Source: Cafeteria roenbergensis
Lineage: Eukaryota; Sar; Bigyra; Bicosoecida; Cafeteriaceae
Direction: 5' to 3'
Assembly: GCA_008330645.1 (NCBI GenBank)
Contig: VLTN01000051.1
Span: 1-64,000 of the forward strand
Length of the DNA stretch: 64,000 bases
The notes under the pieces were generated by a model that saw only the letters and a list, made by a program, of their open reading frames with translations, was not told where the DNA came from and did no database searches. Below are positions 1 through 64,000 of the stretch, piece after piece. Position numbers and translations under genes: made by a program. Each line of letters begins with the position of its first letter. Position 1 is the stretch's first letter.

Positions 1-1890
1 GAAGCCGGGTTGGATAGTCCCTCCGAAAACATCCTCCCAGCATAGTGGAGATCCCAGGGGTTGCTCTCCATATTTGCGCTCCAGCTCAGTGTCACGCAGC
101 AGTCCTGCCTGCCACAGTGCGAATTGAACGCACGCAACAGGATGCGGCACGAAAGCTGCTGTAGCATGCCTGGCATCAAACACCGATTGAAGAGACGAAC
201 CGTCGAGCTTGACCACGACAACGTCGGCGACGCGAGAGCGCGGAATCGCTTCGACGGCCGCCTTGGGCAGCCTTCCAAACGAGCGTGGTCTTGCCGGAGC
301 CCTTGGGTCCGGACAGGAACTTGACATTCGTGGTGGTTAATCTTCGCTCTCGAAAGGCGAGGTCAAAAGACGCCCTCGAACACGGCGGACACAAGCTCGG
401 TGCGCTGCTGCGTTCCAAGGAACAAGGACAGCCTCCGGTCAGACTGCGCGGTGCGGAGCGACTTCCACGCAAGCTTGGGAAGCCTGTAGCTCGTCGTAGT
501 CGGCAAGCTCACCAGACTGGCGATAGCTCGATGAGTACTTGACCAATGCGTTCATGGCCGCTACGAACGAGTCTCGCTTGCCCTTCTCCTCGGCCTCGCG
601 CTTGGCCTTCTCGGCCTCCTCCTCGGCCTCGCGCGCTCTCGGCCTCCTCCTCTCGCCTCGCGCTTGGCTTCTCGGCCTCTCGGCCTCGCGCTTGGCCTTC
701 TCGGCCTGCTTCTCGGGCCTGCTCCTCAGCCTCCAAAAGCAGCTTCCTGGCGTGATCCTGCACTGTGGCGATGGTGGACGGCTTGGCCATGACCTCCGCG
801 AAGCCTCCGGCCACGGACTGCAGGTGGCCCAGCCGGTGCCACTTGGCCAGCTGTGCCTCAACGCGGGCATGGCCAGAGTCACCCTGGCACGCTGAAGCAC
901 GGCGTCGATGTCGGTGCAGTGGCGAGCTCGATGCCGGCGGTGCCGAGCCTTCCAAGCAGCTCGACGATGTTCTCGTTGTCGTCAGAGCGTAGCCCTTGGC
1001 GGCAGCCATCTCCACAATGAACTGGAAATGGTCTTGCCCAAGCTCCACCCGGGCGCGGGCGACTTCCGGCGAGACGGAGGAAAGAGAGAGCGTTCCAAGG
1101 GCCAGCCCCACGGCGTCGCGCCTTGCAGATTCTCTGGGCAGGTGGCCGGCAGCCCCCTGCTTGGCGTCAGTCGAAAACGGGTGGGAGTCCGTCTCCGACG
1201 CCGCGGAGCTCAGAGAGCGCACCACGACGGACCGCGCGCCGCCCGTGCTGTCGTGAAGCACCATGGAACCTGCGCTCCAAAGCGTGCGGCACAGGGGCTC
1301 GCCTGCGCCGCCCAGGACGGCGACCGGCTGGATCAAAGGCAGCCGCGCCGAAACCGTCGAACGTGCGCTTGCGGGCAGCGCAGCCCGCCACGCCAGCCCT
1401 GCGCCCCGTGAGCCCCGCGCCAGCATGGCAAGATCGGCACAAAGCGAGGAAGGTCGCCCTCTGTGGGCCTTTCGGCGTCGCGGGCGGCCTCCTGGGAGCC
1501 CACTGGCGCAGCAAAGGCGAGTGCGCTTGGCAAGTTCGCCCTCGTTCACGTTTTATTGCTGGTCTGCAGCTCTGCCCGATTCAGTCGAGAGCAGAGCCAG
1601 CCTTGCCAGCAGAACGCGAGCAAACCAACAACGCACGGCCGGCCGAACAGGGCCGCGCCTGCCGCCCGGCCATCGCCCAGTCGACCCGCAGATCCGGCCA
1701 TGCTTGTTGTTCCCGCGTGTGGCGCGTGTTGGTGCGTGGTGTGGTCGTGCTCGAGCGTGGCTTTGCGCGCTCGGCGGGCTTTGCGAAGCACCGGCGCTGC
1801 TTGCGCCGCTGTCGCGCAGGCTCTCCAACCGCCCAGGACCGCGCAAAGCCCCACACCTCCATCGCACACCTTCTCATCTGCGGGACTTGT
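1..1890 (-). pseudogene. Crinkler/RHS-type ATPase gene, fossil copy 1 (left part of window)
   Basis: A broken gene of the Crinkler/RHS effector class, cut off by the left window edge. Visible parts are a start-side stretch near 1815-1885 that matches the other copy at 9373-9448, a charged Ala/Glu/Lys/Arg-rich coiled-coil-like stretch near 550-750, and a nucleotide-binding loop of the form GPKGSGKTTL near 300-350. The sequence at 1-105 matches 9285-9380 in the second copy. In this family an NTPase domain is joined to a C-terminal nuclease domain, and the family is thought to derive from selfish elements. It is not one intact reading frame and carries several breaks. The assignment rests on motif order and on the second copy, which shows more of the protein. 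Confidence 0.55.
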
Positions 1891-3183
1891 GTATTCCCAA
1901 AGCAGGTGCCGGGGGCCAGGGCCCTGAAATCGAAATGGCTGGGGTAGCGGCCCTGCCGTCGGCGCCGCGTTCGCAGCCCTCAGCACTGCGCAAGGGAGTC
2001 GCGGCAAGGAGTTTCGGGTGGGGAAATCCACACATTGCTACGAGCTCTTGCAGTCTATGCCCATCGCTCGGGTTGCGGTGCTTGCCTACCGCCCCGTGGA
2101 GCAGACGAGAAGCCAACGAGAGGGTGGTGCTGCGTCTCCGCAGCGTTGCTCCGGGGCTCACCCCAGCCGCAGCTGTTTCCGAGGAAGGTGGAAACAACAA
2201 CGTCTGGAGGGAGGCACCCGAAAAATGAGATTGGCTGGGGAGGCTCACGGATTCAGTTGGCTGGAGGCGACGACTCGGCGCGCTGCCAAGACCCCTGCCA
2301 TTGGGAGTCATCGAAATCTGGGCCTGCTGTTTCACCAGGTTGGCGTCGAAACGCTTTTGCAGAAAGCTCGCGAGCGCATGTGGCTCTGCTTTCTATGCAC
2401 CTCGCCGATCGTCAATCGTTGCGGCCTTCAAGAAGCGAGCGAACCCCATGCTCAAGCCCACGGGGGCTTCCCGGGCGCACCCCCCGAACCGTCTCTCTCG
2501 CGCACCCGGTGCGGTGTGTGCACATACTCGCGTGACTCACCCGCCCGTCCCTCGGGCGACCCTGACGGTCCCCGCCGAGCCGAATCTTTAGCCCTTTAGG
2601 TTATGTGCGGTAGTGCCTCCGATTCGTCCTGGTGCGTGTGATCGTAGGGAACGGCGATCACGCATCCAGCAGTGGCCAAAAGGGCACCTGCTCGGTGTCC
2701 GGCGCCAGCGGGCTGGGAGTGGCAGTGCCTTGCTCGGAGACTGCACCCGCAGGGGCACTGAAACCTCGCAAGCCACCTCCCAGCCTGCCGCGGGATGGGC
2801 GGGGCGGGTCTCGAATGCGGCTTTGCCCTCACACAACCTCAAAGCCGACCGTAACTGGCCCTGGAGTGCTGTGCGAACGTTCGCACGGCACGGCGGGCAG
2901 AGCGAAGCGCACGCTGCGCGCGCCTTGCCGGCGAGCTGCTTGTCTTGGCCGCCAACGCAGGCGGGTAGACTTGAGCTCGAGACCCTGAAAGACACGCGGG
3001 GGGCACCCCCAGCACGCTGTGGGGGAGCCGCGTAGCCCAAGAGAGTGTCGGGACGATGCCAGATGGCTCGCTGCCGGCCATGTCACTGCCCCCCCTCCGG
3101 CGCGTCATTTTCGCCCGCGGCCGACTCACACTGCCGCCCCATCCACGCGTCCCGTTCGCCCTGCCCGGAACCCGCTGGCTGCC
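1891..3183. other. Gap between Crinkler fossil and DGAT2; no gene recognised
   Basis: Several open frames cross this stretch (for example plus strand 2301-2591 and minus strand 2588-3040), but none has a recognisable motif or a convincing amino-acid composition. The part around 2480-2605 resembles 45470-45575, downstream of an ankyrin gene (see findings). The last 150 bases before 3184 are presumably the DGAT2 promoter and 5' leader; I see no TATA-like element. Confidence 0.5.
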
Positions 3184-4455
3184 ATGCCCCGGTGCAAAAC
3201 GGTGGTGCCAAGTGAGGAGCGGCGCCCTGCCGTCGTGAAGCGAACCGAGTGGGCGTCTCCCGAGGAGGAGGCGGTGATGGTGAGCCGCGTGGAGGAGCCC
3301 GCGTGCGGCCTCCTCCGCTTCTGGATCATCCTGATCACCGGCGGCACGTTCCACGTGTTCCTTGCTTACTCGCTCATCGGCTGCCTCTTCAGCGAGTTTG
3401 TGCTCGGCTGGCCCTGGTACATGTCGCTCGGGGCCTTCCTCGCCGCATACATCACATGCGTATCCATCGCCGCAACGGAGCGCGTTGGCGCGCCCGACCC
3501 GCACATTCGCGGCCAGCAGGCCATGGCCACGCTGCGAGACTACCTGTCCCTCAAGTGCGTGATTCCTGACGACGTGGACCTGGACCCCAAGCCCGAGCAG
3601 CAGCCCCCCAGCTACATCTTCGGCTCGCACCCGCACGGCATCCACGCCTTCGGCTGCTCCGCCCTGAACTTCGCGGGCAACGACATGGCCCGGTACTTCC
3701 CGCGCGTGTGGCACAGGCTGACGGGCGCGATCGCGTCGGTGATTTTTTCGCGTCCCAATCGTCCGCGAGGTGATGCTTGCGCACGGCTACAGGGACGCCT
3801 CCCGCGCCGTCTGCGAGAAGATCCTCCGCGAGGGCCGCAGCGTCGTGCTCGTGCTCGGGGGCGAGCAGGAGTCCATCCGCACCCGCGGTGGCGAGGACGC
3901 CGTGTGGCTGAAGAACCGCAAGGGCTTCGTCCGGCTGGCCATGCGCGAGGGGGCCTCCCTTGTCCCGACCTACTCGTTCGGCCTGGTGGACATCTACGAC
4001 TACGCCCTTCCCCTGCAGGCGCTGCGCATGTGGATGGTCAACACGCTCCGCGTGTGCGTGCCAATCTTCTGGGGAGTCGCAGGCACGCCCTGCCCCTACG
4101 AGCGGCCCGTGACCACCGTGGTCGGCGCTCCCATCCACGTCGAGTGGACCCTGCACCCCCACCCCGCCCTCGTCGAGGACGCCTACTGCCGCTACGTCGA
4201 CGCCCTCGAGCGCCTCTACGAGACGCACAAGGCTGCCGCCGGGTACCCCGCGGACCGCAACTTGCACGTCACGCGCGACCCCCCGCGAGCAAAGAGACCC
4301 TCGCCAATGAGGCTGCCGCCTTCCGCGCCCGCCTCATCCACAAGCTCGGCCCCGAGGACGGAAGGATCACCTTTGCCGACGCGGAGCAGCGCGCCCGCGA
4401 CGCGCTCGGCGAGGACGCCGTCCCGGCCCCGGCAGAGCCCAAGAAGGAGCGCTGA
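3184..4455 (+). CDS. DGAT2: Diacylglycerol O-acyltransferase 2 family, with two apparent 1-base slips
   Basis: DGAT2 makes triacylglycerol from diacylglycerol and acyl-CoA in the ER membrane. From ATG 3184 (good context gctgccATGc) the frame encodes two membrane spans (residues about 43-67 and 72-97) and the DGAT2 signature HPHG at residues 149-152. The protein then continues in the next frame from about 3749 with VLVLGGEQES, RKGFVRLAMREGA and LVPTYSFG, all typical of the family, and returns to the first frame near 4285 for the last 56 or so residues (stop 4453-4455). The slips fall exactly at a T6 run (3743-3748, one T too many) and a C6 run (4279-4284, one C too few). The implied protein is about 423 residues, normal for a protist DGAT2. 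The clean flanking frames suggest sequencing or assembly errors rather than a pseudogene, but a dying gene is not excluded. No introns are evident. Confidence 0.93.
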   Translation: MPRCKTVVPSEERRPAVVKRTEWASPEEEAVMVSRVEEPACGLLRFWIILITGGTFHVFLAYSLIGCLFSEFVLGWPWYMSLGAFLAAYITCVSIAATERVGAPDPHIRGQQAMATLRDYLSLKCVIPDDVDLDPKPEQQPPSYIFGSHPHGIHAFGCSALNFAGNDMARYFPRVWHRLTGAIASVIFSRPNRPRGDACARLQGRLPRRLREDPPRGPQRRARARGRAGVHPHPRWRGRRVAEEPQGLRPAGHARGGLPCPDLLVRPGGHLRLRPSPAGAAHVDGQHAPRVRANLLGSRRHALPLRAARDHRGRRSHPRRVDPAPPPRPRRGRLLPLRRRPRAPLRDAQGCRRVPRGPQLARHARPPASKETLANEAAAFRARLIHKLGPEDGRITFADAEQRARDALGEDAVPAPAEPKKER

Positions 4456-5544
4456 TGCGCTGTCTGCCTGCCGCTCGCAGCCTGCCGGCACCTGAACCAT
4501 CCCCAGCGCCAGCGCCAGCGCCAGCATCAGCACCAGCACCAGCGCCAGCGCCAGCGCAGCTGTGTGAGCTAGGGCCTTGCTGCGATTTGTGTGGGTCAAG
4601 ACGTGTGTCCGAACTGCAGGCTCTGCGCCGGGAGTGACGAGGCGATCCAGCCCACCGTCAGACAGCGCGCTGCCATTGTGGCTGGCGCCGCCGCAAGCAC
4701 ACATGTAGGCACGTTGTCGTGTGGAGGGCTCGAGGGGTGTTGCAGCAGGGAAATGCTCCGGCGCCCTCTTGCCCGCACGATCACCCCTGCCGGTGCAGAC
4801 AATAGTGACGTGGATATGTTTGCTTGTACTCATCCATCTTGGGCAGCGCTCTGCCAACATTCGCCCGCTCCGAGCACGCGCTCGACTGCGGTCCTCCGTC
4901 TTGTCCATGGCCTCCGCAAGTGCCTCTGGCGCCGCCCCGGCTCCAACGGCGCTGCCATCCGGCTTCCCGCCCGGCGTGTGGGAGCGGCCTTCGCCCCTAG
5001 ACGGCATGTGGGCGTCTGCGGCGGCGTAATCGGCCGCACATGTTCGCCGCGGCCTTTCGCCCACCGGTTCTCCGCTGCCGCCAGCCTTAGCGAGTTGGCT
5101 CCGCCGCGCGCCCGGCCTCGACGCGCTCGAAGGTGGCGGGGGAGTGGACCCGGGCACCTGGCTTTCCCGTTGGTCGGCGGAAGTGGTCGCTGAGGCCGCA
5201 CTCCCGGCCCCGGATCCGACGCCGCGGTTGCACTCGGCTGTGGCGCCCAGTTCTCCTTCTTTTCGGCGGCGACCGGGCACACACGCTGCTCTCGGCGGTT
5301 TCGGCTGCAGCAACAGCTGCCCCCAGGTCGGCCCTCCTCGACGGGCGGCTGGCCCTCCGGCTTTCGGTCCTCGCGTGGTCCTCGGTTGTGCCCGTGCCGC
5401 AGTCGCTGCTTCGCGGCGTGAGCGACGAGGTTCCGGGGTGGCGTGTCCCGCCGTGCCTCTCCGGGGACCCGGCCACCTCCTGCGCCCAAAGCGACCTGAT
5501 CTTCATCTGGGGACTGGTTAAAGGGGACCCAACGCCTTCGGCGA
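4456..5544. other. Gap between DGAT2 and recombinase element
   Basis: No gene recognised. It begins with an imperfect CCAGCG hexanucleotide repeat (about 4498-4560) directly after the DGAT2 stop, which would lie in its 3' untranslated region. Long open frames on both strands (for example minus 5087-6307) have Arg/Pro/Gly-rich shadow composition and no motif. Confidence 0.5.
4498..4560. repeat. Imperfect CCAGCG microsatellite
   Basis: About ten units of CCAGCG/CCAGCA in tandem, starting some 40 bases after the DGAT2 stop codon. It belongs to the DGAT2 3' region and is not coding in any frame I can support. Confidence 0.85.
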
Positions 5545-7060
5545 TGCCAGCCCACCCACGTTCCTCGAAGGGCTCGTCTCCCAAGCCGGCTCGCGCGGCA
5601 GCTTCCGGCGGCGGGTCCGGCAAGGCGCTGTCCAGGCAGTTGATGGAGCTCGTCGGTCTCTCCCCAGCGGAGGCCTCCCGGGCGGTGTCGGGCGGGGTCT
5701 CGGACGCGGTCTTCTGGAAGGACATCGCCTCTCTGGCTCCCCCTCGCCGCATGGCGGAGCTGCGGCGCCTGGTAGCGGCGGCCGGCGGAGACCCCGCCGC
5801 GGCGGCTATGTGGCAGGGCCTGGTGGACGCTGGCGCCTCCGGGTCGGCCACGTCCCTGGATGCCCTCCTGCGTGGTCTCTCTCCCGCTCGCGTGAAGTCT
5901 CGTCGCTGATCTCCGGGCGTGTCAAGCAGCGACATTTTTCGGAGCAACCGCGGGGTTGCGTGCGCGCAAATCACGTTCTCCCCAGCTGGCGGCCATTGGG
6001 TCGATCCATGCCCCGCTTGGCGGCCCTGCCCCCTCGGCCCCCTCGGGCACCGAGGCCCCGACGTGTTCATCGGGCTCGGACGCCTTCGCCCACCGCCGCG
6101 CCCAGGACTGGCCCCGACCCCTCCGCAAACGCGTCGTCCGAGCGGCTCGCTGCCCCCACCGCGGCCTGTACGGTCGGCGCGCATGGCGCCCCCGTCTGTG
6201 CCCATGGCGCCGGGCGGGCAGCTCCTGACCCCCCGTTTGCGCACTCGCGGACGACGCTGCGGGCTGGATGGCCCATCTCGTCGTGAGGCGCTCCATGCCC
6301 CTGGCACCGGCCTCGGTTCGTTCGTTCGTGGGAAGTATCGTCTCCTTCGCAGGACACTTCATGGGCGAGTCCGACGACCGATCCTTACGGGCCTGGAAGC
6401 TGGTGCCTGCGCGCATCTGGGCATGGATGCCCCAAGTTTGTCGGCTCGCGCCCGGCCCTGAGCCGGGCGGTCTTCACGGCGGCCCTCGGGGACAGGCGGG
6501 CCCCGGACACAGTGCGCCTGGTGCTGGGCTTCTGCGTTGATACGGCGTCTAGGGCAGGCGATTTCCTGACCGAGCGCCGTCCACAATCGGCTGCCGCCGT
6601 TCCTCATAGCCCTCTCCCACATGCGGGTGGGCACCGGCCTGGACGGAGCCCCGTGGGCGGAACGCATGACCACTGTGAAGGACGACCGAACGGGCGAAGT
6701 GATGCGCATCCGCGCGACCGATTCCCCGTCGTCGCCGGCCAACCACCCCTGCGGCTTCGGCTCCGGCCGCGCCATCCGAGCGCGGCTCACGCGCCGCCGC
6801 GAGCGTGGTGCTTGGGACGGCGAGCCGCTGTGGCGCCTTCCCGGTGGAGACCCGGTGACCGCACAGCACGTGGTCGCCCTCCTGGGCCGCCACTCGGACA
6901 AGCCGGTGTCGTGCCACGCGGTGCGGGTCAGCAGCGCCTCGAGCGCGGTGGCGTCGGGCGGCATGTCGCCCGCGGCTCTTGCGGACCTGGGCGGATGGAA
7001 GACCCGGGGGCCTGCAAGCGGTGCGTCCGCGCCCAGGGGGCGGTTGACGTTTGACCCGGC
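5545..7060 (+). mobile_element. Tyrosine-recombinase element (DIRS/Ngaro- or Crypton-like), fossil
   Basis: A broken element with tyrosine-recombinase parts on the plus strand. Visible are a helical segment of the kind seen in core-binding domains near 6280-6360, a first catalytic box with an arginine in the context SRAG near 6530-6555, and near 6910-7000 the second box HAVR followed by GGWK, matching the HxxR...GxW pattern of the family. An Ala-rich upstream frame (5545-5909) may be an accessory or N-terminal part. I see no reverse transcriptase, so whether it belongs to a retroelement (DIRS/Ngaro) or a DNA Crypton cannot be decided. No convincing terminal repeats were found. It carries several breaks and looks old. 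Confidence 0.55.
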
Positions 7061-7413
7061 GCGCTCCGCCGCTCTGCCGCGCAGCGGGCGTCCCGGGTCC
7101 GTTTTGGCTGGTTCGCAGCGCCCCATCATCTTCGCGTGTGGCCATGGGAGGCACCGAGGGCAGAGCCGCTTTGGCTCTGTTCTCCGTGCTGTGGGTCTCT
7201 AAGCGAGCCCCGCCTGCCCACTGACATACGCAGATAGAGGTCAATCTTTGGTGAGTCTGTGATTCGAGTGTGTGACATGGTGACGCGAGTTTTCCGCCCC
7301 CGCAACGATGTTCATTCAACTTCGCAGTGTCACTCATTCGCGGCATGCAAGCTTGGGCAAGGCCAGCCAGCATGCAGCTTCCTTCCATTCTGGCCAGTGA
7401 ACTCGTCAGAGCT

Positions 7414-9450
7414 TTACGGCCTGGGCTTGCTGTAGTTCCTGATGCCCGTTGCTGGCGCGAACTGCTTCACGCGCGCTGGCCACATGTCCAGCATCACCTC
7501 ATGGTCGGCGACAACCGGGACAACGTAAACAGGAACGCCGTTCGCTTCGGACTTGAACGGGTGAAGACCGCCAAGCAAGTTCTTGCTTTCGTCAGCCTTG
7601 AGACCAGTTGCGCGGTCGGCACGTGCTGTCCTGCTGAGCGCATCGGCCGTAGGAGGCTGCCACACGTCCTTTGACGCAGATTGGAGCGCCTTGAGCCAGT
7701 TCGAAGAGTCGCGCGCGAGACTAGTCTTCTTGCAAGTGACCAGGCAATTCCAGACCACGATGCAAGCCAAGCCTTCCGTCTGGCTGGTCAGCACGCTCTG
7801 GAGGAGCGAAGTCTTCGGTTCACTGGAGCCATCGTCTCGGAAGCTGTCGTTCATCTGCTGCAGAATCGTCGCCACGCCGCCTGTAGACAGTGCTTTTTGC
7901 TCATCCGTGTCGCTCGACACCTTCACCTGCACGCGAATGATGTGGCGAGTCTTGGGGCCATCCTCTTCGCCCAGCTCAACCACAGCGATGGCGTCGGCAC
8001 CAAACCTGTCTGGCTTCTCCTTGAAGAACTTGTCCATGGGGAGGGGCTGTCCGCCGTCAGACGCCTTGAGATCGAGCGACGGAAGGAGTTGCACTTCAAT
8101 CGACTTGGCAGCCTCGGACGGGCCAACCGCGGAATCGGCAGAGGTTTCGCTGGCCGGACGAGCATCCTGCCCCTTTGCAGTGACAGTGGCTGACTTCAGG
8201 TCATTGAGCCAGCCAGAGATGGACGAGCTGGCGTCTTCGGCAGCTTGGCAAGTCGGCAGGTGAGGCTGCGAATCCATGCATTGCCTCAAGAAGGCCCCTG
8301 GCCCAGTCTCACAAATGCCCTTGGCTGCGAGCAGTTCCGTGGCTTCACCGGACGCACCCGTTGCATCCAGCATGGCCAGAACCTGGCGAGGATGCAGCCC
8401 GCAGGACCCAATCTCGTCTCAGCGAGAGCAGCCGCATGAAGTTTGAGCTCAGCCCGAACTTGCCAGGCTCGTCTTGGCGCAGGACACCAATGTCGACGAG
8501 GGCATCGGCTTCGACTTTGGCGGCTTTGGCGAGGTCCGGTTGCTGAGAGAGCTCCTTGAAGTCAGTGTTCAAAAGTGGCAGCATCGACGCGCCCAGCGCC
8601 CAAGAGACCGATTGTGGAGCTGCTCCAACGGGAACGGTTGCGAACCCGGTGACAAGCAGCTTCGCCACGGGTTGCGCCACCGCTTGCCAGAAAGCGATGG
8701 CCTCGGCTTGCTCCATCCTGGCTATCGGATCCCACTCTGCATCGCTTCGTTCCGTATGGTTAAAGCCTTCCACCAGCCGCCTCGCGGTGGGTCGTAACTC
8801 GTCAAACACTGAGGTCAGACGCTTCCACGCTGGGCATTGGCGCAGTTTGTCCAGCTGCTCGCCAATCGCAGGCGGTTCGGCATGCAGCTTTCCACGAAGC
8901 TCGTTCACGATGCCAGGAATGTCGCTCAGCGTGCTCTCCTTCAGCTCCGGGAGGCATGAGAGCAAAAAGTGAACGGCCTCGTCGCCGCTGAAGCGATTCA
9001 GTCTGGCTGGTTGGCTGATCTTGGTGATGTTGACGCTGGCAACTTGGCCCACCAGACCTGGGTAATGGACGATGCGAGGATCGTCCTGCATCGCCCCAGG
9101 GTTCAGAAGCACCTGCCGCCCGACTGTTGGCGTCCCCATGACAAAAATCTCAAAGTCCTCAAGACCGTTCATGAGAGCGGTCAGCTGGGTCCGGAACCTA
9201 TGGCCCAGGGGGTCAAACTTGAACAGCTCCTGAAACTCGTCCACAATCAGGAAGATGCGGACTTTGCGACCAGGCGTAGGGGAAGCCGGTCGGATTGTCG
9301 CTTCGAAAACATCCTCCCAGCACAGCGGATCCCAGGGGTTGCCCTCCATTTTGCGCTCCAGCTCAGTGTCACCGCAGGCTCTCCAACCGCCCCAGGACCG
9401 CGCAAGCCCCACACCGCCACCGCACACGTTCTCATCTGCGGAACTTAGGC
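7414..9450 (-). pseudogene. Crinkler/RHS-type ATPase-nuclease gene, fossil copy 2
   Basis: The more readable copy of the Crinkler/RHS-type gene. The start-side part (about 8345-9427) has a strand ending in an acidic box, IFLIVDEFQELF, like the Walker B element of STAND/AAA-type NTPases, followed by helical sequence. The C-terminal part (7414-8373) contains FGADAI followed some 25 residues later by IRVQVKVS, the D...xVK layout of a PD-(D/E)XK restriction-endonuclease fold. NTPase followed by PD-(D/E)XK nuclease is the known architecture of Crinkler/RHS proteins. The two parts are not in one frame; the copy is broken, with perhaps two or more breaks. It shares stretches with the copy at the left edge. 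Confidence 0.65.
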
Positions 9451-9939
9451 GCAGTCAAGCTGCTGCCGCTGAGTGCGCAGAGTGATTACGGACAGGACCG
9501 CGCAAATGGTTTGTAGTGAAGGCATGCCGGGCGCCCTCGGTACTCGCATTTGGCTTTGAGGGAGGGGCTGTTTGGTGATTGGATCGGCCTGCCGTGGTGC
9601 AAACATGTTTGTCCTCATCGCATGGGCTCAACCACAGGTGACCCAACTCGCCCGAACCCACCCAGTCCCTACAAACGGGCGCGCTCAGCACACGCCCGAT
9701 CACGCACAGGCACACCGGCTGCTGCGCCGGCACCGCGCACAGCTCGCGGCTGGCCGCGCCATAGTCGTTCCATGCCCGCGCATCGAGAGCTGGCGACTGA
9801 ATCGCCCCCGCCCTTGCAGCGGCACCGGCACACGGGCCGCGCTGGCCTGGTGCGGGGCGGGAAGCCTCCTCTGCTGCAATCTGTGCCCAGGCCTTCGAAG
9901 CCTCGGGGAGGGGGGGTGCTCGTCGGGGTGCTTGCCCGC
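9451..9939. other. Gap downstream of bL35m
   Basis: Nothing recognised. It holds the 3' side of bL35m (minus strand) and the upstream flank of the Crinkler fossil. A plus-strand open frame starting at 9550 runs antisense through bL35m and is rejected. Confidence 0.5.
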
Positions 9940-10780
9940 TCACTTGAGGCCGAGCAGGCGCAGAGCCGTGGTGGCGTCGGCCTTGGTGACCTCGCCGTTG
10001 GCTCCCAGGCGGTTCACGTGACCCCTGCTCTTGTGCGTGTTCTTGTGAACCTGCGGGCGCGGGCCGCACGAGCAAGGCAGGGTCAGGGGTGGGGCCTGCC
10101 GGATGCCCGGGCAGCGGTGCCGCAGAGCACCGGCTGCACTGCGGCCGCCTGGGGCGTGTGGCGACGGCTGGGAGCCGCTGAGGCTTGGACTGGGACATGT
10201 CCGCGCTGGCCACGCGGTCCGGACGGGGGCCCCGTTGGGGTGCGCGGCGCGGGCGGAATCCTGGGCGAGGGCGCCGATGGCCGCGCGCTCGTCGGGACGC
10301 TCTCACCTTGAAAGCGTGGGCGCGCGTGATGCGGCCGGACTTCTGCACGCCGAAGCGCTTGGCAGCGGACGAAGACACCTTGCCAGCCTGCGCCAGGGTG
10401 GCAGTGGGGCGGCGCGGGGCAGGGGAAGGAAGAAGCGATTGGGCGCTGCGCGAGACCTCCGGAGCAGGCCCGAACGCGGCTGGCCGGAGGCTTGCATTCG
10501 GCCGGCGAGCGCCCCGATGCGGCTCACCTTGAGGCCGCGGACGGTGATGTCGTACTGCTTGACAAGCAGAACCCGCTTGCGGGGAGCAAGGTCACTGCGG
10601 GGGAAGGCAAGGGCAGACGCAAAGTCGCAAGCGGCGCGGTGGCGCTGGCCGCTCGTCCTGCACGGATGATGCGGGCGCGGCAGCACTGCGCCGCCGCGCA
10701 GGCGTGCAGACGCACCGAGACATCTGCCTGATGGTGAGCATGGGGTCGAGGATGCGGCCGAAGCTCCGAGCGGCGGCCAT
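9940..10780 (-). CDS. MRPL35: Mitochondrial ribosomal protein bL35m, four exons
   Basis: A small spliced gene for the bacterial-type L35 protein of the mitochondrial large subunit. Exons (minus strand): 10716-10780, 10528-10594, 10307-10387 and 9940-10050; introns of 121, 140 and 256 bp, all GT-AG (donors GTGCGT, GTGAGC, GTGAGC; acceptors ending CGCAG). The exons sum to 324 bp, 107 residues plus TGA. The N terminus MAAARSFGRILDP is Arg/Ser/Ala-rich and acid-poor at its start, as in a mitochondrial presequence. The core SSAAKRFGVQKSGRITRAH is the L35 signature (bacterial SSAAKRFKVTGSGKIKR), followed by KNTHKSRGHVNRLG and a terminal LRLLGLK. Start chosen at the ATG that opens the presequence. 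It is divergent from the ABCA gene across about 730 bp. The exact splice of exon 1 is inferred from frame and motif continuity. Confidence 0.9.
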
Positions 10781-11509
10781 GGCTCAGCAGTCCCGCCGGG
10801 TGCCATCGGCCTCCCGTCGACGACTGCGCTCGGCTCTGCCGCCGGTTTAGCCGCCGCCGGTGCTTCTCGCGCACACCGACAACCAGTTCGCGTGTGAGCC
10901 CCTAACCCCCCCCCCCCCCCACACACACACACACGCACACACACACGCGAATGGGGGCCACCGACAACAGCTAGGAGAATGCCCGGCGCTAGGATGTACG
11001 CCCGGAGCGCGTGCCGGGCAAGCTGCTGGAGCTGAACCGGTGCCGGGAAGCCCACAGCGCGCTGCGCCCCTCAAGCCCCGAGATCTGCGAGCGACAGCTG
11101 TGTGACGCCCGTTCAACGCGAGCCTTGCCCGCACCACGAACGCCCTTGGCCCAAAGTCTGGCCGTCGGTGCCGAGGCTCGACTGCATTGAGCCGATGGCA
11201 GCTGCTTGCACTGGTGGCTGACCTCGTGCAGTCTGCAGATGCCTGGCAGCTTCCGAAAGGACTGTGGTTCCAGCGAAAGGCGCGTTCGGCCTGTCCTCGC
11301 GTCGCGAGCGACAAGGCCATGCCGGAGATGGAGGGGCGCGTCGCGGGGCCCCTTTCTCGCGGCAAGCGGCGGACGCGGCAAGGGCTCTGCCGCACAGAGC
11401 CGACTCGGCCGCGCGCAGCCCGTCCTGGCCGCACTGGCAGCCGCGCGGGGGTTGCGTCCAGGGGACCTGCTGACCAGAACCTCTTTTTGGCGTGGCCGCA
11501 GCACCGGAC
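10781..11509. promoter_or_regulatory. Divergent intergenic region bL35m / ABCA
   Basis: Between the start codons of bL35m (minus) and the ABC transporter (plus), so it should hold both promoters. It includes a C-run plus CA microsatellite at about 10906-10951. No TATA box or other known core element is visible, and no gene is supported here. Confidence 0.5.
10906..10951. repeat. Poly-C / CA microsatellite
   Basis: A run of about 15 C followed by CA dinucleotides, interrupted by CG steps. It lies in the bL35m/ABCA divergent spacer and is likely length-variable. Confidence 0.9.
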
Positions 11510-14500
11510 ATGCCCTGCGTGCCGCAGCTGGGGCGGCTCCCGCCGTGGCTGTTGCCGCCCAAGGCGCAAGTGAGACATTTCTCGAAGAAACGGGATACGC
11601 GGCCTTTCTCAGCGCTGCCAGAGGCGCGCTGCTGGGTCGCACCGACCCGATCCTGCCTGGCTTGCTCGCGCTCTTGGCGCTTGCCGCAGGTGGTCACTGC
11701 GGCGCGCGCGGGCGCTGCCATCGTCTGGAACTCTCGCTGGACGTTCGCGCTTGCAATCCTGGTTCCGATCCTCGCCGTTGTAGCAGCGGGCGCTCTGTCA
11801 CAAGGGGCCCACCCTGCACCGCAACCGCACGTCCACGAGTCGCTCGGGCCCCTGCAGCTGGGACGCGCGCCAGAAGGCGCCCTCGCGGCGCAAGCCAGCA
11901 TCAAGGGGGTGTGGCAAACTGGACTGTTTTGGGGATGTGGCTTGCTCTTGGCAGTGTTGCCCGTCCTCGCCTCAGCAACCAGTCGCATGGCTGCTGGCGA
12001 AGTCACCGAGCTCCTGAGCAGCCTTCGTGGCGCAGGGATGCACCCGCTGGCGGCCGCAATCGGGTTTTCGCTCCAGGACGTCCTCAACGCGGTGCTGTTT
12101 GTGCTGGTCACGAGCATCGGGCTGTCGCAGACGGGCGTTTCGTCCCAAGCATCCGTTGTGGGGCTTGTGGGCGCCTTCGCGCTCTCCATGATTTCCTTGG
12201 CCAGCCTGGTGACGTCGGTGCTGCACCGGCCCGCACTGGCGGTGACTGTCTCATGTTTAACGGCCCTGGTCCTCTTCGTCCCAGTGTTCAATGTGCCCAC
12301 GATGGGCGCTCGCCTCCCCACTTCAGGCTTTCCAATCGTGCTGCCAACGACCGCGGTGGCGGTGGGCGTGGCCGCCGCTTCTGTTGACTCCGTGGCGGCC
12401 GAGGCTGCAGAGGAATGCAGGGCCACGGGGCGCTCGTGCGAGCTTGCAAAGCTCAACAGCGCCGAGCTTCTCGGCATCACCCCCGGCGATCTCACCGCGG
12501 CACTGCTCGGCCAGGCGGTGGCCCTCTCAACGCTGGCGTGGGTGCTTACTCGAGCTGCCCCGCGTCCAGGCTCCCGCGTCCTCGCGCTGTGGCGGCCGTG
12601 CGGGCGGAGGCACAGGGTCGCGCTCGGCCAGGACGACTTGGCTGTGCCGCTTTCAAGTGGGGGAGCGACCGCCCCGGCGCGGCACGACGAGGACGTCGTC
12701 ACCGCATCCGGCGTGGAAGTGACGTATGCTGGCGGCGCCGCGTGGGCGTGCTTCGCCTGCGGACGGGGCGCCCCCGTCCGCGCTCTTCGGGGCGTGGACG
12801 CGTCCCTCGCCCCAGGCACCATCACAGCGCTGGTGGGAGCGAACGGGTCTGGCAAGACCACGATGCTTGGCGCAATGGCAGGAACGGTGCTTCCCAATTC
12901 GGGCCATGTCAGCGTCAACGGGGCGGCCGCGGGGTCGCCGGCCGGCCTGCGCTCCGTTGGCTTTTGCCCTCAGGACGCGTCCCTTGTGCGAGGCCTGTCT
13001 GGGCTGCTCCTGCTCAAGCTCTTTGCGGCAGCCCGGGGCAGGCCTCTGGACGACCTTGCCGGCGCTGCTGCGGCGGCGGCCTCCCTGGTCGAGCTCACGG
13101 ACGAGGACCTCAGCAAGCACGCCAATCGGCTCAGTGGGGGCCAGCAGCGGCGACTGTGCTTCGCCTTGGCGGCGGTGGGAAACCCGCCCGTGCTGATCCT
13201 AGACGAGCCCACGACGGGCGTCGACGCAGCGTCGCGCCGCCACGTCTGGGCCGCCCTGCGCCGCGCGAGGGAAGCCGGAAGCGCCATCGTCCTCTCTTCC
13301 CACGACATGGCCGAGTGCGAGCTGCTCGCCGACCAAGTCCTGCTCCTGGACGCAGGGGCAGCCGTCGCCCACTGCTCGCCGGCAGAGCTCCGCCGGATGA
13401 CCTCCTACGGCGTGCGGCTCCGCGCCCAGCTGCGGCCGGGAGCTGACCCTGCTGCGGCCGCCGCGTTCGTTTCCGGCCGTATCCCCGGCGCCGAGGCCGC
13501 AGTCAAGTGCCCGCCCCGCGCCGGCGAGCCGCAGGGCCTTGCCGCAGAGCTTGCCCCGAGCGCAGCGGCCGCCGGCGAGCCGCGCCTTGAGCTGGTTGCG
13601 GGGCAAGACGTGACCATCATGCTGGCAGAGCCGTCGCCGGGCCAGCTCTCCGAGCTCTGCAGGAGCCTTGCCGCCGAGGGCCCGGCGGCAGGCATAGGCT
13701 CGTATCGATTGGAGAGCGTGGGGCTGCGGGACGCGATCCAGGACGTGCTGGCGCGCACACGGCCGGAGGGTGCCGCCACGGAGCCCCGGCCACCCGGGGC
13801 GGCCGCAGTGCCGACGCTGGCCGCGCCACCCTCCTGGTCCCTCATCGTGCGGACAGTCGCCAGACGCCGCATCGTCCAGGTCCTCCGCGGCGGCAGCACA
13901 GCGGCGATGCAAGTCTTGCTGCTGCTGGCGCCGCTCTTCGTGGCTGTGGCCAAAGCGCAGGGCGAATCCAGTCGGCCCGACACCACCCTGTCGGTGGTGG
14001 CTCTCATCCTGGCTATCCAGCTCCTCCCGCTCGCACAGGCCGCCGACGCCGTCGACGAGGTGGCGATGGCGCCCCTGCACTCCGCCGCCGCCGTCTCGCC
14101 GCTTCCGCTCGTGGCCGGGACGTGGCTGGTCGACGGCGCAGCGCAGGGGGCGCTGGCGGCCCTCATCACGCTCTGTGCGCTGGTGGCCGCGGGCGCGGAG
14201 GCGAGCGCGCCTGGCGTGGCGGAGACGTGCGTGGCAGCCTTCGCAGCAGTCGCAGCGGGCTCACAGCTGGCCGCCGCCGTGGCCTCCCTCCGCCCAACCC
14301 GAGGCTCTGCAGTTGTCTGGGCGCTGGGCGCCCAGCTGGTGCTGCTTGGCTTGTCGGGCGGGTTGGCTCAGGCCGGCGCCGCACACCTGTCCGAGGACAA
14401 CCAGCTCCGGAGCCCCATGGCCGCGTCTTTCGTCTTGTCGCCGTCAATGTACCTCATCGTTGCGGCTGGGGGCGGCCAATGCCCGGGCCTCCCCATCTCG

Positions 14501-15628
14501 GGCAAGTGGGACTGGCCGGAGGTGTTCCCGCTCGTGCTTACCGGCGCTGCGCTGCACCTGGCTGCGGCAGTGGGGCTCCGCCAGTGGGCCCATGGCTGGG
14601 GGGCGTGCGGCAGGGCGGCTCCCAGGGTCCCGGCGACCTCGGAATGCCTGGAGGGCCCGGAGCGGGGCATCAAGGCGTCGGGCGTCAGTGTGGCGTTCGG
14701 TGGCACGCTTGCGGTGGACGGTGTGGACGTGTCGATTGCTCGCGGCGAAGTCGTCGGCCTCTTGGGACCTAACGGCGCCGGCAAGTCGACGCTTCAGAGC
14801 GTCCTGGCGGGAACGCTGAGCCCGGGCGCAGGGGTTGTGACCGTCGACGGCAGGCCCGTGCGCTCCAGCACAGGGGAGCGCCGGCCCGTCGTGGGGCTGT
14901 GCCCGCAGTCCAGCCTGCTGCCCCGCGGACTGTCCTCGCTCGAGACGCTGACGTACTTTGCAACCCTTGCCGGGCACCCACACCCGCTTGCTGTGGCAGA
15001 GGCGCTCGTGGCCGCCGTCGGCCTGCAGCCTGTCGCAGACAGGAACAACGCGAATCTGAGCGGCGGCACGAAGCGGCGCCTCTCGGCAGCCCTCGCCTTC
15101 TCCACCGGGGCCAGCTGCATTCTGCTCGACGAACCAACGGCCGGCGTGGACGTTCTGGCAGGCGCCGGCGTCTGGAAGTTTATTGCGAGGGCCGCGGCCG
15201 GAAAGGCTGTTCTCGTGACCACCCACATGCTGGACGAGGCCGAGGTTCTCTGCCAACGCGTCGCCGTGATGGACCACGGGCACATCATCAAGGAGGCAGC
15301 GGTGGCTGACCTGCTCCGGCTACAAGACGCAACGCTTGTGCTGGATGTCACCCTGGACCGCTCCGACGATCTGCTGGAGGAGGCCCTGGGGCTGGACGGT
15401 CGGTGGAGCGTCAGCGCCGAACAAATCGGCCACCGCCGGTGCCGGCTCGTCATCAAGGGCCGCGCAGATCGCTCAAGTACCGCAAGCCCCGGAGCGCCCG
15501 CGCTCGGCGACATCCTCGAGGCGCTTGAAGGGCTTGAAGCTGTTCGTGCAGTCACCTTCGTACCGCCTTCCCTCGAGCAAGCCTTCGGGAGCATTCTGCG
15601 GGCAGAGGATGGCGGCGACGCGAGCTGA
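11510..15628 (+). CDS. ABCA-type full ABC transporter, two exons
   Basis: A full transporter (membrane domain, ATPase, membrane domain, ATPase) of the ABCA lipid-transporter type. I infer exon 1 as 11510-11569 (20 codons) and exon 2 as 11690-15628, joined over a 120-bp intron (GTGAGA...TTGCCGCAG) that has no stop and a length divisible by three, so it reads as coding; the product is about 1,332 residues. First membrane domain, residues about 35-355. NBD1: Walker A GANGSGKTT (403), signature LSGGQQRR (501), Walker B VLILDEPTTGVD (521). Second membrane domain about 735-990. NBD2: GPNGAGKST (1046), LSGGTKRR (1143), ILLDEPTAGVD (about 1164), then TTHMLDEAE. Both sites keep Q-loop CPQ and the switch His. 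It is shorter than metazoan ABCA proteins because the extracellular loops are tiny. The substrate cannot be read from sequence; exon 1 is less certain than the rest. Confidence 0.9.
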   Translation: MPCVPQLGRLPPWLLPPKAQVRHFSKKRDTRPFSALPEARCWVAPTRSCLACSRSWRLPQVVTAARAGAAIVWNSRWTFALAILVPILAVVAAGALSQGAHPAPQPHVHESLGPLQLGRAPEGALAAQASIKGVWQTGLFWGCGLLLAVLPVLASATSRMAAGEVTELLSSLRGAGMHPLAAAIGFSLQDVLNAVLFVLVTSIGLSQTGVSSQASVVGLVGAFALSMISLASLVTSVLHRPALAVTVSCLTALVLFVPVFNVPTMGARLPTSGFPIVLPTTAVAVGVAAASVDSVAAEAAEECRATGRSCELAKLNSAELLGITPGDLTAALLGQAVALSTLAWVLTRAAPRPGSRVLALWRPCGRRHRVALGQDDLAVPLSSGGATAPARHDEDVVTASGVEVTYAGGAAWACFACGRGAPVRALRGVDASLAPGTITALVGANGSGKTTMLGAMAGTVLPNSGHVSVNGAAAGSPAGLRSVGFCPQDASLVRGLSGLLLLKLFAAARGRPLDDLAGAAAAAASLVELTDEDLSKHANRLSGGQQRRLCFALAAVGNPPVLILDEPTTGVDAASRRHVWAALRRAREAGSAIVLSSHDMAECELLADQVLLLDAGAAVAHCSPAELRRMTSYGVRLRAQLRPGADPAAAAAFVSGRIPGAEAAVKCPPRAGEPQGLAAELAPSAAAAGEPRLELVAGQDVTIMLAEPSPGQLSELCRSLAAEGPAAGIGSYRLESVGLRDAIQDVLARTRPEGAATEPRPPGAAAVPTLAAPPSWSLIVRTVARRRIVQVLRGGSTAAMQVLLLLAPLFVAVAKAQGESSRPDTTLSVVALILAIQLLPLAQAADAVDEVAMAPLHSAAAVSPLPLVAGTWLVDGAAQGALAALITLCALVAAGAEASAPGVAETCVAAFAAVAAGSQLAAAVASLRPTRGSAVVWALGAQLVLLGLSGGLAQAGAAHLSEDNQLRSPMAASFVLSPSMYLIVAAGGGQCPGLPISGKWDWPEVFPLVLTGAALHLAAAVGLRQWAHGWGACGRAAPRVPATSECLEGPERGIKASGVSVAFGGTLAVDGVDVSIARGEVVGLLGPNGAGKSTLQSVLAGTLSPGAGVVTVDGRPVRSSTGERRPVVGLCPQSSLLPRGLSSLETLTYFATLAGHPHPLAVAEALVAAVGLQPVADRNNANLSGGTKRRLSAALAFSTGASCILLDEPTAGVDVLAGAGVWKFIARAAAGKAVLVTTHMLDEAEVLCQRVAVMDHGHIIKEAAVADLLRLQDATLVLDVTLDRSDDLLEEALGLDGRWSVSAEQIGHRRCRLVIKGRADRSSTASPGAPALGDILEALEGLEAVRAVTFVPPSLEQAFGSILRAEDGGDAS

Positions 15629-16823
15629 GCACGAAAGCACGCGTCCGGGGCGGCCAAAGTCGTTGTTGCTTGGCCAACGGCTCCCCGTCCGTACCAACGG
15701 TGAGGACGGCAGACCCTCTGGCTCGCCTCCGGGACGTTAGGAATCCGCGTGTGAGTGAACGTGCGTCTTTGGCCGAACGGCATTCGTTCGGCGCGACGGG
15801 GCCCTCACGGGGTCGCTCTGGACGGACGAGAGGGAGGGGCCAGTCGACATGAGCACACAGTGTCGCACTCACACACACAAAGGCGTCGTCTACCAAAAAT
15901 TGGGCTCCCACGGGCAGTGACAGCAAACTTTCTCGCAGTCACACGGGGAGCGCGCGCATGTCATGGAAAGCTTTGCGGCCAGTGGCCCCCACGTGGGCCG
16001 GCTCGGGAGTGCTGCATTTGGGCGCGCGGGCTGACTCGCGATTGTCCATGGGGCTGAGCGGGGTGGAGCTGCCGCAGCTGCAAGTGAACAGTGGTCACTC
16101 AACCCAAAGTAATGCAGCAGCAGGGGTCTTTCACAGCCCGTAGGCGTGGGCAAAACATTCGTATGAACGTGGGATTGATGAATGCACAGAGCATCCAAAA
16201 TGGCTCACCCATTGCCATTCGCTCCAGCCAAGGCAAGGGACAGTTCAAACTCCGAGTGCTCCCAGCGGATTATCCCTCGCCAGTGAATTCGGATTGGTCG
16301 CTCTAGACTTCTGGCTGGCTTTTGGTGCGGCACGAAAGGTGCACGGACATAGAGTGTTCGTTGTGATCAGTCTTTCGAGTGTCGTGTGGTCAGGGCACCA
16401 AAGCTTTGAATTCCCATTCCCCCCACCAAAAGGTTATGCGGAAAACTCGGAAGGCGTCTCCAAACGTGTCGACTGGGCTAGGCTTGAGTGAGACTGTCGG
16501 AGCCAAGCCACTCGCGCCTTCCTTTCCTGACTGCCGACCCAAGCGTTCGAATCGGCATGGGAGGCCGGTCAAAATGCCGCGTGTCCCAAAGCCCCAGCGC
16601 CGCCCCTCCCCCCACTCATCAAGCACTTCGGTCGCCCTCGCCCACCTGAAGCAGGGACACCGAGTCCCCTGCTCGCCTGACCGACGCCGTCGCCAGGGCT
16701 GGGAAGATTCGATCCGCTGCTTGTGACTGGCTCTGCATAGTCGAACAGCGAATAGGACCGAGCAGCTGGCAGCGAAATGGCAGTCTTGAGGCGCGTCGAG
16801 TTTGGCACAAGCGCAGGAGCGCG
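15629..16823. other. Gap between ABCA and 5-phosphatase
   Basis: No gene recognised. About 16080-16480 is visibly less GC-rich than anything around it and contains a 71-codon open frame (16091-16306) without homology that I recognise. The right end should contain the 5-phosphatase promoter. Short CA repeats occur near 15865-15885. Confidence 0.5.
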
Positions 16824-19777
16824 ATGGCAGCCACGACGGCGCCGAGGGTCGTGACCGGGGGAATGTCAGAGCTCTCTTCCTCGTCAACCTTCAAGCACGT
16901 GGGCAACCCCATGCAGGCGGGCGGCGCTGGCGGCGCAGGCGAAAGGGTTGAGGTGAGCGTTCCCGGCATTCGCGCGCAATTGCGGGTCACGCGCTGCCAG
17001 CCGGAAGCGCGGCCTCCTTCCGCGCGCCTCCGGTCCCACGGGGGGCGCAAGGCGATATGGATCGTCCCTGGGCGCCGGCGCGGGGCCGCAGCCAGGCGGC
17101 GGGGGCAGCTCCCGCTTGGCGCCATCGTAGAATTGCAACCCTCCGCCCGCGTCCTCGTTGCGCGGTCGCCCGGTGACCGAGCGACATCGCCGCTGCCGGC
17201 GGTCCGCGCGGGGCGGTCTGCGCCCAGCATCGCGTGTGCCCTGCCTGGCTGCAGCGACCCGGCGGTCCCTGGGTTTGGGGGCCAGGGGGAACAGCGGGCG
17301 GCACGCGTTGCTGGACCGCAGCGCCATGTATTCGACTGCCGCTTGCAGCCTTGGCGTGCGTGTGCAATCGTTCGTTCACGCCCTCCCCGCCCGAGCGCGT
17401 TCTTGCCCCGCAGCCTGACAAGGTCGTGGCAACCTATGACATTTTATGCGCGACCTGGAACGTTGGCAACACCGTGCCGGTGACCTTGGAGCCGTGGCTC
17501 CCTGCCGGCGGCGGCGACTTTGACGTGGTGGCAATCGCAGCGCAGGAGTGCAAGTTCACGGAGAAGTGGAAGGGCGAGGATGCCAAGGACGAGGAGGACC
17601 CCGCAGGCGACGACGACGCCGCCGACGCGGCGGAGTCGGACTCGCCGACCGCTGGCGGGTCAGCCACCGGCGCCGCCTCCTCCTCCTCGTCGTCGGCGGC
17701 GGCGGGACCCCAGTCCTCCTCCTCCTCCTCCTCCTCCTCCGCCTCCGCGTCGGCAGCAGGCGCCGCCGAGGCGGAGGAGCGCGCGGCAATGCAGCGTCTC
17801 AAGACGGCCCTTCGGAAGGAGCCATCGGCCACCTACTCAGTCGGCGGGGGTCTCTCCGCCTCCGAGCTCGGCGCCACAGAGGTGCGATCGGACTCCGCCG
17901 AGTCCGACGCCGACGGCACGGACACCGAGCTGCGAGCGGCGGCGGCGGCGGCGGCGGCGGCCGGGAAGCGATCACCTCCTCAGACTGCTGCTGCCGGCGG
18001 CGGCGGCGGCGGCGGCAGATCCAAACGGGCCTCGGCCGCTTCGCCAATCGCAGGCGGCGACGGGGCGGAGTCGCCGGGCGGTCTGGACGCAATGAGCCGT
18101 CAGGCGGAGATTAGGCGTGCCATCGAGGGCCAGTCGCCGTTTTACAAGATGGTCGTGGACCACCTAGGATCCGACTGGACCGTCATCGCGCTGTCGCTCA
18201 TGTTCCAAACGGGCCTGCTGGTGGCCGTGCGAAACCGCGTGGCCAAGAACGTCCGCGACGTCGTCAAAGCCCAGGAGGCCACGGGGCTGCTGCGCGTGGG
18301 CACGAACAAGGGCGGAGTGGTGGTCACCATGTCGCTGAGCGGGTCGCGGCTCTGCTTCGTGGGGGCGCACCTGGCGGCGCACCTGCAGCACGCGGGGAGG
18401 CGTGACCAGGACGTGATGGAGATCGTGTCGCAGATCCGGCTGGGGGGCCGGGCGCTGCAGGAGATTGACTTTGACGCGCAGTTCCACCACGTGTTCTGGA
18501 TGGGGGACCTCAACTACCGCGTTGACTGGGACAAGCTCGACGGGAAGCCCCCCGGGACCACCCCCGCCGAGCACAAGGCGCGGTTCGACCGCACCATGGC
18601 CGCGGTGGAGGCGGGCGACTGGCCCGCCCTCTGGAAGGCCGACCAGCTCCTCGCCCACCAGCAGAGCGGTTTCGTCTTCCACGGATTCAAGGAGGTGCCC
18701 CTCGCCTTTCCGCCCACCTTCAAGGTCAAGCGGTCGGCAGAGCTCGGGTACAAGGCCAAGAGGAACCCTTCCTACTGCGACAGGGTCCTGTACAAGTCCC
18801 TCCCCCGCATGGCGCCCCACCTCGCCGCGGGCCCCGTGCGTGCCTATGCGGAGCTGCCGACGTCCGACCACAAGCCCGTTTCCTGCCAGTTCAAGCTGGA
18901 CTGCGTCGACGTCCCCAACCTCGACGAAACCGCGACGAGAGCTGTGATGGCGGCGACCACGCCCCGGCGCTCGGCTGGCGCTGGCGCTGGCGCTGGCGCT
19001 GCGGGCGGTGCTGGCGCCAGCGGCAGCGGCGGCTTTGGCACCGGCCCCGGCGCTGGTACCGGCGATGGCGCTGCCGCGGCGATTGACACGCGCACCTCTG
19101 CCGTGGGCAGCGGCCCAGCGGATCCTTCCGGAGGCGTTGCGGCGGGGTCAGACTCCCACCGGTTTGTGCTTCGCTTCACCAACCTGAGGGGCAGCGACCT
19201 CATCCCCAAGGACTGGGGCGACACGTCCGACCCTTACATTCGCTTCTACTCAGACCCGGCCGGGCTGGTGGCACCCCGGCGGGCGGACGGCCGCCGGCCG
19301 CGGTCCACGCACGTTGCCAAGACGCTGCACCCCGCCTGGCCCGACGCGGAGGTGCCTGACCTGGTGTTGACCGCGCGGACTTTGAGCGACGTCGCCAAGA
19401 GTCACTTGTTCCTGGCCGTTGTGGACGACGACGCGATGGACGAGGACGACCCCATGGGCCAGGCGGTGCTGCCGCTGGGGCCGGTGGTGCAGGCGGCGCT
19501 GCACGGGGACTGCGGCCGGGGCAGCGAGCAGTTCGCGGCCCACGCCGACATGATGGGGTCCTCTGCGGGCGGTGACGTGGCGCACCGCTTCAGGTTCCGG
19601 CTTCCCGTGACGCTGGCGACGTCCAACTTTTGCCCCGTGCAGGGCGGCGGCAGGCCCACGCTGTGCGGCGAGATCGAGGTGGTGATGCCGGGAAGCGGCG
19701 TGACGCTGCGCCACGGGGGCGAGGACAGCTTCCAGGGCTGCGGGTGCAACGTGGACGGCTGCTGCGCGACCATGTGA
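16824..19777 (+). CDS. Inositol-polyphosphate 5-phosphatase with C2 domain and CaaX end
   Basis: Removes the 5-phosphate from phosphoinositides or inositol polyphosphates at membranes. Exon 1 is 16824-16952 (43 codons), donor GTGAGC; intron 461 bp; exon 2 is 17414-19777 (acceptor CCCCGCAG); total 830 residues. The IPPc domain (about 52-535) shows WNVGN (58-62), IAAQEC, FVGAHLAAH, GDLNYR (407-412), NPSYCDRVLY (about 494) and SDHKPV (527-532), i.e. the Mg-binding and catalytic motifs. A Ser/Ala/Gly/Asp-rich insertion (about 96-266) lies between the first two motifs. A second Ala/Gly linker precedes a C2 domain (about 624-805, with GDTSDPYIRFYS and VVDDDAMDEDDP as likely Ca-binding loops). The protein ends GCCATM; CATM is a CaaX farnesylation box next to another cysteine, so membrane anchoring is expected. 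It converges with eL19. Exon 1 is inferred from splice sites. Confidence 0.92.
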
Positions 19778-20263
19778 CGCGCCGGGTCCGGCGCGCACGG
19801 CACGCGGGTGCATCGTCTCGCGGCGAGGCGGTGCCTGGCGGCACGTGCGCGCGGTTTTTCCAGGCGTCTGCGACCGTCTTCGTTTGTGTGTGTGTGAGAG
19901 AGTGTGTGTTCGCGCGCGCGCGTTGGGCTGCCCCCGCGCGCGCGCAGCGCTGGCAGCGGTTCGAGGCAAACGCTGTGCGTGCCAGCCACAGCGGCTCGGG
20001 GCTCGATTGCGGGCGCGCGGACCACGAGCTCATTCGATGTTTGCTCCAACAGCCAATATTCTGGCCGGGCTTCCTTGCGCCCGATCCGCCCTCCTGCCGC
20101 CGTGCTTGGACGGGATTGACGCGGTGCTTGCGGCGCGCGACGGAATGCGTGCGCGTGTGTTGTGCGGGTTATCGTAGGCAAGATCGGGAGCCGAGTCGCG
20201 ACGCGCCAAACTGCCCCCCTCGGAACTTGGTTTGGAAAGCACAGCAAACCGCACTCAGACGGT
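19778..20263. other. Convergent 3' spacer, 5-phosphatase / eL19
   Basis: Space between two stop codons, so it holds both 3' untranslated regions. A TG/GA/CG-alternating simple repeat lies at about 19880-19935. No obvious AATAAA signal on either strand and no gene supported. Confidence 0.6.
19880..19935. repeat. TG / GA / CG dinucleotide repeat
   Basis: Alternating purine-pyrimidine tract (TG)n, (GA)n, (TG)n, (CG)n in the convergent spacer. The CG part is of a type that can adopt Z-DNA; that is a structural possibility, not shown. Confidence 0.85.
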
Positions 20264-20842
20264 TCAGGCCTCGGCGGCACCGGTGGCGGCGCGGCGAGCG
20301 GCCTCCAGGCGGTCGGCGCGCTTCTTGCGGCGAGCGTCGGCCTTGTTCTTGGCGAGCTCGGCCTGCTCGGCGAGAGCGGCGGCGCGGGTCTTCTCGTACT
20401 TGAGGTGGTGGATCACCTCCATGAGCTGGCGCTTCGTCTTGTACTTGGCACCCTTGACCTGAACGTAGAGCTCGTGGTAGAGGGACTTGTCGATCTTGCC
20501 CTGCTCGCGGTACTTGCGGAGCATGCGGCGGAGCACGCGGATGCGGCGCACCCAGATCACCTTCATGGGGAGGCGGGCGTCGCGGGTACCCTTGCGCTTA
20601 CCGTGGCCGGTGTGGCGGCCCTTCTGCTTGGCGGCCAGGCGAGCCTGGACGCGAGCGCGGCTGTGCACCACGTCGGGGCGCTTCATGATGAAGCCGTCGC
20701 CGATGAGCTTGCGCACGTTCTGGCGGCTGTTGGCGCTGTTGATCTCCTCGCACTCGGTCGGGTCCATCCACACCTTCTTCTGACCGCACTTGAGGATCTC
20801 AGACGCAAGGCGCCGCTGGACGCGGAGCTTGAAGGCGACCAT
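20264..20842 (-). CDS. RPL19: 60S ribosomal protein eL19
   Basis: Cytosolic large-subunit protein eL19, 192 residues in one exon, from ATG at 20842 to the stop at 20264-20266. The family core is present throughout: [88 protein letters not shown], then a Lys/Arg/Ala-rich helical tail. The start is fixed by the MVAFKLR context: eL19 proteins begin a few residues before the RLQKRLA motif. The longer upstream frame to 21577 is Arg/Ala/Pro-rich shadow sequence. Length and spacing are normal for the family. It is divergent from RICTOR and convergent with the 5-phosphatase. Confidence 0.98.
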
Positions 20843-22191
20843 TTCCCTCGGCCCGCCTGAGACACGCCAATCAAGGAGGAAGCAAAGCGTCGGGCGAGCA
20901 CAAGCCAGTGGCCACGGGCGCGGCGGCGCGAAACGGTGGCAGCAGCACCAGCAGCAGGAACCCATCCATCCCCACGAGTCGCAAGCTGGCAGGCCGGGCG
21001 AGGCCAGGAGGGCGGCGGCAGCGAGGCGCACAGGGCTGGCCGAAGCGAGCCGCCCAAGTCGGGCAGCCCGCCCGTCCATGCGCCCCGCTCTACGCCCAGA
21101 CCGGCCTCCTGACCGGGGCGATGCCGCGTGTGGCGGGGCGCCGCGAGGCTCGGGGCGCTCGGAGGCCGCGGCGCGCGCCCCTGGCCCAGTGCTCAGGCGC
21201 AGGGCCGGACGCCTGCGAAATGCAAGGCCGCCTCGTTCCGCCCTGCAGCGCGGCCCACGCCCGCCAGGAGCCCGCCCTCGCAGCCGCCCCGCCCCGCCGC
21301 AGCGCTGCGGCACCGGCTCCCAGGCGAAGGCCGCGGCGGCCCGCCGACCTGGCGGCCTTGCCGGGGCCGGCGCGGCGGCGCAACGCCGAGGTCTCGCCCG
21401 CCCGACCCAGCCCTGCCGAAGCCGGCGGCCGGCGGTGCGCTCGCCCGCGCCGGCGGCCCGCCGCGGCCCGCCGCCCCGGTCCCCAGCAAGGCCCTCGCAA
21501 GCACGCGCTGCAAGAGCGCGCGCCCTCGCATGCTCACCGTTCAGAGGGGAGTGAGGCCACTGCCGGAGCGATTGCACGCGCTGTCGTCACGGCGGCCGCC
21601 AGCTCTGGTCGATCGTCACGCTCTGCAGAGCCCGCCCTCGGCGCACAACGGCGCCTTCGTCGATCGCAGCTTCGTCCAGCCCCAAACGAAGGTGCTTGCG
21701 CGCGCAAGCATTGCGGTCGCTGCCTGATATTTGGGCCCCGGCAGACAACGGCGGCGGCGTCATGCTTGCCTGCGCAAGGATCTGCTGCGGCTTTGCAGTG
21801 CGAAAAGCTGTGGGGTTGTTGCAAAAAAAAAAAGGGCGGCGGCGCGCGGCGCCGGTCCGCGCGCTCGCCACTCACGCGCCTCCGGCCTGTGCCGGCGCGC
21901 GCGCGCGCAGGACCGCCAGCGCGCCCGTCGCGCCCCGCGTCCTTCTGGCCAGGTGCTGGCGCGCCCCAAGCCCCGGCTACCGCGGCTTGCGCCCCCGCGG
22001 CCGGCACCCGCGCTCGCGGTCCGCGGCAACCGGATCGGCCCGCGCCCGCGCCGGCAGGCCCCGCCCGGCGGCCCCGCTCACCCAGCCCCTGTGGCGGCCG
22101 CGCCCGCGTCGCGCCGCCGCAGCCGGGTCTTGCCCCGCGCCGCGCGCAGCCAAGCCCGCTCTTGAACTCGCCGCTTGCGTGGCCGGCCGCA
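20843..22191. promoter_or_regulatory. Divergent spacer eL19 / RICTOR
   Basis: About 1.35 kb between the two start codons. The RICTOR frame happens to stay open upstream to 20908, but that sequence is Arg/Pro/Ala-rich, shows no RICTOR similarity and includes the eL19 upstream region, so I treat it as promoter and leader. An A11 tract at 21824-21834 stands out in the GC-rich background and could be a nucleosome-depleting promoter element (inference). Confidence 0.6.
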
Positions 22192-25100
22192 ATGGCGGCG
22201 CAGCCGAGCCGCCCCTTCGGCCCCAGCGGCGCCGCGCCCGACCCCTCCCTGTCCGTGGCTGCCGCGTGCGACCGCGCCGAGCTCGCCGCGGCCGCTGCGT
22301 CCCGCCCGCGCGCCTCGCGAGCCGACAAGCAGGCGCTGGTGGACTGCATGGCAGAGCTGGTCCGCCGCCTCCGCGCCGCCTCGGCCGAGGGCGCCGAGGC
22401 CGTGGCCCGGTCCGTGGCGCGCGGCGGGGCCGCCCTCCTGCCCCGCCTCCCCAGCGGCTTCGCGCGCGGCGCCTGGTCCCTGCAGCAGCTGCGGCAGCAG
22501 GAGGCCGTGGCCGGGCAGTTGCCCTGGCGCCGCGTGTGCGCCCTCGCCGTGCCCTGGATGCTCGCGCGCGAGTCTGCGCTCCGCACGGGCGCGCTCCGGG
22601 CAATCCGCTACGCAGTGGGGTGCCGCGCGGCCGCCCGCTACGCCGGCGCCTCGCGGCTGGCGGCGCTGCTCGTTCGCTCAATGGAGCGCTCGCCGCGCCA
22701 CGCGGCGGAGCGCGCCTCGGCTCTCCGGCTCTGCCGCTCGATCATCACGGCGTCCCCGGACACGGCACCCCGCGGCGTGCTGCGGTCGCTGGTGGTGCTG
22801 GTCGGCACGCCCGGCGACCCGCTCCGCGCCCACGCGGCAGAGGCGCTGAGACAGGCGGCGCTCGTGCCCGCGTCGCTCCCCCGCGTCGCTCAGGCGGGCG
22901 GAATCCGCGCTCTGGCCACCGTCACGCTGTCAGCCGAGATGACGTCGCTCGCCCCAGCCGTGGTCCTCACGCTGACGTCGCTGAGCGACGCGCCATGGGC
23001 CCGGCCCTACGTTGACCCGGCCAGCTGGATCGGCGTCGTCCTCTCCCCCCTCACGGCCGGCGTCAGGGCCATGGGGCTGTCGCAGCCCCAGTCAGGCCGA
23101 CGGGAAAAAGCCGCCGCCGGAGGCGCCGCCGCCGCCGCAGCCGCCGCAGCCGCCGCTGCCGCTGCCGCTGCCGCCGCCGCCGCCGCTGCTGCTGCGGCCG
23201 CCGCTGGCCCCGCCAGCGGCAGCGGGGCGGGCGGCGGCTCCGGCTCCGGCGGCGGGGCACGTGGCGGCTCTGCCGGCAGAGCCACAGGCGAGGAGCAGGC
23301 GAACGGTCCCCCGGCCGTGGCCGCCGCCGCCGCCGCCGCCGCCGCCTCCGCCGCTCTCAGCGACGGCGACGCCCCGACCGACGCCGACCGGCGCCGGCTT
23401 GCCGCGTCGCGCGCAGCCGCCGTCACGATGGCCCGGACCTGGCCGGGTCTCATCCTCCTCCTGGCTCTGCCGGGGGCTCTGCCGCAGGTGCTTGCTTCCA
23501 TCGCGCACCCTGCCGCCCGCCTGCACAGCCGGTTGACTGGCATGCGACTGGTGCTTGACCTGGTGTCGCCGCCCCACTCCCAGGACGACCACCCCATCGA
23601 GCAGGCAAGAGCCGTTGCGGTTTCGTCGTCTCTCGCGGTCAGAGCGGCGCTTCGGCGGTTTCGCGCGCTGCGTGCGGCCGGCGCGCGGTTTCGCCTGGGA
23701 TACGGTGAGGGGGGCGCCGTTCCCGACGGCGGAAGCGGTTTCGGTGACGACAGCGCAGCCGGCGGCAGTGGCGGCGGCTATGGTGGCGGCAGCGGCAGCG
23801 GCAGCGGGGGAGCCATGGCCGGCTCTGCAGGCGGAAGTGGCAGAGCCGGTGTGGGGGCGGCAATGTCCCGCGCCGACGCCGCAGCGGCGCGCCTGGCCGC
23901 CGTGCTGGCCCCGCCGTCGTCGAGCGACGCCGCGGCACTGACGTCGGCAGAGCGGCTGGTGGCGTCGCGTGCCGCCAGAGCCCTCGGCCCGGCCACCGCA
24001 GCGGAGGACGAGGCTGCCGCCGACGCGCCGGAGTATCACGCCAGCTTCTGGGCGTCGGCCGGGACCGGGCCGGGATGGGGCGCTGATGGGCCCGGGATTG
24101 GCGAGGGACGCGCGCTTGCGTCGGCCATGGCGGCGGTCGACGCAGCGGCGCGAGGGGCCGGGCTCGGGCGGGGCGGTTTCGCGTCGAGCTGGGTTTCGGA
24201 AGGGTTTCTGCCGAGGGGCCACCCGAGCGGGCCCCGGCAGCACCGTCACGACGGGTCGCCCAACCCCGGCGGAAGCGCCGCCAGCCGGGGCGGTGCTCCG
24301 GCGGCTTCGCCGCTTGATGCTCCGGTGACGCCCGAGGTGCCCGCCCCCGCTGCGCCGCTGGCGCTGCGCCCGACGGTTTCGCACGTGCTGGAGGTTTCGC
24401 GTGCCCTGGCCGTGCGGGCCATGCTGGAGGCGGGGGCCCCGCGCACGCTGGCCGTGGTGGCTACGGAGGCGTCGCCGCTGCTGGCGTTTGCGGCCGGAGC
24501 GACGCTGCGGGCGTTGCTGTCCGCTGCGGCGCGGCTGTTGCCCGAGAGCGTCGTGAGCGACGCGGCGTCTCTCCCCGAGCTCGTCGCTATGAGCAGCGTC
24601 GCTCGCACCGGAGCCCTTCCCAAGCTGAGCGTGAGCGACTTTGGCATTGCTCACGGCCACTGGGCAGAGGCGCAAGACCTGACGTGGTGGCCCAAGGAGG
24701 CCAAGTCGGGTGCGGAGTGCGGAGTTTCGGGTGCGCGACGCGGCGCGGGCAGCGGCAGCGGGTGCGGCAGCGGCAGCGGCGCGGCGGATGCTGACGCCAG
24801 TGCGGCTGCCGACGCCGACGCCGGCGCCGGCGCCGGAGCAAACGGCGATGACGGGGGCGCCGGCGGAAAGAGCCGGCGCGGCTTCACTTCAGCTGGGCCA
24901 GTCATTGACGGGGGTCACTTGCGCATCGCCGACGCATCACCCCTCGCCCCGGCCGGGTCCCGTCTCGTGGGAATGCTTGGTGGCCTCGTCAACGACGCGT
25001 CCGAGGCGTCGCTCAGTGAGAGACGCCTCGCCATTCGCGCTCTGGCCAAGGCGCAGGCAGCGAGCATGGGTCTGACCTCAGGCAGGCACGCGCCCCTGCC

Positions 25101-28100
25101 ACCCTTGCTGCGGGCGATCGAGGGAGGGGCCCTCTGCCACGCGATGGACCAACACTCTGCGGCCGTCGACACGCGCGTTGGAGCCGGTGGCCGCAGCCGC
25201 GGCGGCGGCGGCAGCGGCAGCGGCAGCGGCGGCGGCAGCGGCAGCGGCAGCGGCAGCCGCGGCGGCGGCGGCAGCAGCAGCAGCGGCAGCGGCAGCGGCA
25301 GCGGCAGCGGCAGCGGCAGCGGCAGCGGCAGCGGCAGCGGCAGCGGCAGCGGCAGCGGCAGAGGTGGTGCTGCGGCTGCTGCTGCTTCTGCTGCGGCGAC
25401 CGCGGCAGCAGCCATCGCGGCAGCAGGCGGCGGCGGCGGGGCCGGTTGGAACGATGAGGGTCCTGTACACGCGTCAGAGGGCGATGCAAGCGGGTCAGAC
25501 TCCGCGTCTGACTCCGGGACTGACTCTGATGCAAGCGGCTCCGGATCTGCCGTTTCAGGCGAAACCGCGGAGTCAGACTCCGGCGTCGATGTTGCCTCGA
25601 GGCTGTCGCTTGCGGAGTGGCGAGTGTCGGTCCAAGCCCTTTGGCACGGCGGCGTGAGGGGTCCCGTTCCTCTGCCGGGCGATGGGGCGGTGATGGACGC
25701 CATCAGACACGCTTCCACTCGCCGTCACGGCGTCGACGTCCTCGCGTCGCTCAGCAGAGCCCCGGCGCTGTTGGTGCCGTGGGGGGCTCGTCACGCCATC
25801 GCGTGGGCAGCGGACATCGACGCGGCTCTGCCGAGGATCGCGGCAAGTCTGTCGGCTCCGCACACCCGGCCGGCTCGTGGGCCCGTGGGCGGCTCTGCCG
25901 CGAAGTGGGCTCCAGTGGCCGGGTCGGCCTCTGTGTCCCGCGCTGCGCTTCGCCGGCTTGCCATCGATCACGCGCAAGTCACTCGCCAGTCATCTCCCAG
26001 TCACAGCTGGATCCTTCCTAAATCGTCGCCGCTTCGCCCCCCAGCTCCCATCCCGTCCACGTCGTCGTGGCTGTGGGCGCGTGCCGACGTCCTGTTGCCT
26101 CTACCGCGCAGCGAAGTGCCGCCTGGCACGGCTCTGCACTGGGCTCTGTCGCTGATCGTGCCCAGAGCGCGGGCCTGGTGGCGCGGGGCGGTTGCAGCGC
26201 ACATGCGGCAGCAGCGGCGACGCATGTCACAACAGTTGCAGTTGCAGTTGCAGTTGCGATTGGGGGCCAATGCAAGGCCGCACCAGCAACCGCTCCAAGG
26301 CGAAGACACTGGCGGAGAAGAGGGCGCGATGGGCTCTGCCGGTGGGTCCGGGTCGTTAGCGTTGGGCGGGGCGCGTCGTGGCGTCGCTGGCGCGCGCGTT
26401 CGGTCGCCGCTGTCCGGCGCGTCCGGCACCGCTGGGAGGGCCGATCCTTCCAGGCTGGCGCTGGACGATCCTTCCGATGGCCCTCTGGCTGCGTCTCTGC
26501 CGAGCACGCCTCATGGCAGAGCTGTCCCGTCGTCGGCAGAGCTCCGCGTCGCGGAGGTGGAGCGATTGGCCAAGGTTGGGTCGCTCGCGGCGGCGGCGCA
26601 ACAATCCGCCGTGGCGGGAGGGGTTTCGCCGCTGCGCCGGCGGGCCCATGCGCGACTGGGGTCTCTCGCATCGGTCGACAGCTATGCCGGGTCGGCCCTC
26701 CTGCAGTCATCGGACGGTCTTTCGCCTGTCATGGGCCTGTCAGGCCGCGACGAGGACCCATTCAGCAGCCCAACCGGCGACCGGACGTCAGTGGCGGGTC
26801 AGGAAGACTTCACAAGCCCATCAACGCCGCAGGCAGATGACGAAGGCAGCGTGGATGCCGCCGGGGCGCTCACCGCCCGACGCAACGACGACGACGACGA
26901 TTACGACGACGGGGGGGTCGGCGACGGTGTTGGCGGCGACGATGGCGATGCCGACTCCACCCCTCTGAGCGCAGTCGGGAGAGCCCGGCAGCGGGGTCGC
27001 GGCAGAGCCAGCCCGCGGCCGTCGTCTCTGCACGGGGGTGCTGGCGGAGTCGCTGGGTCGGAAGATGTGGGTCTCGCGGTTTCACCGCCACCTTCATCGG
27101 AGACAGGCGTTGACGAGCTGGGTCTGACCCCAGTTGGCAGAGCAGCAGCATCTCGCGGGCTCACAGCTGGCAGCGACGACGACGGCGACGACGGCGACGA
27201 GGCGGGTCGTGAGAGCGCCGGCTTTGAGTCCGACTCCAGCGACGGAGGCGTCTCTCGGCTGAGTTCGCGTCAAGCGTCCTCCTGGGGCGACCGACCCGCC
27301 TTCGGCAGCAGCCGCAGTCTCGCCGGCGCTGGCCGTGCTGGTGGTGGCGCTGCTGGTGGTGGCGGCGCTGCTGGTGGTTGCGGCGCTACTGCCGGCGGCG
27401 CTGCTGCTGCTGGTGCCGGCGGTTCGGCCGGCGGTGCGGTTTCGGCTGCTGCCGCCCCCGCTGGTGCTGCTGCCCCGGGCGCTGCCGTCGCGGCACGTTC
27501 GCGCGTGACGTCGTCCCACGAGCGGCGCCGGTCTTCGGCTCTGCTCACCCTAGTGAGCCCGAGACGAGGCGGCGGCGGCGGCGGCGTCGACGGGTCCGCG
27601 TCCCCGCTGCAGGCTGACTCACTTCACAGCTCTGCCATGGGAACCGGCGTGTCGGTGGGCCGCCCCCTGGAGGCATCCATGCAGACTCCCTTCGCCGATC
27701 CTTCCACCGGCTCTGCCACTTCACGAGCTCTGCAACGCGCTCGAGCCATCCTTGAGGCGTCCCCGCCCCCCGACAGCCCCTACGGGGCAGTGACTCTGCC
27801 GCCCCGCCCCCCCGAGGCCGCGGCGCTGGGCGTGGTCATGCTCGACCCTTGGTCGATCGCGCCGCCCCGGCAGAGCGGCGTCGGGGCGCTGGTGGGGGCG
27901 CTGGCGGCCAACACTGCCGGGAGCGGCGTGGCGGGGCTCGGCTGGATTCCGCCGGCAGAGCTGCGGGGCGGGGCGTCGTTGCGGCCCCCGCGCCTCGCGG
28001 GAGCGGCCCCGTGGGCTCTGCTTGCGGTGGAAGGATCCAACAGGCGGGGCGATGCTGTCCCGGCAGGGCCGGGCTCTGCCGCGTCTCTCAACCGCCCCGC

Positions 28101-31100
28101 GACGCCGGCTCCAAGCCTGCCTTCGTGGTCCGTCAGCGACGCGGTTGTGGCAGCGGCGATTGCCGAGGCAATCACCGGCCCATCATGGGCGGGTCAGCAC
28201 GGCACGAACGGTCGGCCGTCTCCCAGCGGGCCGGCGAGCCGGCCAGCGGTTTCGCGGGCGCAAGGGGGACGCGGGGCCCGTGGCGTTGGCCGAGCGCACG
28301 GGGGCCGACTGGCTGGTGATGGGCAGGTGATGCCTTCCCAGCGCTACGGCGAGGGGTTCGGTCACGGGTTTGCCGTTTCGCCGTGGAACGGCTCTTCCTC
28401 CCAGGGTCTCGGGGGGGCGGTCACGCCCGGGTCAGGCGGCGGTCACGCGCCGTGGCTGAAGCAGGGGCCCTTTGACGAGGCGTGCGGGGGCGGGGAGGGG
28501 GCCTGGGGGGCCGGCTGGGCGGGGGGCCCCGGGGCCTCCACCGGCGGGCGAAACCGCTTCACTGCGAGCGGCGGTTTCGTCATCGGGCTTGCCCCGTCCG
28601 CGCGCAAGGGCGAAGGGTCAACGTCTCGGTCAGGGCGAGACGTGTCCTTGGGAGCGAGACACGTCGCAGGTGGAGGCGCCGGCACGGACCACGGCGACGC
28701 CGCCTCAGGAGGCGACGGCTCCGACTGCTCGATTCACCACCACGCATCGCAGCCGCAAGCCCTGGGCGCAGCCGCGGCCGTGGCCAGCCGGGGCAGGCTA
28801 GCCGATGCCTCCTGCGCGACGTCGGCCGCCAGCAGGGCCGGCGCCACCAACGCGGCGGTTAACGGCTCCAAAGCCGCGATGCGGCAGCGGTTACGCCAGG
28901 CGCTGAAGCAGCGGCAGGCGCATGGACAGCTCGCGAAACCGCACGCGAAACCGGCGCCGACGTCGGCGTCGACGGGGAGTGCGGCCCGACCAAATCACGC
29001 AGCAGGGGGCGGCTCTGCCGGCAGAGCTGCCCAACCCGACGAGTCGCCGTCGTCGCCGTCATCAGCCCTGCGTGGCGGGCCGCGCGGGGCGGTTTCGCCC
29101 AGAGAGCCGTTGCAATCCAAGGCCCGGCCGGCCGCCTCAGCCGCTTCAGCTGCAGCCTCAGCTCTGCCGCCGGCGGTCCCCGCTGAGCGAGCGGTTGATG
29201 CCGCCGCCTTCGCGCGCGGTTTCGGCGCCCCTGCGCCCTCCCACGACGCCGCGCCGCTCGACCGGTTCGGGGGTCTCTGGATCCCTCCGACGGAGCTGCC
29301 GCTTCGCTCTGCCAAGGCGGCGGAGGTGCTTCGGGGGGTGGATGCGTTCATGCTGGCGCTGCGCCATGACGCCGAGAGACACGCGTCGCTCGTTGCATCG
29401 GCGGTCAGGGCCCTGCCGACGTCGGGTGCGGCGGATCGATCAGCCGACAGGGGCCGGGGGGGCCACGGGAGGGGCTTCTCGGGGGCCCCCTTGGACGATC
29501 GTCTCACCTACTTGCTGGCGGCAACAGGCGATGCAGAGCCGGAGATGGACAGCAGAGGCGTCATCGGCTTCAGAGTTCAATCTGCAACTGCAACTGCAAG
29601 TGGTGGTGGTGGTGGTGGTGGTGGTGGTGGTGATGGTCGGCGTTCGCGCGGCGCTAGCGCCAGCTCCGGCGCAGGCGGCGGCGGCGGTGACGTTGACGGC
29701 GATGGGGAGGACTGGTCAGCCGAAACCGCGCTGGCAGAGGCGATGACGTCAGCGTTCCTTGACGAAGAGGAGTCAGCTGGAGTCGCTGCCACCGCCGACG
29801 TCGCGGCGACGGCCGCGGAGGAGGTGGCGGAGGCGGCCGTGGCCACGGCTGCTCGGGTGAGGGCCTCTGAGGACCCGGTGGCCACGGAGACGGCTGAGCG
29901 AATTGCGGCGGCACTTCTTTCCGCCGCGGCGCGGTTGCGAGGCGTCGCTGCGTGGGCTTCAAGCGTGATGGCGCTGGAGGCGATGCAGCCGGCTCTGCCG
30001 GCTCTGCCGACATCGGGAAGCGGAGTTGCCGCCGCGTCGTGTCTCATCGCAGGCATGGCGAGCAGTGGCCCCGGGGTCAGTGACGAGGCCGCTGATGCGG
30101 TGTTGCGTGGGTCTGGGCGTGGAGCCGGTGCTGACGGAAGTGAAGCGGAGGCCCTGTTTGAGAGCGACGCGGCCGGGGTCACTGGGGGCCTCTGGGACGC
30201 GGCGGCGGAGCGACGCGACGCGGCCCATGCCAGCGGCGTCACTGGGCTGTCGCCCGGCGCAGCGATCGCCCGCAGCATCGCGGCAGGCGGGGTCACTGGC
30301 AGGGTCGCTGGCGGCGAGAGCCAGTCTGGCGGCGGCGTCGCTGGCTCCAGAGGCGCTGTGTCGGGTGCTGCCGGTGCCGGTGCCGGTGCCGGTGCCGGTG
30401 CCGGTGCCGGTGCTGCCGGTGGCGGCGGCGGCGCCAGTGGCTGGCGCGGCGGCCTGGGGCCGTGGGTTTCCCGGAAGCGACAGCGGTTGCTGCGGAGTGC
30501 GGAGTTCAGTGACGACGAGGAGTCGGGGTCAGACTCCAGCGCCCACGGCTCGAGTGACTCTGCATTGACGGACGACTCAGCGCCCAGCGTGACCGCGGTT
30601 TCGGCTGCCGTGGCTGGAGGATCGACGTCCAATCAGCACCGCGTCCCCGCAGAGGCGGGCAGCGGCTCTGACAGCGACACGGTGTCAGGCCGCAGCGACG
30701 AGGACGATGACCGAAGCGACGACGACGCCGCCGGTGGGACGGGCGGACGAAGCAGCAGCAGCAGTGCGGAGCGGTCGAGCAGAGCCAGGGCGGAAGGATC
30801 TGGCAGAGCCATGGCGGAAGGATCGTCTCAGGCGCGGATGCCGTTCGGCCGGTCCCTATGGGGCTCTGCCGCCCGTCGTCTGGGAAAGGACGGTGACGAC
30901 GGCCGGCGTGACGGCGATGCGGGTGACGTGGGCGGTGTCGCCGCTGCAGCGAGCGCCAGAGACCCGACGGCGGCGGTGGGGTCACTGAGAGAGCCTGCTT
31001 CTGAAGTGCGTGATCAGCTGACGGGAGCTCGCTCTGCGGCTCTGCAATCCTTCCCATCGTCGCTCAGGACGCCCCCCGCGTGCGCGCCCGTGGGGCCGTC

Positions 31101-34100
31101 GTCGTCCGGGCTATCCATCCACGAAGTGGGCGGCTCCATCGCGGTTTCGCCGCAGCTCTCGCCGTCGAGCGACATTCCCGGCACTGGTATCGACGAAGTG
31201 GCTCTGCCGGAGCGGCGCAGAGCCACTTCGCTGACGGGTCCCCGGCAGCGGGTGAGGGCCGGATCGATGACGTCATCCGGCCGAGGCAGCGCCTCCGGCG
31301 TGGGGCCCACGCCTGCGGGCTCTGCCGGGTCGTGCAGCTCTGCCGGGTCCGTCGGCTCTGCCCAAGAAGCCGAGGGCGACGGCGGTGCGGCGGCGGCGGC
31401 GGCGGCTCCAGCGTCCCCCGCGGACGGTGACGCGCAGCCGAGGGCCGCCGTCGCGGTTTCGCGCCTGCGCCCCCCGCTCTCCCCGGAGGAGCGTCGTCGA
31501 TCGACCAGCGGAGGGGACCTCACGTCTCCCCTCGGACTGGCTCTGCTGGCAGAGCCGCGAGGCGACACAGGGCCCGCCGACGCCGCCAGCGGCCGGCGGC
31601 GGCAGAGCGATACCGAAGTGAGTGAGGCGGCCAGCGACCGGCTCTCACCGGACCCGATGTCTCCGCACCCTTCCGGAGCCAGCGTCCGGTTCGGCAGAGC
31701 CACTTCACCCCGTGGCGGGCAGAAAATGGCGGGGCTTCCTGGGTTGGCGTCGGTGGATCCTTCCATCGCCGCTGACGTCATCAGACCAGTGTGGCGGCCG
31801 GAGACGGATGGTCCCATCGCTCTTCAGTCCCTGGACGAAGTGGCTCTGCCGGGAGGGCGGCGCATTGCTCCTGGAGTCATTCCAGTTTCCGTTGGACTTG
31901 TGCAGACGGGACGAGCGACGCGCTCGCGAAACCGCCGCAAGTCGCGTCGCCTGTCAGCGCCCGTTCACGGCAGTGAGCCCGGTCCCGTCTCCGCTCACCG
32001 CACTGTCGGCAGTGGCGGTGGCGGTGGCGGCGGCGGCGGCGGCGGCGGTGGCGGCGGTGACGAGAGCGACGGTGACGCGGACGTGACTGAGCGGCAATGG
32101 GGCGACGATGCCGGGGAGCCAGCGGTCAGCGGCTCCTCCTCTCCCGGGGGCCGCCAGACGTCGCGGCGTCCTTCCGCTGGCCAGCCGAGCCATTGCCGGA
32201 AGGATCGGAAGGATCGGAAGGATCGCAGCTCTGTTGCCGGCGCCGGTCGTGGGTCGACGTCTGCGTCTCGACGGTCGAGAGTGGTCGTCGCTGCTGACCC
32301 CGCGTCCACGGCGGTTTCGTCGCTGACTGCGGGCGGCACCTCTGCGGGGGACATGACTGCCTTGGGACTTGCCCTTGATGCAATGGTGATTGCCGACGCG
32401 GACACCCTTGCAGCCTGCGCGGTTTCGCGGGCGGTGTCGTCCGCTGTGCAAGTGGCGCTGAGCGACGGTGCGGAGGTGCCTGCCAACCCCGCCCAGCGGC
32501 TCCGCACGTCGGCACGCCGTGCCATGGACGCGGCCCGGCTCGGCGGCGAGGCCGCATGGCTCGCCACCGGCAGAGCTGCAAGGCGCGACTGGGCGTGGCA
32601 GAGCCGGCGAGGTGTCGTTGGTCCGGCCTGGGGAGGCTACGGGGACGGCACGTGGCGGCGAGTGGCGGCGGCGGCGGTGCTGCTGGCGCGACCGCTGGAC
32701 AGCGTGACTCGCGCACGACCGACCCCAGAGGTCCGTTGGGCTCTGCGCCGCTGGGCCCCTCAGCCGCAGTCACACCCACAGCCACAGCCACAGCAGCACC
32801 AGCAGCACCAGCACCAGCAGCACCAGCAGCAGCTTCGGCAACCGTCGTCGTCTCTGCCGGCAGCGCCCGTAGCGCCCGGGCCGGGCGAGGGCGCGGCCGC
32901 CGCGGCACCCTCCCCTGTGCCTGTGGCGGCGCTAGCTGGCAGCGGGGCGTGGGGCTGGGCTATGGCCGCTGGCTCTGCCCTGGCCCTTGCGCCGGGCGGA
33001 GCGACGCTGGAGAGTGTTGGTCTTGCGCTGGCGGAGGGGCTCTGCCCTCGAACAGAGACGGGTGACATGGTCGTGACTGGCTCTGCCAGAGTGTGGAGCT
33101 CGATTCACGTGACCGCCACTCCTGGACCGGGGGCCCCTCAGGGGTGTTCGTCGGGCAAGCTGCTCAGGCGACCCGCGTCCTTTGCGTTCGATCCGTCGGC
33201 GATACCTTCCACCGAATCCACCGCCCCGCGGCGGGGCAGATACGCGGGTCACTCGGGGTGGGAAGCGGTTTCGCAAGCCATGAACATTCCGCTCCGGTTC
33301 CGCGAGGGAGAGTGGTCGGCAGGATCTGGCGGCGTCGCTCCGAGGCAGTTTCCGCAATGGCGCGCCGCAGAAATTTCCCGGAAACTGTCAGGACTCGGCC
33401 GCGGCGCTACCGTCGGAGACGTCGCCGCGGCAGGGACAGCAGCTGCCGCGGCCGCTGCGGCAGTGGCGGCGAGGGTGCTGGTCACCACAGCAGCTATGAT
33501 CCGTGCGGAGACAGCAGCCTCGGCGGCGGCGGCCGCGGCAGCGGCAGCGGCAGCGGGCTCGTCGGCAGAGCTGTCCGCTGGTCGATCGTCTGCTCTGGCA
33601 GCCCTTGGCTCTGCAGGCGGTGGCTCTGCCGGTCCGTACGGCTCTGCCGGTATGTCGTCGCCTCGCCGACGTCCAGTCATGGCGACGCGGGCGGATGCGA
33701 CGTTGACAGAGCTGCAGGCCGGTGTCACTGCCGGGAGAGCCGTGACGTCAACGGGCGACGTCGGCAGACCCATGCCTCCGCCCAGCGCCATCGAAGCGAC
33801 AGCCATTGCCGCAGCGCGTGAAACCGCTGGCTCGACAGCGCTTGAAGCCGTTTCGGAAGGGGACGACGACGACGACGACGACGACGACGGTGATGACGGT
33901 GGTGACGACGACGGCGCGGGTCGCGAGGGCGGACGCGCCGGCGGCGCCACCGGCACGGTGTCTGACAGCGACGGGACAGAGCACGGAGCGGGCTCTACCG
34001 GCGGGCGTTTCCGTCGAAGGTTCAGCAGCCAATCGGCCGGCCCGCGTCAACGCCGGCGGCGGGACCGGCAGAGCAGCTCACAGGAATCCTTCCAGTCGGG

Positions 34101-36439
34101 CTCTGCCGGCGCTGCCTTTTCAAGTGGCTCTGCCATGAGTGTGGTCCCGCCCCCGTCAGCTGACCTTGTTCCGGGAGAGCCGGTGAACGAAGCAGCGGTT
34201 TCGCAGCTGATCTACGTCCGACCACGGCCGGGCTATCGCCCGGCCGGGCGTCTCTCAGTTCAGAGAGCCGGTGACAGGCTGTCGCCTTGGTCTGTGGTGG
34301 CGAGCGGTGCCGGTGGCTCTGCCAACGGCTCAGGTGATGGGGAGATGATGGTGTTCGATGGTGGTGCCGCGGCAGCGACTGCTTCCGCTGCGGTTTCGGC
34401 GCTGCTTGGAAGTGGCTCTGCCGGCTCTGCATCGGCCGTTGCTGGATTCGGTCTGGGAAGCGACAACGTCGGCTCGGGAACCACTGGCTCTGCCGCGCTG
34501 TCCGTTGCCGCGGGGTCATTCGTCGTTAGCGTGCGCTCTGCAGGGGTGCCGGGCTCTGCCGGATCCTTCCGGTTCAGCGACCCGGGCGGTGCGGACGCCG
34601 ATGAAGAGACGGGCGGTGGCTCTGCCGGCAAGCTGCGCACGAGCGCGGTGTGGTCTGGCGGCGGCGGCGGAGGCAACGGCGGCCGTGGCGGCGGAGGCGG
34701 CGGCGGCGGCTCGTGGGAGGACGAGACGACGTCGGCGGCTGCAGCCTTGCGGCAAGCTCTGCCGGCGGGATCAGTGTGGTGGTGGTGGGGTCGAGACACT
34801 TCGGCTGCCACCCGGCGGGCAGAGCTGCATAAGAAGTGGCAGAGCCACAAGCTCGCCATGCAGAGACGTGAAATGGATCGAGATATGTCTCGCAGGGCAA
34901 GACACGTCTCCGAATCCGCTGCCACGATTGCCACCTCGTCAAGCGCGTCTGGCGGTCAGCTGACACCGACGGCCGCCGCCAGCAAGAGCAGCTCTGCCGG
35001 CGGCGGCTGGGAGGTCTCTTCGAGCGCCAGCAGGCGGGTGCGGGCGGGGGGCAGCGTCAGCAAGGCGCTGCGGCTGCTGGGGGTGTCAGCGGTGGACACT
35101 GCTGGTGCTGGTGCTGGTGGCGGAGCCGTCGATGGCGGTGGTGGTGCCGGCAGCGTGGCGGGCAGTGACGCCAGCGGTGGCGGCGGCAGCGGTGGTGCTG
35201 CCGTCTCAAGCCAGCGTCGTGACTCTGCCGTGGTGACAGCTGCCCTTCGCTCTGCCGGGTCACTGGCCAGGGCCATGCTTGCCGAAGGCACGCACCGCCT
35301 CGCCCGACCACTCTCCACCAAGGCGGCTGCCAGACTGCGCGCCCGCGCCGCCACAGCTCTGATCCTTCCGTCAGCTGACGCCTTTGCAGAAACGGTTGTG
35401 CAGACCCAGTTTGCAAGGCAGAGCCGCTCGCAACGGACAGGAGCCCTCTTTGAAGGGCAGGCACAGAGTGGCTCCCAGTCCGCCGGGCCCAGTCACGAAG
35501 CCATCGCGACCCAGTCTGTCCGCGCTCTCGGCGCCGTTGCGGCAGTGGAGCTTCTAACCGGATTCACGCCGCTCGGCTCTGCCGACCGTGGGGCGATCGA
35601 CGAAGCCCCATGGCGAGTGATGGCCGCTGAGGGCTTCTGCCAGACGCGCCACGCGGCTGCAGCGGCGGGTGCCGCGAGCGCCGCGCCGGCGCGAGCCGTA
35701 TCGTCGACCTCGCCCACGGAGGAGTCGGAGTCGTCGGCAGGCACGACGGCAGAGATCCCCGGTGCGGCGGAGTCGCTGGCGGGGCCCGCCCACGGGCCCC
35801 TTGAAACCGCGGGTGACTGGATCAGGCTGGGAGCGACCTTGGAGGCGCGCCGGCTCTGCCGTCGTGAGCGACGCTGTCTAGCCCTTCAGCGCCGTCGCCA
35901 GCGGGCGGGGCTGCCAGTCTTGAGCGACTCCGGGACAGGGCTCCAGAGCTCAAGGGGCCCCGCTGGGGGCCCTGTCACGCCTGGCCAGCAGCGCCACCAC
36001 TCTCACCAGTGGCCCGGCGCCCGCGCTGTGAGCGACGACGGCCTGGGCGCCGCTGCGGGGATTGACGACGGACTGGATGACGGCAGAGCCATGTCCCACT
36101 TCGACGCGGGTGTGGCTCTGCCACTTCGCTCCTCTTCGATCACGGGAGTGTGGAGCCTTCCTGAGACGGGATTCGCTGTGCCGCCGAGCGTCGTGGACAT
36201 TTCCCGGATTCTTCTTCGCGCGTTCCCGCCAGCGCTTGTGACGCGGCCAGGAGCGCTCGTACCGGCTCTCTCGCTGAGCGACGCGGGGTCTGCGCGGGCG
36301 CTGGCGGTGCTTCAGACGCTTGCACAGGCGCCGACGCCGACGTCGACGTCGGCGGCTCTGCCGTCGTCGTCACGGTTGGCGCTGGCCTGGGCAACGGCTT
36401 ACATTGCGGGCTGGGGGGGCGGTGGCGGCGGCGCTGTCA

Positions 36440-36485
<46 letters not shown>

Positions 36486-37248
36486 CGGCGGTCGCTGGTC
36501 TGGCGTTGGTCCGGCCACTTGGGTCGGCGCTCTCGGCGTGCTGACGCACACTGCGGCGCCCATCGCAGAGGCCTTTGGCATCGCGACGTCGTCATCGATG
36601 GCAGGATCGGCAGGATCGAGGTCCACTTCGTCGGCTCTGTCGATGCTGCGGGCTGCGAGGTCCTCCACCCGCGCCGCGGAGGCAGGATCAGTGGCCTGGC
36701 CTGCAGAGCTGCAGAGCCGGGTGTTGCCGACGTCCATGTCAGGAGCGGCGTCACGGCTCTACCGGGGCGAACTTCGCGCGGCGTCGTCGTGGAACTTCCT
36801 TGCAAGCTCTGCCGCCGACATTGACGACCGGTACGGCGGGCGAGAACCCAGTGCGGAGATTGCGAGCCGGGCAATCGCTGGGCGCGGTTTCGTGGCGACG
36901 GGTCCGTCAGCTGATGACGGGACGATTCTGGGTTCGCGTGAGAGACGCACTCTGGCGGTTTCAGCGTCGCTTGCAGGGGAGGGGGGCTCTGCCAGCGTGA
37001 TGGGCGGCGGCCACGTTGACGACAGCGGAGGGTCGGCTGTGGCCAGCGGTGCTGTGGGGCCCACCGGCGGTTTCGGCGGGGGACCCGTGGACACTCATCC
37101 GGGCGGGGGAAGCGAAGTGCGGAGCAGCAGCGGAGTTTCTTCGTCGGGTCTCCGCATTGGCTCTGGCGGGGGCGGCGGCGGTGCTGCCGGCGGTATTGGC
37201 AGCGGTGGCGGTGGCGGCGGGGGCGGGGGCGGCGGAGTTGGCGGCGGC

Positions 37249-37282
<34 letters not shown>

Positions 37283-40200
37283 TGGGCTTGGGCGGTCGGG
37301 GCAGCGGTGGCGGCGGAGGAGGACGAGGCGGCGTCAGCCGTGGGGGCGGCGGCAGCGACATCGGCGGTGGCGGCGGTGGCGGCGGCAGCGGTGGCGCTGG
37401 CGCTGTTGGTGTCGGCGGCATCGGTGGCGGCGGCGGCGGTGGTGGCGGTGGCGGTTCCGGCGTCGGTGTTGGTGTTGGTGGCGGCGGCGGTGGTGGCAGC
37501 GGTGGTGGCAGTGGTGGCGGCGGCGTTGGCGGCGGCGGCGTGGGCGGCGGTGGCGTTGGCAGCGGCGGCGTCGATGCGGTCGGCGGTTCAGTGAGCGGTC
37601 ACTACGGCGCCAGCAGCGGCACCAGCAGCGGCGCTGTCGGTGGCGGAAGCGGGTCTGCCGCTGCCGCTGAGGCAGTGGGGTCTGACCCCGGGGCAGCGAC
37701 TCCGGAAGACGCGGCTCTGTCGCGAAGGGCTCTGCTGCTCGTCGCCGCGTCTGGGGTTGAGCGCGCAGCCGACTGGCGGGAATGGGACTGGACCATCATT
37801 GCGGAGTTGCTTGACGCGCACCTCCCATCTCCGCACGTCATGGCAACCGTCCTCACCAAATCAAGGTTCATGCACCGGCTGGCGCTGGCGTTCATGCCGG
37901 CGGCGGAGTGGTTCAACCTGCCAGCTGAGGGACCCGCAGCGTCGCTCAACGCCTCTATGGCGCAGGCGTCGGCCACGGACCCGGCTACGGCCGCGGAGGA
38001 GGCGGCAGCGGCCGAGGCGGAGGCGTCGCCGTCGCCGTCGGCAGCAGCGGCGGCGGCGGCGGCCGCTGGCGCCGGAGGCGCCTCTGGCGGAGCGGCAGGA
38101 TCTGGCAGGACCCGTCGGGCGTTCGGCGGTTTCGCGGGCTCTGCGCTGCGTGGCGATCGACGAAGGGCTCTGTTCCGGCCAGGCGGCTGCGCCGCCGGCG
38201 GATCAGCTGACAGTCCCGTGACGGGGGATCCATCGTCGCCCCACCCGAGAGCCGGTGCTGGCAGCGTGTCGCGTCTCCCGTGGGTGGGGGCGTCACTTCG
38301 CTTCGCCAGGTGCCTGCGGCAGTGGGCGCTGCTTCTCGTCCACAGCCCCACCGGCAGAGCTGAGCTCATGGTCCGAACCCGGACAACGCGCCGCGGCGCC
38401 GCGCCCGAGGTTTCGCCGGGCGACGTCTTGCGATCGACGATGCTCTCTCTCCTGAGCACAGCGGGGGCCCGCGGCCCGGCTAGACCCGCCCTTCCCCCTG
38501 CAAGCTCTACCAGCTCTACCAGCTCTACCGGGTTCTTGGGCGCTGGCGCCGTGGTGCGGAAGCCGCCGCCGCTGGCGGGGCCGCTGTTCACTCACTTCAG
38601 GCTCGGCAACGAGCTGGCCAGAGCATACGTTGACGTCGCCTGCGCCATCATGTCCACATCATCCGGCAGAGCTGTGATGGCGTCCTTGGCAGAGCATGAT
38701 TGGGGCAGAGCCGATCCTTCCAGCGATGCCAAGTCCTCCTCCGCCTCCGCGGCGGCAGCGGCGGCAGCGGCAAGCCAGGCGTCACACCGCGGGGCCTCGC
38801 AGGGTGATGGCAGAGCCAGCTCTGCCGAGCCCACTTCGTGGACGTGGGGTCCCGGAGTGGAGCTGGCGGGCGGGCGGCTAGCCGTGGCGGTCTGGGCCCG
38901 CCGCGCCCGCGACCAGCGTGGCTGGGCTCTGTCGGCGATGGCGGAGGGGTCTGTCTCCAGCTCTGCCGGGAGCAACGCCACCTGCGCGGCGGCAGCAGCT
39001 GCCAACAACGCAGCAGCTGCCGGTTCTAGCGGTTTCGCGGCCATCAGCGGCGCGTCAAGCCGTCGGTCGAGCGCGTCGGGCGGTGGCGCCGCGGGGGTGA
39101 GCGATGCCGGTGCTGGTGCTGGTGCTGCTAACGGTGCTGGTGCTGCTAACGGTGCTGGTGCTGCTAACGGTGCTGGTGCTGCTAACGGTGCTGGTGCTGC
39201 TAACGGTGCTGGTGCTGCTAACGGTGCTGGTGCTGCTAACGGTGCTGGTGCTGCTAACGGTGCTGGTGCTGCTAACGGTGCTGGTGCTGCTAACGGTGCT
39301 GGTGCTGCTAACGGTGCTGGTGCTGCTAACGGTGCTGGTGCTGCTAACGGTGCTGGTGCCGCTAACGGTGCTGGTGCTGCTAACGGTGCTGGTGCTGCTA
39401 ACGGTGCTGGTGCTGCTAACGGTGCTGGTGCTGCTAACGGTGCTGGTGCTGCTAACGGTGCTGGTGCTGCTAACGGTGCTGGTGCTGCTAACGGTGCTGG
39501 TGCTGCTAACGGTGCAGCTGACGGTGCTGGCGGCAGCCGCAGCAGCAGCACCGACGGTGCCACTACCGGCGTGGGTGGCGGAATTGACGGTGGCAGCGGC
39601 GGTGCGGTGGCCGGCGGGGCGGGTGTTTCGGCCGATAGATTGGCCGCTGACCGGGCAGGGTCTGGCGCTCGCTCCCCGCGTCGGCAGAGCTCTCCCGTTC
39701 GTCGCAGGATGACGTCAGTCGGGGTGGCTTCCGCGTCAGGACGACGTGGTCGCGCTTCCATCGTCACGGCTCTGCCAACCACCATCAGGGGCGTGTCACC
39801 GCTGCTTGCAGCAACGCTCGAGGGGGAACCCCCATCAGCAACGCCCGTCGTCGATCCAACGGACCTTTTGGGGTCGCTCGCGTCGCTCGGCTGCGAGCCG
39901 CCGCCGCGCATCGCTGCCGCCGTCGCGGCAGAGGCAGCTATGGCCACGCTCTCGCCAGAGGAGGCAGCTGCGGTTTCGCGGCTGGTTGCCGAAGGGTCGG
40001 CGCCGTCGCCAGCGCCATCGCCGTCGTCGTCGTCCGCAGCAGCAGCAGCAGCAGCATCATCGGCGGCGGCGGCGGCGGATGGCGGCGGCGGCGGTCGGCA
40101 GTCATTCATAGGTCGCGGGTCCATCACTGGAGCATCACCGTCAGCGCGCGGCAGCGTTTCTACCATAGGCGGGCCCGGCGGCGAGGTGTCTGCGGCGCAG

Positions 40201-43200
40201 CTGGCGAGGCGGCAGCGCGTTGCCATGGCGGTGCGGAGAGCGGAGTCTCTCAACTCCGCACATGCGGCGTCGCTCGCCCGCCTGCGGCCCTCCCAGCGAC
40301 TCACTGCAGAGCTGACCGAAGTGTGGCCCGAAGGCAGGCACGCGTCTCTCGCCAGGCTCCTGGCCGCGTCGCTCGATCCCGGAAGGATCCCTCAGGCCCG
40401 GGCACTGCTGCGGCGCTGGGCCAGGCACGGCGGCCAAACGCTTCGCCGACACTGCGTCGCATGCTACCGGCTCTTTTTGAGACAGGGCTCGCCGCTCTGG
40501 AGTCGCTGGGGCGTCTCTGCACTGGCAGAGCTGGCAGAGCCGCCCGCCGCTGCGGTGGACCCGGTTCGGGCGCAGATGGCGGTGTCTGTGCTGGCGGAGG
40601 CGGCACTGTCCGCCGACGTGCACCGCCGCGCCATCGTGGCGCGGCGGCCGGACCTGTCAGCTCTGCCGGCTGGGGCGGCGGCGCCGCTGGTGGCGGCGGC
40701 CGCGGCAGGCTGGGGCGGCAACGGCTGCGACGAGGGCGAGGGGGTGGCCTGGGCGGCGGAACTCGGCGTTCTGGGCCGTGTGCTGGCCGGCTGGAGCGAC
40801 TCTGGCAGCGTGCGTCACGTGTTGTCCGTTGAGGCCGCCATCGCGAATGCTGTCGCCAAGCCGGCGTTGGGTTTCGCCGACGGACCCCTGTCTGCGGCAG
40901 GGGCACTGCCGTGGGTCCCGGAAACGCCTCCCACGCTGGCTGTCAGGGGTGCATCTGCACGCAGCCAGGCGCAAGTCGCTGGCGGGTCCGCGACTGACTC
41001 CCTCCCAACGGACCAACAGACGTCAGCGCCGGTGGCTCGACCGGCTTGGGCCCCGGATTCGGCGACCGGACCAACATCGTCGGGACAGGCCGGCCCCACT
41101 TTCAGCGGTTTCACGGCAGAGCCGCAGCCGCTGGAAGTGCCGTTGTGGCTGCCGCAAGCAGCCGGTTCGGGCGAGGGCCGCACTGCATTCGGCGAAGAGT
41201 GGTCGATGGGGGCCCTGTTGCGGTTGCCGTGGCGGATCGAAGTGTGGGCAGAGTGGTATGTGTCAGCTGACGGCTCTGCAGCCGGGCTGGCAAAGGCTGC
41301 TGCTGCCGCCGCGGCGGAGGCGGACGAGATGTCACACCCTGGTCACGGCAGAGCTGGCAGGCGCAGCAGAGCCACTTCGTCAGTTCCGGAAGGAGTGAGA
41401 CTTGTGCGCGAGAGGGTGGCAGTCGAGACGGCGGTGGACCTGACCGCGTACCGGCCGGAGCTGGGCGAAGCGGCTCCCGGACAGGGGGCCACCGAGTGGG
41501 CCCCGTGGGTCGACAGCAGACACCGAACTGCAACTGCAACTGCAACTGCAGGCACCAGTGCCGGTGGCGCCGACGTCGAGCCGGCATCTGCCGGTGCCAC
41601 GGGCAGTGGTGGTGCGGGAGGCGGCGGCGGCGAGACCGGCCCTGCCGCCGGCAGTGGTGCTGGCGGCAGCTGCGTCGAGGGCCCGCCCGCCGGCGCCAGC
41701 GCCGCGGCCGCCGCTGCCGGCTCGTCGTCCGTGCGGACGTCGCTCCGTGACTGGGCCAACGGCTCTGCCAACGGCTCTGCCGGGTCTGTCCCGCTGTCGG
41801 GGGGCGCTGGTGTGACCATCGTCGGCAGAGCTGTCGATGACGACGGGGCGGAGCGACCGGCTCTGCTTCGGCCCGGGGCGCGGCTGCGCGTGGCGCTGTT
41901 CCTGGGGCCGCACGCCGTGGACCCGGCAACGGGCCAGTGCGCGTTCTTCGGCCGGCCCGGTGCCGCTGCCGCCGCCGCCGCCACGAGGGCCGCTCACGCC
42001 GCGGCGGCTGTGTCTGAGGAGTGCGGGGCTGCTGCCAGGGGCTGGCTGCTGGCCGCCGGAGACGCGGACTGGACCCACCAGGCGGCGGCAGGATTTAGAG
42101 CCGGTCCTGCAGGCAGGGGGGTGGGGTCAGTCAGCAGCTCTGCGCTGGCTGCGGCGAAGTGTGGCTTGCGGCCTCCGGCCAGCGCCATTGGAGGCGGCTC
42201 TGCCGATCCTTCCAGGATGCGTGGTGATGCTGCCTCTGCGGCAGTGCGACTGTCTGCGGCTCTGCCGACGCGGTTTCGCGGGCAGTTGTCGTGGGCAAAG
42301 GATGCCCTACTGGTCGACGTCGATCCTTCCGCCAGCGTGACGGCGACGGCCGCAAGGGCGGCTGGAGAAGATGCCAGCGGTTTCGCGAGCGACGAGGAGG
42401 CAAACGGCAGCGGCGGCCGCGGCGGCGGCGGCGGCGGGTGGGGCAGCGGCGGCCGCAGCGGCAGCGGCAGAGGGGGTGCTAGGGGGCAGCGGCCGGTGCA
42501 TCTATTCGCCGCCCCGCTCGGCGGCGCAGCCGTTGCCGCGGCAGCTGCAGCGACGGAGAGCGCAGTCGTTGCAGCAGCGTACGAACAGTCCACGCGAGCG
42601 GTGGCGGCGCCGTCCGGTGGCAGCGGCAACGGTGGCGGCGGTGGCGTTGGTGGCAGTGGCGTTGGTGGCAGCGGCGGCGGCAGTGGCGGCGACGGCGGGT
42701 CCGGGAGCGACGGCGGATCTCTTCGCCGAGGTAGCAGCGCCCATCACCGGTCCATCACCACAGACGACGAGGCGTCATCTGCGGGCCTGTCTCTCATCGG
42801 TGCAGGCTCTGCAACCGCAGCAGCAGCAGCAGCAGCAGCAGCAGCCGCCGCGGCGGCGGCGGCGGCAGGTGCTGCTGGATCCGGGGGTGCCTCCGGCTCT
42901 GCCACCGACGAAACCGCAGGAGCCGACGTGGACCCTCATTCACTGGCCCAGCGTGCGGTCGGATCGCGCGGCGGTTTCACGGGAAGCAGCGCGTCGGGCT
43001 CGTCGTCCGGTCAGCTGATGCCGGGGTCGCTGCTCAGCGTGGACGAAGAGCCGGTGCGGCTGCGCACGCCAGGCCACGCCGGGCTAGTAGCGAGCGCGGC
43101 GGCGGCGGCCGCCACCCGCTGGTGCGCTGTCGACGTCGGCGGGCTGGTGCCGCAGCCGCAACCGGAGCCGCCGGAAGGATTCAGCTCTGCCGCCCTTCGA

Positions 43201-45138
43201 CGGGCGCTGGCGCAAAAGCTGGCCACAGACGGAAGCGGGGCCGGCGAAACCGCGCGAAGTGGGTCTGGGACGCGTGGATCGTCGACACCTCGCGGATCCA
43301 CCGGCCGTGGCAGTGTGGCTTCCAGAGGCGGCGTCGCTGGGCCGGGCGCTTCGGCACCCGGTGTCGCAACTGGGGCAACTGCAACTGGTTCAACTGCAAC
43401 TGCAACATCACAAGGTTCTCCTGCGCCGGCGCTTGAACCCGGCCAGCACGTCCCGCCGCTGCCGGCAGAGCCGTCGCCGCGGTTCGTGCGCGTCACGGCG
43501 CCGCTACCCTTTGCCAAGATTGTGGTGACAACGACCACTCTTGCCCCAGGAACGGTCCACCTTCACTCGGTCGAGATGCGGGTCAGACCCCTGCCGCAGC
43601 GACAGCACCAGCGACCCCTGCCACTCTCGCCGCCAGCAGCGCTGGCCCGCACCGCCATCGGCCGCCGAGCCCTCCTGCGAAGCGGCCTCCTCCACCAGGC
43701 AGCGGCGGCTCTGTCAGACCCGGCTCTGCCGACACTTCGTCGGCGAGCGGCATTGTGGACAATTGCTGAAACCGCCAGCGTTCCGGCCGGGTACGCGCTG
43801 CTGACCCGCCACGTCAGCGCTGACGTCATCCATCGGGTGGAGTCACTGGCCGCAGGGACCGCGGGCCCGGGAACAGCGGCCGAGTCTCTCAGCCTACGAG
43901 GGACAGCGCTGGTTGCGGCGTCCATCATGAGCCAGTCTCCCGCCGCTCGCGTCGACCTCGCGGCGCTGCAGTGGGCTCTGCCGGCTGCGTTCGGCATGGG
44001 CACGTCCACGGGCGGCGCCTCTGCCGCGGCCATGGCTGGGGTCGAGGGCGGCGGGGCCGACGGCCCGGTTGCGGACCGCTACCCCCTGCGGGAAGGGTGG
44101 TCGTGGGCGGCAGCAACGGCTGCGGCGGCGGACTCGGAAACTCCGCATCAGGACGGTCAGGCCCCCAGCGCGCCGGCGAGCCGCAGGCACTCTCACAGCC
44201 AGAGCCGCCAAACGCCGCTGGACCCGTCGCGTCGCGGTTTCACGCAGTCGCAGGCCGACAGCGTGCTGGAAGGCGGAGTGTCGGTCCCGTGGGCGGTTGC
44301 TGGCAGCTCGGGCGCGCACGCGGTTTCGCAAGCCGCAGCGACTCTGAGCGACTTTGGCGACGGGTCCCTTCCCGCGTCGCTCGTGGTGGGCGCCGGGGCC
44401 CCGGCCGGAGTCAACGGCGTGCTGGCTTCCGCCGAAACCGCCGGTGCCGCCCCGCCCGCTCACGCTGCGGCAGCCCCTCTGGCAGAGCTGGTGGCCGCCC
44501 CGCTGCGACCGATCCTTCCTCTCGACGCCAGGGGCCTGCTCACGCTGGCTCTGCCAGCCCTCCGCGACGGACCGGCAGCGCTGCCGCCCGTGCAGCTGCG
44601 CCGCCGGCAGGATCCGGCGGCCGCGTCCGCGTCCGATGCAGAGCCCAAGGACGAGGACGCGGCCGACGACGCAGCCGCTGGGGCTCGAGGCGGCAAGTCT
44701 GGAGGCGGGCTACGGGCGGCGGCGGCTGGGGACAGGGCGCTGCTTGCTGCCGAGACCGCCGGGCACTCCCCTCCGGACTGGGCCGTGGGAGGCTCAGGCG
44801 CGATCCACGACGTCGACGGCGGTTTCACGCACGGCCCGCGGCTGCCGATGGTGGAGACCGACGACGAAGCTGCGGCCGTGGAGGCGGTTTCGGCGCTCGG
44901 ACTTCGCTTCACGGAGAAGGACGGCGAAACCGCGCTGCACCGGCTGGCCCGCGAGCGGCCGGAGGTGCTTCGAAGCCCGCGAGTGTTCCGCGCCGTGCAT
45001 CACCTGCTGGCCGAGCTGGAGCTGTCGCTGCCCGCCCGCAGGTTCGTTCACGCGCTCTTCGAGGGCGTGCCGATGGACGAGGCGGCGTGGGCCGGGCTCG
45101 AGGCAGCCAGGGGCGACTCAGAGCTGATGGGCGAGTGA
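22192..45138 (+). CDS. RICTOR: RICTOR (TORC2 subunit), giant 7,648-residue form
   Basis: RICTOR (AVO3/pianissimo) is the defining scaffold of TOR complex 2. ATG 22192 (context CCGCAATGGCG) opens 7,648 codons without a stop. Conserved pieces occur in RICTOR order: N-terminal helical domain with RTGALRAIRYA and ERASALRLCRSIIT (about 45-290), MARTWPGLILL (about 410-460), MLEAGAPRTLAVVATEA...LPELV (about 725-800), WREWDWTIIAELL with KSRFMHRLALAF (about 5195-5243), ARALLRRWARHG with LWSRWGVSALAEL (about 6040-6156), RRAALWTIAETASVPAGYAL and LSLRGTALVAASIMS (about 7150-7263), and the C-terminal HHLLAELELSLPARRFVHAL (about 7578-7648). Known RICTOR proteins are roughly 1,200-1,800 residues. The excess is Gly/Ser/Ala/Asp-rich low complexity, about 4,400 residues of it between residues 800 and 5195. 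Some insertions could be unspliced introns, but most must be open because random GC-rich sequence would contain many stops. Confidence 0.93.
25195..25368 (+). repeat. GGCAGC hexanucleotide expansion inside RICTOR
   Basis: Tandem GGC/AGC units, including an almost pure run of about a dozen GGCAGC hexamers at its right end, coding for a Gly-Ser polymer. In the other frames it reads as poly-Ala and Arg/Gln-type repeats, which explains the long shadow frames here. Confidence 0.9.
29600..29635 (+). repeat. GGT triplet run inside RICTOR
   Basis: Eleven or so uninterrupted GGT codons, giving a poly-Gly run. Use of one codon only points to recent replication slippage. Confidence 0.88.
33865..33915 (+). 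repeat. GAC/GAT triplet run inside RICTOR
   Basis: About eight pure GAC codons followed by mixed Asp/Gly codons, encoding a polyacidic stretch. Similar but shorter acidic runs occur near 26885-26950. Confidence 0.88.
37160..37580 (+). repeat. Poly-glycine domain inside RICTOR
   Basis: About 140 residues that are mostly glycine, with scattered Ser, Val, Ala and Ile, built of GGC/GGT codons. It ends just before the conserved RICTOR middle domain (from about 37770). The antisense strand reads as poly-Pro, a shadow. Confidence 0.9.
39115..39510 (+). repeat. 18-bp coding minisatellite, 22 copies, inside RICTOR
   Basis: Twenty-two perfectly phased copies of an 18-bp unit encoding Gly-Ala-Gly-Ala-Ala-Asn. 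All copies are identical except one third-position change near 39360, so the array is very young or homogenised. It lies between the conserved middle and RasGEF_N-like parts of RICTOR. It is not a CRISPR array: there are no spacers. Confidence 0.97.
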
Positions 45139-45646
45139 TCGCTGCGTGATTGCGTGTTGCGTCCGTGCATCGGCCCAGCCAACCATTGCTGCCCCGGATT
45201 GCGCGTGGCACACCGCGATTGCGCGTGCCGGCCTGTGCGGGTGTCGGCCACGGGCTGGCTGGCTGGTCGCTCAAGTGCCGAAACCGCCGAGATCCCTCGA
45301 GTTGAGCGGCGGCCGCCCAATGACACCCCGGGCCCGCTCTACCCCACGGCAGGCGCGGGCCATTCGACCCGCTCGCAAGCTCGCTCTCTGGGCGGGCACA
45401 CCGGTTTGACCCCGCGTAGGACTCACCGGTCGTTCCCCCGTACCTGGACGCACGCACGCGCCCCGAGTGGTGTGTGTGTGTGTGCTCGATTCCATCGTTT
45501 GACCCCTCCCTCCCGTTCCTCGGGCGACCCCGTGTGGTCCCCGTCGCGCCGAGCTTGAGCCGCTAAGGTTAACATCAGTCCTTCACAAGAATGCGGCCCC
45601 TCAACGTCCACACAGCTCAGCAGCCAGAGGGTGCACAAGCCTCAAG
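45139..45646. other. Convergent spacer RICTOR / ankyrin gene A
   Basis: The 3' flank of ankyrin gene A (minus), starting with the end of RICTOR. From 45288 it matches 48631-48845, downstream of ankyrin gene B, as part of a tandem segmental duplication. About 45505-45640 is absent from the gene B copy and includes the segment resembling 2545-2605. A TG run is at about 45472-45484. Confidence 0.6.
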
Positions 45647-47681
45647 TCAATGCCACCACGTCACAAGCAGACGGCGGCGATGCCATCGCTGGAGGCGCTC
45701 AGCATCCAGAAGTGCACGCTTGCAAGTGTCCCACCTGCACCAATCGAGGGCGGACTTGCCATCCTGCAGCACGGAATCGCGGCCACCGCGGATCGCGAGG
45801 GGAAATGCTCGCGCCAGAGTCGCGGCTGCAGTGGCAGCGCATGCAAAGCGAACACGACATGTCCAGCGAGATGGCCCGACAGGCGCTTAGGGAGGTGTAC
45901 GATAGGCGATGGGGCGCTCGGCTCTGGGCCACGAACAGCAAGCCCAAAGCCAAGCGGCGAGAGACTGACCTTGTCTTGGACCTCCAGGTCGGCGCCTCGG
46001 TCCAGCAACACTTGCATTGACTCAAGGTGCCCGCACTTGGCAGCCATCATGAGGGCTGTGAGGCCATCCTGCAGCGCCCAGCATGCACACCCCCCAAGGA
46101 AACACGCTCCAACCTAGGCTTCGGCCCCGCAAGCGACCAAAACCCGCCCCCGCCCGCTCCCGCACCCGACCCGCCGCTCCAAGGTGCGCGCTTCTGGCCC
46201 CGCCGCCCGAGCAGCAGTCCAACCACTCCTGGCACTGCAGCCGGCCACATCGCGACCTCGAACGACGCCGACGGGAAGACATGCCGGTGGCACTGACGAT
46301 GTGCTCACCATGTTTGTAGCCTCCAGGTCGGCGCCGCGGTCCAGCAGCAGCGCCACGGCCTCCACCTCGCCACTGAAGGCAGCCATCATGAGGGCTGTGA
46401 GGCCATCCTGCAGCGCCCAGCATGCATACCCCCCAAGGAAACACGCTCCAACCTAGGCTTCGGCCCCGCAATCAACCGAAGCCCTCTCCCCCCCCGCTCC
46501 CGCACCCGACCCGCCGCTCCAAGGTGCGCGCTTCTGGCCCCGCCGCCCGAGCAGCAGTCCAACCACTCCTGGCACTGCAGCCGGCCACATCGCAACCTCG
46601 AACGACGCCGACGGGAAGACATGCCGGTGGCACTGACGATGTGCTCACCATGTTTGTAGCCTCCAGGCCGGCGCCGCGGTCCAGCAGCAGCGCCACGGCA
46701 TCGGCGTGGCCGCTCCGGACAGCCCAGGAGAGAGCTGTGTAGCCATACTGCAGCGCCCAAACATGCACACCATCCGCGCAAACACACTCCAGCGTCGGCT
46801 ACAGCCCTGCAACAAACCGAAGCCCGCTCTCACTTCGCACCCGCCCCTCGGGACGCGGCTCCAAGGTGCGCGCTCCTGGCTCCGCCGCCCGAACAGCAGT
46901 CCCACCACTCCTGGCACTGCAGCCGGCCGCATCGCGACCTCGAACAACGCCGACGGAAAGACATGCCGGTGGCGCGGCCAATGGGCTGACGTTGTCCTTG
47001 GCCTCCAGATCGGCGCCGCGGTCCAGCAGCAGCGCCACGGCCTCCACACGGCCGTTCCGGGCAGCCCAGAGAAGGGCAGTGTGTCCACCCTGCAGCGCCC
47101 AAACACGCACACCAGCAATGCCGGCACACCCCAACGTTGGCCACAGCCACGCAATCTGCCGAAGCACGCTTCCGTCCCAGCCCCACACACGACACGCCGG
47201 TCCCCGGTGCGCGCTCCCGGCCCCTCCGCGCGAGCAGCAGGCCGACCACGGCCTGCAGAGTTGCTGGCCGCATCACGACCTCGAACGACGCAGTCGGGGC
47301 CACATGCCAATGGCGTACCCAATGGGGCTAACGCTATCCTTGGCCTCCAGGTCGGCGCCGCGGTCCAGCAGCACTCGCATCGACTCAAGGTGCCGACACC
47401 TGGCTGCCATCATGAGCGGCGTGCGCCCATACTGCGTGGCCGTACCATGCAGTGGCCGAGGGTCACGGCAATCAATTGCTCACGAGCTCCCTGTCCGGTC
47501 CTTCGAGAACCCCCATGACCCCAGCTCCAGCCCCGCTAGCGCCCATGCTCACACAGTAGTGTGCCCAGTTCGCCGGCGCGCCCGCCTCCAACAGCCTCGT
47601 CACCTCGCCCGTGTTCCCGGCACCTGCGGCTTCCCACAGCGCATTCCCCATATCGTCATCGCTCATCGCGGCGGCGGCCAT
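45647..47681 (-). CDS. Ankyrin-repeat protein A, one repeat per exon (7 exons)
   Basis: Reconstructed from splice sites. Exons (minus strand): 47553-47681 (start), 47333-47431, 46991-47089, 46649-46747, 46309-46407, 45970-46068 and 45647-45763 (stop). Total 246 residues. Exon 1 (43 codons) encodes an acidic cap with DMGNALWEAAGAGNTGEVTR, itself ankyrin-like. Exons 2-6 are each exactly 99 bp, phase 0, one 33-residue ankyrin repeat, such as YGYTALSWAVRSGHADAVAL in exon 4. The last exon starts with DGKSALDWCRWDTC, a degenerate cap, and ends Arg/Trp-rich. Donors are GTGAGC, GTTAGC, GTCAGC or GTCAGT; acceptors are CGCTGCAG or similar; ankyrin-exon introns are about 205-245 bp, the first 121 bp. 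Ankyrin repeats bind proteins; the partner is unknown. No signal peptide or membrane span. Tandem paralogue of gene B. Confidence 0.85.
45970..46648 (-). repeat. Tandem 340-bp exon-intron units, gene A
   Basis: Two head-to-tail units (45970-46308 and 46309-46648), each a 99-bp ankyrin exon plus a ~240-bp intron. The introns (46069-46308 and 46408-46648) differ at roughly 10 positions, whereas exons 46309-46407 and 46649-46747 differ at about 20 of 99. Confidence 0.88.
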
Positions 47682-48867
47682 GGCCCCGACTGCGCAGGCT
47701 CTCGGGAGTGCGCCGCCGCGGGAGCGCCGAGCATCTGAGCCAGCCTTGGGCTCTGCCGCCGCGGAATGTCGCGCAGACTGATGCTCGCTCTGGCTTGAAG
47801 CACGCCTGTATCCCCCACCGGGGCACCGCCGCTGGGCCATGCAGCATACACACCCATGCGAAAGTTGACTTTGCGAACAATCGGGCGGGGAACCGTCCGT
47901 GGCTGCCGGCAGCAGGGCTGCTTGCGGAGCGATTGCAGCCGTTTGTGCCCGCCTCGCCCCGACCGCAGTCGCCCCATTGGCCCCCCCACTCCGTTCGGGC
48001 GTCTCCTCACTGTATTCTCAGCGGCACCCAGTCTGGCCAGGGCGCAGGGGGCGCAGCAGCAGCCGGGCAGCATCCCTGCGCCCATTCGAGCGGCCAAGCG
48101 GCCGAGCCCAACAGACAACACACCCTCCCGCCGGCCACCGCCCAGCACCGATCACAGCGGCACCGTCCGGCAGGCACCAACCATTAGTCATGCAGCGCGA
48201 CGGGGTGGGGGAGGCCTCCTCCCGGCCGCTCGAAGTGCCCACGGCCGGCGCCCTCGCGACGCGTCCCTTCCAAGCCGCAGCTTGCCAAGCCACCCAGCTC
48301 AGCTACGGCCTGCCACGCCGGACCGCCGACCTGCACGGCGGGCAACGACGCCAACCACGAGCAGCACGCACACACACGCACAGAGCACTCGGGCGCAGCA
48401 TGTGTGCGGGAGCCACAGTCAGTCCGCTGCCATGGCGAGGCGGCGCCTGTCCGAGTCGGCCGGCGGCTCGCGGCCAGGAGCGGGATCGCGCCGCTGCACG
48501 GCAGCGGTCGACATGCAATGCCGCCGCAGGCCACCTCGGCCGGGCTCGCAGCGCCCATCTCAGCGGCGGCGACTGCGGTCGGCACAGACACTCACGGCAT
48601 GTTTGTGATTGACATCTCGTGCTGCTGTCCCCTCGAGTTGAGCGGCCGCCGCCCTCAGGTACGGTAACGCCCCCGGGTCCCGCTCTGTCCCACGGAAGGA
48701 GCGGGCCACCCGACCCGCTCGCAAGCTTGCCCTGTGGGCGGGCACACCGGTTCGACCCCGCGTAGGACTCACCGGTCGTTCCCCGTGCCCGCCGCCCGCA
48801 CGCGCCCCGAGTGGCATGCGTGTGCTCGATTTGATCGGTTGACGCTCAAGGGAGCACAAGCATCAGG
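47682..48867. other. Spacer between ankyrin genes A and B
   Basis: Holds the upstream region of gene A and the 3' flank of gene B. Its left part resembles the upstream region of gene B (from 50565), and its right part (48631-48845) resembles 45288-45500, so it is the joint of a tandem duplication. Open frames here have no recognisable content. Confidence 0.6.
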
Positions 48868-50564
48868 TCAATGCCGCCACGTCACAAGCAGACGCCGGCG
48901 ACGCCATCGCTGGAGGCGCTCAGCGCCAAGAAGTGCACGTTGGCAAGTGTCCCACCCGCACCAATCGAGGGCGGACCTGCCATCCTGCAGCACGGCATCG
49001 CGGCCACCGTGGAGCGATGGGGAAATGCTCGCGCCACAGTCGCCGCTGCAGTGGCAGCGCATGCAAAGCCAACACGACTGTCATGTCCAGCGAGATGGCC
49101 CGGCAGGCGCTGAACGAGGCGCGCGATTGGTGAGGGGCGCTCGGCTCTGGGCCACGAACAGCAAGCCCAAAGTCAAGCGGCGAGAGACTGACCTTGTCTT
49201 GGACCTCCAGGTCGGCGCCGCGGTCCAGCAGCATCGCCGCGGCCTCCACTGGTCCAGACAAGGCAGCCCACATGAGGGCTGTGATGCCTTCCTGCAGCGC
49301 CCAAAACACGCACGCCAGCCACGCCAGCAAACCCCAACGCAGGCTACGGCCTCACAATCAACCGAAGCCCTCTCTCGCCCCGCACCCGCACCCGACCGCC
49401 GATCCCCGGTGCGCGCTGCCGGCCCCGCCGCCCGAGAAGCGGGCCGACCATGCCCGGCACTGCAGCTCCCCGCATCGCGACCTCGAGCCACGCCGGCGGG
49501 GCGACATGCCGGTGGCGCAGCCCATGGGGCTTACGGAGCACTTGGCGTCCACGTCGGCGCCGCTGTGCAGCAGCAGCGCCACGGCCTCCACACGGCCATC
49601 CCGGGCTGCCAAGATCAGGGCTGTGTAGCCATCCTGCAGCGTCCGAACACGCATGCCAGCCACGCCAGCAAACCCCAACGCAGGCTACGGCCTCACAATC
49701 AACCGAAGCCCTCTCTCGCCCCGCACCCGCACCCGACCGCCGATCCCCGGTGCGCGCTGCCGGCCCCGCCGCCCGAGAAGCGGGCCGACCATGCCCGGCA
49801 CTGCAGCTCCCCGCATCGCGACCTCGAGCCACGCCGGCGGGGCGACATGCCGGTGGCGCAGCCCATGGGGCTTACGGAGCGCTTGGCGTCCGCGTCGGCG
49901 CCGCTGTGCAGCAGCAGCGCCATGGCCTCCACTTGGCCGTTCTCAGCAGCAATCATGAGGGCTGTGTAGCCACCCTGCAGCGCCCAGCACGCACACCAGA
50001 CACGCCACCACACACCAGCGTCGACCGCAGCCAAGCCATCAACCCAAACCCTCTCCCGTCCCGGCCCACACCCGTCCTGCCGCTCCCCAGTGCGCGATCC
50101 CGCCCCCGCCGCCCGAGCAGCAGGCCGATCATGCCCGGCACTGCAGCAGGGCCGCATCGCGACTCCAGATGACACAGACTGGGCGAGATGCCGGTGACGC
50201 AGCCAATGGGCTGACACTGGTCTTGGCCTCCAGGTCGGCGCCGTGGTCCAGCAGCACTCGCATCGACTCAACGTGACCGTGTTCGGCTGCCATCATGAGC
50301 GGCGTGCGCCCAAACTGCGCGGCCGTACCAAGCAGCGGCCGAGAGATGCTGGAACCAGCCGTCCACTAGCTCCTCTTCCGGCCCTCCACCACTCCCTACA
50401 ACCCTACCTCCAGCCCAACAAGCGCCCATGCTCACACAGTTGTGTGCCCAGTTCACCGGGGCGCCCGCTTCCAGCAGTCTCGTCACCTCGCCCGTGTCCC
50501 CGGCCTCCGCGGCATCCCACAGCACCTTCCCCATATCGTCACGGCTCATCGCGGCGGCGGCCAT
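48868..50564 (-). CDS. Ankyrin-repeat protein B, one repeat per exon (6 exons)
   Basis: Paralogue of gene A with one ankyrin exon fewer. Exons (minus strand): 50436-50564, 50216-50314, 49876-49974, 49535-49633, 49193-49291 and 48868-48984; total 213 residues. Exon 1 is again 43 codons (DMGKVLWDAAEAGDTGEVTR), exons 2-5 are each 99 bp, phase 0, and the last exon encodes DGRSALDWCGWDTCQRAL and an Arg-rich end. Donors are GTGAGC, GTCAGC, GTAAGC (twice) and GTCAGT; acceptors end GCGCAG or CTGCAG. Exons 3 and 4 use LLLHSGAD in place of LLLDRGAD in the second helix. The conserved exon length and phase mean a unit can be added or lost without breaking the frame. Function unknown; soluble protein-binding scaffold expected. 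Confidence 0.85.
49193..49875 (-). repeat. Tandem 341-bp exon-intron units, gene B
   Basis: Units 49193-49534 and 49535-49875. The two introns (49292-49534 and 49634-49875) are about 98% identical, with the few differences near their right (acceptor-side) ends, while exons 49535-49633 and 49876-49974 differ at about 16 of 99 bases. Confidence 0.9.
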
Positions 50565-51401
50565 GGCCCCGACTGCGCAGGCTGTCGGGAGTGCGCCGCC
50601 GCGGGAGCGCCGAGCATCGGAGCAAGCCCTGGGCTCTGCCGCCGCGGAATGTCGCGCTGGCTGATGCTCGCTCTGGCGGGAAGCACGCCTGTATCCCCCA
50701 TCGGGGCACATCCGCTGGGCCGTGCAGCACACACCCGTGCAGCAGTCGAATTCGCGCGGACGAGCGGGCGGGGAGCAGTCCGCGGCTGCCGGCAGCAGTG
50801 CTGCTCGCGGCGCGATTGCCGCCGTTTGCGCCCGCCTCGCCCGACCGCAGTCGCCCCACCGCCCTCCACACCGCTTAGGCATCTAATCGATGCGTGGTTA
50901 GTGACAACCTGTTTGGTGTGGGCGCGGGCGCAGCAGCCGGGCAGCATCCCTGCACCCATTCGAGCGGCCGAGCGGCCGAGCCGAACATAAACACACCGTG
51001 CTCCCGCCTGCCACCGCCAAGTACCGGTCACAGCGCCACTGTCCGGCAGGCGCCCTCCGAGGAGCATGCAGAGCGAGACGGGGCGCGGGGAGCCTCCTCC
51101 CGGCCGCTCCAAGAGCCCACGGCCAGCGCCCTCGCGGCGAGGCGCGAACCGTGCTGCCCCCGCTCCCTGCCGGGCTTGGCCGCCCCCGCCCGATTTCCAC
51201 GTGTGCCGTGTGAGCGAGACAAGCAGACACAGGCCCATCACGCGGGTTCATGCGGCCGATGCAGCAATCGAAACCAGCCCGACGACACGCATGCCACAGC
51301 GCGCTGCCGGATCACAAACGAAGCCGTGGCCACCGCTTCCAGCAGCGGTGGCCGAGGCCCTGCCCCACGGCTTCCATCACTCGCAAGCCGCTACCATTCC
51401 A
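50565..51401. promoter_or_regulatory. Spacer upstream of ankyrin gene B / downstream of GTPase
   Basis: Contains the promoter side of gene B, similar to that of gene A (for example about 51085-51130 and 48205-48250), and the 3' region of the GTPase gene. No gene or known core element recognised. Confidence 0.55.
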
Positions 51402-54400
51402 TCAGACTGCCTCGGCGCGCTTCCAGGTGACGGCGAGGCTGCAGCCGTGCTTGGCCGCCACCCGCCGCAGCGCCGCGTCCGTCTTTGCGCCCTCCGCCTG
51501 AGGGATGTTCAGCGCCAGCGTGACGGACCTCAGGGCGGTGTTGCTGACCATCGCGGCGTCCAGTGCCTCGGCCAGCCCCTCCCCCTCTGCGTCAGCTGAC
51601 ACCGTCGAGCAGTCCATCTCCAGCGACACGAGCGAGGGCCGCTGCGACGCGGCGGCGAGCAGGCCCTCTGCCCGGACCAGCCCTGTCTGCATCAATCCCA
51701 GCCGGAGCCGCGCCAGCTTGGAGTGCGGGGACGCGATGGCGGTGCCCAGGCTCTCGAAGCCGGTGCGCCAAATGTTGCAGCCTTCCAGGGTGAGAGCGGT
51801 GATGGACGGGTGAGTCTGCAGAGCCTCAAAAACGCAAGTGGGGGCCTCGCGCAGGCGCCAGGATCCGTCGACGATGCTGAGCGACGAAAGAGACTCGCAG
51901 GTGCGCAACGCGTCAGCGAGGCGGTCCTTCGATTGGCCGTTGACAAACCGTCCGCTGATTCCCAGCGCCGCCATTGTGGGGCTGTCGCGCACGTGGTCGA
52001 GCAGCGCCGCGAGAGACAGCGGGCCCAGCACGCAGCCCTGAGCGCAGCGCCACTCCCGCAGCCAGACTGCCCCTTCGATGGCTCTGGCGGTGGGCACGTC
52101 GGTGGCGTCGCCGTCGTGAGCGACTCCGAACACGATCTCGGGCAGGCTTACGCCCACGGGCGCCGTCTCGTGGGAGTGGTGTTCGAGGACGGAAACCGCC
52201 TCAACGGACATGATCGGCATGTTGAAGCCGGCCTCACGCGGTTCCGGGTTCCAGCTCTGCCCGGCACGCATCCGGCAGAACCCTTCGCCGAGGATGATGG
52301 CGCGACGTGCCTGGTCCTTGAGGGCCCTGCCGGGGGCCAGCCCGGGGGCCTTGGCGCCGGCGTCGCTCGCAGCCAGAACCTGCCGCAGGCGCGTCGCGTC
52401 GCAGCGCATCTGCTCGGCCGCCTGCTCCAGCTCCGCTCCCAGGCCCCGCCTCGCCGGCAGGGCGCCTCTGGCGTTGGCCTGCTCCTCCAGCATGGCGTGC
52501 TGGGCGGCGGACGCCTCCGCAGCAGCGGCCGCTGCGGCAACGGTCAGCCCGTCTGCCGCGTGCTCGAGCCCCCGAATCTCGTCGAAAATCACCGAAAAAT
52601 GCCCCTGCCGCAACGCTGCTGAGGCCTGATCCGGCCCCCACCGGCTCGCGTCGGGGACGACCCCGACAGCCCGAAGGAAGGGCTCCAGGCGCTCGCCGGC
52701 GGTTTCGCGCGCCACGACGGCCCCGACCTCGAGCAGGGGAGAGAGTCGCTTGCTGGCCGCGGCACGGCGCGCTGCCTTGGCGAGCTGACGCCTGGTGCTG
52801 GCGGACGACCAGAACCAGAGGTCAGCCATCGCGACGAAGGCCGTCACCACGTCGAGGCAGCGCGGCGGCAGAGCGTTTGGCCGGGGCCGCGCCGCGGGGC
52901 CCGCCTCGTGCGAGCCAGGCTCGTGGGTTGCCGCGCCGAAGACCACCGGCCTGCCGAGGGCCGCGGCGCCCGCTCCGAAGCCGTCGTCTTCGTCGTCGAT
53001 GTCGTCGTCGTCCGGGCTGTCGCAGGTTCCGCCGACGGCCGCGCCTGCAGCGTCGCCGCGGCCGCGACGCCCGGAGGCGCCTCCGCGCGACCGCCGCTTC
53101 CGCCCCCACGGGTCTGCTGGGGCCCCCTTGCGGCCGCCACGCGTCCTGCCTTGAATGAGCTCCCAGTCATCGGCGCCCGCGCCGCCCCTGGCGCCAGAGC
53201 TGCTGCCGCCACCTCGGCCCAGAGGGCGCCATTCACGGCCGCGGCCAGCGCCCTCCAGCCCCGCGTTCTCGGACTGGGCCGCCCGCGCGGCAGCGAGGGT
53301 GTCCACCGGCTCCCATTCCTCCTCCTCCTCCTCCTCATCATCATCATCATCATCATAACCGTCATTCTGGGCGTTACCGTTCGCGCCGTGGACCGCAGCG
53401 ACGTCCGGCCAGAACTCCGCCGGCACCAGCCCCCTGAAATCCGCCGCCAGCGCCAGCCAGGGCAGCCCCGCCATCGCCTCCTCGATCCCAGCCACATCTC
53501 TGCAGCTGGCTCGCAGGTGCCCTGGATTCAGGTGGGTGTCCCACTCGCCGCGGAGCCACTCCACGTCGCTCTTTCCGCACGCCGCGACCAGCGCGCCAGA
53601 CAGCTGGGCCTGCAGAGCCGCAGAGCGTCCACACAGTGCCTGGGCAGTGGCCAGCTGTTCCTTGCTCCGGAACCGCAAGCCTGCTCGCATCAGCGATGGC
53701 AGGCAGAGCTGCACGGTGGCTCTGCACGAAATCGCGACGTCGACCGGCTTGAGGCCGGTGGACCGTTCCGGCAGGTTGGCAACGTGCGCTGGAACGACGT
53801 GGCAAAGCCTGTCGAGGGCGGCGGCCGCCTCCCTGACGCGGGCCGAGTCCTTCCGAGAGGCGGCGACGGCGACCGCGTTGACGGCAGCGAACAGCACCGT
53901 TGAGTCAAACGGGGTGCCGTCAATCGCCACCGCTGGAGAGTCGCTGGCTGGGAGACCGGCGGCGGCCGCCCGGCGGTTGCCCCCCGGCGCTGCACCGGCA
54001 GCAGCAGCACCGGCAGCGGCCGCCCGGCGGTTGCCCCCCGGCGCTGCACCGGCAGCAGCAGCAGCACCGGCAGCGGCCGCCCGGCGGTTGCCCCCCGGCG
54101 CTGCACCGGCAGCAGCAGGTCGGGGCGCCGCTGCAGCCCGCCTCGCCTGCTCCTCGTCATCGGCACCCGCGTCGCTTCCTGAGCCGTCGTCGTCATCATC
54201 GCCGGAGTCGCCGTCACGATCGTCCTCACGCCCTGCTGCGGGCAGGGCCTGCCGCGGCTGAGACCAGTCCATCACAGTCCTGCTAGCAACAGTCGCCCAA
54301 AAGGCTGTGTCCGACGCCGACAGCAGCGGCCACGGGGACAGCGGCGGCCTGTCCGCCCACAACACAGCGGTAGTGGCGGCCCTGTCCGCTTCGTCCAGGC

Positions 54401-57400
54401 GAAGGTACAGGCGCGCCGCGAGCGCCTGGTGGCCAAAGTTGGCCGCGTAGGTGCAGGGGCGGACAGAGCAGGCGTCCGGGATGAGGGAGTGCGATGCGCA
54501 CCTGATGCGCAGCTGAGTGCAGTCTGATGTGCTCGGCGAGAAGGTAAGCGCGCGCCCCTGCGGCACTCCGCCCCCGCCCCCGCCCGCACCGGCAGCGCCT
54601 CCAGTGGGGTCGGGCCTGCTCTTGGAAGGTCCGGCGCCGGCCGGGGCTGCGGCCCCCGCACCTCCGGCAGCGGCCGCGGAGGGCGCGGCGCCCGGTTCCG
54701 CGGCGTCCGCCTCTGTGGGGTCCTCCTCAAAGTCAAACATGGGCGAGGGGGCCCGGACCCGCGTGTCCCGCACCTTGGACGGCGGGCCGGCTGAGGAGTC
54801 CGCGCGGGCACCGGGGGGTGCCCGCCCGTCCAGGGTCCGGTCCGCGAAGACTTCGAAGTGGTCCGCAATGTCCACTCCAACTATGGCCAACGCGTGAGCG
54901 ATAGTTGCGCCGGTAATCAAGCAATCGGACCGGAGTCCCGGTCCGTCCCCGACTCCCTCGAGCGCTTTGCACGTGAGCCCGGTCCATGTGCCCGCGGCGG
55001 GGAGCGCTGCTGCTGCTCCTGCTGCTCCTGCAGCCGCCAGCGACCGTTCCACCACTAGCGGCGACCAGGCCCGTTCCTTCAGCGGCTCCACGCCCAGCAC
55101 GGCCGCCACCGCGGACACGCCGGCGATCCCGAAAGACACCGCGGCCAGCATGCACAGGGGTGCGAGGTCTGCCTGGGAGGCACGATTGCGCACCGCCACT
55201 GGCAGGGACATCCGCCCAGGGGTGCCCAGCGGGGCCCCCGCGATGCGGAGCGCCTGAAGGCACGTCACGACGTGCCGCAGCGTCAGGTGGCCAGCACCGT
55301 CAGCGCCTGCGCCGTCAGCGCCAGCACCGTCAGCGCCAGCACCGTCAGCGCCAGCGCCTGCACTGGCACCGGCACCGCCAGCGCCTGCTCCGCCAGCCCC
55401 AGCCGCGGACGCTGCGCCAGCCGCGGACGCTGCGCCAGCCGCGGACGCTGCGCCAGCCGCGGACGCTGCGCCAGCCGCGGACGCTGCGCCAGCCGCGGAC
55501 GCTGCGCCAGCCGCGGACGCTGCGCCAGCCGCCCCCTGGGCGGCCTGCATTGCTTCCTGGATGATCGTCCCAGTCAGCTTCCTGCTGACCAGCCCGCTCG
55601 CCTCGGCGCGGGCCAGGCTGTCCGCTGCAAACTTGGGCACTGGCGTGCGGCCCAGCGGGTTCACGCAGCGGGCGCAGGCGATGGCCAGCAGCGACCGCAG
55701 GTCGCCAGACTTGTCCGCCTCCACCCACTTCCGGCACGGCGGTTTCGCGGTCAGACCCTTGGCCGCGCAGTCAGCGACGAGCAGCGACCGGCCGAGCGAG
55801 GTGTCAACGCCCGCCGCCCGGAGCACGCCGGACCAGCTCTGCTGCAGCAGGGCCACTGCCCACATGGTCACCGAGGGGTCGATGGTGCCGACAGCCGCGG
55901 TGAAGAGGCAGGGCGGCTCTGCCGGAAGAGGCGGCCCTGGAGCCGCTGCCGCTGCGGCACCTGGCCCGGCAGCAGCAGCGGCAGCGGCAGCTGCCCCGGA
56001 TGCCCCACCTCCTTCGCCGGGAGAGGCGGATGCGCGCGCGGCAGAGCCGGGTCGATCGGGAGCGAGCGACTTGGGAAGGGGGTCGTACGGGTGGCAGAGG
56101 GCCCTCCTGTACGCGAAGACGTGTCTCGAGTCCATCGCGATGAGCTCCGAGACAGTGGCATCCCGGCCCTCCTCGCCCCCCGCTGCTCGGTGCACGGCCG
56201 ACGCCCAGTGCCTCACTCCCTCTACGACGGGGGAGCCGGTGCGGACGGCGCTGAGGAAGGCCTCGTGGGCGACGTGGGAGAAGAAGGGAAGGCCGTTTGA
56301 CCGGTAGAGGTCCCAGTTGGACATGATCTTGCGGCGCAGGCTGTCACGGTTGCCGGTGAGGGCCGGGCCCAGGAACAGGTCGCGTGCAACTTGGGCCGTC
56401 GCCACCTCGGCGGGGAGGTCCTCGCCGGCGGCGTCTGCCGCGCTGCGGCGGTCGATGAAGGCTTCCCTCTCCACCACCACGCCCACCAGGCCGTCCTTAA
56501 CGTCCCGGGGGTTGGTCGGGAAGCGATGCACGAAGCTGGGCCCGAGCCAGCCAACGGGCATCTTCACCTCCACAGGGTCCCACCACGCAAGCTTGCCTGA
56601 GATGGCGCAGTAGTCCGTGGGAGTGGTGCTTTCCTGGAGGCTGACGATGCGCGCACGGAGGGTCTGGAGCTGGTGGCTTTCGGGGCCGAAGCCCTCGCTC
56701 TCAACGTGCTCGCTGATGGCCTCGGCAATTTTGGCCAGCTGCGGCCCATCAACGGTCGTGCCAGCCACCTCCCTCTTGATGTCCTCGGCCACGAGTTCAG
56801 CCAGCGCGCGGAGGGACTCGGGCCCGCCAGGCACCCTAGGGTGCATGGTGGCCACGGCCGAGCACTGCTGGAAGGCCGCGTCAAAGGGGCCACTCCGCTC
56901 CTCACCAAAGAGACTTGCCGTCAGGGCCTCCGAGCTCCACAGCTCGTCCGCATCCCTTTGCACGAACATAAAACGCTTTGTCATGCCCTCTGCCCTGAGC
57001 GCCTCCCCGGCAACGAGCACGCTCTGAAGCTTGCTGACAAGGCCTTGCGGCCCGAAGCTCGCCCTGGAGTTGAACATGAACACCGATGCGAGGGAGTAGG
57101 CTGAAACTGCCAGCTTAAAGTCCTGCACAGCGCCCTGGTCGTTTTGTCCTTCAGCGTCGAGCAGCGCAACGTACGCCTCCTGCGGCTCCGCTTCGCCTTC
57201 CGCGGGCATAGTGATGGGAATGACGACCATGTCCAGTCCCTTGGTCAGACCCTCGATCTGGGCTCCGGCCGCAAAGGCGAGCCCTCGCTCCTTGAGGCCC
57301 GCAAAGTCCGTCGGCTTGCCCTCCAGCACCTCGGTCAGCATGCACAAAAACGTAGACTTGCCCTGCGACGGCGGGATACGACACGCTGAGCGGGCGACCC

Positions 57401-57811
57401 ATGGCAGCGAGCAGCGGCGGAACACATGCAAGCGTGCGCAAGAGAGCGAGGGAGAGGCCGCGAGCAGCGGTGGAACGAGGTTTCCCAGTTGGCCAGAGGA
57501 CGTCTCAGGCAAACACGGAACTGTCGGCAGCTACTAAACATGCGAAATGAGGCCGAATGACCACCACTCGAGACCGGACAAACGTGCTGGCGCGCACGCG
57601 CTGAGGGATACACAAGGCGCAGCGCCATGTTGCAGTGTACGTTTGGCGGCGCGATGCAAGGCCGGGATCTCACGGAGCGCATGGCGCCTGTCATGGTGGC
57701 CGTCACAACGGGGACGCCCTTTTTCAGATTTCTGAGCAATTCCACCCCTCGACGTTGCAGCACCAGCGACGCTGGTCGGGCAGGATCCCACTGCATCAGC
57801 GGCGCACGCAT
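51402..57811 (-). CDS. GBP-like large GTPase with C-terminal leucine-rich repeats
   Basis: A dynamin-superfamily GTPase of guanylate-binding-protein type. I infer exon 1 as 57674-57811 (46 codons) and exon 2 as 51402-57362, across a 311-bp intron (GTGAGA...CGTCGCAG); product about 2,032 residues. The intron splits the P-loop: GAMRS ends exon 1 and GKST opens exon 2. Further motifs: VALLDAEG (switch II DxxG, 115-118) and FVQRDADE (RD motif typical of GBPs, about 182). Then come Ala/Gly-rich repeats (about 650-745 and 1127-1178), an Asp/Glu run near 1380-1394, and ribonuclease-inhibitor-type leucine-rich repeats (about 1850-2025, e.g. PSITALTLEGCNI, PSLVSLEMDCS). GBP-like proteins act on membranes and in cell-autonomous defence in animals; a similar role here is only inference. 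A possible acceptor just before the ATG (CCCGCAG) leaves room for another 5' exon. Confidence 0.82.
53965..54120 (-). repeat. Coding 54/57-bp tandem repeat in the GTPase
   Basis: Three copies with spacing 54 then 57 bp, encoding a Gly-Gly-Asn-Arg-Arg plus Ala-rich unit. The length difference is one extra CAG triplet, a slippage signature. Confidence 0.9.
55290..55540 (-). repeat. 18-bp coding minisatellite in the GTPase
   Basis: Seven copies with an exact 18-bp period (about 55404-55530) encode an Ala-Ala-Gly-Ala-Ala-Ser unit. Adjacent at 55300-55375 are repeats encoding Gly-Ala-Asp-Gly-Ala. The period is the same as in the RICTOR minisatellite, but the sequence differs. Confidence 0.92.
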
Positions 57812-58688
57812 GCGGACTTCCTGCGGGCCCGGGGGAAAGGGCGACGGGGTGAGAGGGGGGCGGGGCACTTGGAGGGGACGAGAGCAGGCCGCGCTCGCCG
57901 CTTTCCTCGCAAGGATCGGCCCGGCGTACGTCGAGCCCTGCGTGCACCACGGCCGCCTGAGGCGATCCCGCAACCCCCCGCCCCCCCCCGCGGGCAGCAG
58001 TTATGGATCACTACCGCGCGGTGGAGGGGCGCTGGGGCGGGAGGGAGCGCGTGCGCAGGCCCAAACAAGTGCCGAGGATGGCGCCCGCAAATATGTCGTC
58101 TCACCGCGTCGACGCCTCCCGCCGCCTCGAGAACGCTGCCGGCCCTACCGGCGCGCGCCGAGGGGCGTGACGGCATCATGCTTATTCGCTCTTGGGAGCT
58201 CTTGCCGACTCCGGGCGCTGGGTTCCGCTTCAAGCTCGTCGCCCGCTGCCAAGTGGTGCACAGCAGAGGCGTCCCACCCGTGGCAATATTCAACCAGTTC
58301 GCAATATTGGGCAGAGCTCGAAGCCCGAGCAGAGAGCAGCGGCACTTGCCCGCGTAGCGCCGCCGCTCGTCCCATGCGGCCTGCACGGGTACAATCGTGA
58401 CCGTGGCCGAGCGGGAGGCCGCCTGGTTGAACAGGGCGATGCAAGGTCGCCCCTGGCACTCAGACCGTCACGGCAGGGCGTTCACAAGCCTGCCTCGTCT
58501 GCATTTGCGAGCGAGCCGCAGCGCGCAAAGCCCCAAATGCGAGGCGCACGCGCACCCGGGGAGCTGTGCACCCGGCCTTGCGCTCGACCTGGGCGGTCTC
58601 CGTGTTCTTTGATTCTTCAGCCAGCCAGCTGGGCGGAGCACGCATACTTTCTCGGCATTTCACGCTTCAGTGGCGCGGCCCAACACTG
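57812..58688. other. Gap between GTPase start and TmcB-like stop
   Basis: Promoter and leader side of the GTPase gene and 3' side of the membrane protein, both on the minus strand. Open frames across it (for example minus 57796-58386) have no recognisable motif. A tRNA-like A-box near 58402 was examined and rejected. Confidence 0.5.
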
Positions 58689-61600
58689 TCAGTCGCTCGC
58701 AGATGGGGCAAACGCGATGCTTCCAGTCGTCGGCTCGCCTGTTTCCATAGTTCCGACCTTGGCCGTCGGCGCGGGGTGCCGCCGAGCGAGGCGCAGCATT
58801 GCTGCTTTGCGATACTGCCTCCTGCTCTGCTCAAGCGCTGACCTGGCCAGGCTCGCCAGCGCCCTGGCCGCCTGGCTCAGGCCCGTCCGCTCCGCCAGAT
58901 CGATCACGGCCTCGGTTACGGCCGGGGTGCCGAGGATGACGTCCTCGGGCAAGCTCAGCATCACAGAGTACAGGGCGCTTCGGTCGCGCTCGAGCTTGCG
59001 GACCCGCGGGAGGGCCCACAGCCACACGACGAGGACGAATGCTCCGGCGAACACGCCCAGCACCAGCTGGATGTCCGACCACGCAGTCGCAAACCGCTTG
59101 GTTGCCGCGTCCTCGGTCACATTCACGAGGTACCTCACCAGGTCCTCGGCCATAACGGACTTGTTGTCGTATCGGCGGAGCGGTTCGATGATGCGCTGAG
59201 CCTCGCTCGACGCCGCCAGCTCCGCCTGGGTGCGCATGTCCGTAGCGTTGGTCTCGTCGAACGCGTCGCGCATCTGTACGCTGTCGTCGAGCATGGCCGT
59301 CGTGAACGACAGCAGGCCCCTCAGGCCGTACTCGGCGTGCAGCGAGTCGCAGTGCTCCCGAATCGTTCCGCTCTCGGGGAGCACGATGCAGCTGTCGTAC
59401 AGCAGCACGGACAGCAGCTGGTCCGTGGCGGCCGACGGCGTCTTGGACAGGCCGGGCAGCTCCACGCCAAAGTTGGTGGTTGCCGAGCCGTGGAGCACCT
59501 TCGCCAGCGCGCCAATGGCCTTGGTCGCGTTGGTCCGGGCGTAGGTCAGGGCGGTTGCCCGCCGCTGCCCGGTCTCCAGGAGCACCAGCTCCAGCTGGCC
59601 GCGCAGCGCCGAGGCGGCGGTGGCGTACATATGCAGCTTCTCGGCGCGGGCCGCGTCGATGGTGATGTCCGAGTACATTGTGTTCACCATGACCAAAACC
59701 ACGGCGATCCACGCGCCGATGAGGGACAGCGGCGAGGTGATCTGCAGCGAGGTCCGCATCACGAAGCACGAGGAGTCGGCCACGCGCCGGTCACGACGCC
59801 GGGCGGCGGAGTGGCTTGAGCAGCAGCACAGCCCCGCCGCGCTCCGGCCGTGCCTCCGGCCGCTCTGCTTGCCTGGTCCAGAGGCGTGAGGCGACTGTCC
59901 GTCGACGTGGACCACGCGGGCGCGGTGCGTCGCAACGCCGCCGCCGCGCTTGTCTTGCATCTCGGCCGAGGCGTGCTTGGCCCCGGCTGCTGTCTGCGGG
60001 CCAGACGTCAGGTCTCGCCTTGACGCCGCGTTGACCCCTGTGATGCCGTCCTCGTCCTCCATCTCCACGTCCAACATGCCGTTCTCTTCGTCCCCAGTGT
60101 CGGCGCCCACTGCGCGCGCAAACGCCAGCTGCGCCTCCTCGGCCTGCCGGGCCAGCTCCCGCAGCTGCTTGCGCGGCACCTGCGGCACGGAGGCCAGCAG
60201 CCGGAAGCGCTGCCGCCCCAGCGCGGCCATGAGCCAGGTCGTGCCAAAGGTCGCCAGCACGAAGATGGCGACGGCTGCAGTCACGAGGGCAATGGTCATG
60301 GTCGCCAGCCGCGAGCTCATCCCCTCGGAGAGCTCGTGCGCAGTCACCTCCTCGGCCTCGATGAGCGCCTTGGCGCTCAGATCCGTGTTGGCCAGCACGA
60401 TGTTGAGCGACGCCGACCCGGCCGCGTCCTCGACGGTGCCGCCCGCCACCTGCCGCATGTGGAACAGCATCAGCTCCACCAGGTCTGTCACGGACAGCAT
60501 CTCGTACTTGTCGCACTCGTGGAAGGCGTGCGAGTTGGTGCAGACGCGCCACGTGCGGGACTGCTCGAACCGGTTCAGCTCCCCGTCCAGCACCTGCGCC
60601 GTTGCCACGAGCTGCTGGTGGGCGAGCTCCAGCCGGGTCAGAGTCACGTCGAGAATGTGCGCGAGGTCGTCCCACTCGTTGACGGCGGTGAAACCGGAAC
60701 TCACGCTGATGACCTGGAAGCACATGTTGGCGGCCAGGTCCGCGTCAAACACGCGCCGCTGGGCCAGCTCGTTGGACCGAACGAGCAGCCTCGCGCTCGC
60801 GTTCGACTGCGGCAGCACCACGGCAATGGTGATTGCAAAGCCAATCACGGCCAGCAGGCTGGCGAGGACCATGGCCCAGATTCGCGAGACGACCGGGTCG
60901 CCCTTGGCAAGCGCCGCGTCCACGACGAGCTTGGTCACCCTGGTGGCAGAGGCCATGGCGCTGGTGACGGAGCCGCCGCCGTTGCCGCCGTTGACTGTGC
61001 GGGTCTCGTCCTGGTGGCGAGCCTCGTCCGTTCCCTGGATCACCAGGAACGTGTCGTCCGTCGTGGCGCGCGCTGTGACCTCCGCCAGCGTGTCCTGGCT
61101 GTCCTGGAGCCGGTCCATGCCCACGGCCCCGGGAGACGCCTCCGGGCCCAGCTTGGCGGCCTGCTCCGAGCTGAACGTCTTCCCGTCGAGGTCGCGCGCT
61201 GAGTGGACCTCGGGGCTCGGCTGCACGGACAGGCTGCGCGAGATACCCCGCGCGACAGCCGCTTGGTTGAAGCCTGCCTTGCCGGCCCGCACGGAGGTGA
61301 GCAGCGTGCGGCCGGCGTGCCTGGGAGCGGTGCGCGACGACGTGCTTCCGGGGGACCGATGGCCGCTGGCGGGGGCGCGCTTGGACGCGACGGAGCTGCC
61401 AGAGATGGAGGACCGGCGGCCGGCTGCCCCCCTGGCCCGCAGCGGCGAGGACCCGCCGCCACGAGCGGCAGTCGAGAGCTTTGCGGCGGTCGCGCCCCCA
61501 CCCCTGTGGCGGACTCTCGGGGGCTCCCAGGTTACCAGCCAGTCGGTTGTCGCTGCGTCCGCCTGCTTGGGCCGCTTGCCCGCCAGGACAGAGGCGTGAA

Positions 61601-64000
61601 GGGCCTGCATGCCGACCCGAATGCGCACTTCCTTCTCAACTTTGGGCCGCAGCGAGCCGCGGCGGCCGCCGATGATGGGGTTGGCAGCTGCATCGGCCGA
61701 CTGGCGGAGCATTGCCCGCGTGCCGAGCTGCGGCAGACCCATCGCCGGCCCCCGCACAGACGACGCCGTTGACACGCTAGCGCCGGTGGCGTCGTACGAG
61801 TCGCTCGCCGCCTCGACCAGCCCGCCCGGCGACTCGCTGCGACGGCGGGCGCGCGCGCCTCGCCCCCGGAGCGGGGTGTCTCCCAGCAAGTCGGCCGCAT
61901 CGTCCAGCCCTCTGGCGTCCCGAGGAGGCTCCCTCGCGGACCTGCGCGCCTCGGCCGGCTCTGCGTTGTACACGCTGCCGCACACCACCAGTTCCGCGGT
62001 TGCACCCGACGCCGACGCCAAGGCTGCGCTCGCCAGCCTCGCGAGGTCCGGCAGCCAGCGCTCCAGCGGCAGCTCGCGGCTCGCCACGTACGAGGCAGGG
62101 CTCAGCCCTGCGCACCCGCCCTCCCCGGCGCCGGCCCAGTCGAGGCTGGCGCCTTGCACCCCGGTCTCGCTGCTTGGATTGCCCAGGCTGTCAATGTCAC
62201 GGTGACTCGTGCCGTCGTTACCGAAGCAGTCGTCCTCGTCCTCGTCTCGGGCCTCGTCGCCCAGCAGCGCCATCGACTCCGCGTCCAGCGCCAGCACCGG
62301 GAACCCGGACTCCGCGTCCCCGACCACCATCATACGACGCTTCGTCGGCGCGCGCTGCACCACCAGCGACAGCGACGGCGTCGCGTCCAGCTCCGACCCC
62401 GCGCCCTCCTGCAGCGACACGCGCACCGGCGCCAGCCACCCGCCCGCCGTCTGCACCACCGACACGTGCGCTCCGCGAGAGAAGGCCTCGCCCTTCTCGT
62501 GCGGCGACAGGTACGCCAGGATGGCGGCGTCGTACAGCGACCCCCAGCGGCTCCGGGAAGAGCGACGCCAGCGACTGGCCCACCAGGTCCGACCGCCCGC
62601 GCCCGAAGAGCCGCGCCGTGGCCACGTTGGCGTCCGTGATCTCGCCGTAGCGGCGCAGCTCGCCCGTCATGGTGATGACGGCGTTCATCTCGTCCATCAC
62701 GCTCAGCGGCTCCTCGACGGCGCCGACCACCACGGCGTCGAGCGGGCGCACGTTGGTCTTGGCGTGCTTGTCCTCGATGCGGTTGGCCTTATTCATCAGC
62801 TCCGTGGCGCGGTCGGCGTCGTGGAGGACCTCCTCGCAGAAGCGGCTGTAGGCGCGGAGGGCCATGATGCTGTCGGGGTTGATCTGGAGCATGGTGCGGA
62901 AGCGGCGCTCGGCGGCGGTGCGGGCCTTGAACAGCTCCTCGGCGAGCAAGCCGAGGCGGTTTGCGTCGGGGCTGGACTCGACGGCGTGGTTGTAGAGCTT
63001 GTTCTGCGCCGCAAAGGCCTTGGTGGTCTCCTCAATGGCGGTCGACCAAGCCTCGTCGAAGAGGATGCGGTCCACGGCGCTGAGCCCCGACCCGGACCGC
63101 TCCTGCAGCTGCCGCGTGCGCTGGTACGACAGGAACGACACGTCCCAGGCGCTGCCCACCTGCTTGCGGGCCATGGCCAGGATGGTGAGCTCCGAGGAGG
63201 CGGTGCTGCCGTAGGCGCGGTGGAAGATGGAGCCGCTGGAGTAGGTGACGGCGGACTTGGGCCAGGCCTTGAGCATCTCGTCGTAGGCCATGGAGGCCTG
63301 GCGGATGAGGCCCTCGGGCGTGACGCCGGGGAGCAGGTCGGCCGTGGTGACGGGCACGGCGGAGTCCGAGTCGGAGTCGTTGGCGCCGTTGTCGGCCAGC
63401 ACGTGGACCTTGATCGGCACTGCGGAGCCCAGCTGCTCAGGTGCGAGCAGCGAAGCCAAAGACGCCGCCCTGGTTGGAGCACGTCGCAGCATGGGGGCTT
63501 CCCCCCCCGCGGACGACAAGGCCACGCTTGGCCCAATGATCCCAGCACGCCTCGCTGGAGCTCCGGCCTGAGGCTGCCGTCTTCTCCGCGCATGCGGCGT
63601 CCGGGAGCCCCCCTTGGAGCCGGGATCGGTGCCCTTGCCGCTCGGTTCCCGCTTGCCCTGCTTGGCCGCGCCAAGGTGGCCAGCAGTAAGCAGCTGCTGC
63701 GCCAGGGACACCCGGTGTCTCGCCCACACATCTGCCTGCAGCGAGGACCGGAGCGAGACAAACTCAGACTGGCCAACGGAGCTGCGATACGTGCTGTTGG
63801 CAAAGGAGCCGAAGAGCGGGGCAAAGAGGATCCCCACGGCCATAAACGTCTCAATGCCGTTAGTGGGAACGACAAGCTGGCTTGCAACCGCCAGGACAAG
63901 CCAGCAGTTGAGGGCGGCAGCGCCCGCAGCCAGGTCGTTCGCCATTGGCTGCACGTGCGGCTGCACGAAGACGGTGCCGAACATCCAAATGAGCGCCGCA
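58689..64000 (-). CDS. TmcB-like PAS / multi-span membrane protein (5' end outside window)
   Basis: Resembles the tiny-macrocysts B family of protist membrane proteins with a PAS sensor. The frame is open to the right edge, so the N terminus is missing. Parts in order (minus strand): two membrane spans near 63840-63930, a helical region typical of the family with LTILAMARKQVGSAWDVSFL, a PAS-like domain (about 62450-62750, e.g. LSVMDEMNAVITMTGELRRY, FGRGRSDLVGQSLASL), a long polar region, and four further spans near 60840, 60270, 59700 and 59040 with extracytoplasmic segments between them. The frame shifts by one base at a C5 run (62541-62545; one base too many): the upstream frame ends LFPEPLG and the downstream one resumes with SLYDAAILAYLSPHE. 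That is probably a sequence error. About 1,770 residues lie in the window. Ligand unknown. Confidence 0.75.

Follow-up and report, generated by a model that had tools for sequence, protein, structure and literature searches.

A RICTOR orthologue of Cafeteria roenbergensis, probably a TORC2 scaffold enlarged by low-complexity inserts

RICTOR is a core scaffold of TORC2, and in the flagellate Cafeteria, a stramenopile with a genome of approximately 70% GC, it is found within a single open frame of 7,648 codons. This gene very probably represents a RICTOR orthologue in which an otherwise ordinary TORC2 scaffold has been enlarged by Gly/Ala/Ser-rich inserts, one instance of an inflation that reaches beyond RICTOR in this genome but is uneven. 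Positions below refer to the window, which is the whole 64,000-nucleotide stretch that was analyzed, and all features lie on its + strand.

Results

A single open frame with coding character

The frame extends from an ATG at 22192 to a TGA at 45138, and its 7,648 amino acids agree with the single open frame of about 7,650 residues in a preliminary description of this DNA. Measured from stop to stop it comprises 8,101 codons, starting after a TGA at 20830. This length is far beyond chance, as the longest chance frames in 20 order-2 Markov sequences (100 kb each, modelled on positions 20-46 kb) reached 597-880 codons. Alternative in-frame ATGs are present 5′ of position 22192, at 21121 and 21220. 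No start 5′ of 22192 was accepted, since the preceding stretch carries no in-frame coding signal by codon score or by period-3 power; indeed, the codon score favours the RICTOR frame in none of the seven windows examined there.

The RICTOR frame is open and coding-like. None of the 25 windows (900 nt each) between 22501 and 45000 has a period-3 power below 5.2, compared to 0.8 and 1.3 in the two preceding windows and 0.6-2.2 in the seven windows from 45001 onward. On a finer 240-nt grid, the value is below 2 in 27 of 190 windows. When all six frames are compared by codon score, the RICTOR frame ranks top in 129 of 150 windows, with another frame scoring equal or better in 21. Coding signal is present along the frame and weakens at both ends, and the low-complexity fraction of the frame is 0.87.

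RICTOR domains and collinear blocks

Judged by its matches, the RICTOR identity of the frame is secure at RICTOR_N and RICTOR_V, and is weak yet collinear at the middle block and the C-terminus. The first part of RICTOR_N (PF14664, profile positions 11-199) spans 22489..23058, or amino acids 100-289, with an E-value of 3.6e-25 and a score of 89.2 bits against a cut-off of 28.5. Amino acids 126-288 also align to residues 95-258 of human RICTOR (E 1.2e-5). This domain is followed by an Ala/Gly/Ser insert at 23059..23349, in which GCC-type tandem repeats occupy 23110-23204 and extend over 23320-23354, that probably lies within the N-terminal domain: RICTOR_N seems to resume at 23350..23511, where a weak, collinear match to profile positions 195-252 (E 0.11, under the cut-off) marks its probable second part. 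The RICTOR_V block, carrying the SLRGT motif, is located at 43738..43974 (PF14668, cut-off 27) and scores 31.6 bits in the genome search, 30.2 bits in a short piece and, in a long piece, 24.6 bits, which falls short of the cut-off. Across the genome, RICTOR_N and RICTOR_V each yield one match, both in this frame, and the original assignment of the protein to RICTOR is borne out by these two domains.

A Pfam search with four RICTOR profiles had been proposed in the preliminary description. Apart from RICTOR_N and RICTOR_V, the profiles RICTOR_M (PF14666) and RasGEF_N_2 (PF14663) gave no match in the frame pieces or in the genome; controls likewise gave no match, and so the absence of these domains cannot be claimed. 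After this result, short pieces of the frame were compared with PDB sequences, and two of the five gave a weak match to a RICTOR or Tsc11 chain, while the other three matched no RICTOR chain up to an E-value of 10. The middle and C-terminal region, searched as one piece of 2,512 amino acids, retrieved no RICTOR chain up to an E-value of 1. The RICTOR_M-like middle block at 37741..37932 aligns by phmmer with residues 743-806 of yeast Tsc11 (E 0.18), and the C-terminal block at 44905..45072 aligns to human RICTOR residues 1626-1681 (E 0.092). The latter occupies the expected place, being followed by 21 residues here and by 27 in human RICTOR. A HAD match outside the linker (E 0.18) was rejected. 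The proposal that every recognisable block is present and collinear therefore holds for RICTOR_N and RICTOR_V, but is too strong as a whole because the middle and C-terminal matches are weaker than stated and Pfam does not detect RICTOR_M or RasGEF_N_2.

A long linker and in-frame repeats

Between the N-terminal domain and the middle block lies a linker of approximately 4,320 residues (24682..37641, amino acids 831-5150), with limits set by eye. It contains no in-frame stop, versus 54.8 expected, and its other five frames carry 58, 81, 74, 45 and 59 stops. Of 84 linker windows, 79 give the RICTOR frame the highest score of all six frames on one grid, and 75 of 84 do so on the other. Tandem-repeat periods are divisible by three in 44 of 46 rows within the whole frame (some rows overlap), compared to two of four rows just 5′ of the ATG. 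These observations uphold the earlier view that the bulk of the frame is coding-like.

Glycine, alanine, serine and proline make up 56% of the linker, its low-complexity fraction is 0.86, and codon-position GC is flat across much of its length. Segments of higher complexity within it include amino acids 1108-1582, 1765-2312 and 4333-4713. No Pfam domain was found at an E-value of 0.001 in the linker pieces searched, and a sub-threshold match to TFIIA (E 0.13) was rejected. Tandem-repeat searches identified a (GCAGCG)n array encoding Ser-Gly at 25193..25361, as well as a Gly-rich array preceding the middle block (37165..37570) with periods of 6 and 15 and 67-68% matches. An 18-bp array at 39115..39515, with 22.3 copies and 99% matches, encodes AANGAG repeats and is probably a recent expansion. 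Residue runs consist of Ala and Gly, encoded by mixed GCN and GGN codons.

Long frames elsewhere in the genome

The preliminary description considered a RICTOR of this length exceptional, which does not hold within this organism. TOR itself is found in a frame of 4,822 codons, with mTOR_dom, FAT, FRB, kinase and FATC matches, all above cut-off, in one stop-free stretch. A Raptor_N match (4.0e-41) falls in a frame of 5,083 codons, and six further PI3/PI4-kinase matches fall in frames of 4,470-7,891 codons, all measured from stop to stop. Another contig carries four frames of more than 4,400 codons in 200 kb. The possibility that these last are dyneins gained no support: nine pieces scanned yielded one PX domain and no other Pfam match at an E-value of 0.001, and in the 6,635-codon frame the scan covered all but 1,777 residues. 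SIN1 is represented by a CRIM match above cut-off (1.3e-10) and a PH match below it, and by these profile matches the TORC2 partners TOR and SIN1 are both encoded in the genome.

Low-complexity fractions are 0.77 for the TOR frame and 0.57-0.88 for the four longest frames of that contig, compared to 0.29-0.46 for four other frames in the window. Values for RAPTOR and for a further five long PI3/PI4-kinase frames are 0.33-0.69, but these cover only the 769-1,150 residues around each match and so do not demonstrate inserts in those frames. Among the matches listed, the median length of 119 distinct kinase frames is 757 codons, and all of them are shorter than 4,000. On the best reading, inflation in this genome is wider than RICTOR but uneven.

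Discussion

Alternative origins of the long frame

Much of the linker might be removed as stop-free introns with lengths divisible by three, leaving a mature protein of near normal size. Published averages are 1.67-1.89 introns per gene (PMC6972860), and the local form appears to be GTGAG...CAG and C-rich. Stop-free, in-frame introns also seem to occur: from at least 31 in-frame gaps in kinase domains among the matches listed, 20 were fetched, having been picked for staying in frame, and seven of these have GTGAG...CAG borders, five of them stop-free in the frame read. The remaining 13, many but not all of which are rich in Ala, Gly or Ser, do not have such borders, and one of them (L053) has a GTGCG donor only. 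However, usual intron signals are scarce in the RICTOR frame. A count covering introns with GTRAG donors finds two candidates of GTGAG...CAG form in 22.9 kb, together accounting for 142 residues, a number of candidates close to chance, as 200 codon shuffles give a mean of 1.28 and a maximum of 7. The best of them, 321 nt at 27553..27873 (GTGAGC...GGCAG), does contain a window, at 27682, that ranks among the six richest in C, but is more probably coding. Moreover, a 213-nt intron of the TBP gene with published RT-PCR support is not stop-free, because reading through it in the gene's frame meets a TGA at once. With the lack of linker stops also opposing it, we regard extensive splicing as improbable. 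Nevertheless, stop-free introns of triplet length resemble true inserts in this genome, which is a caution for gene finders, and RNA is needed to separate the two.

Just as improbable is an arrangement of more than one gene or transcript, such as N- and C-terminal RICTOR halves, joined by a stop-free spacer. The RICTOR blocks are indeed 14 kb apart and the linker pieces searched hold no recognised domain, but a spacer of 4,320 codons free of stops is unexpected by chance, coding signal in the same frame runs through it, and human RICTOR carries its N- and C-terminal blocks on a single chain. Still less credible is an assembly artefact, in which repeats were falsely expanded or sequences fused. 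Arrays of repeats do pose difficulties for assembly, and the 22 copies of the 18-bp array are 99% identical. However, an assembly error should break the frame, tandem arrays span only 2,429 of its 22,947 bases (10.6%), and other contigs also carry long open frames.

A scaffold with long inserts

We therefore favour an enlarged RICTOR orthologue, which most likely functions as a normal TORC2 scaffold. The whole frame would be translated as a single chain, in which the N-terminal helical domain, middle block, RICTOR_V and C-terminal block are predicted to fold, and to form a complex with TOR and SIN1, as they do in other eukaryotes. The Gly/Ala/Ser/Pro-rich inserts between and inside these blocks would form disordered loops, the linker being one very long, probably disordered tether of about 4,300 residues. 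Such inserts probably lengthened as GC-rich repeats underwent in-frame slippage and duplication, and the growth was tolerated; a like process probably enlarged TOR and several other frames in the genome.

A more far-reaching view, which we consider unlikely, is that the TOR machinery as a whole is translated into giant, largely disordered chains (about 7,600 residues for RICTOR, possibly about 4,700 for TOR and possibly as many as about 5,000 for RAPTOR), as part of a GC-driven inflation that affects scaffold proteins across the genome of a free-living eukaryote. The RICTOR tether may then have a new role, perhaps allowing the N-terminal domain to act at a distance from TORC2 particles or between them, or promoting their condensation.

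As an enlarged scaffold, a RICTOR with about 6,000 additional residues, most of them of low complexity, would offer a natural test of how much disordered sequence, and at which positions, a core signalling complex can accommodate. Cafeteria is kept in culture (PMC6972860).

Comparison with known systems

The order of blocks is the same as in human RICTOR (1,708 aa, 6zwm_E) and yeast Tsc11 (1,430 aa, 9rsq_C), with likeness to the former in the N-terminal helical domain and, weakly, in the C-terminal end, and to the latter, also weakly, in the middle block; RICTOR_V is recognised by Pfam. However, the Cafeteria protein is 4.5-5.3 times longer, has very long Gly/Ala/Ser-rich inserts, and has no RICTOR_M or RasGEF_N_2 recognised by Pfam. 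An earlier estimate of 4-5 times the usual length fits the 4.5-fold ratio to the human chain.

By length it belongs with the 'huge proteins' of more than 5,000 aa, although the terms Cafeteria, stramenopile and Bigyra are absent from the main text of the study describing these (PMC11573180). In Eimeria, coding CAG repeats are reported to give rise to homopolymeric amino acid repeats (PMC8785600). Triplet repeats inside coding sequence are thus common to both, but Eimeria is a parasite with CAG-based repeats whereas Cafeteria is a free-living flagellate that uses mixed GCN and GGN codons. Homopeptides or low-complexity regions are likewise pervasive in the Plasmodium falciparum proteome, where they favour residues with AT-rich codons, above all Asn, whereas the runs in Cafeteria are of Ala and Gly, with GC-rich codons (PMC7534687). 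The long frames of this genome, including that of TOR, may represent a GC-rich counterpart of the Asn-rich Plasmodium proteome in a free-living flagellate.

RICTOR identity of the product

The preliminary description recognized every RICTOR block in the protein encoded by the open frame at 22192..45138 (+). When four Pfam domains were used to check this claim, it held for RICTOR_N and RICTOR_V, which score above cut-off and have a single match each across the genome (36,303,456 bases in 167 contigs, with the window on contig C51), the RICTOR_V score dropping below cut-off once a longer piece is scanned. It was not borne out for RICTOR_M and RasGEF_N_2, which matched neither the protein pieces nor the genome, and for which the search controls likewise gave no signal.

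Comparison with phmmer aligned residues 126-288 to human RICTOR 95-258 (E 1.2e-5). Two further matches are collinear and weak on their own: 37741-37932 to yeast Tsc11 743-806 (E 0.18) and 44905-45072 to human RICTOR 1626-1681 (E 0.092). Because these two E-values refer to 177,635 sequences, a correctly placed RICTOR match is more telling than its number, but unrelated chains equal or outscore both matches in their respective lists. The C-terminal block lies 21 residues before the protein end, compared with 27 in human RICTOR. No RICTOR chain was retrieved by sequence comparison with three further short pieces and one long piece of the protein.

As read from the sequence, the RICTOR blocks stay in order with inserts between them, and one insert probably also lies inside the N-terminal domain. 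The product would likely be a normal scaffold carrying disordered loops, and we infer that it would assemble into TORC2. Pfam matches elsewhere in the window mark an ABC transporter with two ABC_tran stretches (11492-15628, plus strand), an Exo_endo_phos2 phosphatase domain together with C2 (17234-19777, plus strand), and TmcB TPR and PAS matches (62218-63984, minus strand).

Coding signal and introns

The RICTOR frame, ATG 22192 to stop 45138, comprises 7,648 sense codons. Stop to stop it spans 8,101 codons, the longest met among those examined in the genome; across 20 Markov sequences of similar composition (100 kb each), no frame exceeded 880 codons. GC content is 70.3% in the window and 71.8% in C20:1-200000, a stretch of another contig; the Cafeteria genome paper gives 70.1% for the BVI assembly (PMC6972860). 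Of three published RT-PCR primers for the Cafeteria TATA-binding protein gene, one has a single exact match in this genome, another falls beside it, and the last has no exact match at the locus, differing by eye at one position, as could be the case in a different strain. The source is thus almost certainly Cafeteria roenbergensis (now burkhardae), probably strain BVI. The low-complexity linker (residues 831-5150, 24682..37641, limits set by eye) has no in-frame stop, as against 54.8 predicted from its codon-position composition and 58, 81, 74, 45 and 59 in the remaining five frames.

Each of the 25 windows of 900 nt between 22501 and 45000 has a period-3 power of at least 5.2; the two preceding windows have 0.8 and 1.3, and the seven that follow from 45001 have 0.6-2.2. 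By a codon score for which 11 long frames of contig C20 served as training set, the ORF frame comes out best in 129 of 150 windows; within the linker the count is 79 of 84 (75 of 84 on a second grid), and 5′ of ATG 22192 it is zero of seven. Windows where it fails are in part grouped at two arrays, of glycine (37.0-37.3 kb) and of 18-bp AANGAG repeats (38.8-39.3 kb). Counting against coding, codon-position GC is flat over much of the linker, and among 190 windows 240 nt long, 27 have a weak period-3 signal.

Introns of this genome seem, from their sequences, to have the form GTGAG...CAG and to be C-rich. That of the TATA-binding protein (TBP) gene is 213 nt long and C-rich, and read-through in the frame of the gene meets TGA at once. 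The C fraction is 0.41-0.53 in eight examples, including TBP. Among 20 kinase-domain gaps picked for staying in frame, seven have GTGAG...CAG borders and five of these are stop-free in the read frame, which makes a stop-free triplet intron a real possibility here; as some introns are free of stops in that frame, an open frame can conceal them. The RICTOR frame contains 18 GTGAG and no GTAAG donor-like motifs. Its candidates of the GTGAG...CAG form, introns of other form falling outside this count, are 27553-27873 and 31618-31722 (142 residues combined); these two compare with 1.28 on average, and 7 at most, across 200 codon shuffles. Of the six 90-nt windows richest in C, one falls within the first candidate.

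Tandem repeats

Periods divisible by three account for 44 of 46 tandem-repeat rows within the RICTOR frame, some of which overlap, and for 24 of the 26 with periods of at least 9. Immediately 5′ of the frame the proportion is two of four, and 3′ of it one of three (periods 16, 342 and 341). The 18-bp array (39115..39515) is 99% uniform. All four GCN codons occur in the alanine runs, adjacent codons being identical in 54% of steps versus 27% expected; for glycine runs the figures are 62% versus 53%. On this sequence pattern, the protein probably grew by slippage of GC-rich triplets.

Just 3′ of the frame lie arrays of a 342-bp unit (45981-47373, 4.1 copies) and a 341-bp unit (49198-50256, 3.1 copies), whose minus strand seems ankyrin-like by eye; a Pfam scan of one nearby frame (50271-50882) gave no match.

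Long frames elsewhere in the genome

The gene for TOR, a TORC2 partner of RICTOR, occupies a frame that stays open for 4,822 codons; the part read covers 4,683. This frame carries mTOR_dom, FAT, FRB, kinase and FATC domains, 31 homopolymer runs of at least 6, and a low-complexity fraction of 0.77. The length of the TOR protein is uncertain, because its start is not fixed and three donor sites in the frame give rise to six 3n intron candidates. The frame holding Raptor_N has 5,083 codons, and seven of 14 PI3/PI4-kinase matches, TOR included, lie in frames of 4,470-7,891 codons. Low-complexity fractions are 0.33-0.69 for RAPTOR and five of the non-TOR kinase frames, over 769-1,150 residues read in each; the sixth (7,147 codons) was left out of this comparison. 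An insert of ~200 residues, in frame and Ser/Gly/Ala/Pro-rich by eye, interrupts another PI-kinase domain.

Four stop-free frames in C20:1-200000 (4,438, 4,655, 4,709 and 6,635 codons) have low-complexity fractions of 0.57-0.88, compared with 0.87 for RICTOR. Nine pieces of these frames yielded one PX domain and nothing besides in Pfam at E 0.001. Protein-kinase frames, by the matches listed (119 distinct frames, with 119 of 286 candidates scored), have a median of 757 codons, with ten of at least 2,000 and none of at least 4,000. Long frames are thus widespread in the genome, though unevenly distributed.

Comparison with known TORC2 systems

The Cafeteria genome paper (PMC6972860) uses none of the terms low-complexity, giant gene, large protein, protein length or TORC2 in its main text. 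Judged by titles and abstract openings, the top-ranked open-licence papers yielded no report of an enlarged RICTOR or of giant Cafeteria proteins.

A gene like that of SIN1, another TORC2 partner, lies on contig C10 (locus L017, 448-2145, minus strand) and has an ordinary size of ~560 residues, counted from a putative start; CRIM scores above cut-off (1.3e-10) and SIN1_PH below it (8.9e-5). Bicosoecids are also members of Bigyra. A survey from 2025, covering TOR components across more than 800 genomes, reports that the Bigyra it examined, Blastocystis and labyrinthulomycetes, retain RICTOR without SIN1; its main text does not mention Cafeteria (PMC12467227).

In budding yeast, as outlined in a review (PMC5745459), the RICTOR C-terminus shields the FRB domain of TOR from rapamycin-FKBP12. 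The C-terminal block of the Cafeteria protein would be suitably placed for such shielding, and TOR here has an FRB domain.
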